Notes: generated by a model not told the origin, from the sequence alone. A stretch of 64,000 nt of DNA from a bacterium (GCA_040755755.1 JBFLZW010000041.1:1-64000), one strand, 5' to 3'. Shown: positions 1 through 64,000, numbered from the stretch's first letter. Made by a program: numbers and translations.

Positions 1-129
1 CCCTGATTTATCACAAAAATCCCTTCAATCAAAGCAAAATAATCCGAAAAATTTCTTGAGAATGTTTTTCTATCTCCTCAATATTGCTATGTTTTTACCC
101 CTATTTTTCCTCACTCTGAATTGCTGAAG

Positions 130-270
130 AGGGGAAAGGGAGGCATCAGGGAACCCCTGTGGCAGGATAGGGTGTGGGGGGATGATGAAGGTGCACAGGC
201 TCAAGCGCCTGTGCACATTTACATTGTTTCCCCCCCCACCTAACCTCAAGAGGGAAAATTTAAGAATCTC
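130..270. repeat. Inverted pair of dispersed palindromic-repeat fragments
   Basis: The non-coding DNA downstream of the DUF4340 gene holds two fragments of the window's palindromic repeat family in opposite orientation. The left part contains CAGGGAACCCCTGTGGC, the reverse complement of a module also seen near 39016 and 41159 with small differences. The right part reads CCCCACCTAACCTCAAGAGG. Between them is a hairpin, GTGCACAGGC (191-200) pairing with GCCTGTGCAC (207-216). There is no U-run, so a standard terminator is not evident, although the hairpin could end the long minus-strand operon. Positions 1-130 show nothing else that I recognise. Confidence 0.5.
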
Positions 271-274
271 CGGC

Positions 275-1414
275 CTACTCACCCTTCGGCGGGGCTTTTG
301 GTACAGCAGGCGGTGTCACCGGCATGGAAGGCGGCATCTTGAGTGCAGAGGGACCCTGCGGAGTGCCAGCCTGTGATTTGCCCCCTAAGTCAGCGGGGTT
401 CTCTCCCGCCGGCAAAGCATTTGCCCCCGCTTGCCCGCCGCTATTCGGATCAGCCTGAGCTGGTGGTGGAGGCACTTCCTTCAGTTCCTCGAAACTCTTG
501 CTGAGCTTATCGATATGGTATTGAGCAACCAGATAAACCACATCCTTTTCTGCCTTAACGTAATACTGGTTCTGCTCGTTCTTCTTGCCGATGCTGATCT
601 TTCTCTCGGTCCCGTCTGCCAGGAATACGGATACCTGTCTGGCAGGAGGCGTCAGGTTGTATTCGGCGAATTTATCCGGCTCTGCCTTGAGAAGATCGAT
701 AGCCCGAAGCCGGGACAGGGTATTGGCCATATCATCAGCCAGATTTTTTTTAGCCTGCGCCTGCTGCTGGTTGGGGTCGGTCAACTGCCATTTGTCCTTA
801 TCCTTTTTCAGGGATATTTTCCTGTCCGCTTCCACGATTTCGATTTTGGAGATATCCTCAGGAGTAAATTTAGAGACATTCAGGTCATACCAGTTTTTCA
901 GCGTGCGGCTGAAAGCCGACCGCAAATGATACCCTTCGCACAGGAGCACTTCATTGGAGTCAGCCTTGCGAAGGTAGGTACTCATAAAGTCCGGGCCAGT
1001 CTTGCCGACGAAAAAATCAGCCAGGACTTTCTTTTTGCCATCACTGATCTTGACTTTAATCCCCTTATTGGGATCAACCTCATAAAGCTTCTGGTTTTCA
1101 GGATTTTTGGAAACTACATTGGCAGCTTTTTTAAGCTCGGCTATGGACTCGAGGGCCTTTTTGACCAGTTCCTCATCAGCGGGGAATCCTGCGATCTTCC
1201 ATTCCTGACCTTCCTTGGCCAGGGAAACGGCCTCTTCCTTGCCGTCCTTGGCGGCATCCTTGTTCCGGACATCGATCAGGCTGGCTGCATCGATGGTAAA
1301 TTCCGGAAACAGGCTCGATGGCTGGACCGTACCTTTTGGACGCTCCAGCAGATAGGCAAGCAAGACCAAAAAAACCAGAGTAATGAAAAGAACGAGAGTT
1401 TTTTTGAATTTCAT
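275..1414 (-). CDS. DUF4340 domain protein, last gene of Gld-type ABC operon
   Basis: A 379-residue protein with one N-terminal membrane anchor (about residues 5-25, FKKTLVLFITLVFLVLLAYL), a long soluble region of the DUF4340 type rich in Lys and Asp, and a Pro/Gly/Ala-rich tail from about residue 315. The ATG is supported by AAGGAG eight bases upstream. It follows the GldG-like gene by about 16 bases. In many bacteria DUF4340 proteins are encoded directly after GldG-like auxiliary proteins, and this context is the main basis for the call. The likely role is a periplasmic accessory subunit of the ABC complex; its substrate is unknown. The proline-rich tail is low complexity and probably disordered. 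Confidence 0.8.
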   Translation of the reverse strand: MKFKKTLVLFITLVFLVLLAYLLERPKGTVQPSSLFPEFTIDAASLIDVRNKDAAKDGKEEAVSLAKEGQEWKIAGFPADEELVKKALESIAELKKAANVVSKNPENQKLYEVDPNKGIKVKISDGKKKVLADFFVGKTGPDFMSTYLRKADSNEVLLCEGYHLRSAFSRTLKNWYDLNVSKFTPEDISKIEIVEADRKISLKKDKDKWQLTDPNQQQAQAKKNLADDMANTLSRLRAIDLLKAEPDKFAEYNLTPPARQVSVFLADGTERKISIGKKNEQNQYYVKAEKDVVYLVAQYHIDKLSKSFEELKEVPPPPAQADPNSGGQAGANALPAGENPADLGGKSQAGTPQGPSALKMPPSMPVTPPAVPKAPPKGE

Positions 1415-1430
1415 GCGCTTATCTCCTTTG

Positions 1431-3038
1431 CTAATCCAACCAAGCGGTTTTTCGTCTGTTGCTCATATAGGCTCTGGCCAGCCCAAAAATAATGAGGACT
1501 ACTGAGACCCCGAAGATATTGAGGTACCTGATGGTGGTTCGCTGATTAGGTTCGGTGGGTTTCAGCGGATGTTCGGTATTTTCACGGGAGCGGATGCCGA
1601 TAAGAGCATCGCCCATGGTCAGCCAGTCGACACTGTTTAAAAAGAAGCTCGCGTTTTCGCCAGGCTGATAATACCCGTCGGTGATCAGGCGGGAATTTCC
1701 GACCACGAGAATCTGGGTTTGAGGGCTTTCAGGAATGACTTGTTCCTGTCCTGTTTCAGGTGGCGGTGGGGGTTGCATTGGATCAGCGGCTTTTGGCGGA
1801 ACCGGCTTATTGGCAAAAAAGCTTTTAAACTTGCCCACGACCAGGGCTGCCAGGGGAATGCTCTTCATTTCGGCAGGCGGGTTGAACTTCTGACCGGGAT
1901 CGAGGTTATAGCTTCCGCTTTCGAGCCATCCATGGGGAGATGTTTTTGCCAGGACGGTTCCTTCTGCTCCCAGGGTTTTAAGTCGGCCGGTCAGGAGTTC
2001 CAGGGAACTGGTCCAGGGAAAGGTAATGGAGCCAAGCTTATTGACGATCGGGCTTTTCTGATCCAGATTCTGGGCGATTGCCTTCGGCCAGAAGGGGTAA
2101 GGAATCCGGAAACTGAAAAATCCCCGGTTAAACCCTACGGTAGCGCTGTAGCGATCCAAAGCCAGATCGTTATTGACCTTGACTCCGTAATGGCTCAGCA
2201 TATCGTCCAGGTTGTGTTTGACCTGCTGGGACTGGAGCATGTTCTTCTTATCAAGTTTTATCGTATCCACAAGAAAAATGGCTTTGCCGCCGCGCATGAT
2301 GAACTGATCGATCTCATACTGGGCCCGCTCGCTGGTCTCCTCCGGCCCCATGACAATGAGGGTGGTGACTGAGGCAGGGATTTTTTCCCCCTTTTTCAGA
2401 TCAAGAACATCCACCGTATACTGCTTGCTCAGATCCTCCCTGACCCTCGTAGTTTCTTCATTGAGCTCCTGCTCCGGCCTGTCCGTCAGAAAGGCCACTG
2501 TTTTCGGTTCCTTCTGGGTAACCCGGATTATGGCGCTGGTCAGATCGTACTCGAGGTTTCTGGTATCCTGAATTACCGGGATGGTTTCTTTCTTATCCTG
2601 GTAGAGGATCATCATCCCAAGATAAACATTGGTCAATTGAGCCTGGTCTTTCTGAAAGACATTCAACTGGACTTTCGGTATACCGATAAAATGCATCCTT
2701 TGCTCCAGGGTCGGGTCCGAGGCAGGATCGATGAATTCGATCTGAAGGTTGCCGCCGCTATAAGCCTTGTATTCATCCAGCATGTCCTGTACCTGGCTGT
2801 TCAAGGTGGCCAGTTGCGGAGGCAACTCCTTGGAAAAGTATACCTTGATATTAACCACATCATTTAATTTGGCCAGGGCAGTCTGGGTGGATTTCGATAT
2901 GCTGTACATCTTCTCTGCCGTAAGGTCAAGACGCTTGAAATGACGGATGGAGAGGAAGTTGACGACCGCCAGAATCCCCAGCAGGATAAGAGTTACCAGA
3001 AAAAGGTTGCTGCTGTATTTTACTTTTCTCAATCCCAT
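1431..3038 (-). CDS. GldG-like auxiliary component of ABC transporter
   Basis: 535 residues from the ATG at 3038. An in-frame TTG lies 12 bases further upstream, but GGAG six bases before the ATG favours the latter. There is an N-terminal membrane segment (about residues 11-30), a large extracytoplasmic region, and a C-terminal membrane segment (LNIFGVSVVLIIFGLARAYM) followed by a short basic tail. This is the architecture of GldG / ABC-type uncharacterised auxiliary proteins. A Pro-rich loop (about residues 415-440) lies before the C-terminal region. GldG family members form an ABC complex with GldA and GldF; in Bacteroidota this is needed for gliding, while elsewhere the role is unknown. 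The gene sits directly after the permease, nearly touching it. Confidence 0.85.
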   Translation of the reverse strand: MGLRKVKYSSNLFLVTLILLGILAVVNFLSIRHFKRLDLTAEKMYSISKSTQTALAKLNDVVNIKVYFSKELPPQLATLNSQVQDMLDEYKAYSGGNLQIEFIDPASDPTLEQRMHFIGIPKVQLNVFQKDQAQLTNVYLGMMILYQDKKETIPVIQDTRNLEYDLTSAIIRVTQKEPKTVAFLTDRPEQELNEETTRVREDLSKQYTVDVLDLKKGEKIPASVTTLIVMGPEETSERAQYEIDQFIMRGGKAIFLVDTIKLDKKNMLQSQQVKHNLDDMLSHYGVKVNNDLALDRYSATVGFNRGFFSFRIPYPFWPKAIAQNLDQKSPIVNKLGSITFPWTSSLELLTGRLKTLGAEGTVLAKTSPHGWLESGSYNLDPGQKFNPPAEMKSIPLAALVVGKFKSFFANKPVPPKAADPMQPPPPPETGQEQVIPESPQTQILVVGNSRLITDGYYQPGENASFFLNSVDWLTMGDALIGIRSRENTEHPLKPTEPNQRTTIRYLNIFGVSVVLIIFGLARAYMSNRRKTAWLD

Positions 3039-3050
3039 AATTATCTCCAA

Positions 3051-3767
3051 TTATCTCCATTTCCGGCTTTCGACGGATCGAATGTTAAGGAATAAGAAGA
3101 AGATAATGACTGACACATAGTAGATAAGATCGCGGGAGTCGATAACCCCTCTGCCGATGCTTTCAAAATGGGACCCCAGACCGAGGAAGTTAAAGAGCGG
3201 GGCCAGCCAGCTCGGCAACGCGGTAATCACGATCTGCTCGCCGATGATAAACAGGGCAAAGCAGGTAAAGATACTGATAATGAATGCCACGATCTGATTT
3301 TCAGTCAGGCTGGAAATGAACAGGCCGATCGAGAGGTAGGCAGCCCCCATGAGGAGCGCTCCCAGATATCCCCCGATGATCGGGCCAATGTCTGGCTTGT
3401 TCAGGTAAAAAAGGGTCAGGGGAAAGGTAAAGGTCAAAAGTACGGTAATGGCCAGGAAGAGAAAGGCGGCCAGAAATTTACCCGTGACAATCTCATAGTC
3501 ATTGAGCGGAAAGGTCATGAGAAGCTCGATCGTCCCCAGCTTTTTTTCCTCAGCCCACATTCTCATGGTAACAGCCGGGACGAAAAAGAGAAATTCCCAG
3601 GGGAGAATGGAGAAAAAGGGCCTCATGGTGGCTTCTCCAATCAGAAAAAATCCCCGGAAGAACAGCCATCCGCTGAAAACCAGAAAAGCGGTTATAAAGA
3701 TATAAGCAATCGGAGAATTGAAGTAGCTCCGGAATTCTTTCTTGAAAATAGCGAATATATTGCTCAT
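3051..3767 (-). CDS. ABC-2 type permease (GldF-like)
   Basis: 238 residues, about six hydrophobic segments, beginning with the cytoplasmic signature NIFAIFKKEFRSYFNSPIAY typical of GldF/NosY-like ABC-2 permeases. Segments lie at roughly residues 20-40, 55-75, 100-125, 135-160, 165-190 and 215-232. It starts two bases after the ATPase stop and ends at the GldG-like gene, so translational coupling is likely. The permease is expected to form the membrane channel of the complex with the ATPase encoded just upstream. Its length is normal for the family. The substrate cannot be read from sequence. Confidence 0.88.
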   Translation of the reverse strand: MSNIFAIFKKEFRSYFNSPIAYIFITAFLVFSGWLFFRGFFLIGEATMRPFFSILPWEFLFFVPAVTMRMWAEEKKLGTIELLMTFPLNDYEIVTGKFLAAFLFLAITVLLTFTFPLTLFYLNKPDIGPIIGGYLGALLMGAAYLSIGLFISSLTENQIVAFIISIFTCFALFIIGEQIVITALPSWLAPLFNFLGLGSHFESIGRGVIDSRDLIYYVSVIIFFLFLNIRSVESRKWR

Positions 3768-3769
3768 AG

Positions 3770-4708
3770 CTAATTTTCCTCAGTGGTAAGTTGTTTAAAG
3801 ACATCTTCCAGGGTAATCTGGGTTCTCATGAGCTCGGTTAATGACCATTTGTTATCGACCACCAGCCGGAAAAGTGATTCCCGGATATCCATTCCCTGCC
3901 GGCTTTTGACCTCGAATCGGTGGCCTCCGTTTTCCGAAGTCAAAAGACGAAACTCCTGAACACCTTCCAGGGCACCCAGTTGCTCCTGGATTTTATCGGA
4001 AGGCCCGTTAACAGTAATATAGACAGTTTCTCCTCCCCCCTGAGCCTGAGTTGCCAGCTCCTCCGGTGTTCCGCTGCCGACGATCCGGCCATCTTTGATG
4101 ATAATAATGCGGTTACAGGTGGCCTGCACTTCAGGCAGGATATGCGAGCACAGGATAACGGTTTTTTGCTGGCCGATCTCCTTGATCAGACTCCGGATTT
4201 CGATGATCTGGTTGGGATCAAGGCCGGTGGTCGGCTCATCGAGGATAAGGACATCCGGATTATGGATCAGCGTCTGCGCCAGTCCCACCCTCTGACGGTA
4301 TCCTTTGGACAATTGTCCGATGTTCTTGCCCAGTTCCTTGTCCAGCCCACACAGATGGGCTATTTCCCTGATCCTGCTTTTCCGTTTGGCCTGGGGAATT
4401 TTGCGGATTTCAGCCACGAATTTCAGGTAGTCGATGACCCCCATATCGTGGTACAGGGGAGTATTCTCCGGGAGATAGCCGATCTTCTCCCTGACTTTGA
4501 GGGAATCCTCAAGAGTATCCAGCCCGTCCACAGTGGCTTTGCCTTCATCCGGAGGCATATAGCAGGTCAGGATTTTCATCGTGGTACTTTTCCCCGCGCC
4601 GTTCGGTCCCAGAAATCCCAGAATCTCACCTTTCTGGACCTCGAAAGAGATATTATCTACAGCCAGGGTCGGGCCGTATCTCTTGGTAAGATTGGTTACG
4701 GTGATCAT
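3770..4708 (-). CDS. ABC transporter ATP-binding protein (GldA-like)
   Basis: 312 residues with a complete ABC ATPase: Walker A GPNGAGKST (residues 34-42), signature LSKGYRQRVGLAQ (about 133-145), Walker B and D-loop LILDEPTTGLDP (about 155-166), and H-loop region VILCSHILPE. The C-terminal ~90 residues form the extension usual in GldA/CcmA-type exporters. It energises the permease encoded immediately downstream. A 34-base gap separates it from batE on the same strand, so the exporter is probably expressed with the Bat genes as one unit. Confidence 0.9.
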   Translation of the reverse strand: MITVTNLTKRYGPTLAVDNISFEVQKGEILGFLGPNGAGKSTTMKILTCYMPPDEGKATVDGLDTLEDSLKVREKIGYLPENTPLYHDMGVIDYLKFVAEIRKIPQAKRKSRIREIAHLCGLDKELGKNIGQLSKGYRQRVGLAQTLIHNPDVLILDEPTTGLDPNQIIEIRSLIKEIGQQKTVILCSHILPEVQATCNRIIIIKDGRIVGSGTPEELATQAQGGGETVYITVNGPSDKIQEQLGALEGVQEFRLLTSENGGHRFEVKSRQGMDIRESLFRLVVDNKWSLTELMRTQITLEDVFKQLTTEEN

Positions 4709-4742
4709 AATTTATCTTTTCCTTTCTCATGATGTTATAAGT

Positions 4743-5552
4743 TTAAAATGAGATTTTTTGAATATATTCGCTCTGCACCCAACCATTCAATCCGTTTTTG
4801 ATGGTAATCTGAAGCCAATCCCCCCTTTGCTGATGAATTGAAAAGGTTGTCCCTTCATGCAGGGAAAAAAGAGTGGCCAGATTTTCTTCGGGGCCGCTTT
4901 TGATTTCGACTGCTTTGGAAATAATGACTCCGAATTGGGCTGTCTTTAATTGAGAGATTCGATAGAAAAGCACCCCTGCGGCCAGAATAAATATGGCCAA
5001 AAAGAGGGTTAAAAGGTGAAACAGCCTCTTTCTGACACTCTCCTCTTTTTTCCGGATAATAAGGATTCCCAACAAAACCAGAATAAGATAGATGCCGGTA
5101 TTCATCAGGGTCAGTTCGTTCAGGGTCAGAAAATTGATTGCTTTCTCTCCCAGGGAGAGCAGCGCGGAAGGGTGTGATTCAATCTTATCGACAGTCAGGG
5201 AATGAGCATAAGCAAGATTCTTCTGGATATCCTCATCCCGGGGAAGGAGCCGACTGGCTTTCTCATAATAAAGAATAGCCCTCCCCAATTCTCCGTTCTT
5301 GAAATAGGCATTTCCCAGGTTATAGTAAATAAAGGGGTCCTGGTATCCCTGTCGGATAAGGTCAAGGTAGCATTGAATAGCCTCGGAATATTTTTGTTTC
5401 CCGTAATATTCGGTAGCCTGCTTGAACCGGTCAAGGCCCGATAACTTCGCTGTGCTCTCCCCTCTCGCCGGGGAGGAAGCACCGATGATCAGGCAAAGGA
5501 GAAAAACGAGGAGCAGTGGATATCCCTGAGAGCGAGTGCTGTTTGTGGTCAT
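4743..5552 (-). CDS. batE: BatE-like TPR and SH3-domain membrane protein
   Basis: 269 residues. An N-terminal signal segment (about 12-28, LLLVFLLCLIIGASS) is followed by tetratricopeptide repeats (about 40-120, with the motif YYNLGNAYFKNGELGRAILY). Two hydrophobic segments follow (about 150-166 and 178-198), and a bacterial SH3-like domain closes the protein (about 205-269, ending GWVQSEYIQK). Its ATG overlaps the stop of batD. In Bacteroidota and spirochaetes, BatE is the last member of the batABCDE (aerotolerance) cluster, and position and domains both fit. The molecular role is not established; TPR and SH3 domains suggest protein-protein contacts in the periplasm. Confidence 0.8.
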   Translation of the reverse strand: MTTNSTRSQGYPLLLVFLLCLIIGASSPARGESTAKLSGLDRFKQATEYYGKQKYSEAIQCYLDLIRQGYQDPFIYYNLGNAYFKNGELGRAILYYEKASRLLPRDEDIQKNLAYAHSLTVDKIESHPSALLSLGEKAINFLTLNELTLMNTGIYLILVLLGILIIRKKEESVRKRLFHLLTLFLAIFILAAGVLFYRISQLKTAQFGVIISKAVEIKSGPEENLATLFSLHEGTTFSIHQQRGDWLQITIKNGLNGWVQSEYIQKISF

Positions 5553-7432
5553 ATTTTCTCCCTGGTAGCTTTTTCGAGGTTGTAAATAACCTGTTCCGCT
5601 TCGGCCAGTAAGCTCTTTCGTGCCCGGCCATTACTGGATGCAGCGGCAAAGCGTGCATAATCGCATTCATCGAGGCAGTGCTGCAGCTGGGTCAATACTT
5701 CCCGCGTTACTCCAAGGGCTTGAAACTGCTCAACCATCTGTTGACTGGTGAGCCCTGCGGCCTGGACATTGAGCTTGTCAGCCGCATATTCGGTCAGAGA
5801 TTTTGAGACCGCAGCATAAAACTCCTTCTCCTCTCCTTTCTTATCGTGAAGGAGTGCCTGGCCAAGTTTTTTTCTGGCCAGCCGGTGTGCCCGCTTCAGC
5901 CGGGCGTACCGCTGATCTCCCTGGAGCTTTTGTGCCCGCCGGTCCATCACAAAACAGGCAAGGAGTACAAGAAGCGGAACCAGAAGGAAACTTAAGAATA
6001 CCTTATTGTCGAAGAAAAATAAATCTTTTTTTAAAAATTTCAGGTCCGTTTTAATATATTGGATATCTCTCCGGGTTAAGGTGACTTCCTGCTGATAAAC
6101 CGGTGCCCTGTTTCCGCCGGAAGCGGGAGAGCCTGCCGTAACAGTACGCTGGTCCGGGGCCGCCGGAGCTATTGATACCAGGATAGGATCAGTCGTCAGG
6201 GTATGGTATTTTTCATCCTCCGGATTGAAAAAGGAAAAATGGAGCGATGGAATTTGCAGGTTTCCTGCATTGCGGGGAATCAGGAGAAAGTCAAAGCACT
6301 TTTCACCCTGCAGCTCATTCTGTTTAATCAGATTTTTGGTGCTCGTGGTATCATACTTCTGAAAGCCTTCCAGGGTGGAGAATTCAGGTTCCGGCAGGCT
6401 TTCGATGTAGCCGGCCCCCTTAATCCTGACATGCAGGGTAATGGGCTCGTTTTGAACACCGCTTTTTCGATCCACCTTGGCCGAAAGGGTAAACTTGCCA
6501 ACCGCTCCGCGAAAATCCGCAGGTTTTCCCTTCTCAGGCAGGGGAAGCACCTCGATCGTAATCGGCTCTGTTTTGAGCATCCGGGGGGGTGAAAAGAACC
6601 CTGCCTGATAAGACAGGGTGGCAGGTCCGATGGTGTGCTTTCCCGGACTCATGGGAAAAAGTGCCCGTTTGATTTCCTGAACCCGGTACTGCCTTCCGTC
6701 AACAACCCTGATATCAGATGTGGCGGGTGCCTCCAGGTCCTCCACCCAGAAACCTTCCAGAGGAGCCTGCTGATAAGAGGGACTTTGCCATAAATCGATC
6801 CGCCGGTAGAAGCCAAAGGTCAGAATAATCTGCTCATTCACATAGGCTTTGGTTTTGTTGACCGTGTTGGTGATAAAAATATTCCCCCGCGCTGGCCGCT
6901 CTTCCGCATCTCCCCACGGATCGGCTGAGCGGGGTGGCAGAGGAGAAGGGGCATATGGCTGCTGAGGAGACCGGGATCGTGAAGAGTCACCTGGTGAAGC
7001 AGCCTGCGATACAGTTACCGTGATCGGCTCAGTCTGATAGGTCCTGCCTTCGTGAGACAGTTTGATGGCTCCAATGGTGAGCTTCCCGGAGGCTTCAGGC
7101 CGCAGGATATATTTTATGGTCTTTGATACGGAGACCTTTCCGTTAATCCAGGAAAAGTTTGATCCCTGGTAGGAGTTGACAACCGAAAAGCCCGGCAGAT
7201 CCGGGAGCTCAGGATCGGGAAGAGAGCCGATATTTGAGCCCTCGATAACCACGGACAGGGAGAGGTGGTCATCGAGACTCAATTCGGTCTTATCAACCGA
7301 AGCCTGAATCGAAATGGATTCAGCCCGGGCTGCACCCGCCATGAGGAAGGTACAAAGGACCAGGAATATCAGCGTGGCACTATACCGCCTGGTTTTTTCA
7401 GCCGGCATGCTCCTACCAGTCATATTCGACAT
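5549..7432 (-). CDS. batD: BatD family protein (periplasmic, oxygen-tolerance cluster)
   Basis: 627 residues: signal peptide (about 18-37, ending AGAARAES), a long periplasmic region of repeated beta-rich BatD modules (starting ISIQASVDKTELSLDDHLSL), a membrane segment (about 490-508, FLSFLLVPLLVLLACFVM), and a cytoplasmic helical tail of about 115 residues. The start at 7432 is chosen because AGGAGGAAGAG precedes it; it overlaps the batC stop by 20 bases, suggesting coupling. BatD belongs to the batABCDE cluster linked to aerotolerance in Bacteroides and to stress survival elsewhere. A gene-level function is not proven. The order within this operon matches the classical one exactly. Confidence 0.87.
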   Translation of the reverse strand: MSNMTGRSMPAEKTRRYSATLIFLVLCTFLMAGAARAESISIQASVDKTELSLDDHLSLSVVIEGSNIGSLPDPELPDLPGFSVVNSYQGSNFSWINGKVSVSKTIKYILRPEASGKLTIGAIKLSHEGRTYQTEPITVTVSQAASPGDSSRSRSPQQPYAPSPLPPRSADPWGDAEERPARGNIFITNTVNKTKAYVNEQIILTFGFYRRIDLWQSPSYQQAPLEGFWVEDLEAPATSDIRVVDGRQYRVQEIKRALFPMSPGKHTIGPATLSYQAGFFSPPRMLKTEPITIEVLPLPEKGKPADFRGAVGKFTLSAKVDRKSGVQNEPITLHVRIKGAGYIESLPEPEFSTLEGFQKYDTTSTKNLIKQNELQGEKCFDFLLIPRNAGNLQIPSLHFSFFNPEDEKYHTLTTDPILVSIAPAAPDQRTVTAGSPASGGNRAPVYQQEVTLTRRDIQYIKTDLKFLKKDLFFFDNKVFLSFLLVPLLVLLACFVMDRRAQKLQGDQRYARLKRAHRLARKKLGQALLHDKKGEEKEFYAAVSKSLTEYAADKLNVQAAGLTSQQMVEQFQALGVTREVLTQLQHCLDECDYARFAAASSNGRARKSLLAEAEQVIYNLEKATREKI

Positions 7433-8318
7433 CTCTTCCTCCTCCTTCTCCGTGCTGCTGCTGCTGCTGCATCAGACGGAGTTGCTCCCGGACCTTTTTT
7501 TCCCGCTCATCCAGGGATTGCAGTATCCTGAGGGCATCCTCTCTGGACATCTTCTGATCTTTCTTGTCCTGGTTCCCGGAATCCGGCTTACTCATGGCCG
7601 CCTCCTGCTGCTGCCGGTTTGGGTCCTGCTGAGCAGATTTTGCCTTTTCCTGCTCGCTGTTCTTTTGATCTTTCCGGTCCTGCTGGTTTCCCTGTTTTTG
7701 CTGGCCTTGCTTATTCTGCTGATCCTGTTTGCCCTGTTGATTCTTCCGGTCTTGCTGGCCCTGCTTGTTTTGTTGGTCCTGTGGGTTTTGCTGTTGATTC
7801 CGGGCCATCTCTTTCAGTTTTCGTTTGGCCAGTTCCAGGTTGAATTTGGCATCCTGGTCATCAGGCTCAAGGCCGAGAGATTTTTCGTACTGCTTGACAG
7901 CTTCGGGAAAATCATTCTGGCGGAATTTACAATTCCCAAGGTTATAGTGGGCTTTGGCCTGCACGGTACGGTCTTTTGACTGGGCCGCCTTGTGGTATTC
8001 TTCCGCTGCCTGCTCGAACTTCTCCTGCTTGAACAAAATATCCCCAATATTGAAATGGAGCACTTCCGATTCAGGATGGTCGAGCTGGGCATCCAGATAT
8101 TCTTTTAATGCCTCCTCATACTTCCCCTGAGCATAGAGCTCATTCCCTCGTCTGGTTTTATTGATGAACGGGTTAGTCCAGGCCGTGCAGCAGGGGGCTG
8201 CCATAAAAAACAACATAACCACACAAACCCAAAAGAACAGAGGTGGAAATACCCTGCTCCCCTCTGTGTCTCTGTGTCTCTGTGGTTTCTTTTCCCCAAG
8301 GTACTGGTGATTCCTCAT
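7413..8318 (-). CDS. batC: BatC-like TPR protein with Gln-rich region
   Basis: 301 residues from the ATG at 8318, 11 bases beyond the batB stop. The open frame continues upstream to 8441 but would overlap batB by over 100 bases. The N-terminus (MRNHQYLGEKKPQRHRDTEG) is encoded by a copy of the CACAGAG dispersed repeat. It is followed by a hydrophobic signal-like segment (about 23-42, LFFWVCVVMLFFMAAPCC), three TPR-like repeats (about 50-155), and a Gln/Asn/Lys/Asp-rich low-complexity stretch (about 160-240). A short helical C-terminus contains a run of five Gln and ends GGRDVEYDW. The TPR architecture and position between batB and batD give the call. No strong ribosome binding site precedes 8318; an internal start nearer the signal segment (for example MLFFMAAP) remains possible. 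Confidence 0.78.
   Translation of the reverse strand: MRNHQYLGEKKPQRHRDTEGSRVFPPLFFWVCVVMLFFMAAPCCTAWTNPFINKTRRGNELYAQGKYEEALKEYLDAQLDHPESEVLHFNIGDILFKQEKFEQAAEEYHKAAQSKDRTVQAKAHYNLGNCKFRQNDFPEAVKQYEKSLGLEPDDQDAKFNLELAKRKLKEMARNQQQNPQDQQNKQGQQDRKNQQGKQDQQNKQGQQKQGNQQDRKDQKNSEQEKAKSAQQDPNRQQQEAAMSKPDSGNQDKKDQKMSREDALRILQSLDEREKKVREQLRLMQQQQQHGEGGGRDVEYDW
8261..8285. repeat. CACAGAG-type dispersed repeat inside the batC 5' end
   Basis: On the minus strand this reads CCACAGAGACACAGAG followed by ACACAGAGG, a tandem of the unit ACACAG. Related copies occur at 42281, 45957 and 62024, with a diverged one at 38869. Here it lies between batB and the batC signal segment and would be translated as QRHRDTEG. 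All other copies in this window are intergenic. Confidence 0.75.
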
Positions 8319-8328
8319 GGCCAGTTTC

Positions 8329-9360
8329 TTATTCAAAACGTCCCTCCCAGGTTTTTTTAACCTTGCGGTGATCCCCGAGGAAGAATTCCAGAAGTAACAG
8401 GAGAAGGGCTGGAAATAAAAAGTATACAAACCGGTCCTCATACTGGATATATTTTTTCGATTGGAGATTTTTTTTCTCCATATTGTCTATATCCTGATAT
8501 ACTCTGTCGAGCTCCAGTTCGGCAGTGGCTGCATGGTAATATTCCCCGCCGGTCAGGTGGGCGATTTTTTCCAGGGTAGTCTGGTCCAGTCTGGACATGA
8601 TGATCTGTCCGTGTCGGTCCTTTTGATAGCCAAGATGTGCTCCGTTCTGATCCCTTATGGGGATAGGCTCTCCCGCTTCCGAGCCCAGGCCGATAGTATA
8701 GATCCTGATCCCATCCTGCGCCGCTTCTTTGGCGGCCTCGAGAGGCTGACTGCTGTGATCTTCTCCATCTGTCAGCAGAATGAGTACCTTATATTTTTTT
8801 TCTTCCTGGATAAAAGCCTTCCGGGCCTGCTGAATAGCCTCGCCAATTGCGGTCCCCCGGATGGGGACCGTTTCCGTATCAATTATTCTCAACAGAATTT
8901 TCGCTGCTGCATGGTCCAGGGTCAGGGGACAATGGACCATGCTGGTCCCGGCAAAGCAGATGAGGCCGATGCGGTCTTGCGGTAATTTATCGATCAGTCT
9001 GGCAATCTCATGCTTGGCCCTCTCCAGCCGGTTCGGTTTGATGTCCTCGGCTAACATGCTCTTGGAGGTATCGAGAGCGATTAGAACGTCGATTCCCTTC
9101 CGGTGGATAGTCTGCATCCTGACTCCCCACTGCGGGCGGGCCAGAGCCAGAATGAGGAGCGATAAGGCCAGGAGCACAAGTACGATCTTGCGGGCGGGCC
9201 TTTTCAACCCGGAGGAAGAGGAGGAAAGCTTGTGCAGGAGCAGCGGATTTCCAAACCGCTGCACGGCTTTCTGCCTTCTCCCGTCCGCCCAGAGACAGAA
9301 GAGCACCAGAGCGGGAATGAGCACGAAAAGATAGAACCATTGTGGATCAGCGAATCTCAT
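8329..9360 (-). CDS. batB: BatB-like von Willebrand factor A membrane protein
   Basis: 343 residues. Two N-terminal membrane segments (about 7-24 and 57-75) are followed by a vWA domain (about 88-290) with an intact metal-ion-dependent adhesion site: DTSKS (about 95-99), the Thr of HCPLT, and LLTDGEDHS. A final membrane segment (about 310-330, RFVYFLFPALLLLLLEFFLG) closes the protein. It directly follows batA with a one-base gap. BatA and BatB are paralogous membrane-anchored vWA proteins thought to act with the MoxR ATPase as chaperone-like or metal-insertion machinery; the target is unknown. Good length agreement with the family. Confidence 0.86.
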   Translation of the reverse strand: MRFADPQWFYLFVLIPALVLFCLWADGRRQKAVQRFGNPLLLHKLSSSSSGLKRPARKIVLVLLALSLLILALARPQWGVRMQTIHRKGIDVLIALDTSKSMLAEDIKPNRLERAKHEIARLIDKLPQDRIGLICFAGTSMVHCPLTLDHAAAKILLRIIDTETVPIRGTAIGEAIQQARKAFIQEEKKYKVLILLTDGEDHSSQPLEAAKEAAQDGIRIYTIGLGSEAGEPIPIRDQNGAHLGYQKDRHGQIIMSRLDQTTLEKIAHLTGGEYYHAATAELELDRVYQDIDNMEKKNLQSKKYIQYEDRFVYFLFPALLLLLLEFFLGDHRKVKKTWEGRFE

Positions 9361-9361
9361 G

Positions 9362-10366
9362 TTACGGTATTGTCCTGAATCGGGTATTTTCGAGAATAAT
9401 ACTGATAGTGAACAAAAGGAGAGCTATAGGTATAAGATACTGAAACAATTCTCTATACTCCATGTAATGCTTGACTTCTCTCTTGGTCTTTTCGAGGCGG
9501 TCGATCTGCTGATAGATTTTTTTGAGACTGTCTCTGTCTATTGCCCGGAAATACTGTCCGCCGGTAATTTTGGCTATTTCCTTCAGGGTTTTCTCATCCA
9601 TCTGAGTCAGCACCGGACGTCCGTCCGGCCCTATGATATATCTTTTGCCATAGACAGGATCATAAACCGGAATTGGCGCTCCTCCCTCCCTGCCGACTCC
9701 TACCGTATATACTTTAATGCCGAAGGACTGGGCTATCCGGGCAGCGGTGATGGGATCGATCTCCCCCCGGTTATTCTGGCCATCGGTGAGCAAAATCACG
9801 ATCTTGCTTTTAGCCCTGGTATCTTTCAGCCGGTTTACACAATTGGCCAGTGCCATGCCGATTGCCGTTCCATCTTCCAGCATATCGAACTGAACATTTT
9901 CCAATAAGCTGAGCAGGACGCTGTAATCCGAGGTCAGAGGGCATTGAGTAATGGATTGTCCGGCAAAGACAACCATGCCGATCTGGTCCGAATCCCTGCC
10001 TCGGATGAATTCGGAAACCACCTGTTTGGCCACATGAAGCCGGTTGTTGGGTTTAAAATCTTCAGCCCGCATGGATCCTGAAGCATCGATGGTCAGCATG
10101 ACGTCAATCCCCCGGGTGGTAATGTCCCTGTTCTTTTTTCCCGCCTGCGGCCTGGCCAAAGCCAGAATAATCAATGCTGCGGCCGTTGCCTTCAGAATAA
10201 AAACCAGATGCCGGTAGCGGAGCGACCGGGAAGGCCGTATCTGCTTCAGCAGGCTGATATCCGAAAACCGAAGAGTTGCCTTTCTTCGCCTTCTGGTCAG
10301 GTACCAGAAAACCATGACCGGAATGATGAGGAGCCACCACAACTGATATCCATACATGAATCGCAT
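9362..10366 (-). CDS. batA: BatA-like von Willebrand factor A membrane protein
   Basis: 334 residues, paralogue of the next gene. N-terminal membrane segments (about 8-22 and 55-72), a vWA domain with MIDAS residues DASGS (about 93-97), QCPLT and LLTDGQNN, and a C-terminal membrane segment (about 305-325). The start ATG lies one base after the stop of the DUF4381-like gene (TGAcATG). Membership of the moxR-DUF58-DUF4381-batA-batB series is the basis for calling it BatA rather than a generic vWA protein. Confidence 0.86.
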   Translation of the reverse strand: MRFMYGYQLWWLLIIPVMVFWYLTRRRRKATLRFSDISLLKQIRPSRSLRYRHLVFILKATAAALIILALARPQAGKKNRDITTRGIDVMLTIDASGSMRAEDFKPNNRLHVAKQVVSEFIRGRDSDQIGMVVFAGQSITQCPLTSDYSVLLSLLENVQFDMLEDGTAIGMALANCVNRLKDTRAKSKIVILLTDGQNNRGEIDPITAARIAQSFGIKVYTVGVGREGGAPIPVYDPVYGKRYIIGPDGRPVLTQMDEKTLKEIAKITGGQYFRAIDRDSLKKIYQQIDRLEKTKREVKHYMEYRELFQYLIPIALLLFTISIILENTRFRTIP

Positions 10367-10367
10367 G

Positions 10368-11066
10368 TCACTTCAGCTCCACTGCCTGCTGTCCCTGCCG
10401 GACAGGGATGTCCTCCCGTGCCTCCCGGCTGCTGCTGTCCGCAGGCCGGGTATGGTCAATTATCTCATAGGCCATCCGGTACCTGTGTTCCGTTTCCTCC
10501 ATCTGCGGGATGTACTTGGCAAACTTGACCAGATCGCATCCGCTTAAAAAATCCGAAATCAGCATCCTGTGCTGAACCTGAAGCGGCTGGTCCCGGAGAT
10601 CGTGCAGCAGCTCTTCGGTTGTGGCCTCAAGAGCATTGATCTGATAGCGCCGGGCAAGGTATTGGCGGATGATCTCGGATAAGCGAAAATAGAATTCCTT
10701 GATTTTCCCATCTTGCTTGAAATCATTCCAGAGCCTTGTTAACTCCGCCAAAGCGGCCTCGTGGGCAGGCAAGGGGGTAATCTCTTCATCCGAAACCCTG
10801 GAAACCTTCTTCTTCCAATAATGGTGGATTCCCCACCAGGCCAGAAGTAAGGCGGCTGCGACCAGCCCTCCCCAGAGCAGCGCTTTCCAATAGGGAGCCC
10901 AGTTTCTTTTCATCTCGAGAGGCGGTTTGATATCCTTGATATCCTCCGGAGCCGTTTCAGCAACCCCGGGCACATATCCGGCAGGAGCAGCCACCACAGG
11001 GTGAAAAACAGAAAAACTCATGAGTACCATCAGAAAGAGAACAATCTGAATTTTCATCATCGCCAT
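10368..11066 (-). CDS. DUF4381-like membrane protein of Bat operon
   Basis: 232 residues with a signal peptide (about 5-26, VLFLMVLMSFSVFHPVVAA), a Pro-containing periplasmic stretch (DIKDIKPPLEM), one membrane segment (about 62-82, LLWGGLVAAALLLAWWGIHHY), and a cytoplasmic helical domain rich in Leu and Arg (IRQYLARRYQINALEATTEE). This is the usual layout of the small DUF4381-like protein found between DUF58 and BatA genes. It overlaps the DUF58 gene by ten bases. Its function is unknown; it probably anchors or regulates the vWA/MoxR assembly. Confidence 0.75.
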   Translation of the reverse strand: MAMMKIQIVLFLMVLMSFSVFHPVVAAPAGYVPGVAETAPEDIKDIKPPLEMKRNWAPYWKALLWGGLVAAALLLAWWGIHHYWKKKVSRVSDEEITPLPAHEAALAELTRLWNDFKQDGKIKEFYFRLSEIIRQYLARRYQINALEATTEELLHDLRDQPLQVQHRMLISDFLSGCDLVKFAKYIPQMEETEHRYRMAYEIIDHTRPADSSSREAREDIPVRQGQQAVELK

Positions 11067-11935
11067 CTTTTGGCCCTCATCCGGAAAAATTTATTCAATT
11101 CATCCACATATGGACGGTCGGTTACTACCTCGATGGAGTCCAGGCTCAGGGAGCGAAAAAGCTTCTGTCTCTCTGCCCGCTGCCGGTCGCTGGCCTGAAA
11201 AAACATCTCCCGGAAAGCCCGATCGGAGGTATCGATCAGGATTGTCTCTCCGGTTTCAGCATCTTCCAGCTCAATCAATCCTGCATCCGCAAGCTGCACT
11301 TCCCGGGGATCGGCGATGGCAATGGGAATGAGATCATGCTTTTGAGCAACGATCTCAAGAGCCTTCCGGTAGTCTGAGGAAAAAAAGTCGGAAATAAGAA
11401 AAGCAACACATTTTCGCCGGCTGACCCGGTATAAAAACTCGAGGGCTGCGCTCAGGCTGGTTTGCCGGCCTTGAGGCTGGAAATACAAAAGCTCCCGGAT
11501 AACCCGCAGGACATGCTTTTTCCCCTTTTTCGGGGTGATGAACTTTTCGATCCTGTCGGTAAAGATAATGAGGCCCACCCGGTCATTGTTCTTGATCGCT
11601 GAAAAGGCCAGAAGGGCACAGATTTCAGCCGCTATTTCGCCCTTCATCTGCCGGGCAGTCCCGAACTCTCCGGAAGAGCTGGCATCTACCAGGAGCATCA
11701 CCGTAAGCTCCCGTTCTTCCCGGTACTGCTTGATATGCGGATGGCCAGTCCTGGCCGTTACGTTCCAGTCGATAGACCGGATATCATCACCCATCTGGTA
11801 CTCGCGGACTTCTGCAAAGTCGATCCCCTGGCCCTTGAAGACGCTGTGGTATCCACCGGCCAGAAGATCGTTGACCAGACGGTTGGTGTAGATTTCGATA
11901 TGCCTGATTTTCTGAATGATTTCCTTGGGGAGCAT
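11057..11935 (-). CDS. DUF58 family protein
   Basis: 292 soluble residues. It carries the DUF58 core IDWNVTARTGHPHIKQYREE (about 55-74), followed by a vWA-like fold with a MIDAS-type DASSS (about 84-88) and FTDRIEKFITPKKGKKH. The N-terminal helix contains IRHIEIYTNRLVNDLLAGGY, typical of the family. DUF58 proteins are partners of MoxR ATPases and are nearly always encoded just after them, as here with a 23-base gap. Role inferred from context: adaptor or substrate-binding partner of the MoxR AAA+ protein. Confidence 0.88.
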   Translation of the reverse strand: MLPKEIIQKIRHIEIYTNRLVNDLLAGGYHSVFKGQGIDFAEVREYQMGDDIRSIDWNVTARTGHPHIKQYREERELTVMLLVDASSSGEFGTARQMKGEIAAEICALLAFSAIKNNDRVGLIIFTDRIEKFITPKKGKKHVLRVIRELLYFQPQGRQTSLSAALEFLYRVSRRKCVAFLISDFFSSDYRKALEIVAQKHDLIPIAIADPREVQLADAGLIELEDAETGETILIDTSDRAFREMFFQASDRQRAERQKLFRSLSLDSIEVVTDRPYVDELNKFFRMRAKRWR

Positions 11936-11958
11936 AGCCGTTTATTATGGCACTTCTC

Positions 11959-12945
<987 letters not shown>

Positions 12946-12996
12946 CGTTCAATCCTCCCCGAAAGTATAGCTCAAAACAAAGCTCATGGAATAATG

Positions 12997-13050
12997 AAAA
13001 AGGGACTTCACGGATTAGATAAAATTCCTTATAACCCATTTGTCCCTTTT
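12997..13050 (-). terminator. Possible terminator of htrA gene
   Basis: On the minus strand, AAAAGGGAC (13050-13042) can pair with GTCCCTTTTT (13006-12997). The loop is long (35 bases) and a U-run ends the second arm. It lies about 70 bases past the htrA stop and before moxR. The long loop makes it weak. Confidence 0.35.
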
Positions 13051-13119
13051 ACGGTATGTCCGTACAACAGCACAAGAATCTGCGAATAGTTCAAACCAAT
13101 GCAGGAAAGATTGGTATAA

Positions 13120-14592
13120 TTATTTCTCCTTGATAGCAGTATACAGTAAATGGTCGTCCTCACGTTTAATAAGAAGGAGCAGGGTCTTTCTATTCTTTTT
13201 GGCTATCTTCTGGAATTCACTGACATCGGTAACTTTTTGCCGGTTAGCTTCCATGATAATATCACCCCTGCGGATATTTGCCCTGTCCGCTGCACTGCCG
13301 GGGGTAACATTGGTTACCAGAACGCCGGTGGTTTCGGACAGGTCGAAATGGTCAGCCAGTTCCGGGGTAATATTCTGAAGGCTCATGCCTAATTCGGTTT
13401 CCACCGGACCTTTTGCCACCTGCGCCTCGCCGGTGAAGGTTCCAATCTCGACCGTGACTTCCTTCTTCTTCATATCCCGGATAATTTCCAGCCGGACTTT
13501 GGTTCCCGGACGGGTAAGCCCTGCCATTCTGGACAGATCGGTGTATTCGCTGATCTCTTTTCCGTTAAAGGAAATGACTACATCCCCCTGTTTGAGTCCT
13601 GCCTTGTCTGCCGGGCTTCCTTCCACAACTTCTGCTACCAGGGCTCCCTTGTTTTCTTTCAGCCCGAAGGATTTGGCCAGGTCAGGAGTAACTTTTTGAA
13701 TGACCAGTCCAAGCCAGCCCCTGGTGATTTTTCCCTTCTCTTTCAGCTCCGGCATGGCCTCTTTGACCATATTGATGGGAATGGCAAACCCGATTCCCTG
13801 GCCTTCAGCCGTAATAGCCGTGTTGATGCCGACCACTTCTCCCCTGATATTGAGCAGCGGGCCTCCGCTGTTGCCCGGATTGATGGAAGCATCGGTCTGG
13901 ATAAACGAATCATAGGGCCCCTGCCCGATCGGCCGCCATTTGGCACTCACGATCCCGGCAGTTACGGTATGCTCCAGGCCAAAGGGATTGCCAATGGCTA
14001 CAACCCATTCTCCGATTTCCAGCCGGTCAGAGTCTCCGAACCTGACGAGCGGCAGATCTTCCTTGGCCTCGATTTTCAGGAGAGCAATGTCCATGTCCTC
14101 GTCGGACCCAATGACTTTGGCTTCGTACTCGTTTTTATTGGTCAGGGTGATCTTGATATCTTCGGCATCCTTCACCACGTGATTGTTGGTAAAAATATAA
14201 CCGTCTTTGCTGATGATAAAGCCCGATCCCAGGCTTTTCCTCTTCATGTCGCCTTTTGGTATCCCGAAGAATTTGTTGAAAAAGTCATCACCGAAAAAGT
14301 CCCGGAAGGGGTCGTTCATGGGAGCACGGAATTGAAAATTCTTGACCACCTGGGTGGAGCTGACATAAACGACAGCCGGATTTGCATCTTTGGCGATTTT
14401 AACGAAGATATTGCCGGGAATGAAAGTTCCTGCTGGTTCAGCAGGCGGCTCTTTCGGTCTGGTATTGGTCTCAAGCTGGACTGCGGTACTGTTTCCCGTC
14501 CAGTTGAAATGCGAGGCGATCATGATCCCGATGAACACCGAAATGAGACAGGATACAACAATTCCCGGTACAATAAGCCTTTTTTTATCCAT
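13120..14592 (-). CDS. degP: HtrA/DegP family serine protease
   Basis: 490 residues from the ATG at 14592, preferred over 14610 because GGAGGAG lies nine bases upstream. An N-terminal signal anchor (about 5-24) is followed by a trypsin-like domain with the triad His in TNNHVV, Asp in DMDIALLKI and Ser in NPGNSGGPLL. Two PDZ domains follow (about 290-375 and 395-485, with GLKQGDVVISFNGKEI and ANIRRGDIIMEANRQ). The family degrades or refolds misfolded envelope proteins. All catalytic residues are present and the length is normal for the Do subfamily. It has its own promoter and stands apart from the Bat operon. Confidence 0.93.
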   Translation of the reverse strand: MDKKRLIVPGIVVSCLISVFIGIMIASHFNWTGNSTAVQLETNTRPKEPPAEPAGTFIPGNIFVKIAKDANPAVVYVSSTQVVKNFQFRAPMNDPFRDFFGDDFFNKFFGIPKGDMKRKSLGSGFIISKDGYIFTNNHVVKDAEDIKITLTNKNEYEAKVIGSDEDMDIALLKIEAKEDLPLVRFGDSDRLEIGEWVVAIGNPFGLEHTVTAGIVSAKWRPIGQGPYDSFIQTDASINPGNSGGPLLNIRGEVVGINTAITAEGQGIGFAIPINMVKEAMPELKEKGKITRGWLGLVIQKVTPDLAKSFGLKENKGALVAEVVEGSPADKAGLKQGDVVISFNGKEISEYTDLSRMAGLTRPGTKVRLEIIRDMKKKEVTVEIGTFTGEAQVAKGPVETELGMSLQNITPELADHFDLSETTGVLVTNVTPGSAADRANIRRGDIIMEANRQKVTDVSEFQKIAKKNRKTLLLLIKREDDHLLYTAIKEK

Positions 14593-14630
14593 CCTCTTTT
14601 TCTCCTCCATTCGTTAGAAATTGAATAATT

Positions 14631-14659
14631 ATTGTACTACACTCGAATTTGTTTATCAA
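14631..14659 (-). promoter_or_regulatory. Sigma-70-type promoter of htrA
   Basis: Reading the minus strand: TTGATA (14659-14654), 17-base spacer, TACAAT (14636-14631), giving a start site near 14624 and a leader of about 32 bases. Close to the housekeeping consensus. Confidence 0.7.
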
Positions 14660-14734
14660 TACGTTTGTTATGCTTTTTCTTGCCTGAAATCTTATCGTCT
14701 TCAATGAGGGAGGCAGTCGAGACAGAGAGAAAAC

Positions 14735-14780
14735 AAAAAGCAGCCATGACAGAGCAAAAGCCCTGTCATGGCTGCTTTTT
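14735..14780. terminator. Strong terminator after sigma-factor gene
   Basis: AAAAAGCAGCCATGACAG (14735-14752) pairs perfectly with CTGTCATGGCTGCTTTTT (14763-14780): 18 base pairs with a ten-base loop. The U-run on the minus strand ends transcription from the sigma-factor gene. The symmetric A/T flanks would also work on the plus strand. Confidence 0.85.
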
Positions 14781-14834
14781 GCTGACACTCACCCGGTGCG
14801 GATTTATTGCAGCCCGCAAGCTTGTGGGTTGCAG

Positions 14835-15848
14835 TTACGATTTATTGATAAAATCTATCAGTGGCGAAATTCTGTTAGGCTGTTTAAGCCGCTGCAGGGC
14901 TTTCTCCTCGATCTGGCGGATTCTCTCCCGGGTAAGATGAAAGTATTTACCGATCTCTTCCAGGGTTTGCTCTTTATGGGTTCCGATGCCATATCTCATC
15001 TCGATGATCGTTTTTTCCCGTTTGGTCAGGGTCTTAAGGACCTTTTGGATCTGCTCGATGAGATTGACATCAAAGACCGTATCCATGGGAGAGGCGCTGT
15101 TTTTATCCTCGATGTAATCGACGATGTTATAATTTCCCAACTCGTCGATAGGGGTTTCAACGGAAATGGGGTTTTTGATGATCCCAACCAGTTCATGGAT
15201 TTTCTGGACGGGAACTCCCATATCAATGGCGATTTCGGTTATCGTCGGTTCCTTTTTCATCTCCTGGGTCAACCTCTGATGGCTTTTCATCATATTTTTG
15301 ATAGCGTCAAGGGTGTGAACCGGAATACGGATAGTTCTTCCCTTGTCAGCCAGAGCCCTGGTTATTGACTGACGAATCCACCAGATGGCATAGGTGCTGA
15401 ATTTGCAGCCCTTGCGGTAGTCAAACTTTTCCACTGCCTTCATTAACCCGATGTTGCCTTCCTGTACGAGATCGAGAAACGGGAGCCCGCTGTTGATATA
15501 TTTTTTCGCTATGCTTACCACCAGGCGCAGATTGGCCTTGATAAGCAGCTCTTTTGCCTTTTCATCACCGGCCACGATTCTCTTGGCGAGCTCGATTTCC
15601 TCGTCCTTGTCCAAAAGAGGAACCTTTCCGATTTCTTTAAGGTAGACGCGCACCTGATTGTCGGTCTCTTCGAGAATGCCTGCTTCTTCATTTTTAGTCT
15701 CTACCTCAATGTCCGGCTCACCGTCAGACTCCTCTGAAGTATCACTCAAAGGATCTTCACTGCTTTCGGATTCAAATTCAATGCAATCATCGTCAATGCA
15801 ATCAAGGTCTTCCTTAAAAAAGAAACCGTATGAATTAAATGCTTCCAT
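14835..15848 (-). CDS. RNA polymerase sigma factor, sigma-70 group 1/2
   Basis: 337 residues. A highly acidic N-terminus (residues 12-65, many Asp/Glu/Ser) precedes region 1.2 ([20 protein letters not shown]), region 2 with [13 protein letters not shown] and the promoter-melting/-10 helix [17 protein letters not shown], region 3 ([14 protein letters not shown]), and region 4 with [17 protein letters not shown] and the -35 helix [18 protein letters not shown]. The large 1.1 and non-conserved regions of typical RpoD are missing, so this resembles RpoS-like or short RpoD proteins. The start is supported by GAGGAGAAGG. It follows the phosphatidyltransferase gene by 42 bases and likely shares its promoter. 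Whether it is the primary or an alternative factor cannot be told here. Confidence 0.9.
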
Positions 15849-15890
15849 GGTAGCCTTCTCCTCTTCTACTACTACTCTCTGAACCCTCTT

Positions 15891-16472
15891 TTACTCCCCA
15901 TACCTGATTTCATGCCAGGTGAACCAGATACGGTGGATTGCAGTCTGGTGGCACAGGATCACCAATATCCAAAGTGTTGGTTTGAGATAATTTATCAGTG
16001 ATCCGGCTGAAAGAACGAGCACTCTTTCAGGTCGTTCCATAAGGCCGACATCGCATGCTTTTATGATATTCTCCGCTCTTGCCTTGGTATAACTTGTCAT
16101 GATAAATCCGGCTGTGGCTATCAGGCTGAGGAGAACATATGCGGGTTGATTGATCCGGGCATAATACAGGGTGATGCCCCCCATGATACTCAGGTCGGAA
16201 TACCGATCGACTGTTGAATCCCAAAACGCGCCAAATTTGCTGACTTGGCCTTTGTATCTGGAGTAAGCACCATCAAGCAGATCAAAAAAACCGGCAGCCA
16301 GAAGAAGAAACCCTGCAAGTTGAATCTTCCCTGAACCAAAAGCACAACCAGCCGCAAGGCTCATGAGGAGCCCCAGACTGGTTATTTGATTCGGGGATAT
16401 CCAGGATGGAATTTTCCCGCTTATTGAAAATAATATCTTATCCGAGGAGGCTTTTACATATTTGGCCAGCAT
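15891..16472 (-). CDS. CDP-alcohol phosphatidyltransferase family protein
   Basis: 193 residues from the ATG at 16472 (GGAG six bases upstream). Several membrane segments surround the family motif DLLDGAYSRYKGQVSKFGAF and following DSTVDRYSD, which fits D-x2-D-G-x2-(A/S)-R-x8-G-x3-D-x3-D with Ser in place of the usual Ala. The enzyme joins a CDP-activated lipid to a polar alcohol in phospholipid synthesis; the alcohol (glycerol phosphate, inositol phosphate or other) cannot be told from the motif. It lies upstream of the sigma-factor gene on the same strand, which may couple membrane lipid synthesis to that regulator. Confidence 0.85.
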   Translation of the reverse strand: MLAKYVKASSDKILFSISGKIPSWISPNQITSLGLLMSLAAGCAFGSGKIQLAGFLLLAAGFFDLLDGAYSRYKGQVSKFGAFWDSTVDRYSDLSIMGGITLYYARINQPAYVLLSLIATAGFIMTSYTKARAENIIKACDVGLMERPERVLVLSAGSLINYLKPTLWILVILCHQTAIHRIWFTWHEIRYGE

Positions 16473-16602
16473 CCTGCTCTCCAACCCCTTCCCTTGCCTA
16501 ACCCATCGTGATACTCTTCAAACCTTCCCCAGAGGGAGTACCATTAAAGCCGAAAACCTGCTCTTCCGTAGTCCTCCTGATGAGAATTTAGTAAATGTTC
16601 TC

Positions 16603-16630
16603 ATTATAGCTCAAATTTCACAATTCGCAA
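16603..16630 (-). promoter_or_regulatory. Sigma-70-type promoter for phosphatidyltransferase/sigma operon
   Basis: Minus strand: TTGCGA (16630-16625), 16-base spacer, TATAAT (16608-16603). A perfect -10 box; the start site would be near 16596, giving a leader of about 125 bases. Confidence 0.6.
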
Positions 16631-17049
16631 GTTTGATTTCTCAATGATCCCGGAAAATGAATTCTTTCTTACTGGGCAAAAAAGTATGCAATAAAATTGC
16701 CAACCTTGCTAACCGATGCGCTCAGAGTGGGAAATCCCTTTGGTTTTATACCCTGCCCGGCTTCTCTATAACGCTGGAGGCTGACGTATTTTCCCTTGTT
16801 TTATCAGAGAGTTAATAAGGCAGGTCACTGATGGCGGGGAAGTTGAAAAAGGGATATTCCCACAGTGTGGAAGGAAAAGGGAATCCGTGAATCAGTATGC
16901 AAAATTTTTCTTAATGGTCATTTTATTTACAGGTGAGGGGGAACCGATTATCCGTTCAGTTCTTTCAGTGGGGCAGGGCATTTCCCGAAAAGCACAGCAG
17001 CCGGCGGTATATAAATTTTTCACACCTACATGAGTTTTATACATCGCAG
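16631..17049. other. Intergenic DNA with no recognised gene
   Basis: About 420 bases between the phosphatidyltransferase promoter and the hairpin behind groEL. Open frames here are short and lack ribosome binding sites or recognisable motifs. No RNA gene was recognised. Confidence 0.5.
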
Positions 17050-17090
17050 GCAAAGCCCTCTTTGCAATTTGATTGCAAAGAGGGCTTTGC
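17050..17090. terminator. Perfect 18-bp hairpin behind groEL
   Basis: GCAAAGCCCTCTTTGCAA (17050-17067) pairs with TTGCAAAGAGGGCTTTGC (17073-17090) around a five-base loop, 40 bases past the groEL stop. There is no U-run on either side, so it may act as an RNA-stabilising 3' hairpin or a non-canonical terminator of groESL. Confidence 0.55.
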
Positions 17091-17129
17091 CATACAAACA
17101 CCAGTTTTTTCGTCCGGTAGTCAGTTCAA

Positions 17130-18794
<1,665 letters not shown>

Positions 18795-18800
18795 TTATGG

Positions 18801-19091
18801 TTAACCTTCAATGATTCCTAAGATATCATCCTCGCGCATGATGAGGTATTCCTCATCCTCAATTTTGACCTCGGTACCGGCATACTTGCCAAAAAGGATT
18901 CGCTGGCCGACTCTAACATCCAGAGGAATCTTGGTTCCATCATCTTTGATCTTACCGCCGCCTACGGCGATGACTTTCCCTTCCATAGGCTTTTCCTTGG
19001 CTGTATCGGGGATAATGATGCCGCCTCGAACCTGTTCCCCCACTTCAACGCGCTTTACCAGAATCCTGTCGTGCAATGGTTTTATGTTCAT
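18801..19091 (-). CDS. groS: Co-chaperonin GroES (10 kDa)
   Basis: 96 residues, a full-length Gro[18 protein letters not shown] at the N-terminus, the mobile loop [20 protein letters not shown] (about 17-36), and the closing motif [15 protein letters not shown]. It forms the heptameric lid of the GroEL chamber. AAGGAG precedes the ATG by ten bases. A ~190-base leader separates it from the promoter. Confidence 0.97.
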
Positions 19092-19257
19092 AGTTTTAGG
19101 ATCTCCTTTTTCGTAAGCAGTTATAATGCTTATTGCTTGGTTGCTGCAATCCTCACCCGCCTAAGCTGGCACTTCCTTACACAAATGGAAAGACAATCAC
19201 CTCCTTTCGTTCAGAAACAAGCGGAAAAGCCTCATTATTGCGCACGGTTCTAAATTA

Positions 19258-19284
19258 TTAGCACTCACCAGAAGTGAGTGCTAA
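19258..19284. promoter_or_regulatory. CIRCE operator (HrcA binding site)
   Basis: TTAGCACTC (19258-19266), nine-base spacer, GAGTGCTAA (19276-19284): a perfect match to the CIRCE consensus. It lies over the predicted groES transcription start, so HrcA would repress groESL and release it on heat shock. Confidence 0.96.
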
Positions 19285-19285
19285 T

Positions 19286-19314
19286 ACTATATTGTTCCCC
19301 CAAGTAAAAGGCAA
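19286..19314 (-). promoter_or_regulatory. Sigma-70-type promoter of groESL
   Basis: Minus strand: TTGCCT (19314-19309), 17-base spacer, TATAGT (19291-19286), immediately upstream of and abutting CIRCE. The transcript would begin inside the operator. Confidence 0.8.
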
Positions 19315-19427
19315 GTTGAAAAATCTGTAATGGTGGCCAAATTTTGGCCAAAGTTGTCTATTATTGCCTTTTTTTTGAATTTTGCTTTCTCTTGTCATGA
19401 TTTTCGCATAATTATTTCCAATTCAAC

Positions 19428-20447
19428 TTAGCGTAAATCCAGATCGTCGAGCTGCTTTCTCAGCCAGTCTTCGATTTCAGCCTCCTCCCAGGCGGAGAGT
19501 GTGGCTTGGGAAATTTTCCTTTTCCGGTAATAGCCCAGGAGGAAAACCAGGCTGATGATAAACCATAAGACCGCAGAGCTCGTCAGGACAGGAACCCAGG
19601 TATAGACCAGGCGAAGGTGCTTTCTCCATTGAAGCTCCAATTCACCGGGGTCAAGACCGACAGCCGTGCGCAGGGCCTGATCAATCGAGTCCCCCCGGAG
19701 CAGGCAGTGAGTTATTGCCCGCAGGGCATCATGGCCATAAGTATCGCGGATAAAGGTAACCATGCTGATGCTTTGGGCATAGGCGGTCTGGAGATGGTCG
19801 GGATCGGTCGGAAAGGATTGATCGAGGTGGCGCAGGGGGATAAGATTGCGGGTTATGCAGATGCGGGTCATGAGAGCCTGATAGTGCCAATTCCATTCTT
19901 CGGCCTCGAGCATGCTTACCCCCTCGTTGAACCAGTGAGGGATGGATGCCGATGGTCGGCAGGATGCTCCGATAAGAATATGGGTAAGCTCATGGATAAA
20001 TGTTTTCTCAAGATGAATGGAACCTGCCGGGGCAGCTCTGGGAGAAAGGAGCAGTATTCGGGACAGGCCCGGATAGGCAAGCCCTGTGACTTGTTCACTC
20101 ACCGGCGACAGGGAGGGCTGGATGCGGGTGAAAAGTTCCCTGGAGTCGGCCAGGTAGATATCGATTTGGGTGGCGGGGTGAAGACCAAGGTGACCTGCCA
20201 CCCGGGTATAGGACCGTTCGGCAAGGAGTGCCAGCTCTTGTGAAAAATATTTATCCTGAGCCTGGTAGCGGATGAGGAAGTGAGGAGTTTGTACCGTAAG
20301 CCAGCCGGACGGGCCATCCGGCAGCAGCGACCGGCTCAAGGCTGTGCAGTTACCCGCACGGACTATAACCCACAGGCAGAGGATGATCGATCCGATGATC
20401 AGTCCGCAATGCCGGAGTCCGGATAATCTGAAGCGGTCTTGAACCAT
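19428..20447 (-). CDS. Membrane-anchored HExxH metallopeptidase (peptidase MA-like)
   Basis: 339 residues. A signal or anchor segment (about 14-32, LIIGSIILCLWVIVRAG), a gluzincin-type zinc motif FIHELTHILIG (HELTH, about 150-154) and a downstream FNEGVSMLEAEEW (about 170-182) that supplies the third ligand and the family's characteristic NEG motif. Near the C-terminus is a membrane segment (about 290-312), followed by a charged cytoplasmic tail. This is the layout of the MA-like family of predicted peptidases. Substrate unknown. The start overlaps the comEC stop region by 49 bases. No strong ribosome binding site is seen, so translation may depend on coupling. Confidence 0.75.
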   Translation of the reverse strand: MVQDRFRLSGLRHCGLIIGSIILCLWVIVRAGNCTALSRSLLPDGPSGWLTVQTPHFLIRYQAQDKYFSQELALLAERSYTRVAGHLGLHPATQIDIYLADSRELFTRIQPSLSPVSEQVTGLAYPGLSRILLLSPRAAPAGSIHLEKTFIHELTHILIGASCRPSASIPHWFNEGVSMLEAEEWNWHYQALMTRICITRNLIPLRHLDQSFPTDPDHLQTAYAQSISMVTFIRDTYGHDALRAITHCLLRGDSIDQALRTAVGLDPGELELQWRKHLRLVYTWVPVLTSSAVLWFIISLVFLLGYYRKRKISQATLSAWEEAEIEDWLRKQLDDLDLR

Positions 20448-22927
20448 GAGGGGTGCCTCGATTTATCTGCAAAGATATCTGCATAGGTGGAAAATTTACA
20501 CTCGACTCCATCCGTCTCAGCCGTAATCGCTCCATCGAGATCGGTGCGGTAAATTCTGCACGGGAGTTTCCGGTACCGTTCCAGAGTCTTCGGATGAGGG
20601 AACTTTTGCCTGCCATAACTTCGGCCCGAAAAAACAGCCGTCTGAGGAAGCACCATACGCAGGAAGGGAATAGAGCTTGAGGAGCGGCTTCCATGATGGG
20701 GAACCTTTAAGACCGTGGATCGCAGCTTTTCCCCGAGGGATAGAAGACAACGCTCAGCTTTCGCTTCTATGTCGCCGGTAAAAAGAAAGCTTACCTGCCG
20801 GTAAGATAGCTTCAGGACCAGGGATCGATTGTTTTCTTCCTTGTAGGTTATCTTTGAACTTATCGGCAGATCCGGTAAATTACCGGCAGCCAGAACCTGA
20901 AGAAAAACACCATCCAGTTCTGCTTCCTCTCCAGCGGCCACAATGTGGAGGGGGACTTTTTTCTCCCGGATTATGTCTTCAAAAAGCCGGTATTCCCGGC
21001 TGTCGGATCGCTCTTTGGTCTTCCAGACACAGGCGGTGTCAAAGTGCTTCAGGACGAACAACAGCCCGTTGAGGTGGTCCGGGTGCGGATGGGAGAGAAC
21101 GACAAGGTCCAGGCGGGGGATTCTCTTATGCCAGAGATAGGGGGCGATTAGCCGGTGTCCGAAATCGAACTCATTGTTATAGCTTCCGCCGCCGTCGATC
21201 AGAATGTATTTGCCACCCGGCGTCTGAATGACGCACGCATCCCCCCTCCCGACATCGAGGAAAGTTACGGTCAGCGTATCATTGGGAATAAACCTGGGGG
21301 GCCGGGTCATGAAAAGGAGAAGAAGGGGCATGAGAACAAATGCCAGGAGCAGAAACGCGATCAGCAGGCCGGTTTTTTTCCGGGGTGATATGCTCCTGGT
21401 CAGAAAGTGGAAAATGAAGGCCGCGATGACTAGGCTGCCATAAATGGCCATGATCGCGGCTTTCGGAGGAGACGGAAGGTAAACAAAGGCCCCTGCAATC
21501 CTGGTGATGGTCGCACTGAGGCTAATCATGAGACGGGCCAGAAAAGCCGCGATCCGGAAAAAGTGCGCGGCCAGACCAGGGTGCAGGGGAAGCGCCAGGA
21601 TACCCCCCAGGCCGGCATAGAGAATCCCGCTGACGAGAGGAATGGCGGCCAGGTTGGTGACAATTCCGATCGGTGAGATCAGGTTGAACGTATAAGCGAC
21701 TAACGGGCTGGTCATGAGAAATGCGGCCAGGGACAGGCAGCATGAAAGAAAAAGGCTGTCCTTGAGTCGGACCAGGATCCCCTGGAGCGAAAGGCCGGAA
21801 TCAGGATTCAAATGCCGGGGGAAATCGCAGGCAAGGATAAAAACTATTCCACTGGAGGCCAGGAAGGTCAACTGGAAATCGAGCTTGAATAAAGCGTCAG
21901 GCTGCCAGAGCAGGATAGCCAGGGCGGCCAGGACAAGAGGCCGGAAAAGACTTCTTCTTCTCTCAAAGAGCAGGGCAAGAAAATATGAACTGACCATAAT
22001 ACAGGCCCGGATGGTGGTTGTTTTGCTTCCGGTCATGACGGTATAGAGAATGATTACCGGGATGGAGAATAGCGCGGCCAGGCTGGAAGGTCTGATGATG
22101 CAGCAGAGGATCTCGAACAGGCGGTCCGGCAAAGCCCGCAGGATGCCCCTGAAGCAGGCAAAGACGGCCAGGGCCAGAGTGGCGATATGGAAGCCGGAGA
22201 TTGAAAGAAGATGAATCGCTCCTGCTTCACTGAACAAGTCTTTGATGCGGTTAGATACCTTATACCTCTCCCCCAGCAGAATCGCCTGCAGGATGCTTGA
22301 ACCCGGCTGGGGAATGGTGTTTTCGATGTACTCTGAAGCACGCCATCGAAAGCCGTAGACAGCACGGAGTATGGACTTTGTCCATGGAATCGTTTTTGCT
22401 TCTTTACAGAGAGAAAGCATTCGAATGCTGCCGGTGGCGCAGATACCTTTTTGGGAAAGATACTTGGAATACGAAAATCCTCCAGGGTTTTTGTAGTCCT
22501 GGGGAGCCTCAAGATGCGCGGTTATCTGGACCGTATCATAAAATTGACACGGTATTTTGGGCTTGTACCAATTAAGCTGCGCTCTTGCGGATGTCATAAT
22601 ATTTTGTTCAGGGAGAATAATTTTCTGCACCTCAAGGTGCAGGCGGACCCGCTGGGAAAATTTTTCCGGCGGCTCGATAATCCTGCCCACCAGAGTGATC
22701 GGCTGGGGGATGGAATTTGGGTCCTGAGGCAAATAATGCGTAAGGTGACAGGGGGACAGGTCGTCTATCTGGTCAAAGTCGGTGTGGAGACAGGATGAGC
22801 CCGCAGCAAGGATGATGCCCGCAAGGAGAGCCAAAAGCATCGCCAGAGGGCTGAACAGGCCACGATGAAAGCGAAGTGATTTTGACCAGGGAAAAAACGC
22901 CCCACCAAAATTATTTATTTTTTTCAT
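20399..22927 (-). CDS. comEC: ComEC/Rec2-type DNA uptake channel with metallo-beta-lactamase domain
   Basis: 842 residues from the ATG at 22927. The open frame extends 80 codons further upstream through AT-rich, apparently non-coding DNA. Hydrophobic segments near the N-terminus precede a DUF4131-like soluble part, then the Competence domain with LLSISGFHIATLALAVFACF (about 250-269) and many membrane segments. A C-terminal metallo-beta-lactamase domain (from about 570) has FLDVGRGDACVIQTPGG and the zinc motif SHPHPDHLNG. ComEC carries single-stranded DNA across the inner membrane in natural transformation. No comEA or type IV pilus gene is visible in this window. Length and domain order fit the family. 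The ribosome binding site is weak. Confidence 0.88.
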   Translation of the reverse strand: MKKINNFGGAFFPWSKSLRFHRGLFSPLAMLLALLAGIILAAGSSCLHTDFDQIDDLSPCHLTHYLPQDPNSIPQPITLVGRIIEPPEKFSQRVRLHLEVQKIILPEQNIMTSARAQLNWYKPKIPCQFYDTVQITAHLEAPQDYKNPGGFSYSKYLSQKGICATGSIRMLSLCKEAKTIPWTKSILRAVYGFRWRASEYIENTIPQPGSSILQAILLGERYKVSNRIKDLFSEAGAIHLLSISGFHIATLALAVFACFRGILRALPDRLFEILCCIIRPSSLAALFSIPVIILYTVMTGSKTTTIRACIMVSSYFLALLFERRRSLFRPLVLAALAILLWQPDALFKLDFQLTFLASSGIVFILACDFPRHLNPDSGLSLQGILVRLKDSLFLSCCLSLAAFLMTSPLVAYTFNLISPIGIVTNLAAIPLVSGILYAGLGGILALPLHPGLAAHFFRIAAFLARLMISLSATITRIAGAFVYLPSPPKAAIMAIYGSLVIAAFIFHFLTRSISPRKKTGLLIAFLLLAFVLMPLLLLFMTRPPRFIPNDTLTVTFLDVGRGDACVIQTPGGKYILIDGGGSYNNEFDFGHRLIAPYLWHKRIPRLDLVVLSHPHPDHLNGLLFVLKHFDTACVWKTKERSDSREYRLFEDIIREKKVPLHIVAAGEEAELDGVFLQVLAAGNLPDLPISSKITYKEENNRSLVLKLSYRQVSFLFTGDIEAKAERCLLSLGEKLRSTVLKVPHHGSRSSSSIPFLRMVLPQTAVFSGRSYGRQKFPHPKTLERYRKLPCRIYRTDLDGAITAETDGVECKFSTYADIFADKSRHPSWFKTASDYPDSGIAD

Positions 22928-23447
22928 AGCACAGTAAGGAAATGAATTCTCGATGCGCCAATTAAATATGGAAAAGATAACAAACCTTATCCATTGGGTT
23001 GTCTCTCGTAATATAAAGAATTTTATCTCCGATGGCAAGAGAGGATATGCCTCACCAGAATATGCAATTGGATTCATAGTTATGTATTCAATTTCATTTT
23101 TATGTAATGCCTTGTTAAATAAGCTAATGCCAAAGGTGGTATTCAGGATGTATGAAAGTATTTTCATACCTTTTTTTCAAAAAGGTAACGGCCCGGATCG
23201 CGCGATGGAGGGAAAATCCTTTATCAGTAAGGCCAAGGTGAGAGGTTGGTCTGAGAAAGAGCTTGATAGAAAAAGCATTTCACTTATCCGTGATTGTATG
23301 GCATAGATGTTGCAAAACATTTTTAAGAATATCACTGGCAGTATAGATGCTGACATAATATGGCAAAAAGTATAACTGGTTTAAGGTAAGGTATTGAGGT
23401 TGATCCTCTTCTCAAAAATATTTTTGGTTATGTTAGGAGGTGATCGT
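22928..23447. other. AT-rich intergenic region upstream of surface-protein gene
   Basis: About 500 bases, visibly more AT-rich than the flanking genes. It contains an open plus-strand frame of 117 codons (22953-23306) and the opposite-strand extension of comEC; neither has a ribosome binding site or a recognisable motif. It probably holds the promoter of the plus-strand genes that follow, but no convincing -35/-10 pair was found. Confidence 0.4.
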
Positions 23448-23501
23448 ATGATCGGTGAAAAAAAGATAAAAAAGGAGGTGAATACCGGGGCGGGAATTTA
23501 A
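23448..23501 (+). CDS. Possible 17-codon leader ORF
   Basis: AGGAGGTGATCGT precedes ATG at 23448, an almost ideal ribosome binding site. The frame encodes MIGEKKIKKEVNTGAGI and stops at 23501, 87 bases before the surface-protein start. Too short for a domain call. It may be a leader peptide that keeps the mRNA leader covered by ribosomes, or a fortuitous match. A second GGAGG lies inside it at about 23474. Confidence 0.3.
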   Translation: MIGEKKIKKEVNTGAGI

Positions 23502-23588
23502 CTGACTGAGAATTTACAGGGTGTTGTAATTTAGGCTAAAGAGCAAGCTTTCTGAAGGAAGGAGATTTTTTTGAAAGGAGTCATGGTT

Positions 23589-25934
23589 ATGAATAAAAAA
23601 GGGTTTTGGAAAGTATTAATGGTAAGTTTGTTTATGGCTACAGCTATCGGGTTGGTGGCCAGTGGGGCGATGGCTCAGAATGTGCCAACTCAAGTGATGC
23701 TCACAGATGAGTATGGACTACAGGTACCATCCAATGTGGGTGGGACGATAGTTCTGGATAACTTCCAGTATTGGAACAGCCCCCGGGATATGGGATGGGA
23801 GCCGATAGAGCCTGCATATCCAATCTGGGGTGCCGGCATTGGTTATGGCATGGTGGAAACAGTGGTGGATTTCCAGGAAGGCAGCAGGGTAATGGAAGTA
23901 TATTGCCCTCCATCAGTCTTCATGCAAATGAATGCTCCCACTATGATGCCGTATACCATCTCCAAATTGGCTAAATACCGACCTGCTCCTAACGGCGAAG
24001 AATTACTGGGTATCCCTGGTGCTTTCAGCAATATGACCTTTAAGATCAAAGCACCGGTCAGCGTTGAATTGTTCGATACCTTCAGGGTTATTGTCAGAGT
24101 AAGAACAATAACTGACGCTAACACCGCCGCTGCCGTTAACCTCGCCAATGGGAAAACCGCTGATATGGATACCGTTACGGCAGGAGTGCAGGATGCAGAT
24201 ATTCCAATTGGCGCTACTCAGGTAGGTTGTCCAAATTGCTTCCCTGCAAATCCACTTGCATTTGGCATAGTTGATATCGAATTCACCCCCAGGGATTTCC
24301 CGGTAGGATGTACACCCGATAACGTGGCTGGAAGAATTTTAACTCCAGTTCCTGCTACAACCGCAATCACTCCAGAAAGTGCTATCTATACTAAAGGCGG
24401 ACAGGCAACTGGTGCTCAGCCGAGCCGGATTCAGGTAGCTATGGGAAGAACCTTCCAGGATGGCTCCTGGCATTTTGAGCAGGAACCTCTGGCTACTATC
24501 GTGGGTGCTGTATATGGGCAGCAGATATTTGAAATTCTCGGTGTAACCGTAAGAGGTAATGGATATCGGTTAGACGATGTAATGTTCACTGTTCCCGGCG
24601 CTGACATCTCTAACAATAATGCGCCCTACCTGTTCCGCATTGGTCCTGTGTATGGTCAGTTATTCCTCACTGGACAGAGCAGATTCATCTTTGCTGAAGA
24701 TGCTGATAACGTCTGGTTCATGACTGATGCCGCCATGTTAGCTAAAGCACAGCTTGACCCCGCCTTCGGGCAAAAACTTAACGCCATGGCAGCTTCAATA
24801 CCTGCTTTGAAAGCCAGATTGCAAGCAGCTACTGCTACACCTGACTTTCCGTTCATCGAAGACAATGCCGGAAATACCCCCGGAAATAAAAGGGCTGATG
24901 GTACAGCGGGAACCGGCTTTACCCTTAGCGAGGCCCGTTTCAGAATCGGAGGAACATCGGTGGCCGGTTTGACCCAGCCAACGATCTTCCAGTTCACCGT
25001 AGGCGATACCCTTGGTCCAATATCACAGAACCTTGCTCAGCCGGTTGATCTTGCGACTGCTCTTGGTAGTGGTAATACTGATTTACTTCCTCCTTATATT
25101 CCGCTGCTCGGAGTTCCCGCTCAGAGATGGGTAATGAATACCCCTGCAGCAGGCGCTAACAATCCGATGGTTATCATGGCAATGGCTATGGCCAATACCT
25201 ATGGCGAGTTTATGGGTGTCCGGGTTCTGAAACCTGCCACCGGGCAAGTTTTTGAGGATATGATTGTAACTTGTAGAGTTACTGATTCAATGGCATATGA
25301 TATGGAAACCTTCCCAATCAGTGTCGTAAATTATCCGGTAACTAACCTTCCTCCAATGATTGAGCAGTTGGAAGATCAGTTCTTCCAGGTTGGATCAACC
25401 GGAGTCTATCAGATTACCGCTACTGATCCCGACATGATTGATATGGTAGGTGGCTTGACCTATAAGGCTACCTTGAACGGTCTGCCAAATTATCAGTATG
25501 GTCCCTGGATGAATCAAATCATCAGTCCGACAACTGGTACCGTTTCATTTGCCCCTCAATTCGAGGGTGCTCTGACGTGCGTAGTGACGGTTACCGATCC
25601 TCGCGGAATGCAGGCTATAGGCCATTTCACCATCTTCTGTGTCAACTCCGGAACATGGCTTAACCATCCGCCTATTGTTACGAGTATCATCGAATCTCCG
25701 CAGATTACCAAGGCCGGTCAGTTGTTCACTATCAGTGATCTGAACATTGTTGATCCGGATAATCAGCAACTGTACTACTCTTGCAATGTTGGTGCTGTTG
25801 GAAGAGGCGGCGTCTTCACCTTCCAGAGCGAGTTCCCTGGCGAGTACTTAGTCCAGATTACCGCTTACGACATCCTGGGTGGCGCTGTAACACAACAGTT
25901 CGTCCTGCAAGTAATGCCCTGGTGGTCTTTCTAA
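23589..25934 (+). CDS. Large secreted protein with C-terminal Ig-like repeats
   Basis: 781 residues from the ATG at 23589, which has AAAGGAG eight bases upstream; in-frame starts at 23571 (TTG) and 23583 also exist. A clear signal peptide (MNKKGFWKVLMVSLFMATAI to about residue 30, cut after GAMA) leads to a long unrecognised region (about 31-580). Two Ig/cadherin-like modules follow, each beginning with an N-x-PP motif: NLPPMIEQLEDQFFQVGS (about 585-690) and NHPPIVTSIIESPQITKAGQ (about 690-775). It ends VMPWWSF. No sorting signal of the PEP-CTERM kind or membrane anchor is seen. It is most likely a cell-surface or extracellular structural protein. Codon choice is more AT-rich than in neighbouring housekeeping genes. 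The strong ribosome binding site and tandem downstream hairpins suggest high expression. I do not recognise the N-terminal two thirds. Confidence 0.75.
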   Translation: MNKKGFWKVLMVSLFMATAIGLVASGAMAQNVPTQVMLTDEYGLQVPSNVGGTIVLDNFQYWNSPRDMGWEPIEPAYPIWGAGIGYGMVETVVDFQEGSRVMEVYCPPSVFMQMNAPTMMPYTISKLAKYRPAPNGEELLGIPGAFSNMTFKIKAPVSVELFDTFRVIVRVRTITDANTAAAVNLANGKTADMDTVTAGVQDADIPIGATQVGCPNCFPANPLAFGIVDIEFTPRDFPVGCTPDNVAGRILTPVPATTAITPESAIYTKGGQATGAQPSRIQVAMGRTFQDGSWHFEQEPLATIVGAVYGQQIFEILGVTVRGNGYRLDDVMFTVPGADISNNNAPYLFRIGPVYGQLFLTGQSRFIFAEDADNVWFMTDAAMLAKAQLDPAFGQKLNAMAASIPALKARLQAATATPDFPFIEDNAGNTPGNKRADGTAGTGFTLSEARFRIGGTSVAGLTQPTIFQFTVGDTLGPISQNLAQPVDLATALGSGNTDLLPPYIPLLGVPAQRWVMNTPAAGANNPMVIMAMAMANTYGEFMGVRVLKPATGQVFEDMIVTCRVTDSMAYDMETFPISVVNYPVTNLPPMIEQLEDQFFQVGSTGVYQITATDPDMIDMVGGLTYKATLNGLPNYQYGPWMNQIISPTTGTVSFAPQFEGALTCVVTVTDPRGMQAIGHFTIFCVNSGTWLNHPPIVTSIIESPQITKAGQLFTISDLNIVDPDNQQLYYSCNVGAVGRGGVFTFQSEFPGEYLVQITAYDILGGAVTQQFVLQVMPWWSF

Positions 25935-25950
25935 GCTGTGAGTCTCGGAA

Positions 25951-26026
25951 GATATTGAGACACTGTTCTCAATATCGCATCATACAAGCGGGCAGCAGAA
26001 GTTCTTGCTGCCCGCTTGATTTTTTT
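25951..26026 (+). terminator. Tandem hairpins ending in an intrinsic terminator
   Basis: First hairpin: GATATTGAGA (25951-25960) with TCTCAATATC (25967-25976), ten perfect pairs. Second: CAAGCGGGCAGCA (25985-25997) with TGCTGCCCGCTTG (26006-26018), thirteen perfect pairs, eight-base loop, then ATTTTTTTC. The second is a textbook Rho-independent terminator. The first may protect the 3' end of the surface-protein mRNA. Confidence 0.93.
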
Positions 26027-26259
26027 CTGGCGGGTATCATTCGAGGTCATCACGGGGATGGGAAGATTACAAAATTGTTCATCCTCAATTACTCTTTGGT
26101 AATGAAAGAAAAAACCGCGATACAGAATTGTAATGGCTTACATGATACTCTCCCCAACCTCCCCCAAAATCCTTGATCCTTCCTTCCTGGTACAAAATTT
26201 GCCCTAAGAGCAGGGAGAATATCCGAGTAATAAGATTCCACTCACGGGGAGGAAAACCT
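26027..26259. other. Intergenic DNA before the ExbB-like gene
   Basis: No gene or convincing promoter recognised. The reading frame of the ExbB-like gene is open upstream to 26173, but the ribosome binding site at 26246-26252 supports the later start. Confidence 0.4.
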
Positions 26260-26874
26260 ATGACTGCAATTTTCCAGGGGGGAAGTGTATTTACCTATAG
26301 TATTTTCGCTATCTCAATAATTGCTTTGGGCTTGTTTTGCGAGCGGATTAATTACCTGTACTTTCGCTTGAAATTAAATGCTGATGATACCCTTCAGAGA
26401 ATTGTGCTCCTGCTTGAAAAAACAAATATCCGGGGCGCATTGGAAGAGTGTGTCAAGATTGAAAAGCATCCTCTTGGCCGGACCCTGAAGGCAGGGCTCC
26501 TCAGATTGAATAAAAAAGACAAGGAGATCGAAATGGCCATGGAAGAGAAAATCCTGAGAGAAATCCCGATCATCAGGGCGGGAATAAACTATATGGCTCT
26601 ATTCGCAATCATATCAATTCTCCTTGGATTTTTGGGGACGATAATGGGTTTAATAACTTTCCTCAAGGGAATGGGTCAGGAAAGCGGTACGCAGATAATT
26701 ATGGGGGGAATATCTCAGGCAATGCTCAATATTGCCCTGGGCTTGATTGTAGCCATACCATGCCTGATTGGGTATTTTATTCTCAATAACCGGGGAAATT
26801 ACCTCATTGGTCAATTGAAGGAAAAATCACTGGGCCTTTTCAATGCTCTTTCTACCCTGAGGAGCAATGCCTGA
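26260..26874 (+). CDS. MotA/TolQ/ExbB family proton channel
   Basis: 204 residues from the ATG at 26260 (GGGGAGGA upstream). One membrane segment near the N-terminus (about 12-30, TYSIFAISIIALGLFCERI), a cytoplasmic helical region with AGLLRLNKKDKEIEMAMEEK, and two C-terminal segments: LFAIISILLGFLGTIMGLI (about 108-126) with the family's LGxxGTxxG motif, and GGISQAMLNIALGLIVAIPC (about 147-166) with the ALxTTxxGL-like region. These proteins conduct protons and drive conformational change in partner proteins. No ExbD/TolR partner gene is adjacent; instead an FHA protein gene follows 57 bases downstream. Substrate unknown. Confidence 0.85.
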   Translation: MTAIFQGGSVFTYSIFAISIIALGLFCERINYLYFRLKLNADDTLQRIVLLLEKTNIRGALEECVKIEKHPLGRTLKAGLLRLNKKDKEIEMAMEEKILREIPIIRAGINYMALFAIISILLGFLGTIMGLITFLKGMGQESGTQIIMGGISQAMLNIALGLIVAIPCLIGYFILNNRGNYLIGQLKEKSLGLFNALSTLRSNA

Positions 26875-26931
26875 TAAGAAGGTAAAAATAAGGTTTAAAT
26901 ACACGTGCATCAGAACAGTGAAGAGGAAAAG

Positions 26932-29142
26932 ATGAATCTGAAGACCGAACCGGAACAAAGCATATTGACAAATGAGTTCATCCTGAATAGTCCTCTTGTA
27001 CCAGCATGGGAAGGCAAAGAACCAGGGTTGCAGCAGGAGGATGGAAAATTCCTGGAATTTTCGATTTTCGAGGGGAAGGATTTTTTCAGGAGTGAGCGGT
27101 TCTCCAAGGGAAAGATAATCGTAGGCAAAAGCGAAGAAGCAGACATCATTCTCCAGGGGCGAAATATTTTTGATATCCACGCTTTTTTTTACCGGAACGG
27201 TGATCAGGTTTTTGTATCGGATGGAGATCTTGGCAGCGGTGTTATAGTAAATGGCAGATTTGTATCCTCCCGAGCATTAAATCCTCATGATTTAGTATTC
27301 ATAGGTCCATATACGATCAAAGTTCAGCTAGGCAAAGCTTACAGTCAGCCTTCAGGAGACGATTTTCCGGATACGAATACCGTGACAGTTCAGGCTCCGG
27401 AAGAAGATGATTCCCCGGTGACGGAGATGGATACGGATACGGTTACAACAGGCGAATATAGCAAAAATGAGCCTGATGGAATGCAGGGGATCATCCGATC
27501 ACTGGAAAATGAACCTGACCAGGTTTTTCACGACTATGAGAAGCCGGATTTGACCATACCCCCTGATGTCATGAAAGAGCAGGTTTCACCCGGAATTGAA
27601 TTATCGTGGCATGAGGAGGTAGATTTTTCCCCGACGGGTGAAGATCTGCAAATTTACTCTGATGGAGAATATCCCGATCCAGAGGTTCAAAGAATTGAAG
27701 GCAATAATGTGCCGGAAGAGGATGACCTATCGGATTTTCAATTTGAGCCGTTATTTGCTGATCCTCATCCTGATTCTCAACACGAATTGCAAGAGAAGAA
27801 AAATGAGCCGGAAGACGATTCCGGGAGCGAGAGCTATTACGATGATGCTATCTTATTAACCTTTCCTAGGGCTGAGGACAATGATCAGTCCCATTCTGAG
27901 CCGGTAGTTTTGGAAGTAGAATCGCATGAAGATCCGCGAGTGCCTCACATATTGGAATTAGATGTCAGTGCACAGGCAGAGGCTGACATCCTATCGCAGA
28001 GCAAAAGCAATGAGGTTAGACTAGATGTTCCCAATTTCCCCTTTCTGGATGAGGAGGGTGAAAATAGCCATCACCCCCACCCAACCTCCCCCCTCAAGGG
28101 GGAGGGGAAAGATGGATGTCCTCAGCAAAGATGGGGAACATCTGAGAGTGGACCGGGAACAACAATCCATTCCGAAAATCAGGAAAATCCCCAGGAGGTA
28201 TTAAAGCGGATCATCGATCAAATTTCGAATTTTTCAAGTACCGCTACTGATATACCTGCTATCCCCCAAGGGGAAAGGGACCGGACATTTACTCATCAGG
28301 AAGAGAATGATAAGTATCATGAGGACACTGAGAACCATGCCCTGGAATTTTCAACCCAGAGAGTCCAGGAACCTGGAGTCAGTGCTGGATGGACAGGGAT
28401 CGAGGATCGGATTCAACCTCCCGGCATAGGATCGGAAATCGACATCCCGGCTAACCAGGTGAATAGGGAGAATACGTCCCAAGGTTCAGATATCGAACAG
28501 GTAAGAACTGGAATTCGGAGCTTTTTCCCAAAGATCCTTAGTTCAATTGAAATGGTAAAAAGAAAAGTTCAGAGTTTAACTTGTGGCCACATACTTCACA
28601 AGAAACCGGATGAAGCGGGTGATGAAGATGAGGAGATGGAGATAGAGGGAAGGGAGGATTTTGATCAGCCACCGCAACTATTGGCCAGCCAGAGTGCAGG
28701 AGAAGAAGATGATGAGGAGGAGGAAATCCTCCCCAGGATCATATTTCCGATAAAAGAAAGCCTTATGCAGTATCAGCAGCAGGAAACCATTCTGGATCCT
28801 GGCGAGGTAGTGCTTGAAGTATTGAAGTGCCGGGGAGATGATGTAGTCGATATGTGCTTTTTAACCAGGAAGGAGAAATACAGCAGTTTGAATGAATTTG
28901 GCCGGTTTTATGTGGCTGAAAACAAGGATCAGGAAACCTTTTACTTTTATTTTACCGATCAATTCAAGGGCAAAATCCAGTTCAGTGACAGTTATTCTAT
29001 AGACATTGAAAGATTATCCATCATTGAAGAGGTATACCGGAAAAAAGGAAGGGTTTACCGGTGTCTGCTCCCGATGAACGGAGTAGTATCCCTGTATGAC
29101 GGCAGCTATGACTATTACCTGCGACTCGTCAAGCCCGCTTAA
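26932..29142 (+). CDS. FHA-domain protein with acidic linker and AgmX-like C-terminal module
   Basis: 736 residues from the ATG at 26932 (GAGG five bases upstream); a GTG at 26905 is the alternative. An FHA domain (about 55-130, with IIVGKSEEADIILQG and VIVNGRFV) would bind phosphothreonine. A very long Asp/Glu/Pro-rich, probably disordered linker (about 140-600) follows. The C-terminal part (about 625-736, VLEVLKCRGDDVVDMCFLTR) resembles modules seen in FHA and AgmX-type proteins of deltaproteobacterial envelope machines. That resemblance is by eye and weak. There is no membrane segment. Within the linker, residues about 364-404 are encoded by a complete dispersed repeat (28023-28143). Likely a regulatory partner of the ExbB-like channel encoded just upstream. 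Confidence 0.7.
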   Translation: MNLKTEPEQSILTNEFILNSPLVPAWEGKEPGLQQEDGKFLEFSIFEGKDFFRSERFSKGKIIVGKSEEADIILQGRNIFDIHAFFYRNGDQVFVSDGDLGSGVIVNGRFVSSRALNPHDLVFIGPYTIKVQLGKAYSQPSGDDFPDTNTVTVQAPEEDDSPVTEMDTDTVTTGEYSKNEPDGMQGIIRSLENEPDQVFHDYEKPDLTIPPDVMKEQVSPGIELSWHEEVDFSPTGEDLQIYSDGEYPDPEVQRIEGNNVPEEDDLSDFQFEPLFADPHPDSQHELQEKKNEPEDDSGSESYYDDAILLTFPRAEDNDQSHSEPVVLEVESHEDPRVPHILELDVSAQAEADILSQSKSNEVRLDVPNFPFLDEEGENSHHPHPTSPLKGEGKDGCPQQRWGTSESGPGTTIHSENQENPQEVLKRIIDQISNFSSTATDIPAIPQGERDRTFTHQEENDKYHEDTENHALEFSTQRVQEPGVSAGWTGIEDRIQPPGIGSEIDIPANQVNRENTSQGSDIEQVRTGIRSFFPKILSSIEMVKRKVQSLTCGHILHKKPDEAGDEDEEMEIEGREDFDQPPQLLASQSAGEEDDEEEEILPRIIFPIKESLMQYQQQETILDPGEVVLEVLKCRGDDVVDMCFLTRKEKYSSLNEFGRFYVAENKDQETFYFYFTDQFKGKIQFSDSYSIDIERLSIIEEVYRKKGRVYRCLLPMNGVVSLYDGSYDYYLRLVKPA
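28023..28143. repeat. Palindromic repeat element inside the FHA coding sequence
   Basis: Begins AGATGTTCCC (28023-28032) and ends with its exact inverted copy GGGAACATCT (28134-28143). The body contains CATCACCCCCACCCAACCTC and CCCCTCAAGGGGGAGG, matching the intergenic element at 41088-41227 along its whole length apart from an internal 16-20 base gap. It encodes SHHPHPTSPLKGEGKDGC and more in frame with the FHA gene, without a stop codon. Confidence 0.85.
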
Positions 29143-29306
29143 AAGCTAACAACTCACAGAATCTATTCTTTCTTCCTTGACTTTAGCTATCTCTATCTTT
29201 TAAAATTCTGTGTTGGTCTTGCAGGAGGGAAATACTTACTCAATTCCAAATTTTTCATATACTGCTATTCAGATCCAGCAGGTATTACAATATAAAAAAC
29301 AGGGAA

Positions 29307-29624
29307 ATGGCTCCAATAGAATCTGTTTTAAATGAGATAGTGCGCAGAATCGTTGAAACTGTGCATCCAAAAAGAATTATTCTTTTTGGATCTGCTGTTC
29401 GAGGAAATATGGGACCTGACAGCGATCTGGACCTGCTCATTGTTGTATCATCGGGTGAGCATCGACGTAAGACAGCGCAGAAAATTTATAGAAATCTAAT
29501 CGGCGTAGGTTTTGCAACCGATATCGTTGTGGTTACAGAAGGTGATCTGGAAAATTATAAAGATTGTATCGACCTGGTAATCCAACCGGCCCTCGAAGAA
29601 GGGAGAGTGCTCTATGCTGCGTGA
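29307..29624 (+). CDS. Minimal nucleotidyltransferase (MNT) of MNT/HEPN pair
   Basis: 105 residues. The nucleotidyltransferase core IILFGSAVRGNMGPDSDLDL (about 24-43) has the GS-x-R-G and D-x-D signature, followed by LIVV and a later acidic residue in VVVTEGD. MNT proteins with a HEPN partner are widespread modules that behave as toxin-antitoxin systems: the MNT adds nucleotides to the HEPN protein and silences it. The start ATG at 29307 follows AGGG closely. It overlaps the HEPN gene by 11 bases, as is typical of such pairs. Confidence 0.88.
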   Translation: MAPIESVLNEIVRRIVETVHPKRIILFGSAVRGNMGPDSDLDLLIVVSSGEHRRKTAQKIYRNLIGVGFATDIVVVTEGDLENYKDCIDLVIQPALEEGRVLYAA

Positions 29625-30027
29625 TCCGGGTGATTACCGTAATCCACATGAATGGATCAAAAGAGCAAAAAGTAATCTTATCCGTGCCCGGCAGCCTAAA
29701 GTGGAGGGGATATTATGGGAGGACCTTTGTTTTGACACTCAGCAGGCTGTGGAAAAGGCATTGAAAGCAGTGCTCTTGTCGCGGGGCATACGGTTTCGGT
29801 TTGTTCATGATATTGCTGAGCTGCTGACGATCCTTGAAAAACATGCTATTCACTTGCCTGATGAGATACGGGCCGCCGCCGGGTTGACCGATTATGCAGT
29901 GGAAACCAGATATCCGGGCACGGCTGAACCGGTTACCGAGGAGGAATTCAAAGAAGCACTCAGGACTGCTGAAGCAGTAGTCGTCTGGGCTCAGAGTTTG
30001 ATTGACGGCCCATCCTGCCAGAAGTGA
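29614..30027 (+). CDS. HEPN-domain protein of MNT/HEPN pair
   Basis: 137 residues, all-helical. It has HEPN features: WIKRAKSNLIRARQ near the N-terminus, CFDTQQAVEKALKAVLLSRG (about 46-65), then RFRFVHDIAELL with the His-Asp typical of the second conserved motif, and LTDYAVETRYPG near the end. HEPN proteins of this type are putative RNases held in check by their MNT partner. It overlaps the preceding MNT gene. Which member is toxic here would need experiment. Confidence 0.87.
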   Translation: MLRDPGDYRNPHEWIKRAKSNLIRARQPKVEGILWEDLCFDTQQAVEKALKAVLLSRGIRFRFVHDIAELLTILEKHAIHLPDEIRAAAGLTDYAVETRYPGTAEPVTEEEFKEALRTAEAVVVWAQSLIDGPSCQK

Positions 30028-30155
30028 ATACTCGAAGCTAGCAATATCGCCTATTCCCTTCAGTAATCAATCCCCTTTTGCGGCTCGATTCCCTGTCTGA
30101 AGGCATACGGTATAGGCCCTTTGAATCATCTGGGGAGAGCATCTGTGCCTGAGAG

Positions 30156-31436
30156 TTATTTCGGCATCCAGCCCAGGGTGAGGCCAAAGGTTATATCATC
30201 GGGTTGAAGCGGTATCAGGTCATTCCGTACAAAGGTCTTTCCATTCCATTGATATTGGCGTAAGAAGTGCTGATCGTCCGAGGCCACGTAAATTTCGTTC
30301 TTACCATCGTGATCGAGGTCAGAAATGAGGGTGGCATGCTCAAAGCCGCTGGATTGGTCGTCGATCAGGGACTTCTCCCAATTCCCCTGCTCCTTTTGCC
30401 GTAACACCCAGATACCGGATTGCATGGTCGAAGCCACGATGTCAATAGACCCGTCTCCATCCACATCGGCAGCCGTGAGATAGCGGCAGAGCATATCCGG
30501 CAGGTCTGCAATGATCTGTCCGCTCAACTGCCCGTTCACAAACCGGTATTGCTTGATCTTGGCAGTGTCCACAAGGCCCGGCTGTCCCTGGACAGTGCCC
30601 ATTTCGCCCTCGATAGCTGCAAACAGGTCAGGATACCCGGAGCCGGTGACATCGGCGGCCAGGATCTCTTTAACGTGACGGTTGGGGAATTCCTCAACAA
30701 TATCGCTCAGGAATCGCTCTCCATCGAACCGGTACATGATGATCTTTCCCGGTTGGGGGCTTCCGTCAAGACGATTGGGAGCACTGGGTGTGGAAAAGAA
30801 TTCCTTCTTCCCATCGTGGTTAATGTCCCCGATTTCGATTTCATGAACGAAAGTGTCCGGGGTCCGGCCAAGCTCCGTGATAACCCAGGCTCCATCTTTC
30901 CACTGAAGCACGGCCACAATACCCTGGTCATGGGTGGCGATAACAAGATCATCTCCACCGTCCCCCGTTACATCGCCAGTTTCTACATCCCTCAATCGGT
31001 TCTGTTCCCCCCCAAAAGTGGGGTTCCAGAGCAAAGTCCCTTTCCACTGGCCTGCCTCGTTCCGGTGCCACAGTTTGAGGGCGGCGGCATTGCCGGAAAT
31101 AGTTAAAATTCCCGGTTGTCCTGATGGCGGATTGAACCAGAGAGCTTTATGAAAAACATTACTTTCCGGATCTTCCAAAAGAGTGCTTTTCCATCCATCC
31201 GGCGTCCTTTTGACCATCGTCAGTTTGGCGGCACCGGGGATGGACCGTGCTTCCCCGTCCGGTTGTTGTTCTGTCCGAAACTGCGCCTGAGCCAGAAAAA
31301 GTACAGCAGAGGAGGATGCGGCATGGCTCAGGCCATTTCCTGAGGGAGCATGCGCCGCCTTCAGGCATCCGGTAATACCACCCAGCAAGGCTGCCAGAAG
31401 TATGAAGAAGCAAAAATTCCTGTACCTGTATTTCAT
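30156..31436 (-). CDS. FG-GAP/VCBS-type beta-propeller lipoprotein
   Basis: 426 residues from the ATG at 31436; the frame is open to 31523. An N-terminal lipoprotein signal ends LLGGITGC (Cys about residue 24). The rest is a series of about seven beta-propeller repeats with Ca-binding Asp-rich loops of the FG-GAP/VCBS kind: DVTGDGGDDLVIATHD, DINHDGKKEF, DVTGSGYPDLFAA, DVDGDGSIDIVAS and DLDHDGKNEIYVAS. It is expected to be lipid-anchored in an envelope membrane and exposed. Such propellers bind ligands or partners rather than catalyse. The stop codon of the UspA-like gene abuts the start, implying one transcript with it. Confidence 0.82.
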   Translation of the reverse strand: MKYRYRNFCFFILLAALLGGITGCLKAAHAPSGNGLSHAASSSAVLFLAQAQFRTEQQPDGEARSIPGAAKLTMVKRTPDGWKSTLLEDPESNVFHKALWFNPPSGQPGILTISGNAAALKLWHRNEAGQWKGTLLWNPTFGGEQNRLRDVETGDVTGDGGDDLVIATHDQGIVAVLQWKDGAWVITELGRTPDTFVHEIEIGDINHDGKKEFFSTPSAPNRLDGSPQPGKIIMYRFDGERFLSDIVEEFPNRHVKEILAADVTGSGYPDLFAAIEGEMGTVQGQPGLVDTAKIKQYRFVNGQLSGQIIADLPDMLCRYLTAADVDGDGSIDIVASTMQSGIWVLRQKEQGNWEKSLIDDQSSGFEHATLISDLDHDGKNEIYVASDDQHFLRQYQWNGKTFVRNDLIPLQPDDITFGLTLGWMPK

Positions 31437-31437
31437 A

Positions 31438-31881
31438 TTATTTGACTCCAGATGGGGGATTTTTGATATAAATGACCTCAAAAGGGGCTTCATGAAGAGA
31501 AGTCGAAATACGCTTCTGGGCAATGATCGTAGATACCTGCTTTTCTTTGGCCAGGCGCAGAATATTATCGATATACGGTCCCTTGATAACGATAAATTCG
31601 GTCTCCAGACCCTTCTCCCGTGCTTTTTGCTGAATGCTGTGCAGGGCTTTCAGAATGACTTCGCCCCGCTTCTCTTTAATCTCTTCCCGGAGCTGATCGA
31701 GCACCTTTCGACCGAGAAAGCTTACATCTTCCATCATCCGGCTGACTTTGCCCGACATATTGGCCTCCCGGATGTCAAGGACAATCAGCCGGGCTTTCTT
31801 CTGGAGAGCCATCTCGATAGCATAGCTTGCAATTTTATCCGAAATTTGGGTGGCTGAAAATACCACCATGATTGTTTCCAT
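31438..31881 (-). CDS. UspA-like (universal stress) domain protein
   Basis: 147 residues with the alternating strand/helix pattern of the universal stress protein fold: METIMVVFSATQISDKIASY at the start, ARLIVLDIREANMSG, then a helical stretch and GLETEFIVIKGPYIDNILRL. It ends VSTIIAQKRISTSLHEAPFE, which matches the region of the nucleotide-binding loop but lacks a clear G-x2-G-x9-G(S/T) motif, so ATP binding is doubtful. It sits between a DASS transporter gene and a propeller lipoprotein gene on the same strand. UspA-like domains often accompany transporters, which fits this place. Confidence 0.68.
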   Translation of the reverse strand: METIMVVFSATQISDKIASYAIEMALQKKARLIVLDIREANMSGKVSRMMEDVSFLGRKVLDQLREEIKEKRGEVILKALHSIQQKAREKGLETEFIVIKGPYIDNILRLAKEKQVSTIIAQKRISTSLHEAPFEVIYIKNPPSGVK

Positions 31882-31905
31882 AGCAGTTTCGCTTTCCTTC
31901 TTTTT

Positions 31906-33345
31906 TTACAGGGATACTCCCACCAGAGGCCAATACCATTTTACCAGAATTAAAAAAATGATCCAGCAGCAAATGTGCAGAATTATTCCTGCCTTGATAA
32001 TATCCCTGATGTCGTAATACCCTGATGAATAGGCAATAGCATTGGCAGGAGAACCCATGGGCAGAATAAAGGGCAAACCGGCAGGGACGGCTACACCGAA
32101 AACCATGGCCAGGGGATTGATGGCATTCGCACGACAAATGCTGAACCCGATAGGAAGAATGATGGCCACGCAGGCTACATTGCTGATCCCTTCCGTAAGC
32201 AGGAAGGAGAACAGGGAGAAGATGCCGATTGTCCAGAGAGGCGCTAAGTGGACCCTGCTCAGCAATTGATGGGCAATCCAGCGGGCCGCCCCGGTCTGAT
32301 CAACAGCTTTGGCGATAACGATGGCCCCTCCGTACATCAGGATTACTCCCCAGTTAACATAGCTGTTGACATCATCCCAGGTAATGACCTTGGCTATAAA
32401 CAGGGTTACAGCCGAAAAAAGTGAGACCATAGCCATCTCAAACCAGTGATTGAAAATAATCCAGATCAGGATGGTGGTAGTAAGAATGACAAGAACCTTT
32501 TTTTCCGTTAAAGTCATCGGGCCGATTTCCCGTAATTCTTCTTCCAGCTTCTTCCTGGCAGGTCTCACATCGGCTATATCGAGATTGAAGCCGAAAATCA
32601 AAATAGCATAGGCCACAATGAGCGTTATTCCGACCAGAGGAAGAGCTACCCTGGACCATCCCCAGAAGCTCAGGGATTGATGGAAAGCCTCCTGTAACAT
32701 GCCGACAGCCAGAGGTGCCCGCGCTCCTCCGAGAAGGGTCCCCACTCCGCCGATTACTGATCCCCAGGACATGGCCAGAAACAGGCCGGTTCCATATTGA
32801 CTCTCACGGGGCTGGGAATCCAGACTCAGGGCAATGGTTCCCACTACGGGAAACATCAGGGCGGCGACAGCATGCTCCGGTATGATCAAGGCCATGAAGC
32901 CGCAGGTAATGAGAATACCCAAAATTAAAATGCGGGGGCTGTGGCTGAAGTGGGTGAGGATGGCGAGAGCCGTACGCTTGCTCAACCCGGATTTTATGGT
33001 GGCAGAAGCCATAATAAAAGCGCCGAGAATGAAAAATACCGCACTGTTGCCAAAAAAGGAGTAAGCCTGCTCGGCTTTCATGACCCGCAAGAGAGGAATC
33101 AGCGCAATAACCAGCAAGCCGGTAACCGAAAGGGGAAGTGCATTGGTAACCCACAAAATCAAGGCCAGGGAAAAAATTCCCAGTGAGCGTTGTCCGGCAG
33201 TTGAGAGGTTGGCCGGGCTGGGGAGAACAAGGAAAATAAGAAGGGTGAAAAAGGCCAGGAAAAGAAAAGCGAGCTCTCGTCTGCTCCCTGCGACAGTATC
33301 TCTGGAGTTATTGCCTCCTGATGTATGGGTATGGTTTTTTACCAT
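31906..33345 (-). CDS. DASS/SLC13 family sodium-coupled anion transporter
   Basis: 479 residues with twelve or more hydrophobic segments. The family signatures are visible: NSAVFFILGAFIMASATIKS (about 103-122), AVAALMFPVVGTIALSL, and the second-half motif GMVFGVAVPAGLPFILPMGS, then PANAIAYSSGYYDIRD. These transporters import dicarboxylates, sulfate, tungstate or similar divalent anions with sodium. The substrate is not evident. An interior loop of charged residues (about 275-290, RKKLEEELREIGPMTLTEKK) separates the two halves as usual. It lies 24 bases upstream of the UspA-like gene and about 145 bases downstream of the large cytochrome gene, all on one strand. Confidence 0.88.
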   Translation of the reverse strand: MVKNHTHTSGGNNSRDTVAGSRRELAFLFLAFFTLLIFLVLPSPANLSTAGQRSLGIFSLALILWVTNALPLSVTGLLVIALIPLLRVMKAEQAYSFFGNSAVFFILGAFIMASATIKSGLSKRTALAILTHFSHSPRILILGILITCGFMALIIPEHAVAALMFPVVGTIALSLDSQPRESQYGTGLFLAMSWGSVIGGVGTLLGGARAPLAVGMLQEAFHQSLSFWGWSRVALPLVGITLIVAYAILIFGFNLDIADVRPARKKLEEELREIGPMTLTEKKVLVILTTTILIWIIFNHWFEMAMVSLFSAVTLFIAKVITWDDVNSYVNWGVILMYGGAIVIAKAVDQTGAARWIAHQLLSRVHLAPLWTIGIFSLFSFLLTEGISNVACVAIILPIGFSICRANAINPLAMVFGVAVPAGLPFILPMGSPANAIAYSSGYYDIRDIIKAGIILHICCWIIFLILVKWYWPLVGVSL

Positions 33346-33489
33346 GAGAGTCTTTTATCCGAAGTCAATGCTTTGCCAGTCAGGGTTGTTATTTGGCTTT
33401 TGATCTTTTCTTTTCGGATTTTCTGCAATAAAACCTGCCAGGGCAGTATATCAGGATTCCCTGCTAAAATAAATATTGAATTTCGATCT

Positions 33490-36400
33490 TCAGGGGTGGC
33501 ATTCCTGGCAGGACTTTTTGGACGTAGTCATAGGGCCGGTCATGTCGTGCATTCCATTTCTCTCTGGGTAGGTATATACTTTTTTGGGCAGAGAGTGGCG
33601 GTTTCGATGGCAGGCCATGCAATTTATACTCGCCTGTTTGGATACTCCCTTCTGACCATGCTGAATATCCTGGTGGCACCGGAAACATTCAATCGATTGT
33701 TTATTAACATGAACAGTGTGGATGAGAGGGGTATCTCCGGCCAGCTTGTTTTTAGAATTGATATGGCAGGTGAAGCATCGTTCTCTGGGAACCTGACCCT
33801 CTCCCTGGGTGACTTTGATGTGGCAGTCGGTGCAGAGAAGATTTTCGTTATTAGCCAGAAATTTTTCATGATTGAGCTCAACTCCTGCAAAATTTATCGA
33901 AATACCGGGTAAAGAGTGACAGGTAATGCACCTTCCAACCCCGGTATCCTTTTCCTGTCTTCCTTTAAAGTGGCAGTTAAAGCAGATCGTTTCGGTTACC
34001 CGTACATGTTTGCCCTGGACGATTTGTGAATGGCAGGTAATGCACCCAAGATGCTTGCCGCGGGGAGAAGTTTTTAAATGCTGCTCATGGCTGAATCGGA
34101 TACCATGCTTGAACAGCTTTTCTTCCTGGATTTCAGCCCATTGATGACATCCCTGCTGCAAACAGGCCTGATCACTGACCCTGGATTTGGGTAAAATGGA
34201 ATAGGTTCTCGCCAGAGCCCTGATGACAAGGCTGAATTTATTACGATCTTCCTGGTTCCCGGAGGTGCTGAGATGTTCATAGTGGCAGGTTACACAACTT
34301 ACCGCCTGATGAGAAGAAGTCTGCCAGGACTCGGTATAGGGGCGCATATAGTGGCAGCGGTTGCAAAATCCCGGGTAATTAATGATTTTTTGGGAATAGA
34401 GGGGAATCAAAATTCCGGGGAAAAAAGCCAGTAATCCCAGGCAGGCAAGGGCTTTCTTCCAGTGGACCTTGGAGCGGGAGGATGTATCTCCTTCCATCCA
34501 ACTTGCGGACGGGGAAAGGAACAGGAAAAGGCCCAGAAAACTGATCAGGTAGAGGGAGTAGGCCGACAGGTCGCTTATGCATCTTTGGTGGTTAACCGTG
34601 AAAAAATTGTAGGCCAATAGTCCAAGAGTAATGGTTGTCAGATACAGATAAAGTTCCCTGCCCAATTGAACTGCCAGGAACATATAAAGCACAGCCGAGA
34701 GAAGGAGAAGCTTCTGAGAAACTTCCAGGTTCCCGGAAAAGAAAGCCATGATGCAGCACGTCAAAGCCACGAGTGTAGCTACATCGAAGATTGGCTGTGT
34801 CCGGTCCCGCCCTTGTTTCCTTTTTATGAAATAGCCAATCAGACAAAGAAAGAAAGGATCAAAGAAAAAATACTGCAAGCGCATGGTGGGCAATAATCCA
34901 GGCACCTCTCGCAAGCCAAAATAGAAGCATATGGAGAAAAAGGCAGCGGCCAGAAAAGAGTGCTCATAGCAGGGCGATATCCAGCTCAAAGCCAGATAGA
35001 AAAACAGATAGACCAGAAGGGAAAGAAAAAGCCAGTATGTTTTTCCTGCACCCGGATTGATTAATGCCAGAAGAATAATCGCTGATACCCAAAGATGTCC
35101 GGCATTTTTAAACATACTTTTTCCCCACGGAAGAAACGGCCTAGCCCATAAGCTGCATCCATAGAAAAGCACGACCAGCGGGAGGGCGGCAGTAAGTATC
35201 ATATTTCCGGGAATTCCTCCTGTCAGAAGCCCTTTATACCAGACTGCGGCTAAAACGAGGCAGGCTGCGCCGATGTGCCAGACCTTGTTCGTTTGACAGG
35301 CCATAAACAGGTGAGCGGCAAATAAGATGCAACTCAGAAATAGACCGGATGGAAGGTCTTGGGAATACAGCCAGGCGAGGACCGAAATCAGGCTTAAAAG
35401 ATTCCCTGCCCAGTAAGATACTTTGCTCAATCTGGGAAACTGTTTATCGGCAAAACTATAAGCCAGATAATGGAGAAAAACACACATTGACAAGCCGTAG
35501 AGTGAGTCAGGTGAAGCATAATTCAAGGTTACCAGAAAAAATCCACTCAGAGTCAGCCATCCGAAATACCAGACTTGTGCCAGAGGATAGCCTTTCTGCT
35601 GTGATCGCATACCCAGTCCCAGCAGGAGAAAACCAGGGAGTAAAAAGAGGAGATTAGTCCCGCCGGAAGAGATAAGCTCTTTGGGAATCAAGTAATAGTA
35701 TATGAATGCCACAACCAGCACGACGGGGAAAAGGAACTTCTGGTCCTCGGTGATCAGAAAGAATACCAGCATGGAAAAAAGATAGCCAAAACCCAGCATG
35801 CAGATGAAGTCCAGGGAATAGCTGGACAGTTGCAAAGGAATGAGGAAAGCGAGGAGGACCGTGAGAAATTGGACCTCATAGATTGTTTTGCTGAAAACAA
35901 GCCGCCCCATCTGCTGACCCAGGTGCCCAAGCCAGAAAAACAGCCAGATTAAAGGGATAGTGAGGATCAGATACCAACTGATTTCATAGACCGGGGAGTG
36001 AATCAATAATCCCTCGAAAAAGGCGATATTCATGAAAAGGCCAAACAGGTAGGTGGAAATGCTTTGCTCCCCTTCAGTCTCAAAGTTATTCTGCCAGCCT
36101 GCAAGAAAGTACAGAAAAGCATAAGCCAGCCCGATTACCAGGTAAAAAAGGCCCACCGGAAAGCCATTCCAGGCAAAAAGAAAAAGGTAACCCAGGGCGA
36201 AAAGGTAAGAAATTACCAGGAATTTGTTCTGCTTTCGTGGCAGGTCCTTACCTGCGGTTCGAGATAACCTTGTGTGCAAAACATGCAAGCGGTAAAAATG
36301 GAAGGAGTAAAGAAATCCGATAATCATGAGCAAATTTACCCGTGAGCAATAATACCAGAAAGCGAGTGCGAGCCCGATAAATCCGATAACAAAAGCAGGA

Positions 36401-37131
36401 TGCCAGAATTTTTCCCCTTCCTCCCGCCTCTGCTGGTAAACGCCTGCATACATGAAGATCATGAATAGAACAATCAGATATAATCCGTAAGCCTGATGGG
36501 GAATGACCGGGATTTGATGAAGAAAAAAAACCAGAGAAAAGGAAAGACATCCCAGAGAGAGGTATAACCAGCCAGCCAGCCCCTGCTGTTTCAGTTTCGT
36601 CCGCCGAGTGAGCTGCCAGTAGTAAAAAAAGCTGTAAAAGCCAAGTGTACAGGCAGCAATACACGGATGCTTCTCCAGATATTCTCGGCATTGGATCAGC
36701 ACAGTGCCGATAAAAAAAAAGCCCATCAGACAGGCGGCATTATCCAGCGGATGGAGAGCCTCTTCAGCAAAGACTTTCAATCTCGTAAGCCCGAGCGATA
36801 TTCCTGACAGCAGCAGAGCGAGGGGAACAGAAAGCAGGGGCATAACCAGAGAGAAAGACGGCACCAGCCGGAACGCGGAGAGAAAGCAGGAGAAAATCAG
36901 TAACAAAGCAGCAGGATACATAAATATCCTGCCCAGTAACCGGGCAAAGGCAAAGCTCAGCACAGAAAAAAGCATGAGGATACCACTGCCGAGCAGGGGA
37001 TTGTCAATCAGAAACCCACGGCTGGCAACCAGCAGGCAAACGCCCGCCAGCAGGATCAAACCGTGGCTGAGCTGCCTCCATCCTCCCTTTTCCATCAATC
37101 CGATAGTGACTCGTTCTTCTCTACTTTCCAT
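33490..37131 (-). CDS. Giant polytopic membrane domain fused to NapC/NrfH-like multihaem cytochrome c
   Basis: About 1,213 residues from the ATG at 37131; the frame is open to 37416, and starts at 37194 and 37095 are also possible, none with a strong ribosome binding site. Residues about 15-890 are almost continuous hydrophobic segments (well over twenty) with short polar loops and no recognised domain. Residue 890 onward resembles NapC/NrfH: a membrane anchor (ALACLGLLAFFPGILIPLYS), then GFCNRCHYMRPYTESW and SCVTCHYEH. The C-terminal 293 residues hold ten CxxCH sites (CNRCH, CVTCH, CITCH, CFNCH, CITCH, CTDCH, CFTCH, CFRCH, CMACH, CQECH) and one CxxxxCH (CLQQGCH), so up to eleven haems. The last CxxCH lies one residue from the C-terminus. 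The family knowledge is that NapC/NrfH passes electrons from quinol to periplasmic enzymes. The membrane domain's role is unknown. Confidence 0.82.
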   Translation of the reverse strand: MESREERVTIGLMEKGGWRQLSHGLILLAGVCLLVASRGFLIDNPLLGSGILMLFSVLSFAFARLLGRIFMYPAALLLIFSCFLSAFRLVPSFSLVMPLLSVPLALLLSGISLGLTRLKVFAEEALHPLDNAACLMGFFFIGTVLIQCREYLEKHPCIAACTLGFYSFFYYWQLTRRTKLKQQGLAGWLYLSLGCLSFSLVFFLHQIPVIPHQAYGLYLIVLFMIFMYAGVYQQRREEGEKFWHPAFVIGFIGLALAFWYYCSRVNLLMIIGFLYSFHFYRLHVLHTRLSRTAGKDLPRKQNKFLVISYLFALGYLFLFAWNGFPVGLFYLVIGLAYAFLYFLAGWQNNFETEGEQSISTYLFGLFMNIAFFEGLLIHSPVYEISWYLILTIPLIWLFFWLGHLGQQMGRLVFSKTIYEVQFLTVLLAFLIPLQLSSYSLDFICMLGFGYLFSMLVFFLITEDQKFLFPVVLVVAFIYYYLIPKELISSGGTNLLFLLPGFLLLGLGMRSQQKGYPLAQVWYFGWLTLSGFFLVTLNYASPDSLYGLSMCVFLHYLAYSFADKQFPRLSKVSYWAGNLLSLISVLAWLYSQDLPSGLFLSCILFAAHLFMACQTNKVWHIGAACLVLAAVWYKGLLTGGIPGNMILTAALPLVVLFYGCSLWARPFLPWGKSMFKNAGHLWVSAIILLALINPGAGKTYWLFLSLLVYLFFYLALSWISPCYEHSFLAAAFFSICFYFGLREVPGLLPTMRLQYFFFDPFFLCLIGYFIKRKQGRDRTQPIFDVATLVALTCCIMAFFSGNLEVSQKLLLLSAVLYMFLAVQLGRELYLYLTTITLGLLAYNFFTVNHQRCISDLSAYSLYLISFLGLFLFLSPSASWMEGDTSSRSKVHWKKALACLGLLAFFPGILIPLYSQKIINYPGFCNRCHYMRPYTESWQTSSHQAVSCVTCHYEHLSTSGNQEDRNKFSLVIRALARTYSILPKSRVSDQACLQQGCHQWAEIQEEKLFKHGIRFSHEQHLKTSPRGKHLGCITCHSQIVQGKHVRVTETICFNCHFKGRQEKDTGVGRCITCHSLPGISINFAGVELNHEKFLANNENLLCTDCHIKVTQGEGQVPRERCFTCHINSKNKLAGDTPLIHTVHVNKQSIECFRCHQDIQHGQKGVSKQASINCMACHRNRHSLPKKVYTYPERNGMHDMTGPMTTSKKSCQECHP

Positions 37132-37466
37132 AACCGCCCAGACTTCACCAAAGGTACCAGGGTGCGCACATAAGACAATTTCCGCATAATTCATGCCGAA
37201 AAAGCGGGCTGAATGTTGAATTGGTGGAAGGAGCGGGGCGCAATGAGTAATTAGTTGATTTGTTGAGGCTTGCTTAATAGAAAGGCAAAAATGTGAGGAA
37301 ATGTCCTGAAAAAGGAAAAGGGAAAGGGCAGGTACCCATTTTTCATACTCCCGGCTCTCTTGAGCAAGGATAATCAAGTGGTACCAAAATTGGCAGGTGT
37401 AAGTCATACTATGCATTTTGTTGCATAGTAGATATGTTTATGGAAAGGGAGAGAGATTGTTACTGT

Positions 37467-37516
37467 GATCCATGGGGAACATAAGCGCCATAGATCCCCA
37501 CGCCCGTGGGGAACAT
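37467..37516. repeat. Isolated type I-E CRISPR-like repeat unit
   Basis: TCCCCACG (37495-37502) and CGTGGGGA (37505-37512) form an eight-pair stem around CC, within TAGATCCCCACGCCCGTGGG and following GAACAT. That resembles the palindromic core of type I-E repeats. A partial copy, GGGGAACAT, sits at 37474-37482, only 34 bases away, which is too close for a repeat-spacer unit. No further copies were seen and no cas gene is present. Confidence 0.3.
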
Positions 37517-37554
37517 TTTCAGGATACCGTGCAAAAGATCTAGGCTGTGTATCA

Positions 37555-37571
37555 GATGTTCCCCATCTTGT
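37555..37571. repeat. End fragment of the AGATGTTCCCC palindromic repeat
   Basis: AGATGTTCCCCATCTT is identical to the left end of the element at 41088. No matching right end was found nearby, so it appears to be a solo terminal fragment beside the transposase remnant. Confidence 0.5.
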
Positions 37572-37574
37572 ATG

Positions 37575-37992
37575 AGAGGCTGTCTGAAAAATAAGTGGGG
37601 GTATCTTTGAGGTGATTTATAAGTAGGACTGCTCCGAAATAAGGTGTAAGAGTAGTACATCGATAAACCTTACGTGGAGCAGCCCCAAGATGGCAAGAAA
37701 AGCATATCCTCCAGACCTTACGAGCATTGAATTGGTTGATACTATGGGATTAGTTCTGATGGTGGTTGTGCCCGCTGCCAATATTCAAGATCGGGATGGA
37801 GCAAAGTTAGTGCTCGAAAAGGTTCTTGGACGATTCCCTCGGCTAAAACTGATCTGGGCCGATGGTGGTTATTCTGGAAAGTTGATTGATTGGGTCAGGG
37901 AACAATGCCAGTGGGTCTTGGAAATAGTCAAACGATCTGATCAGTCCAAAGCGGCTGCCGCCGTACAGGATGATAATTGGCCGTGTAGTTAG
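37575..37992 (+). pseudogene. IS5-family transposase remnant with internal deletion
   Basis: The frame 37690-37992 encodes MARKAYPPDLTSIEL joined directly to VDTMGLVLMVVVPAANIQDR, then FPRLKLIWADGGYSGKLIDW. In IS5-group transposases the first segment (SDLTDAEW-like) and the second (KRHILVDTLGLLL-like) are separated by roughly 120 residues, so the middle of the gene is deleted. The usual C-terminus with the final catalytic Glu region (after VKRSD) is also missing. DNA upstream from about 37575 (GAGGCTGTCTGAAAAATAAG) may be the left terminal repeat; no right end was found. Not expected to be active. Confidence 0.8.
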
Positions 37993-38110
37993 GTAAGAGC
38001 CTACGGCTTCGGTAAGTGCCATTCGGATTAGGAAGGGATAAGGCTATCAACACTGCCTGTGAGCACAGGCGTGTAAGAAGTATGCCGGATAAATAAAACA
38101 TGCCAAAATA

Positions 38111-38145
38111 TAAAAAAAGAGCGGCACTTTGAAAAGCGCCGCTCT
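38111..38145 (-). terminator. Intrinsic terminator of cold-shock gene
   Basis: Minus strand: AGAGCGGCGCTTT (38145-38133) pairs with AAAGTGCCGCTCT (38130-38118), one G-U pair, two-base loop, then a run of seven T. Located about 27 bases after the cspA stop. Confidence 0.9.
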
Positions 38146-38172
38146 CGGTAATTCAGGGAACAATCAGCCCAG

Positions 38173-38376
38173 TTAGCAGGGGCGTACGTTCACAGCCTGG
38201 GGTCCTTTGGGACCTTGCTGAATATCGAATTCTACCAGTTGGTTTTCCTGAATACTCTTGAAGCCTGATCCCGAGATTGCTGAATAATGTACAAAAACGT
38301 CTTTGTTTTCACCTGAAACCGTGATGAAGCCAAAGCCTTTCTGATCATTAAACCACTTTACTCGTCCTTGAGCCAT
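38173..38376 (-). CDS. cspA: Cold-shock protein, CspA family
   Basis: 67 residues from the ATG at 38376, chosen over 38397 because AAAGGAGG lies ten bases before it and [20 protein letters not shown] is the normal CspA start. The RNA-binding motifs KGFGFI (RNP1, about 14-19) and VFVHYSAI (RNP2, about 29-36) are intact. CspA-type proteins bind single-stranded RNA and melt secondary structures after cold shock. The protein ends [11 protein letters not shown] predicted leader of about 170 bases precedes the gene, as in cold-inducible csp genes. Confidence 0.96.
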
Positions 38377-38556
38377 ACGAAATATCCCTCCTTTCATAAC
38401 TGTTTCTTAAGTTGGGATGTTTCTGTAAAGCTCAGGAAAAGCTATAGGCTCCCATAGTTTCAGATAACCTATCCACAACTTAATGCGCCCCCCCAAGAGA
38501 AAACTTACCTTATTTAGATAATCTCCATCCCAGAGGCAACTGTTTCTAAGAATTTA

Positions 38557-38585
38557 AGAATACACTAATGAGATTTTATTGTCAA
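38557..38585 (-). promoter_or_regulatory. Sigma-70-type promoter of cspA with long leader
   Basis: Minus strand: TTGACA (38585-38580), 17-base spacer, TATTCT (38562-38557). A perfect -35 box. The start site would be near 38550, leaving an untranslated leader of about 170 bases before the ATG. Confidence 0.75.
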
Positions 38586-38790
38586 GGAATTTTTATTTCT
38601 CTTATTTGATGTCCAAAATTTTTGTAAGATTTTATGATACATTTTTTGCTTTCTGTCACTTATATTTCGCTATTTCATTGAAAATGAGTAGAAACCAGGC
38701 TTGACCGTAACTACTCAGATACAAAACTTGACAGCAATAAACCAGGCTTCCTCTGTGACAGGTGAGGGGCCAGCATGTTTGCCTTATCAT

Positions 38791-38894
38791 ACACCCCCTC
38801 ACCCCGACCCTCTCCCCAAAGGGGCGAGGGAGAAAAACACTACTCCTCAGCTTGCCAATATGAATTCCACCTCTGCGCCTCTGCGTCTCTGCGG
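38791..38894. repeat. Adjacent fragments of two dispersed repeat families
   Basis: 38791-38835 is a palindromic-family copy (ACACCCCCTCACCCCGACCC then TCTCCCCAAAGGGGCGAGGG). 38869-38894 is a diverged CACAGAG-type copy: ACCTCTGCGCCTCTGCGTCT on the plus strand, followed by CTGCGGG. The 700-base gap between cspA and lepB contains no gene beyond the cspA leader and these repeats, plus GCCACAGGGGCTCCCTG at 39016-39032. Confidence 0.7.
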
Positions 38895-39092
38895 GAGATC
38901 ATTCTTCCATGTCTCATTGTACTAACCGGCCATGATTACAAAATGCCACTTTGAAATGAGCAGGATTTATTCATATTATACGATAAATAGATGTCAGATT
39001 GAGGTAGGGAGTTCCCGCCACAGGGGCTCCCTGAAGGTAACAGGGGATGTCGGGTGGGGGTGATTTTTGTCGAGAGGAAGGTTATCGGAAAA

Positions 39093-40019
39093 ATGGGAAT
39101 TACTGAAACAGACGAAGGGAAAAAGGAATCTCTTGAGATACTCGACTCTGGAGACGGTTTTTCAGAATCGGGGGATTTGATTCAGAAAGCGCGCCTGCCC
39201 TGGGTCGCCGGTCTTTTAACCCTGTTTGTAATCGGGCTGGGGCAGGTCTATAACGGTGAGTTAATGCAGGGGATCCGATATTACCTGGGGTCATTCGGGT
39301 TGAGCCTGCTGGCAGCCTTTTTGATCCTTTTCCTCCCCTTTCCCCTGAATCTTATGACCCTCACCCTGGGCTTTATTTACTTTATCTATATCTTTCGGAT
39401 AAGCTGGAAGACAGCGAAAAGCAAAGGGAGCAATTACTGTCTGAAGCCATACAACAAGTCTTCTGTCTATATCATCTTTATTTTCCTCAGCTGGTACGTT
39501 ATCAATCCCCTGTTCTCTCAAATCACCAAGGATAATATCGTTCATGCCTATCGGGTAGTGGCCACTTCCATGCTGCCCACCATTCTGGATGGTGACCATA
39601 TTCTGGTAAATGAGCTGGTTTACAAGTTTGCTCATCCGCAAAGGCTTGATGTGGTCGTGTTTAAATATCCCAAGAACGAGAGCCAGTATTTCATCAAGCG
39701 GATTATCGGTCTTCCGGGAGAAACAATCTGGATCCACCGTAAACAGTGCTACATCAACGGACGGCGAGTTCAGGAAAAGTACATAATTCACGCAGGGAAT
39801 CAGGTGGCAAATTATCCTGAGCTGGATAATTTCGGACCCTTGACCGTCCCGCCTGATTCTTTTTTTGTCATGGGCGATAACCGGGACTGGAGCATGGACA
39901 GCAGAACATTCGGACCGGTCAAAAGATCAAAAATCCTCGGCAAGGCATTTATGATCTATTGGCCCGGTGCCCTTCACGGGCAGACAATCTGGCACCGGAT
40001 CGGAAAAAAGATCCGTTAA
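39093..40019 (+). CDS. lepB: Signal peptidase I with extra N-terminal membrane domain
   Basis: 308 residues from the ATG at 39093; the frame is open to a GTG at 39054. The N-terminal ~110 residues form several hydrophobic segments with a GLGQVYNGELMQGI motif typical of small TM2/DUF5683-like membrane domains. After a membrane anchor (about 128-145) comes the type I signal peptidase domain: catalytic Ser in VVATSMLPTILDGDHILVNE (about 158-177), the Lys in FIKRIIGLPGE (about 205-215), and the conserved closing box DSFFVMGDNRDWSMDSRTFG (about 262-281). The enzyme removes signal peptides at the outer face of the inner membrane. The added N-terminal domain is uncommon among signal peptidases. Confidence 0.92.
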   Translation: MGITETDEGKKESLEILDSGDGFSESGDLIQKARLPWVAGLLTLFVIGLGQVYNGELMQGIRYYLGSFGLSLLAAFLILFLPFPLNLMTLTLGFIYFIYIFRISWKTAKSKGSNYCLKPYNKSSVYIIFIFLSWYVINPLFSQITKDNIVHAYRVVATSMLPTILDGDHILVNELVYKFAHPQRLDVVVFKYPKNESQYFIKRIIGLPGETIWIHRKQCYINGRRVQEKYIIHAGNQVANYPELDNFGPLTVPPDSFFVMGDNRDWSMDSRTFGPVKRSKILGKAFMIYWPGALHGQTIWHRIGKKIR

Positions 40020-40022
40020 ATG

Positions 40023-40051
40023 CCTCCTTCTGGAAAGCAGGAAGGTTTTTT
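40023..40051 (+). terminator. Terminator of lepB
   Basis: CTCCTTCTG and CAGGAAGG pair (one bulge) around GAAAG, followed by TTTTTT at 40046-40051, right after the lepB stop. Confidence 0.75.
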
Positions 40052-40171
40052 CAGTTGGCCACTGGTTTTAGCATGAGATAGTGGTGGGGCAAAAAAGTGC
40101 CCCACCCTCCGGTTCATTCTATTCCTCTCTGGTCACGGTCGATGAACGCGCCGTGAGATCCGGCCGCGATC

Positions 40172-41020
40172 TCAAGCCATTCTCTCCAACCGGGCAATTC
40201 TGTCTTGAAGCGGCGGATGGGTACTGAAGAGCGCCTGAAGTCCTCCGCCGTGCAGCGGGTTAATGATAAACATATGAGCAGTGGAGGGGTTGGCCTGCAT
40301 TGGAACAACCCGGTTTCCCCGTTCGAGTTTGCGCAGGGCATTGGCCAGCCAGAGCGGGTGGCCGCTTATCTTTGCCCCCTCTTCATCAGCCATATATTCA
40401 CGGGACCGTGAGATAGCCATCTGAATCATCGCGGCGGCAATCGGAGCAAGGATCATCATCACCAGGGCGGCAAGAGCGTTTCCTCCTCCCCTGCGGTCGC
40501 GGTCACCGCCTCCCATTCCTCCGAAGATGAATGCCCATCTGGCCATTGAGGCCAGCATGGTAATAGCCCCGGCTATGACAGCGGCAATAGTGCTGATCAG
40601 GATATCCCGGTGTTTGACATGCGACAGCTCATGGGCCAGCACCCCGGCCAGCTCATCGCGGTCGAGAATCCTGAGAATACCCGAAGTGACCGCCACGGCG
40701 GCATGCCTCGGATTTCTTCCCGTAGCAAAAGCATTGGGAGTATCCTGGGGGGTGATGTATATCCGCGGCATGGGAAGGCCGGCCTTTCTGGTCAGTGTTT
40801 CCACGATATCGTACAGCTCCGGTGCCTGCTCCCTGCCGACCTCCTGAGCCCGGTACATTGCCAATACAATCTTGTCACTGAACCAGTATGTGCCGACATT
40901 CATGACGAGCGCCAACACGAAAGCCATAATCAATCCCTGTTCGCCACCTATGGCATTACCTGCAAGAACCAGCAGTACTGTCAGTAAAACCATCAAAAAC
41001 GTTGTCTTGATTGAATTCAT
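40172..41020 (-). CDS. htpX: HtpX-type membrane zinc protease
   Basis: 282 residues: two N-terminal membrane segments (about 5-22 and 29-48), the M48 zinc motif [13 protein letters not shown] (HELSH, about 129-133), two further membrane segments (about 146-165 and 182-202), and the third ligand region [15 protein letters not shown] (about 208-222). HtpX degrades damaged inner-membrane proteins under envelope stress. Size and order of elements match the family. GGAGG lies eleven bases before the ATG. A GC-rich hairpin at 40083-40106 behind the gene lacks a U-tail. Confidence 0.94.
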
Positions 41021-41087
41021 AGAGGTTCAACCTCCTTTCCTCAATGACCTCATTATATTTTATATTCAAGGGGATGCGGTTGTCTAA

Positions 41088-41227
41088 AGATGTTCCCCAT
41101 CTTCCTTATTCTTAACGAGGATGGTAAAAATAACCATCACCCCCACCCAGCCTCCCCTGCCACAGGGGCTCCCTGCCTCAAGGGGGAGGAGTGGAAGGGA
41201 TGTTCCCATCAAAGAAGGGGAACATCT
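41088..41227. repeat. Complete AGATGTTCCCC palindromic repeat element
   Basis: About 140 bases with terminal inverted repeats AGATGTTCCCC (41088-41098) and GGGGAACATCT (41217-41227), extended to 16 of 17 matching positions. The body reads ATAACCATCACCCCCACCCA, GCCACAGGGGCTCCCTG and CTCAAGGGGGAGGAG. It lies between htpX and fmt. The same element, slightly shorter, is inside the FHA gene at 28023-28143. Confidence 0.85.
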
Positions 41228-41240
41228 GAAGTTGCTGCCT

Positions 41241-42191
41241 CTAGGCTGTGCCTGACCATCGCTGGCCTTCCAGTTCCTGATCGCGAACTCCCTGGAGGTA
41301 TTCCCAGGCAGACATTGCCTGTTTCCCTTCATGCTGAAGCCGGGTAATAGCCAGCATGCTGTTTTCTCCTGCCTCGACAACCAGTCCTTCCCTTCGATCA
41401 GCATGTACGATTCTACCGGGACAATCACCTCCCTGCTGCTTGACGATTTGTGCCTGCAATAATTTTATCCGTCGTCCGTTCAAATAGGAAAATGCTCCTG
41501 GCCAGGGATTCAAACCGCGAATCAACCTGCAGATTTTTTCGGCCGGCTGAGTCCAGTCGATTGCACCGTCCTCCTTTTTTAACAGCCGGGTATAGGTAGC
41601 CAGATCATTGCGCTGCTTATGGCGAATTACCTTCCCCTCCTCATACATGGCCAGTGTTTCCATCAAAACCTCCGCTCCCAGCCGGGCCAGTCGAGGAGAG
41701 AGTGTTCCTGCCGTATCATCGGGCAGGATGGCAATTTCTTTCTGCAGCAGGATATCGCCCGTATCCATGCCCGCATCCATCTGGATGGTGGTCACTCCCG
41801 TGATTTCATCTCCCTCGATGATTGCCCACTGGATCGGAGATGCTCCCCGGTGCCGGGGCAGGAGTGAGCCGTGGACATTAACGCAGCCGTGGACGGGGAT
41901 CGATAACAGACTTTGTGACAGTATCTGCCCGTAGGCAACCACCACCACCAGTTCCGGCCCGGCCTGCTGAACAAGCTCCCTGCCCTGCGGACTCGATGCT
42001 TTTTCCGGCTGCTCGACGCGAAGCCCTGTTTGCTGCGCCAGGACCTTGACCGGCGAGGGATACGGCCGCTGCCCCCGTCCCTTTGGACGGTCGGGCTGGG
42101 TAATCACCATTTCGACCTGATGGCGGCTGTGAACGAGGGCCTCAAGGGATGGGCAGGAAAAATCAGCGGACCCGAAAAAGACGATCCTCAT
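41241..42191 (-). CDS. fmt: Methionyl-tRNA formyltransferase
   Basis: 316 residues. It opens MRIVFFGSADFSCPSLEALV and has the formyl-transfer core VNVHGSLLPRHRGASPIQWA (about 106-125) with the catalytic Asn-His, IIEGDEITGVTTIQMDAGMD (about 126-145) and a C-terminal OB-like domain starting near residue 205. It transfers a formyl group from 10-formyl-tetrahydrofolate to the initiator methionyl-tRNA. AGGAGGAA precedes the ATG. It follows def by about 160 bases on the same strand, a common pairing; the gap holds a CACAGAG repeat. Confidence 0.95.
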   Translation of the reverse strand: MRIVFFGSADFSCPSLEALVHSRHQVEMVITQPDRPKGRGQRPYPSPVKVLAQQTGLRVEQPEKASSPQGRELVQQAGPELVVVVAYGQILSQSLLSIPVHGCVNVHGSLLPRHRGASPIQWAIIEGDEITGVTTIQMDAGMDTGDILLQKEIAILPDDTAGTLSPRLARLGAEVLMETLAMYEEGKVIRHKQRNDLATYTRLLKKEDGAIDWTQPAEKICRLIRGLNPWPGAFSYLNGRRIKLLQAQIVKQQGGDCPGRIVHADRREGLVVEAGENSMLAITRLQHEGKQAMSAWEYLQGVRDQELEGQRWSGTA

Positions 42192-42280
42192 CGTATTGGT
42201 TCCTCCTTATTCTCCCTTCCCCCTCCCCTGCCTGTCGCTTCTTCCATATCAGGAACTCCCCGCTCCACTCTTCTGCTTTT

Positions 42281-42353
42281 CTCTGTGTACCTCTGTGCCT
42301 CTGTGTCTCTGTGGTGTCCTTTGTCTTTGTCTCTGTTTTTGCCTTTGTCTTTA
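42281..42353. repeat. CACAGAG-type dispersed repeat between def and fmt
   Basis: Plus strand CTCTGTGTACCTCTGTGCCT then CTGTGTCTCTGTGGTGTCC, followed by CTTTGTCTTTGTCTCTG. On the minus strand the core is GGACACCACAGAGACACAGA, the same as at 62024 and near 45957. It sits within a likely operon and would be transcribed with def and fmt. Confidence 0.75.
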
Positions 42354-42869
42354 CTCCCTGGCTGCCAGTTTGGCTTTTTTGCGCAGTTTCATTTTGAGCA
42401 GGTCCCGTTTGATCTTGCTCATCCGGTCGATAAACAGGACCCCGTCCAGGTGGTCCACTTCATGCTGGATCACCCGGGCTAAAAGGTTTTCTGCGGTCAG
42501 CTCATGCTCGATCCCGGCCAAATCGAAGAATTTCAGCCTGACACGCTGAAACCGGCTTACATCGCCCCATACTTCAGGAATACTCAGACAGCCTTCTTCC
42601 CCGGTTATCATCTCTCCATCGGAATGGATGATTTCGGGGTTGATGAGTATCAGCGGATCCTTGCCCTTGTCTTCAGTAGCGACGTCAATAACTACAATCC
42701 TTTGTAAAACTCCCACCTGCGGGGCCGCCAGGCCTACGCCCGGTGCACCATACATTGTTTCCAGCATGTCCGCGACCAGCTTTCTGACCGACAGGTCAGA
42801 CTGATTGACCACAGCAGCCTTTTCCCGCAAAACGGAAGCCGGATATTTGAAAATTTCCAAGATGGCCAT
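42351..42869 (-). CDS. def: Peptide deformylase
   Basis: 172 residues with all three family motifs: GVGLAAPQVG (about 45-54), EEGCLSIPE (about 91-99), and QHEVDHLDGVLFID (about 136-149), giving the Cys and two His metal ligands and the catalytic Glu. It removes the formyl group from nascent proteins, the partner reaction of the downstream fmt. Its C-terminus is Lys/Leu/Ala-rich and its last codons border the CACAGAG-type repeat. Start MAILEIFKYP is the usual one. Confidence 0.96.
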   Translation of the reverse strand: MAILEIFKYPASVLREKAAVVNQSDLSVRKLVADMLETMYGAPGVGLAAPQVGVLQRIVVIDVATEDKGKDPLILINPEIIHSDGEMITGEEGCLSIPEVWGDVSRFQRVRLKFFDLAGIEHELTAENLLARVIQHEVDHLDGVLFIDRMSKIKRDLLKMKLRKKAKLAARE

Positions 42870-42949
42870 ACGATATTATCTCTTCGTTTTTCGATAGTTA
42901 CTGTTAAAGTCCTTTCTTTTCATAAGAATAAGACAAAATCCCCTGCTTG

Positions 42950-43717
42950 TCAATGGGTAACAGGACTTACCGGCTTTCCCGTATCCGGCACATCCTCATC
43001 GATCACCTCCACGCCCCTGGGAGGAACGAAATGAAATATCGTATCCGCTAACCCCTGGTTGCGCTGAAGGTGGAGAAAATCGATATCATTGGTATTTCCG
43101 TAGGGATCAACCAGAATGATCCCGGTAATGCCCAGTTCCCTGGCCTCCAGTTTCAATTGCATCTTTTTTATATTGGCCTGTGCCCGGCGGGGCACCAGGT
43201 TGAGCAGAACGACTCCGGAGTCATCCGGCTGCGATCCTCCATCTGCCAGGCTGATGATAAAGCTCTGCTGCAAATTCCCGAGGCCGGAAAGAAAGGACAG
43301 GGGTGTCGTGTCCTGCAGGACCGTGCTGGCCTTTCGTTTCACTACCTGGGCATCCTCCGGTACATACCACCAGAAGTCTTTTTGATTGATGACATATATT
43401 TGCTTTTCGGGAGATTCGTAATCCCATTTCATCAGGTTCGGCTTTTTAAAATAGATTTTCCCTCTGGCCTCGGTGGTTGTGTTCAGGGTTTGACTGAAGC
43501 TCTTTTGCCGGAAATCCGCCTGAAGATCGGTGAGCTTATCATACCACTCCTGGACCCGCCGGACAACCGGCTCGGCTTTGACCGCCTGCGGCCCTCCCTC
43601 TAATTTCTTCCCCTGCGATTCTCCCCCCCATGAAGGATGAGGGCTGATCACCTGAAACAGTGCCGCCGATACCAGAAAAAAAGCCGCCATGCCATAATAA
43701 ACGATCTTATTTTTCAT
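42950..43717 (-). CDS. lolA: Outer-membrane lipoprotein carrier protein LolA-like
   Basis: 255 residues from the ATG at 43717. A signal peptide (about 5-25, IVYYGMAAFFLVSAALFQVI) leads to a LolA-type beta-barrel: VRRVQEWYDKLTDLQADFRQ (about 52-71), GKIYFKKPNLMKWDYESPEK (about 85-104), and a later lipid-pocket region with LEARELGITGIILVDPYGNT. LolA ferries lipoproteins through the periplasm to the outer membrane, evidence for a diderm cell. It overlaps the ftsK stop by 11 bases, as often seen for ftsK-lolA pairs. Confidence 0.9.
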   Translation of the reverse strand: MKNKIVYYGMAAFFLVSAALFQVISPHPSWGGESQGKKLEGGPQAVKAEPVVRRVQEWYDKLTDLQADFRQKSFSQTLNTTTEARGKIYFKKPNLMKWDYESPEKQIYVINQKDFWWYVPEDAQVVKRKASTVLQDTTPLSFLSGLGNLQQSFIISLADGGSQPDDSGVVLLNLVPRRAQANIKKMQLKLEARELGITGIILVDPYGNTNDIDFLHLQRNQGLADTIFHFVPPRGVEVIDEDVPDTGKPVSPVTH

Positions 43718-45911
43718 AATCCCTGCCAATTAACACCTCCCTTGGTTTGCTTCCCTGGGGTTTACTTACCACTCCGTCACGCTCCATAAGCTCGATCATC
43801 CGTGCCGCCCGGTTGTATCCGATTCTCAGGCGGCGCTGAATCATGGAAATCGAGGCCTGCCTGGTTTTGATCACCAGGTCCACGGCCTTGTCATACAGGT
43901 CATCGTACTCCTCCTCGTCCTGCTTGCTTCCGGGCTTGGCATCATCCCCGCAGAAGGACAGGATGGTATCGTCATATTCCGGCTTCCCCTGTGAAGCCAG
44001 GTATTTTACCAGCCGCTTGATCTCCCCTTCGGTAATGGAAGAGCCGTGAAGCCGGACCAGGTCGGAGCTTCCGGGCGGCAGAAACAGCATATCTCCCAGT
44101 CCCAGCAGTTTTTCCGCTCCATTGGCATCCAGAATGGTTCGGGAGTCGGTTTTCGAGGAGACCCGGAAGGATATCCGGCTGGGAAAGTTGGCTTTGATCA
44201 GGCCGGTCACTACGTCAACCGACGGGCGCTGGGTGGCGATAATCAGATGGATGCCTACAGCTCTGGCCATCTGGGCGAGGCGGATAAGCAGGGTCTCCAC
44301 TTCGCGGGCCGACATGATCATCAGATCGGCGAATTCGTCGATAACAATGACGATGTAGGGCAGAGGGCTGTGGTGCAGTATCCCTGCCGGGGACTCTTCC
44401 GGCGATCCTTCAGGCGCGGGCGGGGAGGGCTTTTTATCCTCGGAGAGGACCTGGTGATTATACTGGCCGATGTTCCTGACTCCCCGGTCGGCCAGGATCC
44501 GGTAGCGGTTTTCCATCTCCTGGGTAGCCCACCGAAGAGCGCTGGCCGCCTCCTTCGGCTCCACCACCACCGGGGTCAAAAGGTGGGGAATGTCATTATA
44601 GACTCCCAGCTCGAGCATCTTGGGGTCGATCATGATAAACTTCACCTCGTCAGGGGTGGCATTGAAAAGAATGCTGCAAATCAGGGCGTTGATGGCCACG
44701 CTCTTGCCTGATCCTGTTGCTCCGGCAATCAGAAGATGAGGCATCCTGGCCAGGTCGGTGACATAGGGGGTACCGGCAATGTCCTTGCCAAGGGCCAGGG
44801 TCAGCCGGGAATTTGCCTTGGTAAACTGCTCCGATTCCAGGATTTCCCGAAGGTACACCACCTCCCGCTGCTGGTTGGGGATTTCCAGGCCGACCACGCT
44901 TTTGCCGGGAACCGGGGCCACGATCCGCACCGACAGGGCTTTCATGGCCAGAGCCAGATCATCGGACAGATTGGCGATTTTGGAAATCTTGACCCCCGGT
45001 GCAGGCTCGAACTCATACCGGGTTACGACCGGGCCGGGAAGCACCTGAACGACCTTGCCCTGAACCGCAAAGTTCAGGAGCTTTTCTTCCAGCTTCCGGC
45101 AACTGTCCTGAATCCACTGTTTGCTCTCGGCAGTCTCCGTTTTCTGGGTCTGTTCGAGCAAAGACAGGGGAGGAAGAGCCCCTTTAGGTCCGGACAGGAT
45201 TTCCTCGAATGCATCTTCTTCATCAGCCTGAGACTGCTTTTCCTTGCGCTTTCCCTTGCCGGGTGATTTTTTCGATTGTTTTTTATCCTTCTTCCCGTGC
45301 GATGAGGGCTTATCCTCGCTCCCCCGGCTGCCCCTGACCCGGTCCCAGAGGAAAGTCACAGCCTGGACCACGAGGGAGGGGAGGGGGAGAATGAGGTCGA
45401 GTACTGAAACCTGCGTCAGGAGGATCAGGGAAATCGAAAACATGGTCAGCAGGATGATAAAGGTGCCCAGGGTGCCGAACGAGGAAACCATTTGCAGGGA
45501 ATTGATGACCAGATAGCCGGTCAGCCCGCCGTGACGGAACCCGGCGAAGGTCTCGCCGTTTAAACCGCCCAGGATCAGCGACAGCAGGCCGCAGGTCGAA
45601 GGCAGCAGAAGAAGAATCCCCAGCCATTGAGAGAACGAGTGATTCCAGCCGCGTAGGGTAATCATACGCCAGCCCCAAAAAATGAGAACGAGAGGGATCA
45701 GGAAAGCGACGCCGCCAATAATGATCACGAGATGATCGGCCAGCCATGCGCCGAAGCTGCCCATGAGATTATGAACAGCATACGATCCGACGCTGCTGAA
45801 GGAGGGGTCCTGGGGATGGTAGCTCAACAGGCTCAGGAGAATGAAAAGGGCCAGGGCAAAAAAAACCACTCCGAGAATTTCCTGAACCAGCCGCTGCTTT
45901 AATGAATCCAT
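43707..45911 (-). CDS. ftsK: DNA translocase FtsK/SpoIIIE
   Basis: 734 residues from the ATG at 45911; the frame is open to 45971 through a CACAGAG repeat. Four N-terminal membrane segments (about 12-185), a Lys/Ser-rich linker (about 205-235), then the motor: alpha/beta region with VVQVLPGPVVTRYEFEPAPG, Walker A GATGSGKSVAINALI, and Walker B VIVIDEFADLMIM. The C-terminal DNA-reading gamma domain ends GVVSKPQGSKPREVLIGRDY. It pumps chromosomal DNA at the division septum toward dif. Domain set is complete, and the linker is short compared with enterobacterial FtsK. Confidence 0.95.
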   Translation of the reverse strand: MDSLKQRLVQEILGVVFFALALFILLSLLSYHPQDPSFSSVGSYAVHNLMGSFGAWLADHLVIIIGGVAFLIPLVLIFWGWRMITLRGWNHSFSQWLGILLLLPSTCGLLSLILGGLNGETFAGFRHGGLTGYLVINSLQMVSSFGTLGTFIILLTMFSISLILLTQVSVLDLILPLPSLVVQAVTFLWDRVRGSRGSEDKPSSHGKKDKKQSKKSPGKGKRKEKQSQADEEDAFEEILSGPKGALPPLSLLEQTQKTETAESKQWIQDSCRKLEEKLLNFAVQGKVVQVLPGPVVTRYEFEPAPGVKISKIANLSDDLALAMKALSVRIVAPVPGKSVVGLEIPNQQREVVYLREILESEQFTKANSRLTLALGKDIAGTPYVTDLARMPHLLIAGATGSGKSVAINALICSILFNATPDEVKFIMIDPKMLELGVYNDIPHLLTPVVVEPKEAASALRWATQEMENRYRILADRGVRNIGQYNHQVLSEDKKPSPPAPEGSPEESPAGILHHSPLPYIVIVIDEFADLMIMSAREVETLLIRLAQMARAVGIHLIIATQRPSVDVVTGLIKANFPSRISFRVSSKTDSRTILDANGAEKLLGLGDMLFLPPGSSDLVRLHGSSITEGEIKRLVKYLASQGKPEYDDTILSFCGDDAKPGSKQDEEEYDDLYDKAVDLVIKTRQASISMIQRRLRIGYNRAARMIELMERDGVVSKPQGSKPREVLIGRDYEK

Positions 45912-45956
45912 TGGGGTTGTCCACAAATAAATAAAATACAAATACCAATACCAACG

Positions 45957-45985
45957 ACACCACAGAGGCACAGAGACACAGAGAT
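45957..45985. repeat. CACAGAG-type dispersed repeat upstream of ftsK
   Basis: Plus strand ACACCACAGAGGCACAGAGA then CACAGAGAT. It lies about 46 bases upstream of the ftsK start, between ftsK and uppP. Flanking bases (ACCAATACCAACGACACC) partly match those of the copy at 62024. Confidence 0.75.
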
Positions 45986-46034
45986 ACCCGGAGAAAAGAC
46001 AGGGAGTAATGTATTCATAGACAGCTCCATAACC

Positions 46035-46862
46035 TCAGACTTTTTTCAGATAGAGAAGCAGCCCGCTGCCGATCGCCACCAGCCAGCAGTACCAGGCAAA
46101 CAGGGACAGCCGCTGTCGGGAGAGGAGCTTGAGGAGGTATTTGATGGCCAAATAGCCGACAACGGCGGCTGCCAGGGTGCCCGCCAGGATGGCCGGTAAG
46201 TTGATACCCGGCTGCCAAAGAAGATGCATGCTGTCCTTTGCCTCCAGAACTGTGGCCCCCAGTATGGCCGGAATGGACAGCAGGAAGGAATACTCGACAC
46301 AGGCCGAAGGCTCCAGGCCGCAAAAAAGACCCATGGCAATGGTCGCCCCGGAGCGGGATATGCCCGGAGTTATGGCAATCCCCTGGAAAAGGCCGATGAG
46401 CAGTGCATCCTGGATAGTCATCTTTTCCAGCTTCCGGGTGGCATTCATGCGCCTGCTGGCAAGCATTAACAGCCCGCCGGTAATACAGAGGGCCAAAAGT
46501 ACGAGATAAGTGTTTGAAAAGATTTGCTCGAAGAAATCCTTGGAGGCAAATCCGATTATGGCCGTTGGCACGGACCCGATCACCATCATGAGAAAAACCT
46601 TCCGCCCGCGCTGAAGAGCCCCGGCCCCCGGATCGGGCTTCCATCTCAGGAGCCCCTCGATAATCCGGGCAATTTCCTTGCGGTAATAGGCGAAAACAGA
46701 CAAAAGTGTGCCCAAATGGAGGAAAATTTCGAATAATAATCCTGGACGGTCAAAATTTTTTAGAAAAGATTCGATAATTACCAGATGACCTGAACTGCTT
46801 ACCGGGAAAAACTCGGTCAGGCCCTGAATAATTCCCAGGAGTATGGAGTGAAAGAAGCTCAT
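46035..46862 (-). CDS. uppP: Undecaprenyl-diphosphate phosphatase
   Basis: 275 residues, about eight membrane segments. Family motifs are present: GLTEFFPVSSSGHLVI (about 14-29) and TPGISRSGATIAMGLF (about 163-178), which hold the catalytic Glu, Ser and Arg. The enzyme recycles the undecaprenyl carrier used for peptidoglycan and exopolysaccharide, including the locus at 54-64 kb. It is encoded divergently from the activase gene. Confidence 0.95.
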   Translation of the reverse strand: MSFFHSILLGIIQGLTEFFPVSSSGHLVIIESFLKNFDRPGLLFEIFLHLGTLLSVFAYYRKEIARIIEGLLRWKPDPGAGALQRGRKVFLMMVIGSVPTAIIGFASKDFFEQIFSNTYLVLLALCITGGLLMLASRRMNATRKLEKMTIQDALLIGLFQGIAITPGISRSGATIAMGLFCGLEPSACVEYSFLLSIPAILGATVLEAKDSMHLLWQPGINLPAILAGTLAAAVVGYLAIKYLLKLLSRQRLSLFAWYCWLVAIGSGLLLYLKKV

Positions 46863-46996
46863 TGGACTTTTTCCCTTACGGTGCCGGCTGCTCGACGATG
46901 ATGCAGGCAGGGTTCTTGGTTACAGTTACTTGAATAGGTAAGTATATATCGTTCTTAATCTTGTGTAAAGACCAAAATGAGGAAACAGAAAGTACC

Positions 46997-47025
46997 TTGA
47001 TAAATCATCGGGAATATACTATTAT
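46997..47025 (+). promoter_or_regulatory. Sigma-70-type promoter of the activase gene
   Basis: TTGATA (46997-47002), 17-base spacer, TATTAT (47020-47025). The start site would be near 47032, about 68 bases before the ATG at 47100. Confidence 0.6.
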
Positions 47026-47099
47026 TTTAGCTTTCATTTCTGGTTATAGTGAAAGAGGAGAGGTTAGAATTACATTTGGTTGGAAGGGAGTGACGAAAA

Positions 47100-50000
47100 A
47101 TGCGCGAAAAATCTGAGGGCAGGAAAAAGATATTGTGTCTTGGGATTGACATCGGATCGATCAGCGTCGACTTTGCCCTCGTTAACCAGGATCGTGAGAT
47201 TATCAGGACTTCCTATCACCGGGTCAAAGGACAGCCTATTCTCAAGACCCTTGAAGTGCTGGAGAAAGAGTTTGCCGATTTTCTGGCCGAAGATTCCATC
47301 AGCCTGTCGTTTACCGGGACCGGCGGACTGATCCTGAGCCATCTGCTGGATACGTTCTTTATCAATGAAATCATCGCCCAGATGAAAGCGGTCATCCTGC
47401 TTCATCCCGAGGCCAGAACCATTATCGAAATCGGCGGCGAGGATTCCAAACTCATTCTGCTCGACTACCAGCAGTCCTCACAATCTCTGGTCCTGAAGGA
47501 TTTTGCCATGAATACCATGTGCGCTGCGGGTACCGGCTCTTTTCTCGACCAGCAGGCTTCGCGGCTCGGCATCTCGATCGAGGAAGAGTTCGGCGAACTG
47601 GCCATGAAGTCGAAAAACCCGGCCCGTATTGCCGGGCGGTGCAGCGTTTTTGCCAAATCGGATATGATCCACCTCCAGCAGGAGGCCACCCCGGACTATG
47701 ACATCATTGCCGGGCTGTGCATGGCTATGGCCCGAAACTTCAGGGGAAGCATCGGCAAGGGGAAGGAGTTCCAGAAGCCCATTCTCTTTCAGGGAGGAGT
47801 TGCCGCCAATAAGGGCATGGTGAGGGCGTTTGAGACGCTTTTCAAGCTCGCTCCGGGAGAGTTGATCATCCCGAAGTACTATAACTGCATGGGCGCTATC
47901 GGAGCTGCCCTGGTCGCGCTCGAAACCCCGAAATTCATCAGGGGAAGGAATGTCCTGAAAACGATAGCCGATTATTTGAACCAGGACCGCTATCAGGAAT
48001 CCCACCTGCCGCCGCTGCACGCTGGCAAGCCCCCGTCTTCGGGAAAACGCCCTGCGGATGCGGGAAAACCATCCGGGGCAGGGAACGGCCAGAGCGGGAG
48101 AGACGCAAAGCCGATTCCGGCCTTTCTGGGAATCGACGTCGGCTCGATCAGTACCAATGTGGTAGTGATCGACAGCAACAAAAAGGTCCTGGCAAAAAGA
48201 TACCTGATGACTGCCGGACGCCCGATCGAAGCGGTCCGCACGGGGCTTGATGAAGTCGGGCGGGAGCTCCAGGACCGGGTCAGAATCTGCGGAGTGGGCA
48301 CCACCGGATCGGGAAGATACCTGATCGGGGATTTCGTGGGGGCCGATATCATCAAAAACGAGATCACCGCCCAGGCCAAGGCCGCGGCAGCCATTGACCG
48401 GCAGGTCGATACTATCTTCGAAATCGGCGGCCAGGATTCCAAGTACATCAGCCTCGATCAGGGTGCGGTCGTGGATTTCGAGATGAATAAGGTGTGCGCT
48501 GCCGGAACCGGCTCTTTCCTGGAAGAGCAGGCGGAAAAGATCGGCATCAATATCAAGGAGGAGTTCGGAAACCTGGCCCTCTGTGCTTCCGCTCCCGTAA
48601 GGATGGGGGAGCGCTGTACCGTATTCATGGAGTCTGACCTTGTCCACCATCAGCAGAGCGGTGCCGCCAAGGAGAACCTGGTGGCCGGTCTCAGCTATTC
48701 GATCGTTCATAACTACCTGAACCGCGTGGTGGCCGGACGCAGGGTTGGAAACCGGATATTCTTCCAGGGCGGAGTGGCAGCCAATAAAGGCGTGGTCGCT
48801 GCCTTCGGGCAGGTCCTGCAAAAGCCGGTGATCGTTCCCGAACACCACGAAGTTACCGGGGCCATCGGCGTGGCCCTGATCGCCCAGGAGGAGCAGACCT
48901 GGACCCAGAGCAAATTCCGGGGATTTGATCTGAGCCACCGCCGCTATGAAATCGAGAGCTTTGAATGCGCAGGATGCGCCAATCACTGCCAGATTAAAAA
49001 GGTCGTGCTCGATCAGGACCGGCCGCTTTTCTACGGCAGCCGGTGTGACCGCTACGATGAAAAAAAAGGAGAAAAACTCTCCGCCCATCCCCTCGATCTG
49101 TTTGCCTTCCGGTCACAGGAGCTTCACCGGCAGTACCTGACTCCAGCCGGGGATTCATCTTCTTCCAGCGCGCCTCGCACAAAGATAGGTATCCCCTTAT
49201 GCCTGTTCTTTCACGAGTGGCTTCCCTTCTGGCGGACCTTCTTTACGGCCCTGGGGCTTGAAGTCATCCTCTCTCAGGCAACGAACAAGGAGATCATCAA
49301 CCAGGGGGTACAGGCGGCTGTGGACGATACCTGCTTTCCCATCAAGGTGGCCTATGGACATATCCATAACCTCCTCCGGCAAAAGGTCGATTATCTCTTT
49401 TTGCCCAGCATCATCAACATGCCAACCGAGCAGAACGGTATCCATGACAGTTTCAACTGTCCCTACGTCCAGACGATTCCCTACACCGCCGCCGCGGCTA
49501 TCAATATCGAACAGAGCGGGACAAAGCTTCTGCGGCCTGTGGTATACCTGCGAAGAGGACTGAAATCTATCCGCAAAAGCCTCATCCCCCTTGGCCGAAG
49601 CCTGGGAAAATCCGCGGCGGACACCGGAAAAGCCATTGACCGGGCTTACGCTGCCCAAAGCTCCTTCCATGCCGCCCTCCAAAAAAAGGGAGAAGAGATT
49701 ATCAGCACACTCCCGGAACAGGAGAAGGCAATGGTCCTGATCAGCCGGCCCTACAATGGCTGCGATTTCGGGCTGAATCTGGAGATTCCCAGAATTTTTC
49801 GCGAAATGGGCTTTCTGATCATTCCGATGGACTTTCTGCCGCTCCACCAGAACCAGATCGCCGAAAACTGGCCCAATATGTACTGGCGCTACGGGCAAAG
49901 AATCCTGAGCGCTGCCCGGTTTATCCGAACACGGGCAAACTTGTATGCCATCTACCTGACGAATTTCAGCTGCGGCCCTGATTCGTTCATCACCCAGTTT

Positions 50001-51392
50001 TTCCAGCACACGATGAGTGGAAAGCCCTACCTGCAGATCGAGGTTGACGAGCACAGCGCCGGTGCCGGAATAATCACCCGCTGTGAAGCCTTTGTCGATA
50101 GTCTGCGAAGCCGGCAGCGGCAGCAGGCTGTGGCCGGTGATATGCCTGAAACCGTGATGTGCCGGACGGTCTCTTCAAATTCATGCCGGAAGGATACCTA
50201 TTCTCACCGCAAGCTCTACATTCCCCCCATGGCCGGACATGCCCATGCCCTGTGTGCCGCCTTCAGATCCCAGGGAATAATGGCCGAGGTCATACCGGAG
50301 TCCGACGAGCAGACCCTGCAGTATGGCCGGATGTACACCTCCGGCAAGGAGTGCTTTCCCTGCCTGGTAACAACCGGCGACATGGTAAAAATCACCCGTT
50401 CATCCCAGTTCGATCCTGAAAAGAGCGCCTTTCTCATGCCTTCCGGCGATGGTCCCTGCCGGTTCGGGCAGTACTATCAGCTGCACCGGCTGGTCCTCGA
50501 CCGCCTGGGTCTTCCCGAAGTGCCAATCTATTCTCCGAGTCAGGGGGAAACTTTTTACCGTGAGCTGGGGATCATGGGGAGAAAGTTTATTCGTCTTGCC
50601 TGGCAGGGGATCGTTATTACCGACTACCTCGAAAAGTGGCTTCTGCAAAACCGGCCCTATGAAAGCTCTCCCGGGGAGGCAGACCGGATTTATAACCAAT
50701 GCCTGTCCCTGCTCTGCCAGACTATCGAAACTCAAGGGGCTGCCTTTCCGGTTATCGGGCAGATCCTGCGGATCCTCGGCGAATTTCGCCGGGAGCCGAA
50801 AACACAGCGGCCAATCATCGGTATTGTGGGCGAGATTTTTGTCAGGTCCAACCGCTTCAGTAACAACGACCTGATCCGCAGAATCGAAGCCCTCGGCGGG
50901 GAGGTCTGGATGCCGCCAATTACCGAGTGGTTCCATTATATCAATTACACCAGCAAGATTCACAGCCTGGTCAATCAGAATCTGAAAAACCTGCTTTCGA
51001 CCATGATCCGGGATATTCTGCAAAAGAAGGACGAGCGCAAAATTCACCGCCTGCTCTGCCCGGCCATTCTCGACGGAAAAGACCCTTCGATCGAGCAGCT
51101 CCTCGATAACAGCCGCCCCTACCTGCATTCCTCCTTCGAGGGTGAGGCCATCCTGAGCATTGGCAAGGCCATAGATTATGCCGCTAAAAACATGGACGGA
51201 TTGATCAATGTCATGCCCTTCACCTGCATGCCGGGAACCATCGCTTCCACGATCATGAAACGAGTGCGGATGGACTACCGCGATTTTCCTTTCCTGAACC
51301 TGGCGTATGACGGCCTCGAGCAAACCTCCATCAAGACCCGGCTGGAGGCATTCCTGTACCAGGCCCGGCAATTCCAGGAAAAGGCGCGGTAA
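47100..51392 (+). CDS. Tandem CoA-dehydratase activase fused to HgdB/DUF2229-like domains
   Basis: 1,430 residues. Two BadF/HgdC-type ASKHA ATPase domains sit in tandem. The first (about 10-285) has LGIDIGSISVDFALVNQDRE, GGEDSKLILLD, MNTMCAAGTGSFLDQQ and AGRCSVFAKSDM. The second (about 340-600) has LGIDVGSISTNVVVIDSNKK, GGQDSKYISLD, MNKVCAAGTGSFLEEQ and GERCTVFMESDL. Each contributes the two Cys that in HgdC dimers bind one shared 4Fe-4S cluster. A Pro/Gly/Lys-rich linker (about 300-335) joins them. A DUF2229-like part follows (about 640-900), then an HgdB-like region with further Cys (KECFPCLVTTGDM, PFTCMPGT). Activases use ATP to send one electron to 2-hydroxyacyl-CoA dehydratases or benzoyl-CoA reductases. 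No such enzyme is encoded nearby, so the substrate is unknown. GGGAG precedes the start. Confidence 0.9.
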   Translation: MREKSEGRKKILCLGIDIGSISVDFALVNQDREIIRTSYHRVKGQPILKTLEVLEKEFADFLAEDSISLSFTGTGGLILSHLLDTFFINEIIAQMKAVILLHPEARTIIEIGGEDSKLILLDYQQSSQSLVLKDFAMNTMCAAGTGSFLDQQASRLGISIEEEFGELAMKSKNPARIAGRCSVFAKSDMIHLQQEATPDYDIIAGLCMAMARNFRGSIGKGKEFQKPILFQGGVAANKGMVRAFETLFKLAPGELIIPKYYNCMGAIGAALVALETPKFIRGRNVLKTIADYLNQDRYQESHLPPLHAGKPPSSGKRPADAGKPSGAGNGQSGRDAKPIPAFLGIDVGSISTNVVVIDSNKKVLAKRYLMTAGRPIEAVRTGLDEVGRELQDRVRICGVGTTGSGRYLIGDFVGADIIKNEITAQAKAAAAIDRQVDTIFEIGGQDSKYISLDQGAVVDFEMNKVCAAGTGSFLEEQAEKIGINIKEEFGNLALCASAPVRMGERCTVFMESDLVHHQQSGAAKENLVAGLSYSIVHNYLNRVVAGRRVGNRIFFQGGVAANKGVVAAFGQVLQKPVIVPEHHEVTGAIGVALIAQEEQTWTQSKFRGFDLSHRRYEIESFECAGCANHCQIKKVVLDQDRPLFYGSRCDRYDEKKGEKLSAHPLDLFAFRSQELHRQYLTPAGDSSSSSAPRTKIGIPLCLFFHEWLPFWRTFFTALGLEVILSQATNKEIINQGVQAAVDDTCFPIKVAYGHIHNLLRQKVDYLFLPSIINMPTEQNGIHDSFNCPYVQTIPYTAAAAINIEQSGTKLLRPVVYLRRGLKSIRKSLIPLGRSLGKSAADTGKAIDRAYAAQSSFHAALQKKGEEIISTLPEQEKAMVLISRPYNGCDFGLNLEIPRIFREMGFLIIPMDFLPLHQNQIAENWPNMYWRYGQRILSAARFIRTRANLYAIYLTNFSCGPDSFITQFFQHTMSGKPYLQIEVDEHSAGAGIITRCEAFVDSLRSRQRQQAVAGDMPETVMCRTVSSNSCRKDTYSHRKLYIPPMAGHAHALCAAFRSQGIMAEVIPESDEQTLQYGRMYTSGKECFPCLVTTGDMVKITRSSQFDPEKSAFLMPSGDGPCRFGQYYQLHRLVLDRLGLPEVPIYSPSQGETFYRELGIMGRKFIRLAWQGIVITDYLEKWLLQNRPYESSPGEADRIYNQCLSLLCQTIETQGAAFPVIGQILRILGEFRREPKTQRPIIGIVGEIFVRSNRFSNNDLIRRIEALGGEVWMPPITEWFHYINYTSKIHSLVNQNLKNLLSTMIRDILQKKDERKIHRLLCPAILDGKDPSIEQLLDNSRPYLHSSFEGEAILSIGKAIDYAAKNMDGLINVMPFTCMPGTIASTIMKRVRMDYRDFPFLNLAYDGLEQTSIKTRLEAFLYQARQFQEKAR

Positions 51393-51995
51393 TAGGCAAC
51401 CGGATTTTTCGGGGGGTGTTGGGTTTACCGTGAAAACATACGGCTTCCCTTAATCGTTCGCCTCCACCACCGACAGAGAAAGTCCTTGTGAAAGCAAAGT
51501 GATGCAGTATATCCGGTGTGGCGCTTTTGTGCTTGATAGGATTTAAGAATCCATGCCGGTGAAGCATTTGGGCACAGGAGGGGATGAGGGGACAGGCATG
51601 ATAAGAAAAGGGATGAGGCAGATTCCTTCCGACTCACGCAGGCTGAGCTTGGCGCACTCAGGATATGACACCATCTTCACTTCACGAACTTTACCTTAAA
51701 AGCCCCAAGGCAATCTCCAACCTGCGATTTATTTCATCCATTAAATCCTTATCCATTTTTTCTCAGAGACGGAGTATCAACGAGTTATGGAGAACTGTTA
51801 ATTTATGCACTCTCAGCACTGAGCGTTGCTTCAAAACTGCCACGCATCACTATTTGTCGGGCCATTGGATTGGCTCACCATCTTCAGGCGAGTGAATATC
51901 CTCTTGGATCGATCAAGCATTGGATAGGCTGGTATTTGGTCTCCGGGTCTACTTTGGTCCGACCCGGACACCACGGACCCCAACGGCTCAGTATA
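51393..51995. other. 600-base intergenic region, no gene recognised
   Basis: Lies between two convergent genes. It holds an open plus-strand frame of 76 codons (51665-51895) with no recognisable motif or clear ribosome binding site. A small stem, CCGGGTC (51943-51949) with GACCCGG (51961-51967), might end the transglutaminase transcript. No repeat family copy was seen. Confidence 0.4.
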
Positions 51996-53741
51996 TCACC
52001 ACAGGAACCCACTCAACCCGGTATAGCCGAAGATGCTGCCTGTCCCAAAACCGAAACCATACGCCGGACTGGAGGAGTAACCATACGTGCCGGAGAATTG
52101 GCCATAAGTTATGGGCGAACTGACCACACTCGTGAAGCCGAAGCTGCCCACGGGGCTGTACCAGCCGGAGGACATGCTGCCAAAGCCGCTTCCACCTCCC
52201 CCCCCACTTCCCCCATAGCCGAAGCCAGCCGCTGGACTGTATGCTGCGGGGCTATAGTTATACGCAGCGCCATAGTTGTACGCCGTGCCGCTGTACAGGC
52301 GGGGGGACTGGCTGTATGCAGCAGACTGGCCATAGGAAAAGGATGAGGGGCTGAGCGGACTGGCGGGATTAAAACTGACCACAGGGGTAACGCCACCGCT
52401 GGAGACAAAGCTCCCTGCCGGGCTATAGCCGGAGAATGAACTGCCAAAGCCGCCAGTGATTCCCCCTCCAAACCCAGGAGTATATCCGGACGCAGGAGGA
52501 GTATAGCTGCTTGCCTGTCTGCCGGGTGTTGATTGACCGGCGGTGCTGGATGTATGGGCAGGGTTGGCGGAAGAAGCGGGGTTGTTTCCGGTTGGACTAT
52601 TCGAGGCCACAGGACCGGCCGGGGCAACCGATTGACTGACGGCACCGGGAGTAACCTCGAGGGAAAGAGCATAGTCACCGGCTGTGATATCATCTGTCTT
52701 TCTCAGGCAATTGATGTGAACTACATCGTTTTTGATCTCAAACACCAGGCCAGTCTCTGCCTGAGTAACCGAAGGGGCGGCATGATAGTAAGACCATGAG
52801 ATTGCTGACAGATCGGAATTATCTCTTCCATGAGCCTCCTTGAGGCGAAAGATATCGACGTGGTGAATATCGCGCTGGGCATCATACGGAATCCAGCCAA
52901 GTTCAGGATAGTAAACCTCGACCCAGGAATGAGGGCCGGTAAGCCAGCTCGTATAGTAGGTCGAATAGCCGATCGACCAGTCATACATTCTGGCCAGACT
53001 GATTCCCGAAACGAAGCGGGCGGGGATTCCTCCGGCCCGCAGCAGGGCACAGGCAAGATGAGCAAAATTGGTGCAGACCCCTTTTCTGAGCATCAGGGTA
53101 GAGCGGGCATCAGAAGCTGGATTTGCATCGTACTCGATGTTGTTCAATATCCACTTGACGATATTTTCAACCGCCTGGAATTGATGGGTACAGCCGGCTA
53201 CCAGCTCATCAGCCTTGGCTTTGATCGCCTGATCGGTGGATTGAACCATACCGGTACCTGTGAGATATTGCTGTACATCAAGTGGCAGAGTCCCTTGATT
53301 GACCGGGAAAGGATCACTGCTCACCAGGGGGTCGAGTATCGCCCTGACAGTTGCCTGCTGGGTTATGGTAATGTCCAGAGCAGTATTCCCGATGCCCTTC
53401 CAGATCAGATCGGTATACGAATTCCCATACTTATCGGTCCCCGGCCGCTGAATGTCCGGCTCTGATGAGAAGGAAAGGGAAAAGGCGCTGTCTTCCTGAA
53501 CATTCGTGCGGTAGGTATACTGAGCAGGGTGAAAGTAGCGGTAGGAGAATTCGCTGACCGCTCCCGTGATCTGGAAGGTAAGTGTCTGCTCGGTAACGAT
53601 ATCCGCTGACATGTTGCCGGTAATATAAAAGTATTCTGCCCTCAAGATGCCTGCCTTCATGAATTGCTGAAAAAAGAGCGAGATACACAGCAAAAAGATC
53701 AACTTCGATTTGAGCAACAAAATTTTATCTATTTTCTTCAT
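51996..53741 (-). CDS. Secreted transglutaminase-like protein with Gly/Tyr/Ser-rich tail
   Basis: 581 residues. N-terminal signal segment (about 10-33), a beta-rich domain (about 35-155), then a transglutaminase-like core: RKGVCTNFAHLACALLRAGG (Cys about 217), PARFVSGI, GPHSWVEVYYPELGWIPYDA (His about 265, Asp about 280). From about residue 375 the protein is Ser/Pro/Thr-rich, and from about 440 an imperfect repeat rich in Gly, Tyr, Ser, Ala and Phe (AAYNYSPAAYSPAAGFGYGG and similar), ending GLSGFLW. The family includes cysteine proteases and crosslinkers. The catalytic triad looks complete. The tail resembles secreted structural or adhesive low-complexity sequences. GGAGG precedes the ATG. 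Its substrate is unknown; it may act on its own tail or a surface polymer. Confidence 0.78.
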   Translation of the reverse strand: MKKIDKILLLKSKLIFLLCISLFFQQFMKAGILRAEYFYITGNMSADIVTEQTLTFQITGAVSEFSYRYFHPAQYTYRTNVQEDSAFSLSFSSEPDIQRPGTDKYGNSYTDLIWKGIGNTALDITITQQATVRAILDPLVSSDPFPVNQGTLPLDVQQYLTGTGMVQSTDQAIKAKADELVAGCTHQFQAVENIVKWILNNIEYDANPASDARSTLMLRKGVCTNFAHLACALLRAGGIPARFVSGISLARMYDWSIGYSTYYTSWLTGPHSWVEVYYPELGWIPYDAQRDIHHVDIFRLKEAHGRDNSDLSAISWSYYHAAPSVTQAETGLVFEIKNDVVHINCLRKTDDITAGDYALSLEVTPGAVSQSVAPAGPVASNSPTGNNPASSANPAHTSSTAGQSTPGRQASSYTPPASGYTPGFGGGITGGFGSSFSGYSPAGSFVSSGGVTPVVSFNPASPLSPSSFSYGQSAAYSQSPRLYSGTAYNYGAAYNYSPAAYSPAAGFGYGGSGGGGGSGFGSMSSGWYSPVGSFGFTSVVSSPITYGQFSGTYGYSSSPAYGFGFGTGSIFGYTGLSGFLW

Positions 53742-53849
53742 ACCGTTTCCTCCGTTTGACCAGGCTGAATCCTGCCTGCCGACAGCTTCATCCGGTTTGG
53801 CTTGGGAGCAATTATGGAAAGTAAATGAGAATAGAACTGGATATTAGAT

Positions 53850-53877
53850 AGTATACAAAATTACGTCTGATTTTGAA
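53850..53877 (-). promoter_or_regulatory. Possible promoter of transglutaminase gene
   Basis: Minus strand: TTCAAA (53877-53872), 16-base spacer, TATACT (53855-53850). Leader of about 100 bases. Moderate match. The rest of the 360-base gap up to 54101 holds only a short copy of a GGCCACTGACCACTTAC-type repeat near 54045. Confidence 0.4.
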
Positions 53878-54101
53878 AGAGAAAGTTTCCAGCAGGATGG
53901 ATGATACCTGCAGGGTTTTTTTCCGATAAGTACGATAGCAAAGTTTTTGAAAAATGATCTCTCTGAATTTAACTCGACCGGACAGGAACTTCCATTCTAT
54001 CTCTGGAGAGTTTCAGCACCAGCGCAGGATAACGCCGTGCGCCACTGGCCACTGACCACTTACTACTTACCTTAAACCTGGTACGGAGGATACAACTGAC
54101 G

Positions 54102-55319
54102 ATGGAGGATAAGAAGGGTGTACTCAGGGAGCTTCCGGTGAATATTTTACACATCCTGGACCATTCTCTCCCGTACGTTACCGGATACAGCCTGAGAAGC
54201 CATACCATGATAAAACTGCAACGGGATTTGGGGTTCAATCCTCTGATCATCACTTCTTCCCGGCATGCCCTTGTCTCTAATCCCGTGGAGTTGATCGATG
54301 GGATTTATCACTACCGGACCTTTTTTCCGGAAGAAGGGGAAAATTTCGGGAAACACTGCCTTTTGGGGAAAGAAAAGCTCCTGATTTCTCTCCTGAATCG
54401 GGCTGTTTCGAAGATAGCGGCCCAGCAGAGGGTAGATTTGATCCATGCCCATTCTCCCTGTACCAATGGACTGGCCGCTCTGGAAGTCTGCCGGAGAAAG
54501 AGAATACCCCTGCTGTATGAGATTGATGATGTTCAGGACACCTTAACTGCCGGCCGCAAGGAGGAAACTCCGCTGTCGAGCCCTGTTTTGAGGAGAAATC
54601 TGGAAGCTTTTTTATGGCAGCAGGCCGGGGCTGTGGTGGTCAGGGAAGAAAGACAGCGGGAGGAAATCATCCGTTCGGGAATTCCCGGAGAAAATGTTTA
54701 CGTAGTTCCCCGGGAAGATGGCTGCACCAGAGAGACAAATTTGCAGGAGGATAATCAGACAGCAGGTTTCATCTGCTCTCTGTATCATCTGCAAGGGGTC
54801 AGTTCCCTGCTCGGAGTATTTTTGAAAGAAAGAAATTCAACCGGCGGCTCCCTCGCTGTTCCCGGCACGGAAGGAGACAGGAGGAAGAAAAAATCAGGAG
54901 TCAAATCCCAAGGTTCTGATACTTCAGGGCATATTATTTATATCGGTCAGGTCAAGCCCCGGAATTCCCGACGCCTGCATCCGCTCATCAATGTTCTGGT
55001 TTATCCGTGGTTAGCGGCGGGTCCAATCGGGGAGAAAGTTCTTTCTTCAGATCCGATCGATGCCCTGCTTATCGATGGAGGTGCTGCGGCTGGTGAAGCA
55101 GCCGATTTATGGGAGATGAAAGCGGATAAGCAGGCGCAGTCAACTTTAGGGGCTGAAGATATTTCCGAATTAACCGGCAGGTGTCTCAAGCTTCTCATAA
55201 ACAGGCAAATCAGGCACATTTGTGAGGAAAGATGCAGGCAGCAGGCCGGGAAGAATCCCTCCCGGCTTGAAGTAATGGAGCAGTATCTCAAAATTTATAA
55301 AACGCTGCTCTCTCTCTAG
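54102..55319 (+). CDS. GT4-like glycosyltransferase (exosortase-type EPS locus), degenerate C-terminal half
   Basis: 405 residues. Residues about 12-215 match the N-terminal half of the exosortase-associated glycosyltransferase type by eye: VNILHILDHSLPYVTGYSLR, QRVDLIHAHSPCTNGLAALE and IPLLYEIDDVQDTL. The C-terminal half, which should bind the nucleotide sugar with an E-x7-E motif and a Gly-rich loop, is not recognisable. It is a shorter, divergent stretch with a charged insert (TEGDRRKKKSGVKSQGSD) and VLVYPWLAAGPIGEKVLSSD. The protein may have lost transferase activity or changed partner. A GTG at about 54138, with GGGAG upstream, is an alternative start. It is followed after about 140 bases by the asparagine-synthetase homologue, its usual neighbour in exosortase loci. 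Confidence 0.65.
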   Translation: MEDKKGVLRELPVNILHILDHSLPYVTGYSLRSHTMIKLQRDLGFNPLIITSSRHALVSNPVELIDGIYHYRTFFPEEGENFGKHCLLGKEKLLISLLNRAVSKIAAQQRVDLIHAHSPCTNGLAALEVCRRKRIPLLYEIDDVQDTLTAGRKEETPLSSPVLRRNLEAFLWQQAGAVVVREERQREEIIRSGIPGENVYVVPREDGCTRETNLQEDNQTAGFICSLYHLQGVSSLLGVFLKERNSTGGSLAVPGTEGDRRKKKSGVKSQGSDTSGHIIYIGQVKPRNSRRLHPLINVLVYPWLAAGPIGEKVLSSDPIDALLIDGGAAAGEAADLWEMKADKQAQSTLGAEDISELTGRCLKLLINRQIRHICEERCRQQAGKNPSRLEVMEQYLKIYKTLLSL

Positions 55320-55457
55320 TTCCCTTCCCGAAGGGGAAATTACCTGGTGAGCATCCATAAAGTTCCGATAAGAACACTGATGGGTTTTCAACTGGCAGAG
55401 GGAACCTTGTGATCTCGATTTGTCATTCTTCCCCGGAATTTCAGCGGAGCGCGAATC

Positions 55458-57395
55458 ATGGGCGGAATTGTCGGAGCTTACGGATATTACAATCAGCAGC
55501 CGGTTCAGGAAGGGTTGATTCGGAAAATGACCAATACCTTAAAGCACCGGGGGCCGGACGAGAGGGGTGAATATCATGACCGGGAGCTTGCCCTGGGACA
55601 TCGGCGGCTGTGCATTATTGATAGGGAAGAAGGACAGCAGCCGCTGTTCAATGAAGACCGTTCAAAAGTGCTGGTCCTCGATGGAGAGATTTATAATTAT
55701 CGAGAGCTGCAGCAGTATCTGAGGGGCAGGGGGCATTATTTCCAGACCGACTCCGATGCGGAAGTTGCTCTCCACCTCTATGAGGAAAAAGGAGTACAAT
55801 TTCTTGGCGATCTGCAGGGCATGTTCTCCCTGGCACTGTGGGACAAGAAGGCCAGGCAACTGGTGCTGGCCCGCGACCAACTGGGCATCAAGCCGCTGTA
55901 TTACTGTTCTGACGGATACCGGCTGCTGTTTGCCTCCCAGATCAGAGCGCTTTTCCAGGACCGGACTGTGGACCGGGAGCTTAATCCCCGCAGCCTGGCC
56001 GACTACTTGACTTACCTGTATGTTCCGGCACCCAAAAGCATTTTCCTGGGGATTTATAAAATCCCTCCGGGCTATTATCTGCTCTGTTCTCCGGAAGGGT
56101 ATGTGGTGCGAAAGTACTGGGATCTTGAATTACCTTCCCAGGAAGAGGAGGGGTCGTCTTGGGAGGAGTATCAGCACACCCTGCTCGATCTGCTTTCGGA
56201 GTCGATCAGCAGTCATTTGCCTGCCGGCATGCCGGCAGAGGTGTTCCTGAGTGGAGGGCTCGATTCGGCGACCCTGCTGGCTGTGGGGCATCGGCTGGGG
56301 GCAGACCTGCGGGCTTATACTCTCGGATTTGATGGGTCAGACATGGATGAGCGGCCCTTTTCACGCCTTCTGGCCCATTATTTCGACATTCCATACCGGG
56401 AATGGGTCGGGAACCCGAAGATGATGCTGAAACGGTTGGACCAGGTGGTCCAGTCATATGATGAACCCCTGGGCGATGCCGCAACTGTTTTGACCTATGA
56501 AATGGCCCGGCAGGCAGCAGGACAGCATACCAGAGTAGCCCTGTCCGGAGAAGGAGGGGGAATGATCTTTACCCCCTGCTGCCGGTATGGCCTGAACCGG
56601 GAGGATAATTGCATCCAGCGCTTGTGGTCAGACGGCATGGTGAATACTTATTCTCCGGGAGCGGGGAGCTGTTTGGGAGTTGGATGGATAGGTCGATTAC
56701 TTCAGAGGCAACCCGGCCAGTCCGGGGCATCTTTGGCCCGTACGTACTTTAACTCCCTGGCCTGTTTTTCGGCCGAAGAGATCCATCGGCTTTTGAGCAG
56801 GGATTTCTTTTCCGAACTTCGCGGGTATGATCCATTTGTTCTGTTCCATGATCTCTACCAGAAGGCAGCCAGTCCCGACCCCTGCTCACGGCTGCACTAT
56901 GTGGAGATGAAGAGCTATTTACCGGATAATGTACTGGCCAAAGTCGATCGAGCCGGTATGGCCAATTCCCTGGAAATCCGGCTGCCGCTTCTGAATCACC
57001 GGCTGGTGGAATTTCTCGTCCGGGTGCCGGTCCGGTTCAGGCTGAAGGGAACAGAAGAAAGATATCTTTTAAGAAAAACCCTGGAAGGGATTCTTCCGTC
57101 GGTAATTGTCTGGCGCAGGGAACAGAAAGCCGATCTCCTGTTCCGAAACCTGCTTTTGGATGACAGTTGCCTGACAGAGGAGGATTTGGGGCAGAGCAGT
57201 CACTGTTCTCTTTTATCTGAAATCCTGAACTTTGACGAAATAACTTCCATCCGTCAGCACCATCGGCGGGGAAACCGGGATTACTCCAGGCAGATGTGGG
57301 CTGTACTTTTTTTGTGCAAATGGTACCGCCAGTACATGTCCAGAACCACCAGCAATGCCCGTGAAGAGGCTGAGCCATCGCTGGTGGTGTGCTAA
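55458..57395 (+). CDS. Asparagine-synthetase-type amidotransferase lacking catalytic Cys
   Basis: 645 residues with the AsnB fold: class II glutaminase domain (about 2-200, HRGPDERGEYHD, GEIYNYRELQQYL) and a PP-loop synthetase domain (about 230-600, FLSGGLDSATLL, NVLAKVDRAGMANSLEIRLP). Two active sites deviate. The nucleophile Cys-2 of MCGI is Gly here (MGGIVGAYGYY), and the oxyanion Asn of NGEIYN is Asp (LDGEIYNY). In the synthetase half the usual GEGGDELFGGY reads GEGGGMIFTPCCRY. Homologues of this type occur beside exosortase-type glycosyltransferases and exopolysaccharide genes. The enzyme cannot use glutamine normally and may be a pseudo-enzyme. The reading frame is otherwise full length, with no stop or frameshift. 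Confidence 0.82.
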   Translation: MGGIVGAYGYYNQQPVQEGLIRKMTNTLKHRGPDERGEYHDRELALGHRRLCIIDREEGQQPLFNEDRSKVLVLDGEIYNYRELQQYLRGRGHYFQTDSDAEVALHLYEEKGVQFLGDLQGMFSLALWDKKARQLVLARDQLGIKPLYYCSDGYRLLFASQIRALFQDRTVDRELNPRSLADYLTYLYVPAPKSIFLGIYKIPPGYYLLCSPEGYVVRKYWDLELPSQEEEGSSWEEYQHTLLDLLSESISSHLPAGMPAEVFLSGGLDSATLLAVGHRLGADLRAYTLGFDGSDMDERPFSRLLAHYFDIPYREWVGNPKMMLKRLDQVVQSYDEPLGDAATVLTYEMARQAAGQHTRVALSGEGGGMIFTPCCRYGLNREDNCIQRLWSDGMVNTYSPGAGSCLGVGWIGRLLQRQPGQSGASLARTYFNSLACFSAEEIHRLLSRDFFSELRGYDPFVLFHDLYQKAASPDPCSRLHYVEMKSYLPDNVLAKVDRAGMANSLEIRLPLLNHRLVEFLVRVPVRFRLKGTEERYLLRKTLEGILPSVIVWRREQKADLLFRNLLLDDSCLTEEDLGQSSHCSLLSEILNFDEITSIRQHHRRGNRDYSRQMWAVLFLCKWYRQYMSRTTSNAREEAEPSLVVC

Positions 57396-58107
57396 GTTGA
57401 GTTTGGCATGCCATTTGCATTAATGAACGTGGTAACGAAATAAATGCCCAGACCGGGGAGCTTCAACATGGCGGTGAATTGTGGGGGATGTTCGAAAACA
57501 TATTGGAGCCCTTCCGGCCACGACAACTGAAGCGGAAAATCTGATTATTGCGAATTGTGAACGGTAATTTTCTCTGGTGACTGCGAACAAACTACTTGCG
57601 GAGCTTCGACTACACACGACAAATCCTATGACTGCTGGGTGAATGCTGCTGCTCACGAGGTATGGGAACTTTGCTCTCTGATCTGGGCTTTTATTACTGT
57701 CATGGCACTGTTATGAGTGATTGTTGCCAGAGCCGACAGGAATTCTGCACTCAAATCTTGCTGGGCGGAATCCGGAAAGAGCGTGGCCGGCGTGCCCCTG
57801 TTGTGGACTGGCCTTCCAGAATCTGTATAAATTTTTACCAGGCACGATAGTGAGCTCGTCTCTCAGATCGAGGTATAGTATCTATATGTAATATTTATTC
57901 ATAACTTATACTAATTAATAACTATTTTAGCTTTATTTCTCCTGACTTCTGGCTCCTGATTTCTGACTTCCGGTTTCTGACTCCTGACTTCGCTCTCCTG
58001 ACCACGGACCATTGACTTTTGGCTCCTGACTCCGGGCTTGGATCTCCTTAACTTGTAATTTACTAAATTTTACAATAAGTTTCTTACATAGCTGTCTGAA
58101 AAACTAG
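57396..58107. other. Long intergenic region with repeats and IS-end fragment
   Basis: About 700 bases without a recognised gene; short frames here have no motif or ribosome binding site. 57939-58040 is a tandem of GTCAGGAG-type repeats (CTCCTGACTTCTGGCTCCTG, TTTCTGACTCCTGACTTCG). At 58091-58103 GCTGTCTGAAAAA is identical to the putative left end of the transposase remnant at 37579-37591. The region may be decayed mobile DNA. Confidence 0.5.
57939..58040. repeat. GTCAGGAG-type tandem repeat, copy 1
   Basis: A run of ten or so imperfect units CTCCTGACTTCTGG on the plus strand, with one CCACGGACCATTGAC variant. A second cluster in both orientations lies at 59532-59606. Confidence 0.7.
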
Positions 58108-58136
58108 TTGACAAAGGGGTGGGCATGGTTTAATAT
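58108..58136 (+). promoter_or_regulatory. Near-consensus promoter of the polysaccharide export operon
   Basis: TTGACA (58108-58113), 17-base spacer, TAATAT (58131-58136), five of six at -10. The start site near 58143 leaves a leader of about 205 bases before the wza-like gene. Strong and probably constitutive unless the leader is regulatory. Confidence 0.8.
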
Positions 58137-58348
58137 ACGTTCCGAAAAGCTGGCAAGAAATTATTACAATTAATTCAACTTCTACACTATAGTATGTCAA
58201 TTATCAAATGAGCTTCCTCGGGTGACAATTATCAACTAATTTTACTCACTTTTTTCTCGCTGTACAGAGTTTCGCGGATATTTTTGCCTGGAGGAGAGAT
58301 TTCCCCGGTCACGAGTGCCCAATACGATAACTCCAATACGGGAAGGGG

Positions 58349-59350
58349 ATGAGAATGCTAACTATACTTATATTTATGCCTATGCTCCTGAAGGTCGGCT
58401 TATTTTCCTGGGCTAGAGCTTGCTTTTTCTTCTCTGTTCAATTAAGGCGTCTGGCAGCGGTTCTCTTTTCCCTGGTTATCACCTGCCTTATCTCATCATC
58501 TTCCATCTCCATAGAGTTGAAGGATTATTCTATAGGTCCTCAGGATGTTTTAAAAATCGAGGTCTGGGATAATCCCGATTTATCGAGGGAAGTGACGGTC
58601 TCATTGAAAAATACCATTTCCTTCCCGCTGATAGGAGAAATGCAGGTTGAAGGGTATACCGTAGAGAATCTCCAGCAGAAGATCCGGACCCGTCTGGCAG
58701 ATGGTTATCTGGTTAATCCCCAGGTTACGGTAACGGTCAAGGAATATAACAGCAAAAAGGTTTATGTGCTGGGAGAGGTCGAGAAGCCCGGCTATTATCC
58801 CTTCTCCAAAGTAACCACCATGGTCGAGATCATCTCGATGGCTGGCGGACTTACTCCCGATGCCGGGCAGGAAGCTTATATTATCCGGTCTCCGGAGAAA
58901 ATTGACCCTGACGATATCAAACACCTCATTCAGGGAGGAAAAAACGACCTTCCCTCCGAAACTGCAATCAACAGCTCAAACACCATCCCCGGCAAGGGTT
59001 CTGCATCCGAGGGTGCAGTCAAAAACCAGGTTATTACTCTTAACCTGAACGACTTTAATCAGGGCATCAATCTCAATTTCGAGCTTCAGAATAATGATAC
59101 TCTCTACATTCCCAAGGCCCAGTTTTTCTATGTGATTGGGGAAGTGAAATCTCCCGGACGGTTCAAGCTGGAAAAAGAGGTTAATGTACTGCAAACCATC
59201 TCGATGGCAGGCGGGCTTACTCAGAAGGCCAGTGAAAGAAAGATCAGGATCATCAGGACCCTGGATGGCAAGGAGCATGAGATAAAAGCCAAAATGACGG
59301 ATCTGGTTTTGCCGGATGACATAATCAAGGTTCCTGAGAGTTTCTTTTGA
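58349..59350 (+). CDS. Wza-like polysaccharide export protein with two SLBB domains
   Basis: 333 residues. A hydrophobic segment (about 30-52, LAAVLFSLVITCLISSSSIS) acts as signal; its Cys is not in a standard lipobox. The polysaccharide export domain (about 56-135) has YSIGPQDVLKIEVWDNPDLS and ISFPLIGEMQVEGYT, then two SLBB domains: KVYVLGEVEKPGYYPF with SMAGGLTPDA (about 140-175), and FFYVIGEVKSPGRFKLE with SMAGGLTQKA (about 262-300). It forms the periplasmic/outer-membrane channel for exopolysaccharide. The Wzc-like kinase gene follows after 317 bases. The family commonly occurs with exosortase-type EPS genes, as upstream here. Confidence 0.9.
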   Translation: MRMLTILIFMPMLLKVGLFSWARACFFFSVQLRRLAAVLFSLVITCLISSSSISIELKDYSIGPQDVLKIEVWDNPDLSREVTVSLKNTISFPLIGEMQVEGYTVENLQQKIRTRLADGYLVNPQVTVTVKEYNSKKVYVLGEVEKPGYYPFSKVTTMVEIISMAGGLTPDAGQEAYIIRSPEKIDPDDIKHLIQGGKNDLPSETAINSSNTIPGKGSASEGAVKNQVITLNLNDFNQGINLNFELQNNDTLYIPKAQFFYVIGEVKSPGRFKLEKEVNVLQTISMAGGLTQKASERKIRIIRTLDGKEHEIKAKMTDLVLPDDIIKVPESFF

Positions 59351-59531
59351 ATTTAGCTGTTTATCCATCAAAGTTTATCTCCTCATAAGTTATATCTCAA
59401 GGTTTGGGTTTTCCCTTTCAGCATCACCATGCAGCGTTTTATTTGAAGTATGTATGTGCAGGAATAATTGTCGGTGTGGTTGTATGGCCGGGTTATCATT
59501 GCATCAGGTAACTCACAGGGCGAAGCTATTT

Positions 59532-59606
59532 TCAGGAGTCAGAATCCAGAAGTCAGAAGTCAGGAGAAGAGGATTGCTTATTCTGACTCCTGACTCCTGA
59601 CTCCAG
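59532..59606. repeat. GTCAGGAG-type repeat with inverted arms, copy 2
   Basis: TCAGGAGTCAGAAT (59532-59545) and ATTCTGACTCCTGA (59580-59593) are a perfect 14-base inverted repeat around further units (CCAGAAGTCAGAAGTCAGGA). It fills part of the 317-base gap between the wza-like and wzc-like genes and can fold into a hairpin in the mRNA. No other feature is seen in that gap. Confidence 0.75.
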
Positions 59607-59667
59607 GGTACGATATAGTTCAAACTTAAGGATAGTTGCCACAATCAGTATAGGGGAATACTTATCT

Positions 59668-61980
59668 ATGGAGCATCAACAATTGAGCTTTCAAGAGGAA
59701 GAGATACATCTTCGGGACTATTGGCGGGTCGTCATGAAGTATCGATGGACCGTCGTCACCCTCTTTATCATCGTGTTCGTAACCGTAGCTATAGCTACTT
59801 TCAGCGCCGAGCCGGTCTACAAGGCCACTGCCCAGATTCTCATCGATAAGGAAAACCCCAATGTTCTCTCAATCCAGGAGGTCATGTCCCTGGATGCTCA
59901 GGATCTTGACTACTATCAGACGCAATATAAAATTCTCCAGAGCCGGTCCCTGACCAGGGCGGTCATCAAGGCCATGGACCTTGCCCATCACAAGGAGTTT
60001 GACAGTACTCAGCAGGAAAAAGGGCTGATTGCCACAGTCGCCAGCTCTATCAGGGAATCGCTCAGCTCCCTGCTGCATACCTTCTTTCCTTCCCGGCCTG
60101 ATTCTTCGGCAACAGCCACTCTGACTCCTCAGGAGATCCGTGACCGGGAGGAAGGCAGGCTGATCGATGCCTTTCTCGACAAGCTGCAGGTCGAGCCGAT
60201 CAGAAACAGCCACCTGGTCAACATCAGCTTTCTGGCCCATGACCCGACCCTGACGGCAAGGGTTGTCAATGTCCTGGCCGATCAGTACATTCAACACAAC
60301 CTGAAGCTCAAGTTCGAGGCCTCGATGGATGCCTCCGAGTGGTTGAACCGGAATGTGGGCGAGCTCAAGAAGAAGGTGGAAACCTCCGAGGAGGCCCTTC
60401 ACTCCTATAAGGAGGAGAATAAGATTGTCTCTCTTGAGGAAAAGCAGGACATTATCGTCCAGAAGCTTTCCGAGCTCAACACCGCAGTCACGGATGCCAA
60501 AACCAAGAGGATCCGTCTTGAGACCCTCTATAATCAGGCAAACAAATTTAAAGCCAGCGGGGAGATGCTCGAATCCCTCCCTTCGGTCATGAATAACCCT
60601 CTCATCCAGGAGCTGAAAAAGGATTATATCTCTCTTCTGGCCGAGTATAACCGGGAGTCCAAACAATATGGTTCCAAGCATCCGCACATCATCAAGATCA
60701 GCTCTCAATTGACCTCTCTCAAGAACAGGATTCAGTCCGAGGTTCAAAAGATTGCCAACAGCATCAAGACCGAGTATGAAATCGCCGTAGCCCAGGAGCA
60801 GGTCCTGATCGAGGCCCTGAACGAGCAAAAGGAAGAGGCCCTGGAGCTGAACAAGAAGGCGATTCAATACAACGTCCTGAAGCGGGATGCCGAAAGCAAC
60901 CAGCAGATGTTCGAGGTGGTCCTGAACCGCCTGAAAGAGACCGATCTGACCCGCGGCCTGAAGAACAGCAACATCCGGATCATCGACCGGGCCGAAGTGC
61001 CCGAATTTCCGATCAAGCCCAATAAAAAGCTCAACCTGTTACTGGGTGCGATCGTCGGGCTGTTTGCCGGTATCGGGCTGTCCTTCTTCTTTGAATATCT
61101 GGATAATACTATCAAGACCCCGGAAGACCTCAAGCGCTATCTTAACCTTACCTTTCTCGGTCCGGTTCCCCATCTGGATTTATCCGAAACAGAGGGACTT
61201 CCCTGCCCTGAGATGATAGCCCTGCACAAACCCAAAAGCCATACCAGTGAGGCCTACAAGGGCCTGCGGACCAGCGTCCTGTTCTCCTTCCCCGACCATG
61301 ATCCCAAGGCATTGCTGATTACCAGCGCCTCTCCTTCTGAAGGAAAGACCATTACATCGACCAATCTGGCCATCACCATGGCCCAGGGAGGCTCGCGGGT
61401 GGTCATGATTGACTGCGATATGCGCAAACCCCGTCTTCACCGCCTGTTGAATATGAAGAATGAAAAGGGAATTTCGAACCTGCTCATCGGCCAGTGCCCG
61501 ATCGAGGATGTTCTGCAGAATGGACCGGTGGACAATCTCAAGATTATAACCTGCGGCCATCGCCCTCCCAATCCTTCCGAGCTTCTGGTTTCTGATAACC
61601 TGAAAAATATCCTGACTGAGCTTAAAAAACGGTTCGATCATATCATCATCGACTCACCCCCGCTGGTTGCGGTAACGGATTCGGTAATCATCAGCCGCAT
61701 TGTCGATGGTGTCATTCTGGTGATCCACGGAGGTGTGACCAGCAGGGAAGTCATCAAGCGGGGTTATGACCTTTTGAAAAATGTCAATGCCCCGATGCTC
61801 GGTGGAATCATAAATAATATTGACCTTGGCAAGCGAAGCTACTATTATTACTACCAGTATTATTATTACCAGTATTATGGAGACGGGGAAACGAAAACAC
61901 ACAAGCGGCGCACGAGGAAAAAACGCGTACAGCATGCTGAGCACGAGGTAAACGAAAGCCGGGAGGTTGCCTGGAAATAA
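59668..61980 (+). CDS. Wzc-like polysaccharide co-polymerase and tyrosine autokinase
   Basis: 770 residues. A Wzz-type chain-length domain with N-terminal membrane segment (about 30-50, WTVVTLFIIVFVTVAIATFS) is followed by a periplasmic coiled-coil region (about 200-400) and a second membrane segment (about 449-470, LNLLLGAIVGLFAGIGLSFF). The cytoplasmic BY-kinase (about 540-735) has Walker A SPSEGKTITSTNLA, Walker A' VVMIDCDMRKPRLH and Walker B HIIIDSPPLVAVTDS. After GKRSYYYYYQYYYYQYYGDG (12 Tyr within 15 positions) comes a basic tail (KTHKRRTRKKRVQHAEHE). The family controls polymer length and export by cycling Tyr phosphorylation of this cluster. All catalytic elements are present. Confidence 0.93.
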   Translation: MEHQQLSFQEEEIHLRDYWRVVMKYRWTVVTLFIIVFVTVAIATFSAEPVYKATAQILIDKENPNVLSIQEVMSLDAQDLDYYQTQYKILQSRSLTRAVIKAMDLAHHKEFDSTQQEKGLIATVASSIRESLSSLLHTFFPSRPDSSATATLTPQEIRDREEGRLIDAFLDKLQVEPIRNSHLVNISFLAHDPTLTARVVNVLADQYIQHNLKLKFEASMDASEWLNRNVGELKKKVETSEEALHSYKEENKIVSLEEKQDIIVQKLSELNTAVTDAKTKRIRLETLYNQANKFKASGEMLESLPSVMNNPLIQELKKDYISLLAEYNRESKQYGSKHPHIIKISSQLTSLKNRIQSEVQKIANSIKTEYEIAVAQEQVLIEALNEQKEEALELNKKAIQYNVLKRDAESNQQMFEVVLNRLKETDLTRGLKNSNIRIIDRAEVPEFPIKPNKKLNLLLGAIVGLFAGIGLSFFFEYLDNTIKTPEDLKRYLNLTFLGPVPHLDLSETEGLPCPEMIALHKPKSHTSEAYKGLRTSVLFSFPDHDPKALLITSASPSEGKTITSTNLAITMAQGGSRVVMIDCDMRKPRLHRLLNMKNEKGISNLLIGQCPIEDVLQNGPVDNLKIITCGHRPPNPSELLVSDNLKNILTELKKRFDHIIIDSPPLVAVTDSVIISRIVDGVILVIHGGVTSREVIKRGYDLLKNVNAPMLGGIINNIDLGKRSYYYYYQYYYYQYYGDGETKTHKRRTRKKRVQHAEHEVNESREVAWK

Positions 61981-62023
61981 CCCGTGCAGGATAAGGCAAA
62001 ATACGAAATACAAAATGAAAATA

Positions 62024-62060
62024 CAAAGGACACCACAGAGACACAGAGGCACAGAGAAAA
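62024..62060. repeat. CACAGAG-type dispersed repeat between wzc-like and rfbD genes
   Basis: ACAAAGGACACCACAGAGAC then ACAGAGGCACAGAGAAAAG on the plus strand. It matches the core of the copies at 42281 (inverted) and 45957. Only about 22 bases separate it from the rfbD start. Confidence 0.78.
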
Positions 62061-62082
62061 GCGAAGATAGATCAGGGAGATC

Positions 62083-62970
62083 ATGGTGAAAATTTTGCTG
62101 ATTGGATCCGGCGGCCAGGTTGGATGGGAGCTTGACAGGACATTGCAGGTTCTGGGCGAGGTCATCGCCCTGGATTATCCGGCAATCGATCTGACCAGCC
62201 CGGAGCAGATACGGAAAACGGTACGGGATATCCGTCCCGCGCTCATCGTCAATGCCGCCGCCTACACAGCCGTGGACAAGGCGGAGGAAGAGCCCGATGT
62301 CGCCCTGGCGATCAATGGCCGGGCACCGGGCATTCTGGCTGAAGAGGCAAAAAGGGTCGGGGCCGCTATCGTGCACTACTCCACCGACTATGTGTTCGAT
62401 GGCCGGGGAAGCTCCCCCTATACCGAAAACGATACACCCAATCCCCTGAATACTTACGGTCGCACCAAGCTGGAGGGTGATCTGGCTGTCCAGGCGGCGG
62501 GTGTGCCGCATCTCATCCTGCGGGTCAGTTGGGTGTACGGAGCCCGGGGGAAGAATTTCCTGCTCACCATGCTGAAGCTGGCCGGGGAGAGGGAGGAAAT
62601 CCGGGTGGTGGATGACCAGATCGGCAGCCCCACCTGGTGTCGGATGATCGCCGAGGCCACGGCCCAGATTCTGGCCCAGGGAGTGAGTGACCTTTCGGGG
62701 TTCCTCCGGGACCGGGGCGGGCTCTATCACCTGACCGCCGCAGGAAAGACAAGCTGGTTTGGCTTCACCAGGGCGATTCTGGCCGCAGATCCTCACCGGA
62801 ATGAGCACAAAGCCGTGCGGCTCATCCCGATTTCAACGGCTGAATATCCCACCAAAGCCAGGCGGCCTGCTTATTCGCTGTTATCATCCGAGGCTGCCCG
62901 TGCAGCGTTCGGTATCCGGCTTCCCGGATGGGAAAGCTCACTGAACCAGGTGTTATCAACTACAACCTAA
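62083..62970 (+). CDS. rfbD: dTDP-4-dehydrorhamnose reductase
   Basis: 295 residues of the extended SDR fold: NAD(P)-binding LLIGSGGQVGWELDRTL (about 4-20), VNAAAYTAVDKAEEEPDVAL (about 57-76), the Ser/Thr of HYSTDYVFDGRG (about 97-108), and the catalytic Tyr-Lys in NTYGRTKLEGD (about 124-134). RVSWVYGARGKNF follows the active site. It performs the last step of dTDP-L-rhamnose synthesis. GGGAG precedes the start. The dTDP-glucose dehydratase gene follows by 35 bases, so both belong to a rhamnose-precursor set serving the exopolysaccharide locus. Confidence 0.94.
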   Translation: MVKILLIGSGGQVGWELDRTLQVLGEVIALDYPAIDLTSPEQIRKTVRDIRPALIVNAAAYTAVDKAEEEPDVALAINGRAPGILAEEAKRVGAAIVHYSTDYVFDGRGSSPYTENDTPNPLNTYGRTKLEGDLAVQAAGVPHLILRVSWVYGARGKNFLLTMLKLAGEREEIRVVDDQIGSPTWCRMIAEATAQILAQGVSDLSGFLRDRGGLYHLTAAGKTSWFGFTRAILAADPHRNEHKAVRLIPISTAEYPTKARRPAYSLLSSEAARAAFGIRLPGWESSLNQVLSTTT

Positions 62971-63005
62971 TAGAGTCAAGATAGAGTAAAGATAGAGTAA
63001 CGCCA

Positions 63006-64000
63006 ATGGGAAGATCATCTTTTGTGCAATTTTCGCCAATACCCCGGTCTCCGCAATCTCATCAGGTTATTCTGGTCACCGGCGGGGCGGGATTCATCGG
63101 ATCGAATTTCATTCGCTCCGCGCTTGCCAGCCGGCCCGGCTGGCGGATCGTCAACCTCGATGCCCTGACCTATGCCGGGAATCTGGCCAATTTCAGCGAC
63201 CTCCCCCCCCAAGATGCGCAGCGGCACCGCTTTGTTCAGGGCGATATCAGGGACACGAAGTGTCTGAAGCAGATTTTCGAACAGGAAGCGATAAGCGCAG
63301 TCGTTCACTTTGCCGCCGAGTCCCATGTTGACCGCTCCATCCTCGGCCCCGATGCCTTTGTCGATACCAATGTCCTGGGAACCTTCCGGCTGCTGGAAGC
63401 GGCACGGGCCTGTTGGGAAGGCAGGGGCAGGCCCGAAGCTTTCCGGTTTCTGCATGTCTCGACCGATGAGGTATATGGAAGCCTCGGCCCCACGGGCCGC
63501 TTCCATGAGGACACCCCCTACGATCCTTCGAGTCCGTACTCGGCCTCGAAGGCTTCTTCGGACCATTTCGTGAGGGCATATTACCGCACCTTCGGTCTGC
63601 CGACCCTGGTCACGAACTGCTCCAATAACTACGGACCCTATCAGTTTCCCGAAAAGCTCATTCCGCTGATGATCATCAACATCATCGAAAAAAAGCCCCT
63701 CCCGGTCTACGGGGACGGGAAAAACGTCCGCGACTGGCTCTACGTGCTCGATCACTGCGAGGCCCTGCTCAGGGTTCTTGAGGCAGGGGTGCCGGGTGAG
63801 ACCTATAATGTCGGCGGAGGGGCCGAGCGGGGGAACATCGATATCGTCCATCAACTGTGCGACCTTCTCGACCGCCGCCTGATGAGACCGGCAGCGGATT
63901 CGAGCCATCAGCTCATCCGCTTCGTTCCCGACCGCCCCGGCCACGACCGGCGCTACGCCATCGATTCCTCGAAGATTCGGCGGGAGCTGGGCTGGTCGCC
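63006..64000 (+). CDS. rfbB: dTDP-glucose 4,6-dehydratase, 3' end beyond window
   Basis: About 331 codons from the ATG at 63006, open to the window edge. Translated directly: MGRSSFVQFSPIPRSPQSHQ, then the NAD-binding VILVTGGAGFIGSNFI, a LDALTYAGNL motif, VHFAAESHVDRSI, the active-site DEVYGSLGPTGRF (with the catalytic Asp-Glu) and SPYSASKASSDHFV (Tyr and Lys). It ends at RRELGWSP in the window. It makes dTDP-4-keto-6-deoxyglucose, which later enzymes turn into rhamnose, whose reductase is encoded just upstream. A normal protein is about 330-360 residues, so only the last part is missing. Confidence 0.94.
   Translation, partial: MGRSSFVQFSPIPRSPQSHQVILVTGGAGFIGSNFIRSALASRPGWRIVNLDALTYAGNLANFSDLPPQDAQRHRFVQGDIRDTKCLKQIFEQEAISAVVHFAAESHVDRSILGPDAFVDTNVLGTFRLLEAARACWEGRGRPEAFRFLHVSTDEVYGSLGPTGRFHEDTPYDPSSPYSASKASSDHFVRAYYRTFGLPTLVTNCSNNYGPYQFPEKLIPLMIINIIEKKPLPVYGDGKNVRDWLYVLDHCEALLRVLEAGVPGETYNVGGGAERGNIDIVHQLCDLLDRRLMRPAADSSHQLIRFVPDRPGHDRRYAIDSSKIRRELGWS

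Follow-up and report, generated by a model that had tools for sequence, protein, structure and literature searches.

NapC/NrfH proteins normally possess a single membrane anchor and four to five haems, and they take their electrons from quinol. In anaerobes, the routes by which electrons of cytoplasmic NADH or ferredoxin reach multihaem chains in the periplasm are only partly known. Several described systems resemble parts of the locus analyzed here. In Geobacter, the conserved cluster GSU2930-2937 encodes a Rieske protein, a cytochrome b and cytochromes of 10 and 12 haems (PMC2825233), and a second source describes ImcH and CbcL as passing electrons from menaquinol oxidation to periplasmic cytochromes (PMC12307469). 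FlxABCD-HdrABC is an NADH dehydrogenase/heterodisulfide reductase of sulfate reducers, presented in two sources as a cytoplasmic complex that delivers electrons to ferredoxin and DsrC (PMC10553843, PMC4287179).

We analyzed a gene lying within a 64,000-nt stretch of DNA from an uncultured bacterium (hereafter, the window). An earlier note had described a giant hydrophobic domain fused to an eleven-haem cytochrome at 33490-37131, and our analysis confirmed this architecture with about 32 predicted membrane helices plus an anchor. As in the quinol dehydrogenases NrfH, NapC and CymA (2j7a), the anchor is followed by a first haem of the type CxxCHxM, with a weak match in sequence and fold over haems 1-2; unlike them, the fusion protein carries 11 haems rather than 4-5 and about 32 additional membrane helices. 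It also resembles the single-anchor multihaem NapC-like cytochromes, stand-alone relatives from many phyla whose homologous domain presents the same haem pattern at about 35-41% identity, but these have one anchor and no array, and their gene partners are of the bc type rather than Hdr-Flx. The nearest described setting for the cytochrome half, likened by description, is GSU2930-2937. ImcH and CbcL are comparable through the proposed function, since the fusion protein would likewise be an inner-membrane multihaem link from menaquinol to the periplasm; the available part of PMC12307469 mentions no giant array in either protein. Finally, the FlxABCD-HdrABC gene set is found downstream of the fusion gene in two relatives, where, unlike in the described complexes, it is encoded together with a membrane multihaem fusion. 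Our literature search for a NapC/Flox multihaem fusion or a membrane solenoid returned nothing relevant. The quinone-linked multihaem conduit of NapC-like type is known, whereas the membrane array and its coupling to the cytochrome are new, and there is a substantial chance that they belong to a new complex.

Architecture of the fusion gene

The fusion gene and its parts are as follows.

33490-37131, minus strand: whole fusion gene, 1213 residues; stop codon at 33490-33492, start at M1 (37131) or M13 (37095); homologues are full-length
36247-37086, minus strand: super-repeat block 1, residues 16-295, about 10 membrane helices (4+4+2), from AlphaFold2 helices and HHalign
35449-36240, minus strand: super-repeat block 2, residues 298-561, about 10 membrane helices (4+4+2), from AlphaFold2 helices and HHalign
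34504-35448, minus strand: super-repeat block 3 and last hairpin, residues 562-876, about 12 membrane helices, from AlphaFold2 and HHalign
34390-34455, minus strand: NapC/NrfH-like anchor helix, residues 893-914
33493-34389, minus strand: periplasmic cytochrome domain, residues 915-1213, with ten CxxCH and one CX4CH motifs

The 1213 residues are counted from the ATG at 37131, and the reading frame stays open as far as 37416. Relatives support a start at either M1 or M13, the latter being the position where two of the homologous proteins (G002 and G004, below) begin.

Whole-genome searches identified full-length homologues in a genome of the same genus (G001; JAILZY010000016, HOT.CON.50), of the same family (G002; DAOURK010000020, CSMAG_150) and of the same order (G004; JAFGSM010000145, Zod_Metabat.896), with respectively 73%, 39% and 31% identity. 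All three encode both halves in one uninterrupted frame, so that the one-frame fusion is found in four genomes of this lineage, and full-length conservation at these identities rules out chance or misassembly. In two other lineages the protein is encoded by adjacent genes. A metagenome-assembled genome (MAG) labelled Nitrospirota (L037) presents it as two genes of 549 and 758 aa, the start of the second overlapping the stop of the first and the Shine-Dalgarno-like stretch AGAAGGAGG, which resembles a ribosome site, lying upstream. The other lineage is represented by G056, the sole genome of its phylum among those searched, which contains two gene pairs of this split type. The three splits, two of them in operons, all fall at the end of block 2, a super-repeat boundary, and block 3 opens the second gene in the split homologues L037, L120 and L121. 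The earlier note had considered that the halves might be separate genes joined by an assembly error; the four one-frame homologues and the natural splits at a single boundary exclude an assembly artefact or a frameshift.

The membrane domain was detected in 6 of 386 genomes, each time joined to or adjoining the cytochrome; it was never found apart from it in these genomes, even when block 3 alone was searched at E 1e-4. We built a tree of 77 cytochrome domains, in which one branch (SH-aLRT 79) separates the seven that are fused or coupled from all the others. This grouping is compatible with a single origin of the fused and coupled proteins, without proving it.

Membrane array and cytochrome domain

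In none of the homologues scanned did residues 18-876 give a Pfam match, and the window protein gave no NCBIfam match there. Overall, no known family in Pfam, NCBIfam or PDB sequences covers residues 1-880, and the polytopic partner evoked by the earlier note is thus matched by no profile. The membrane part was modelled with AlphaFold2 from ten sequences, which yielded a fair model with about 32 membrane helices (pLDDT 77.9, pTM 0.60). Off the diagonal, comparison of the profile with itself gave a score of 125 (E 5e-14), relative to 15-24 for DUF2339 and unrelated membrane proteins. We then compared the blocks with HHalign, cutting them at residues 16-295, 298-563 and 562-830. Blocks 1 and 3 matched each other at E 4e-13, blocks 2 and 3 at E 1e-10, and blocks 1 and 2 at E 1.5e-5, with the four-helix units in register across the three blocks. 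In the L037-type protein, the block-3 HMM also picks up the first block (E 6.5e-6). Because the blocks match one another with their units in register, we conclude that a four-helix unit was first duplicated and a ten-helix block (4+4+2) was then triplicated to build the array, an additional hairpin preceding the anchor.

Foldseek returned no match between the array and the PDB at E <= 0.001. The best VIA-align rows were designed helical repeats, along with the ESX rows 6umm_B and 7b9f_X (Z 12, about 260 residues). Since designed helical repeats gave the best fold rows, the model suggests, but does not prove, a solenoid-like membrane array. In four homologues, the loops of the N-terminal side carry 21-27 lysine and arginine residues and the opposite loops 6-8. 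Together with a count of 33 predicted helices, this positive-inside signal puts the N-terminus in the cytoplasm and the haems outside. Relative to two deep homologues, the window protein shares 25-36% identity in the membrane domain and 45% in the cytochrome, and few polar residues are invariant inside the membrane helices. The lower conservation of the array fits a structural role better than a catalytic one.

The eleven haem motifs start at residues 923, 946, 990, 1030, 1050, 1068, 1100, 1119, 1149, 1171 and 1208, the last ending at residue 1212. As the earlier note had counted, ten are CxxCH and one, at residue 990 (CLQQGCH), is CX4CH; across 2000 shuffles of the same 320 residues, we never obtained more than two CxxCH. 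The first haem motif, CNRCHYM (residues 923-929), follows the anchor as CxxCHxM, and its methionine is invariant (41 of 41 relatives). Nine histidines outside the motifs are kept in at least 39 of the 41 relatives and constitute candidate distal ligands. The start of the domain (residues 914-953) matches the NrfH/NapC-like model TIGR03153 at E 1.6e-7. The window protein nevertheless scores below the curated cut-offs, with 19.9 versus 24.1 bits for Cytochrom_NNT and 31.5 versus 134.2 bits, far below the equivalog cut-off, for NrfH; its relatives in G002, G004 and G056 exceed the Pfam cut-off. The residues that we take to be the quinol-site lysine (K82) and the distal aspartate (D89) of NrfH were located by alignment to 2j7a. 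The position of Lys82 is a lysine in 34 of 41 relatives; the window protein has an aspartate there and a lysine three residues later. Most relatives (30 of 41) differ from NrfH by a valine in place of Asp89. The model of the cytochrome domain is poor (pLDDT 63, haems unplaced), and its sole Foldseek match, a weak one, is NrfH 2j7a (E 0.78).

A scan of the collection contigs with the single protein as query yielded no match, while an alignment query identified relatives of the cytochrome half at 315 loci of the species-level collection. The best 80 of these 315 come from many phyla, and nearly all the non-fused ones among them possess one anchor and 8-27 haem motifs. Their neighbours are often nine-haem proteins and small or 7-8-helix membrane proteins, Rieske and cytochrome b being inferred from size. 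One stand-alone relative of 924 aa, from a Gemmatimonadales MAG (L104, 4617-7799), contains 27 CxxCH motifs. Given the number of these relatives and the composition of the best-scoring ones, the cytochrome half is ordinary: eleven haems on a NapC-like anchor, which had seemed unusual to the earlier note, are not exceptional. A 12th haem and a C-terminal helical extension are present in G002, G004, L037 and the stand-alone relatives of G022 and G028. The proteins of the window and of G001 stop after haem 11 and present neither, and no remnant of the 12th haem or the helical domain was found after the stop (window 33300-33490). Both have been lost in the window genus.

Gene neighbourhoods

We examined the genes surrounding the fusion in its relatives. 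In G002, the fusion gene opens an operon with, in order, HdrC, HdrB, HdrA, MvhD, a FloxC-like small Fe-S protein, an AsrA/HydB-like protein, an AsrB/HydG-like NAD(P)H/FAD subunit, a response regulator and a histidine kinase. Judging by gene size and opening sequence, G004 presents the same order; directly after its operon lies a protein of 610 aa that has 13 hydrophobic segments and matched neither Pfam nor NCBIfam (L026, 14494-16326). For one of the G056 pairs, the second gene overlaps the gene of a GltD-like FAD/4Fe-4S oxidoreductase; genes for a Rieske protein, a cytochrome b and a cytochrome c come next. Upstream of the two L037 genes lie one for an FrhB-like protein and one for a lipoprotein with nine haems.

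In the window genus, the fusion gene has no linked cytoplasmic redox module. The downstream part of the G002 operon does have an orthologous counterpart in the window genome, an HdrA-MvhD-Flox-response regulator-kinase cluster on contig C30 (L133, 155500-175000) at about 9555-17028 (its AsrA-like subunit is 62% identical), which lacks the fusion, HdrC and HdrB. Contig C54 carries another Hdr-Flx cluster (L131, about 9440-17982), in which the HdrA-like protein measures 1489 aa; this cluster is also found in G001 (L132). Anaerobes carry many genes of the Hdr-Flx, FAD and FrhB types. Because of this abundance, and because the modules differ between relatives, some of these linkages could be coincidental.

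In the window itself, three genes follow on the same strand, and profiles confirmed the identities that had been proposed for them.

31906-33345, minus strand: DASS family sodium-coupled anion symporter, NCBIfam E 8e-80, above cut-off
31438-31881, minus strand: universal stress protein (Usp), Pfam E 3e-9
30156-31523, minus strand: FG-GAP propeller lipoprotein, E 1e-18

The start called for the FG-GAP lipoprotein overlaps Usp, and its true start is therefore probably further in. The three genes are syntenic in G001. The gene order in homologues, which the earlier note had proposed to map, is thus informative for Hdr-Flx in relatives, whereas the DASS-UspA-propeller linkage is limited to the genus.

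Proposed function and further genes of the window

We propose, with a probability of about 0.5, that the fusion protein is a quinone-linked electron conduit of the cytoplasmic membrane whose array serves as a scaffold, a quinone-holding platform and a dock for cytoplasmic redox modules. The periplasmic C-terminal domain would accept or donate electrons at its NapC/NrfH-type haem 1 beside the membrane, and its chain of about eleven haems would relay them to further cytochromes of the periplasm or the outer surface. The array of about 32 helices would be a scaffold rather than a catalytic pump; it may hold one or more quinones and lipid near haem 1, and its cytoplasmic face may offer a docking site for soluble flavin/Fe-S modules. 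The docking partner would be the Hdr-Flx complex, of the NAD(P)H/ferredoxin/heterodisulfide type, in some relatives and a GltD-like FAD/Fe-S oxidoreductase in another lineage. The match to TIGR03153, the invariant CxxCHxM, the weak fold match to NrfH, the topology signal, the operons of relatives and the Hdr-Flx cluster kept in the window genome support this conduit, to which the earlier note had also pointed. It is weakened by the unlinked gene of the window genus, by the valine at the Asp89 position, by the aspartate at the Lys82 position of the window protein, by the poor cytochrome model and by the possible coincidence of some linkages. The data show the architecture, the topology signal, the repeats, the homologues and the operons; we infer quinone use, docking, the direction of electron flow and any function in the window species, which has lost the operon link.

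We also advance, tentatively, a more specific version in which the protein belongs to an undescribed membrane redox complex whose array, by way of bound quinone, would connect an electron-bifurcating Flx-Hdr module of the cytoplasm to a multihaem wire in the periplasm. If true, electron bifurcation would be linked directly to envelope or extracellular electron transfer. A profile-less membrane family that is always attached or adjacent to a multihaem domain resembling quinol dehydrogenases, and that occurs with Flx-Hdr in two relatives, would be a testable candidate for a link between cytoplasmic NADH or ferredoxin and periplasmic multihaem chains. The array would also illustrate strikingly how repeat duplication can give rise to a membrane protein of very large size.

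Alternatively, the array could be purely an anchor or scaffold that positions the cytochrome, assembles a respiratory supercomplex or organizes the membrane; it would carry out no quinone chemistry itself, and a separate quinol oxidase would provide the electrons. The repeat-built array and its low residue conservation are consistent with such a role, and an electron source could be found in the Rieske, cytochrome b and cytochrome c genes of the one G056 locus or in the Rieske/cytochrome-b-like genes that often adjoin stand-alone relatives. However, most fused loci have no cytochrome b neighbour, and the haem-1 motif CxxCHxM beside the anchor, which is invariant here, usually marks in NapC/NrfH a haem that faces quinol. 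We consider this alternative rather unlikely.

It is improbable that the fusion is a redox-driven pump or transporter, in which electron flow through the haems drives ions through the array. The great size of the membrane domain, the DASS gene adjoining in the genus and six residues invariant inside helices of the four closest homologues (D783, D854, K675, H23, H278 and H679) would fit such a pump. Yet D783 and D854 are not conserved in L037 and G056, conserved buried charges are few, no transporter fold or profile was matched, and the DASS linkage does not extend beyond the genus. The redox-powered transporter listed by the earlier note gained no support, given the repeat-scaffold nature of the array and the small number of conserved polar residues in its helices.

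We consider it very unlikely that an ordinary NapC-type cytochrome is joined here to a known giant membrane family narrowly missed by profiles, such as DUF2339. The DUF2339 proteins are likewise large, polytopic and internally repeated, but they present no detectable sequence relation to the array: their HHalign score of 24 over 72 columns is about the level of unrelated membrane controls (15-19), against 125 for the self-repeats, and with no Pfam match this kinship is disfavoured at the sequence level. Least credible of all is a hidden b-type cytochrome or haem-handling domain, with the array carrying haem b or aiding haem delivery like CcsBA: a large polytopic domain does lie beside c-type haems, with a GH motif recurring at the helix starts of residues 23 and 679, but H23, H278 and H679 are the only membrane histidines invariant in the four closest homologues, they lie on separate helices, and G056 does not retain all of them. 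Neither Pfam nor NCBIfam gave a match to cytochrome b or Ccs/Ccm.

Other genes of the window were recorded along the way. Upstream of the fusion gene, a small cold-shock-like protein was identified by eye only (38174-38376, minus strand). At 29307-30027, a HEPN-domain protein (Pfam E 1e-26) is preceded by an overlapping 105-aa frame, and the two possibly form a HEPN/MNT toxin-antitoxin pair in which the short frame is the putative partner. Finally, a gene at 47100-51392, beside unrelated genes, encodes a CoA-enzyme activase of 1430 aa that contains BcrAD/BadFG repeats and DUF2229.
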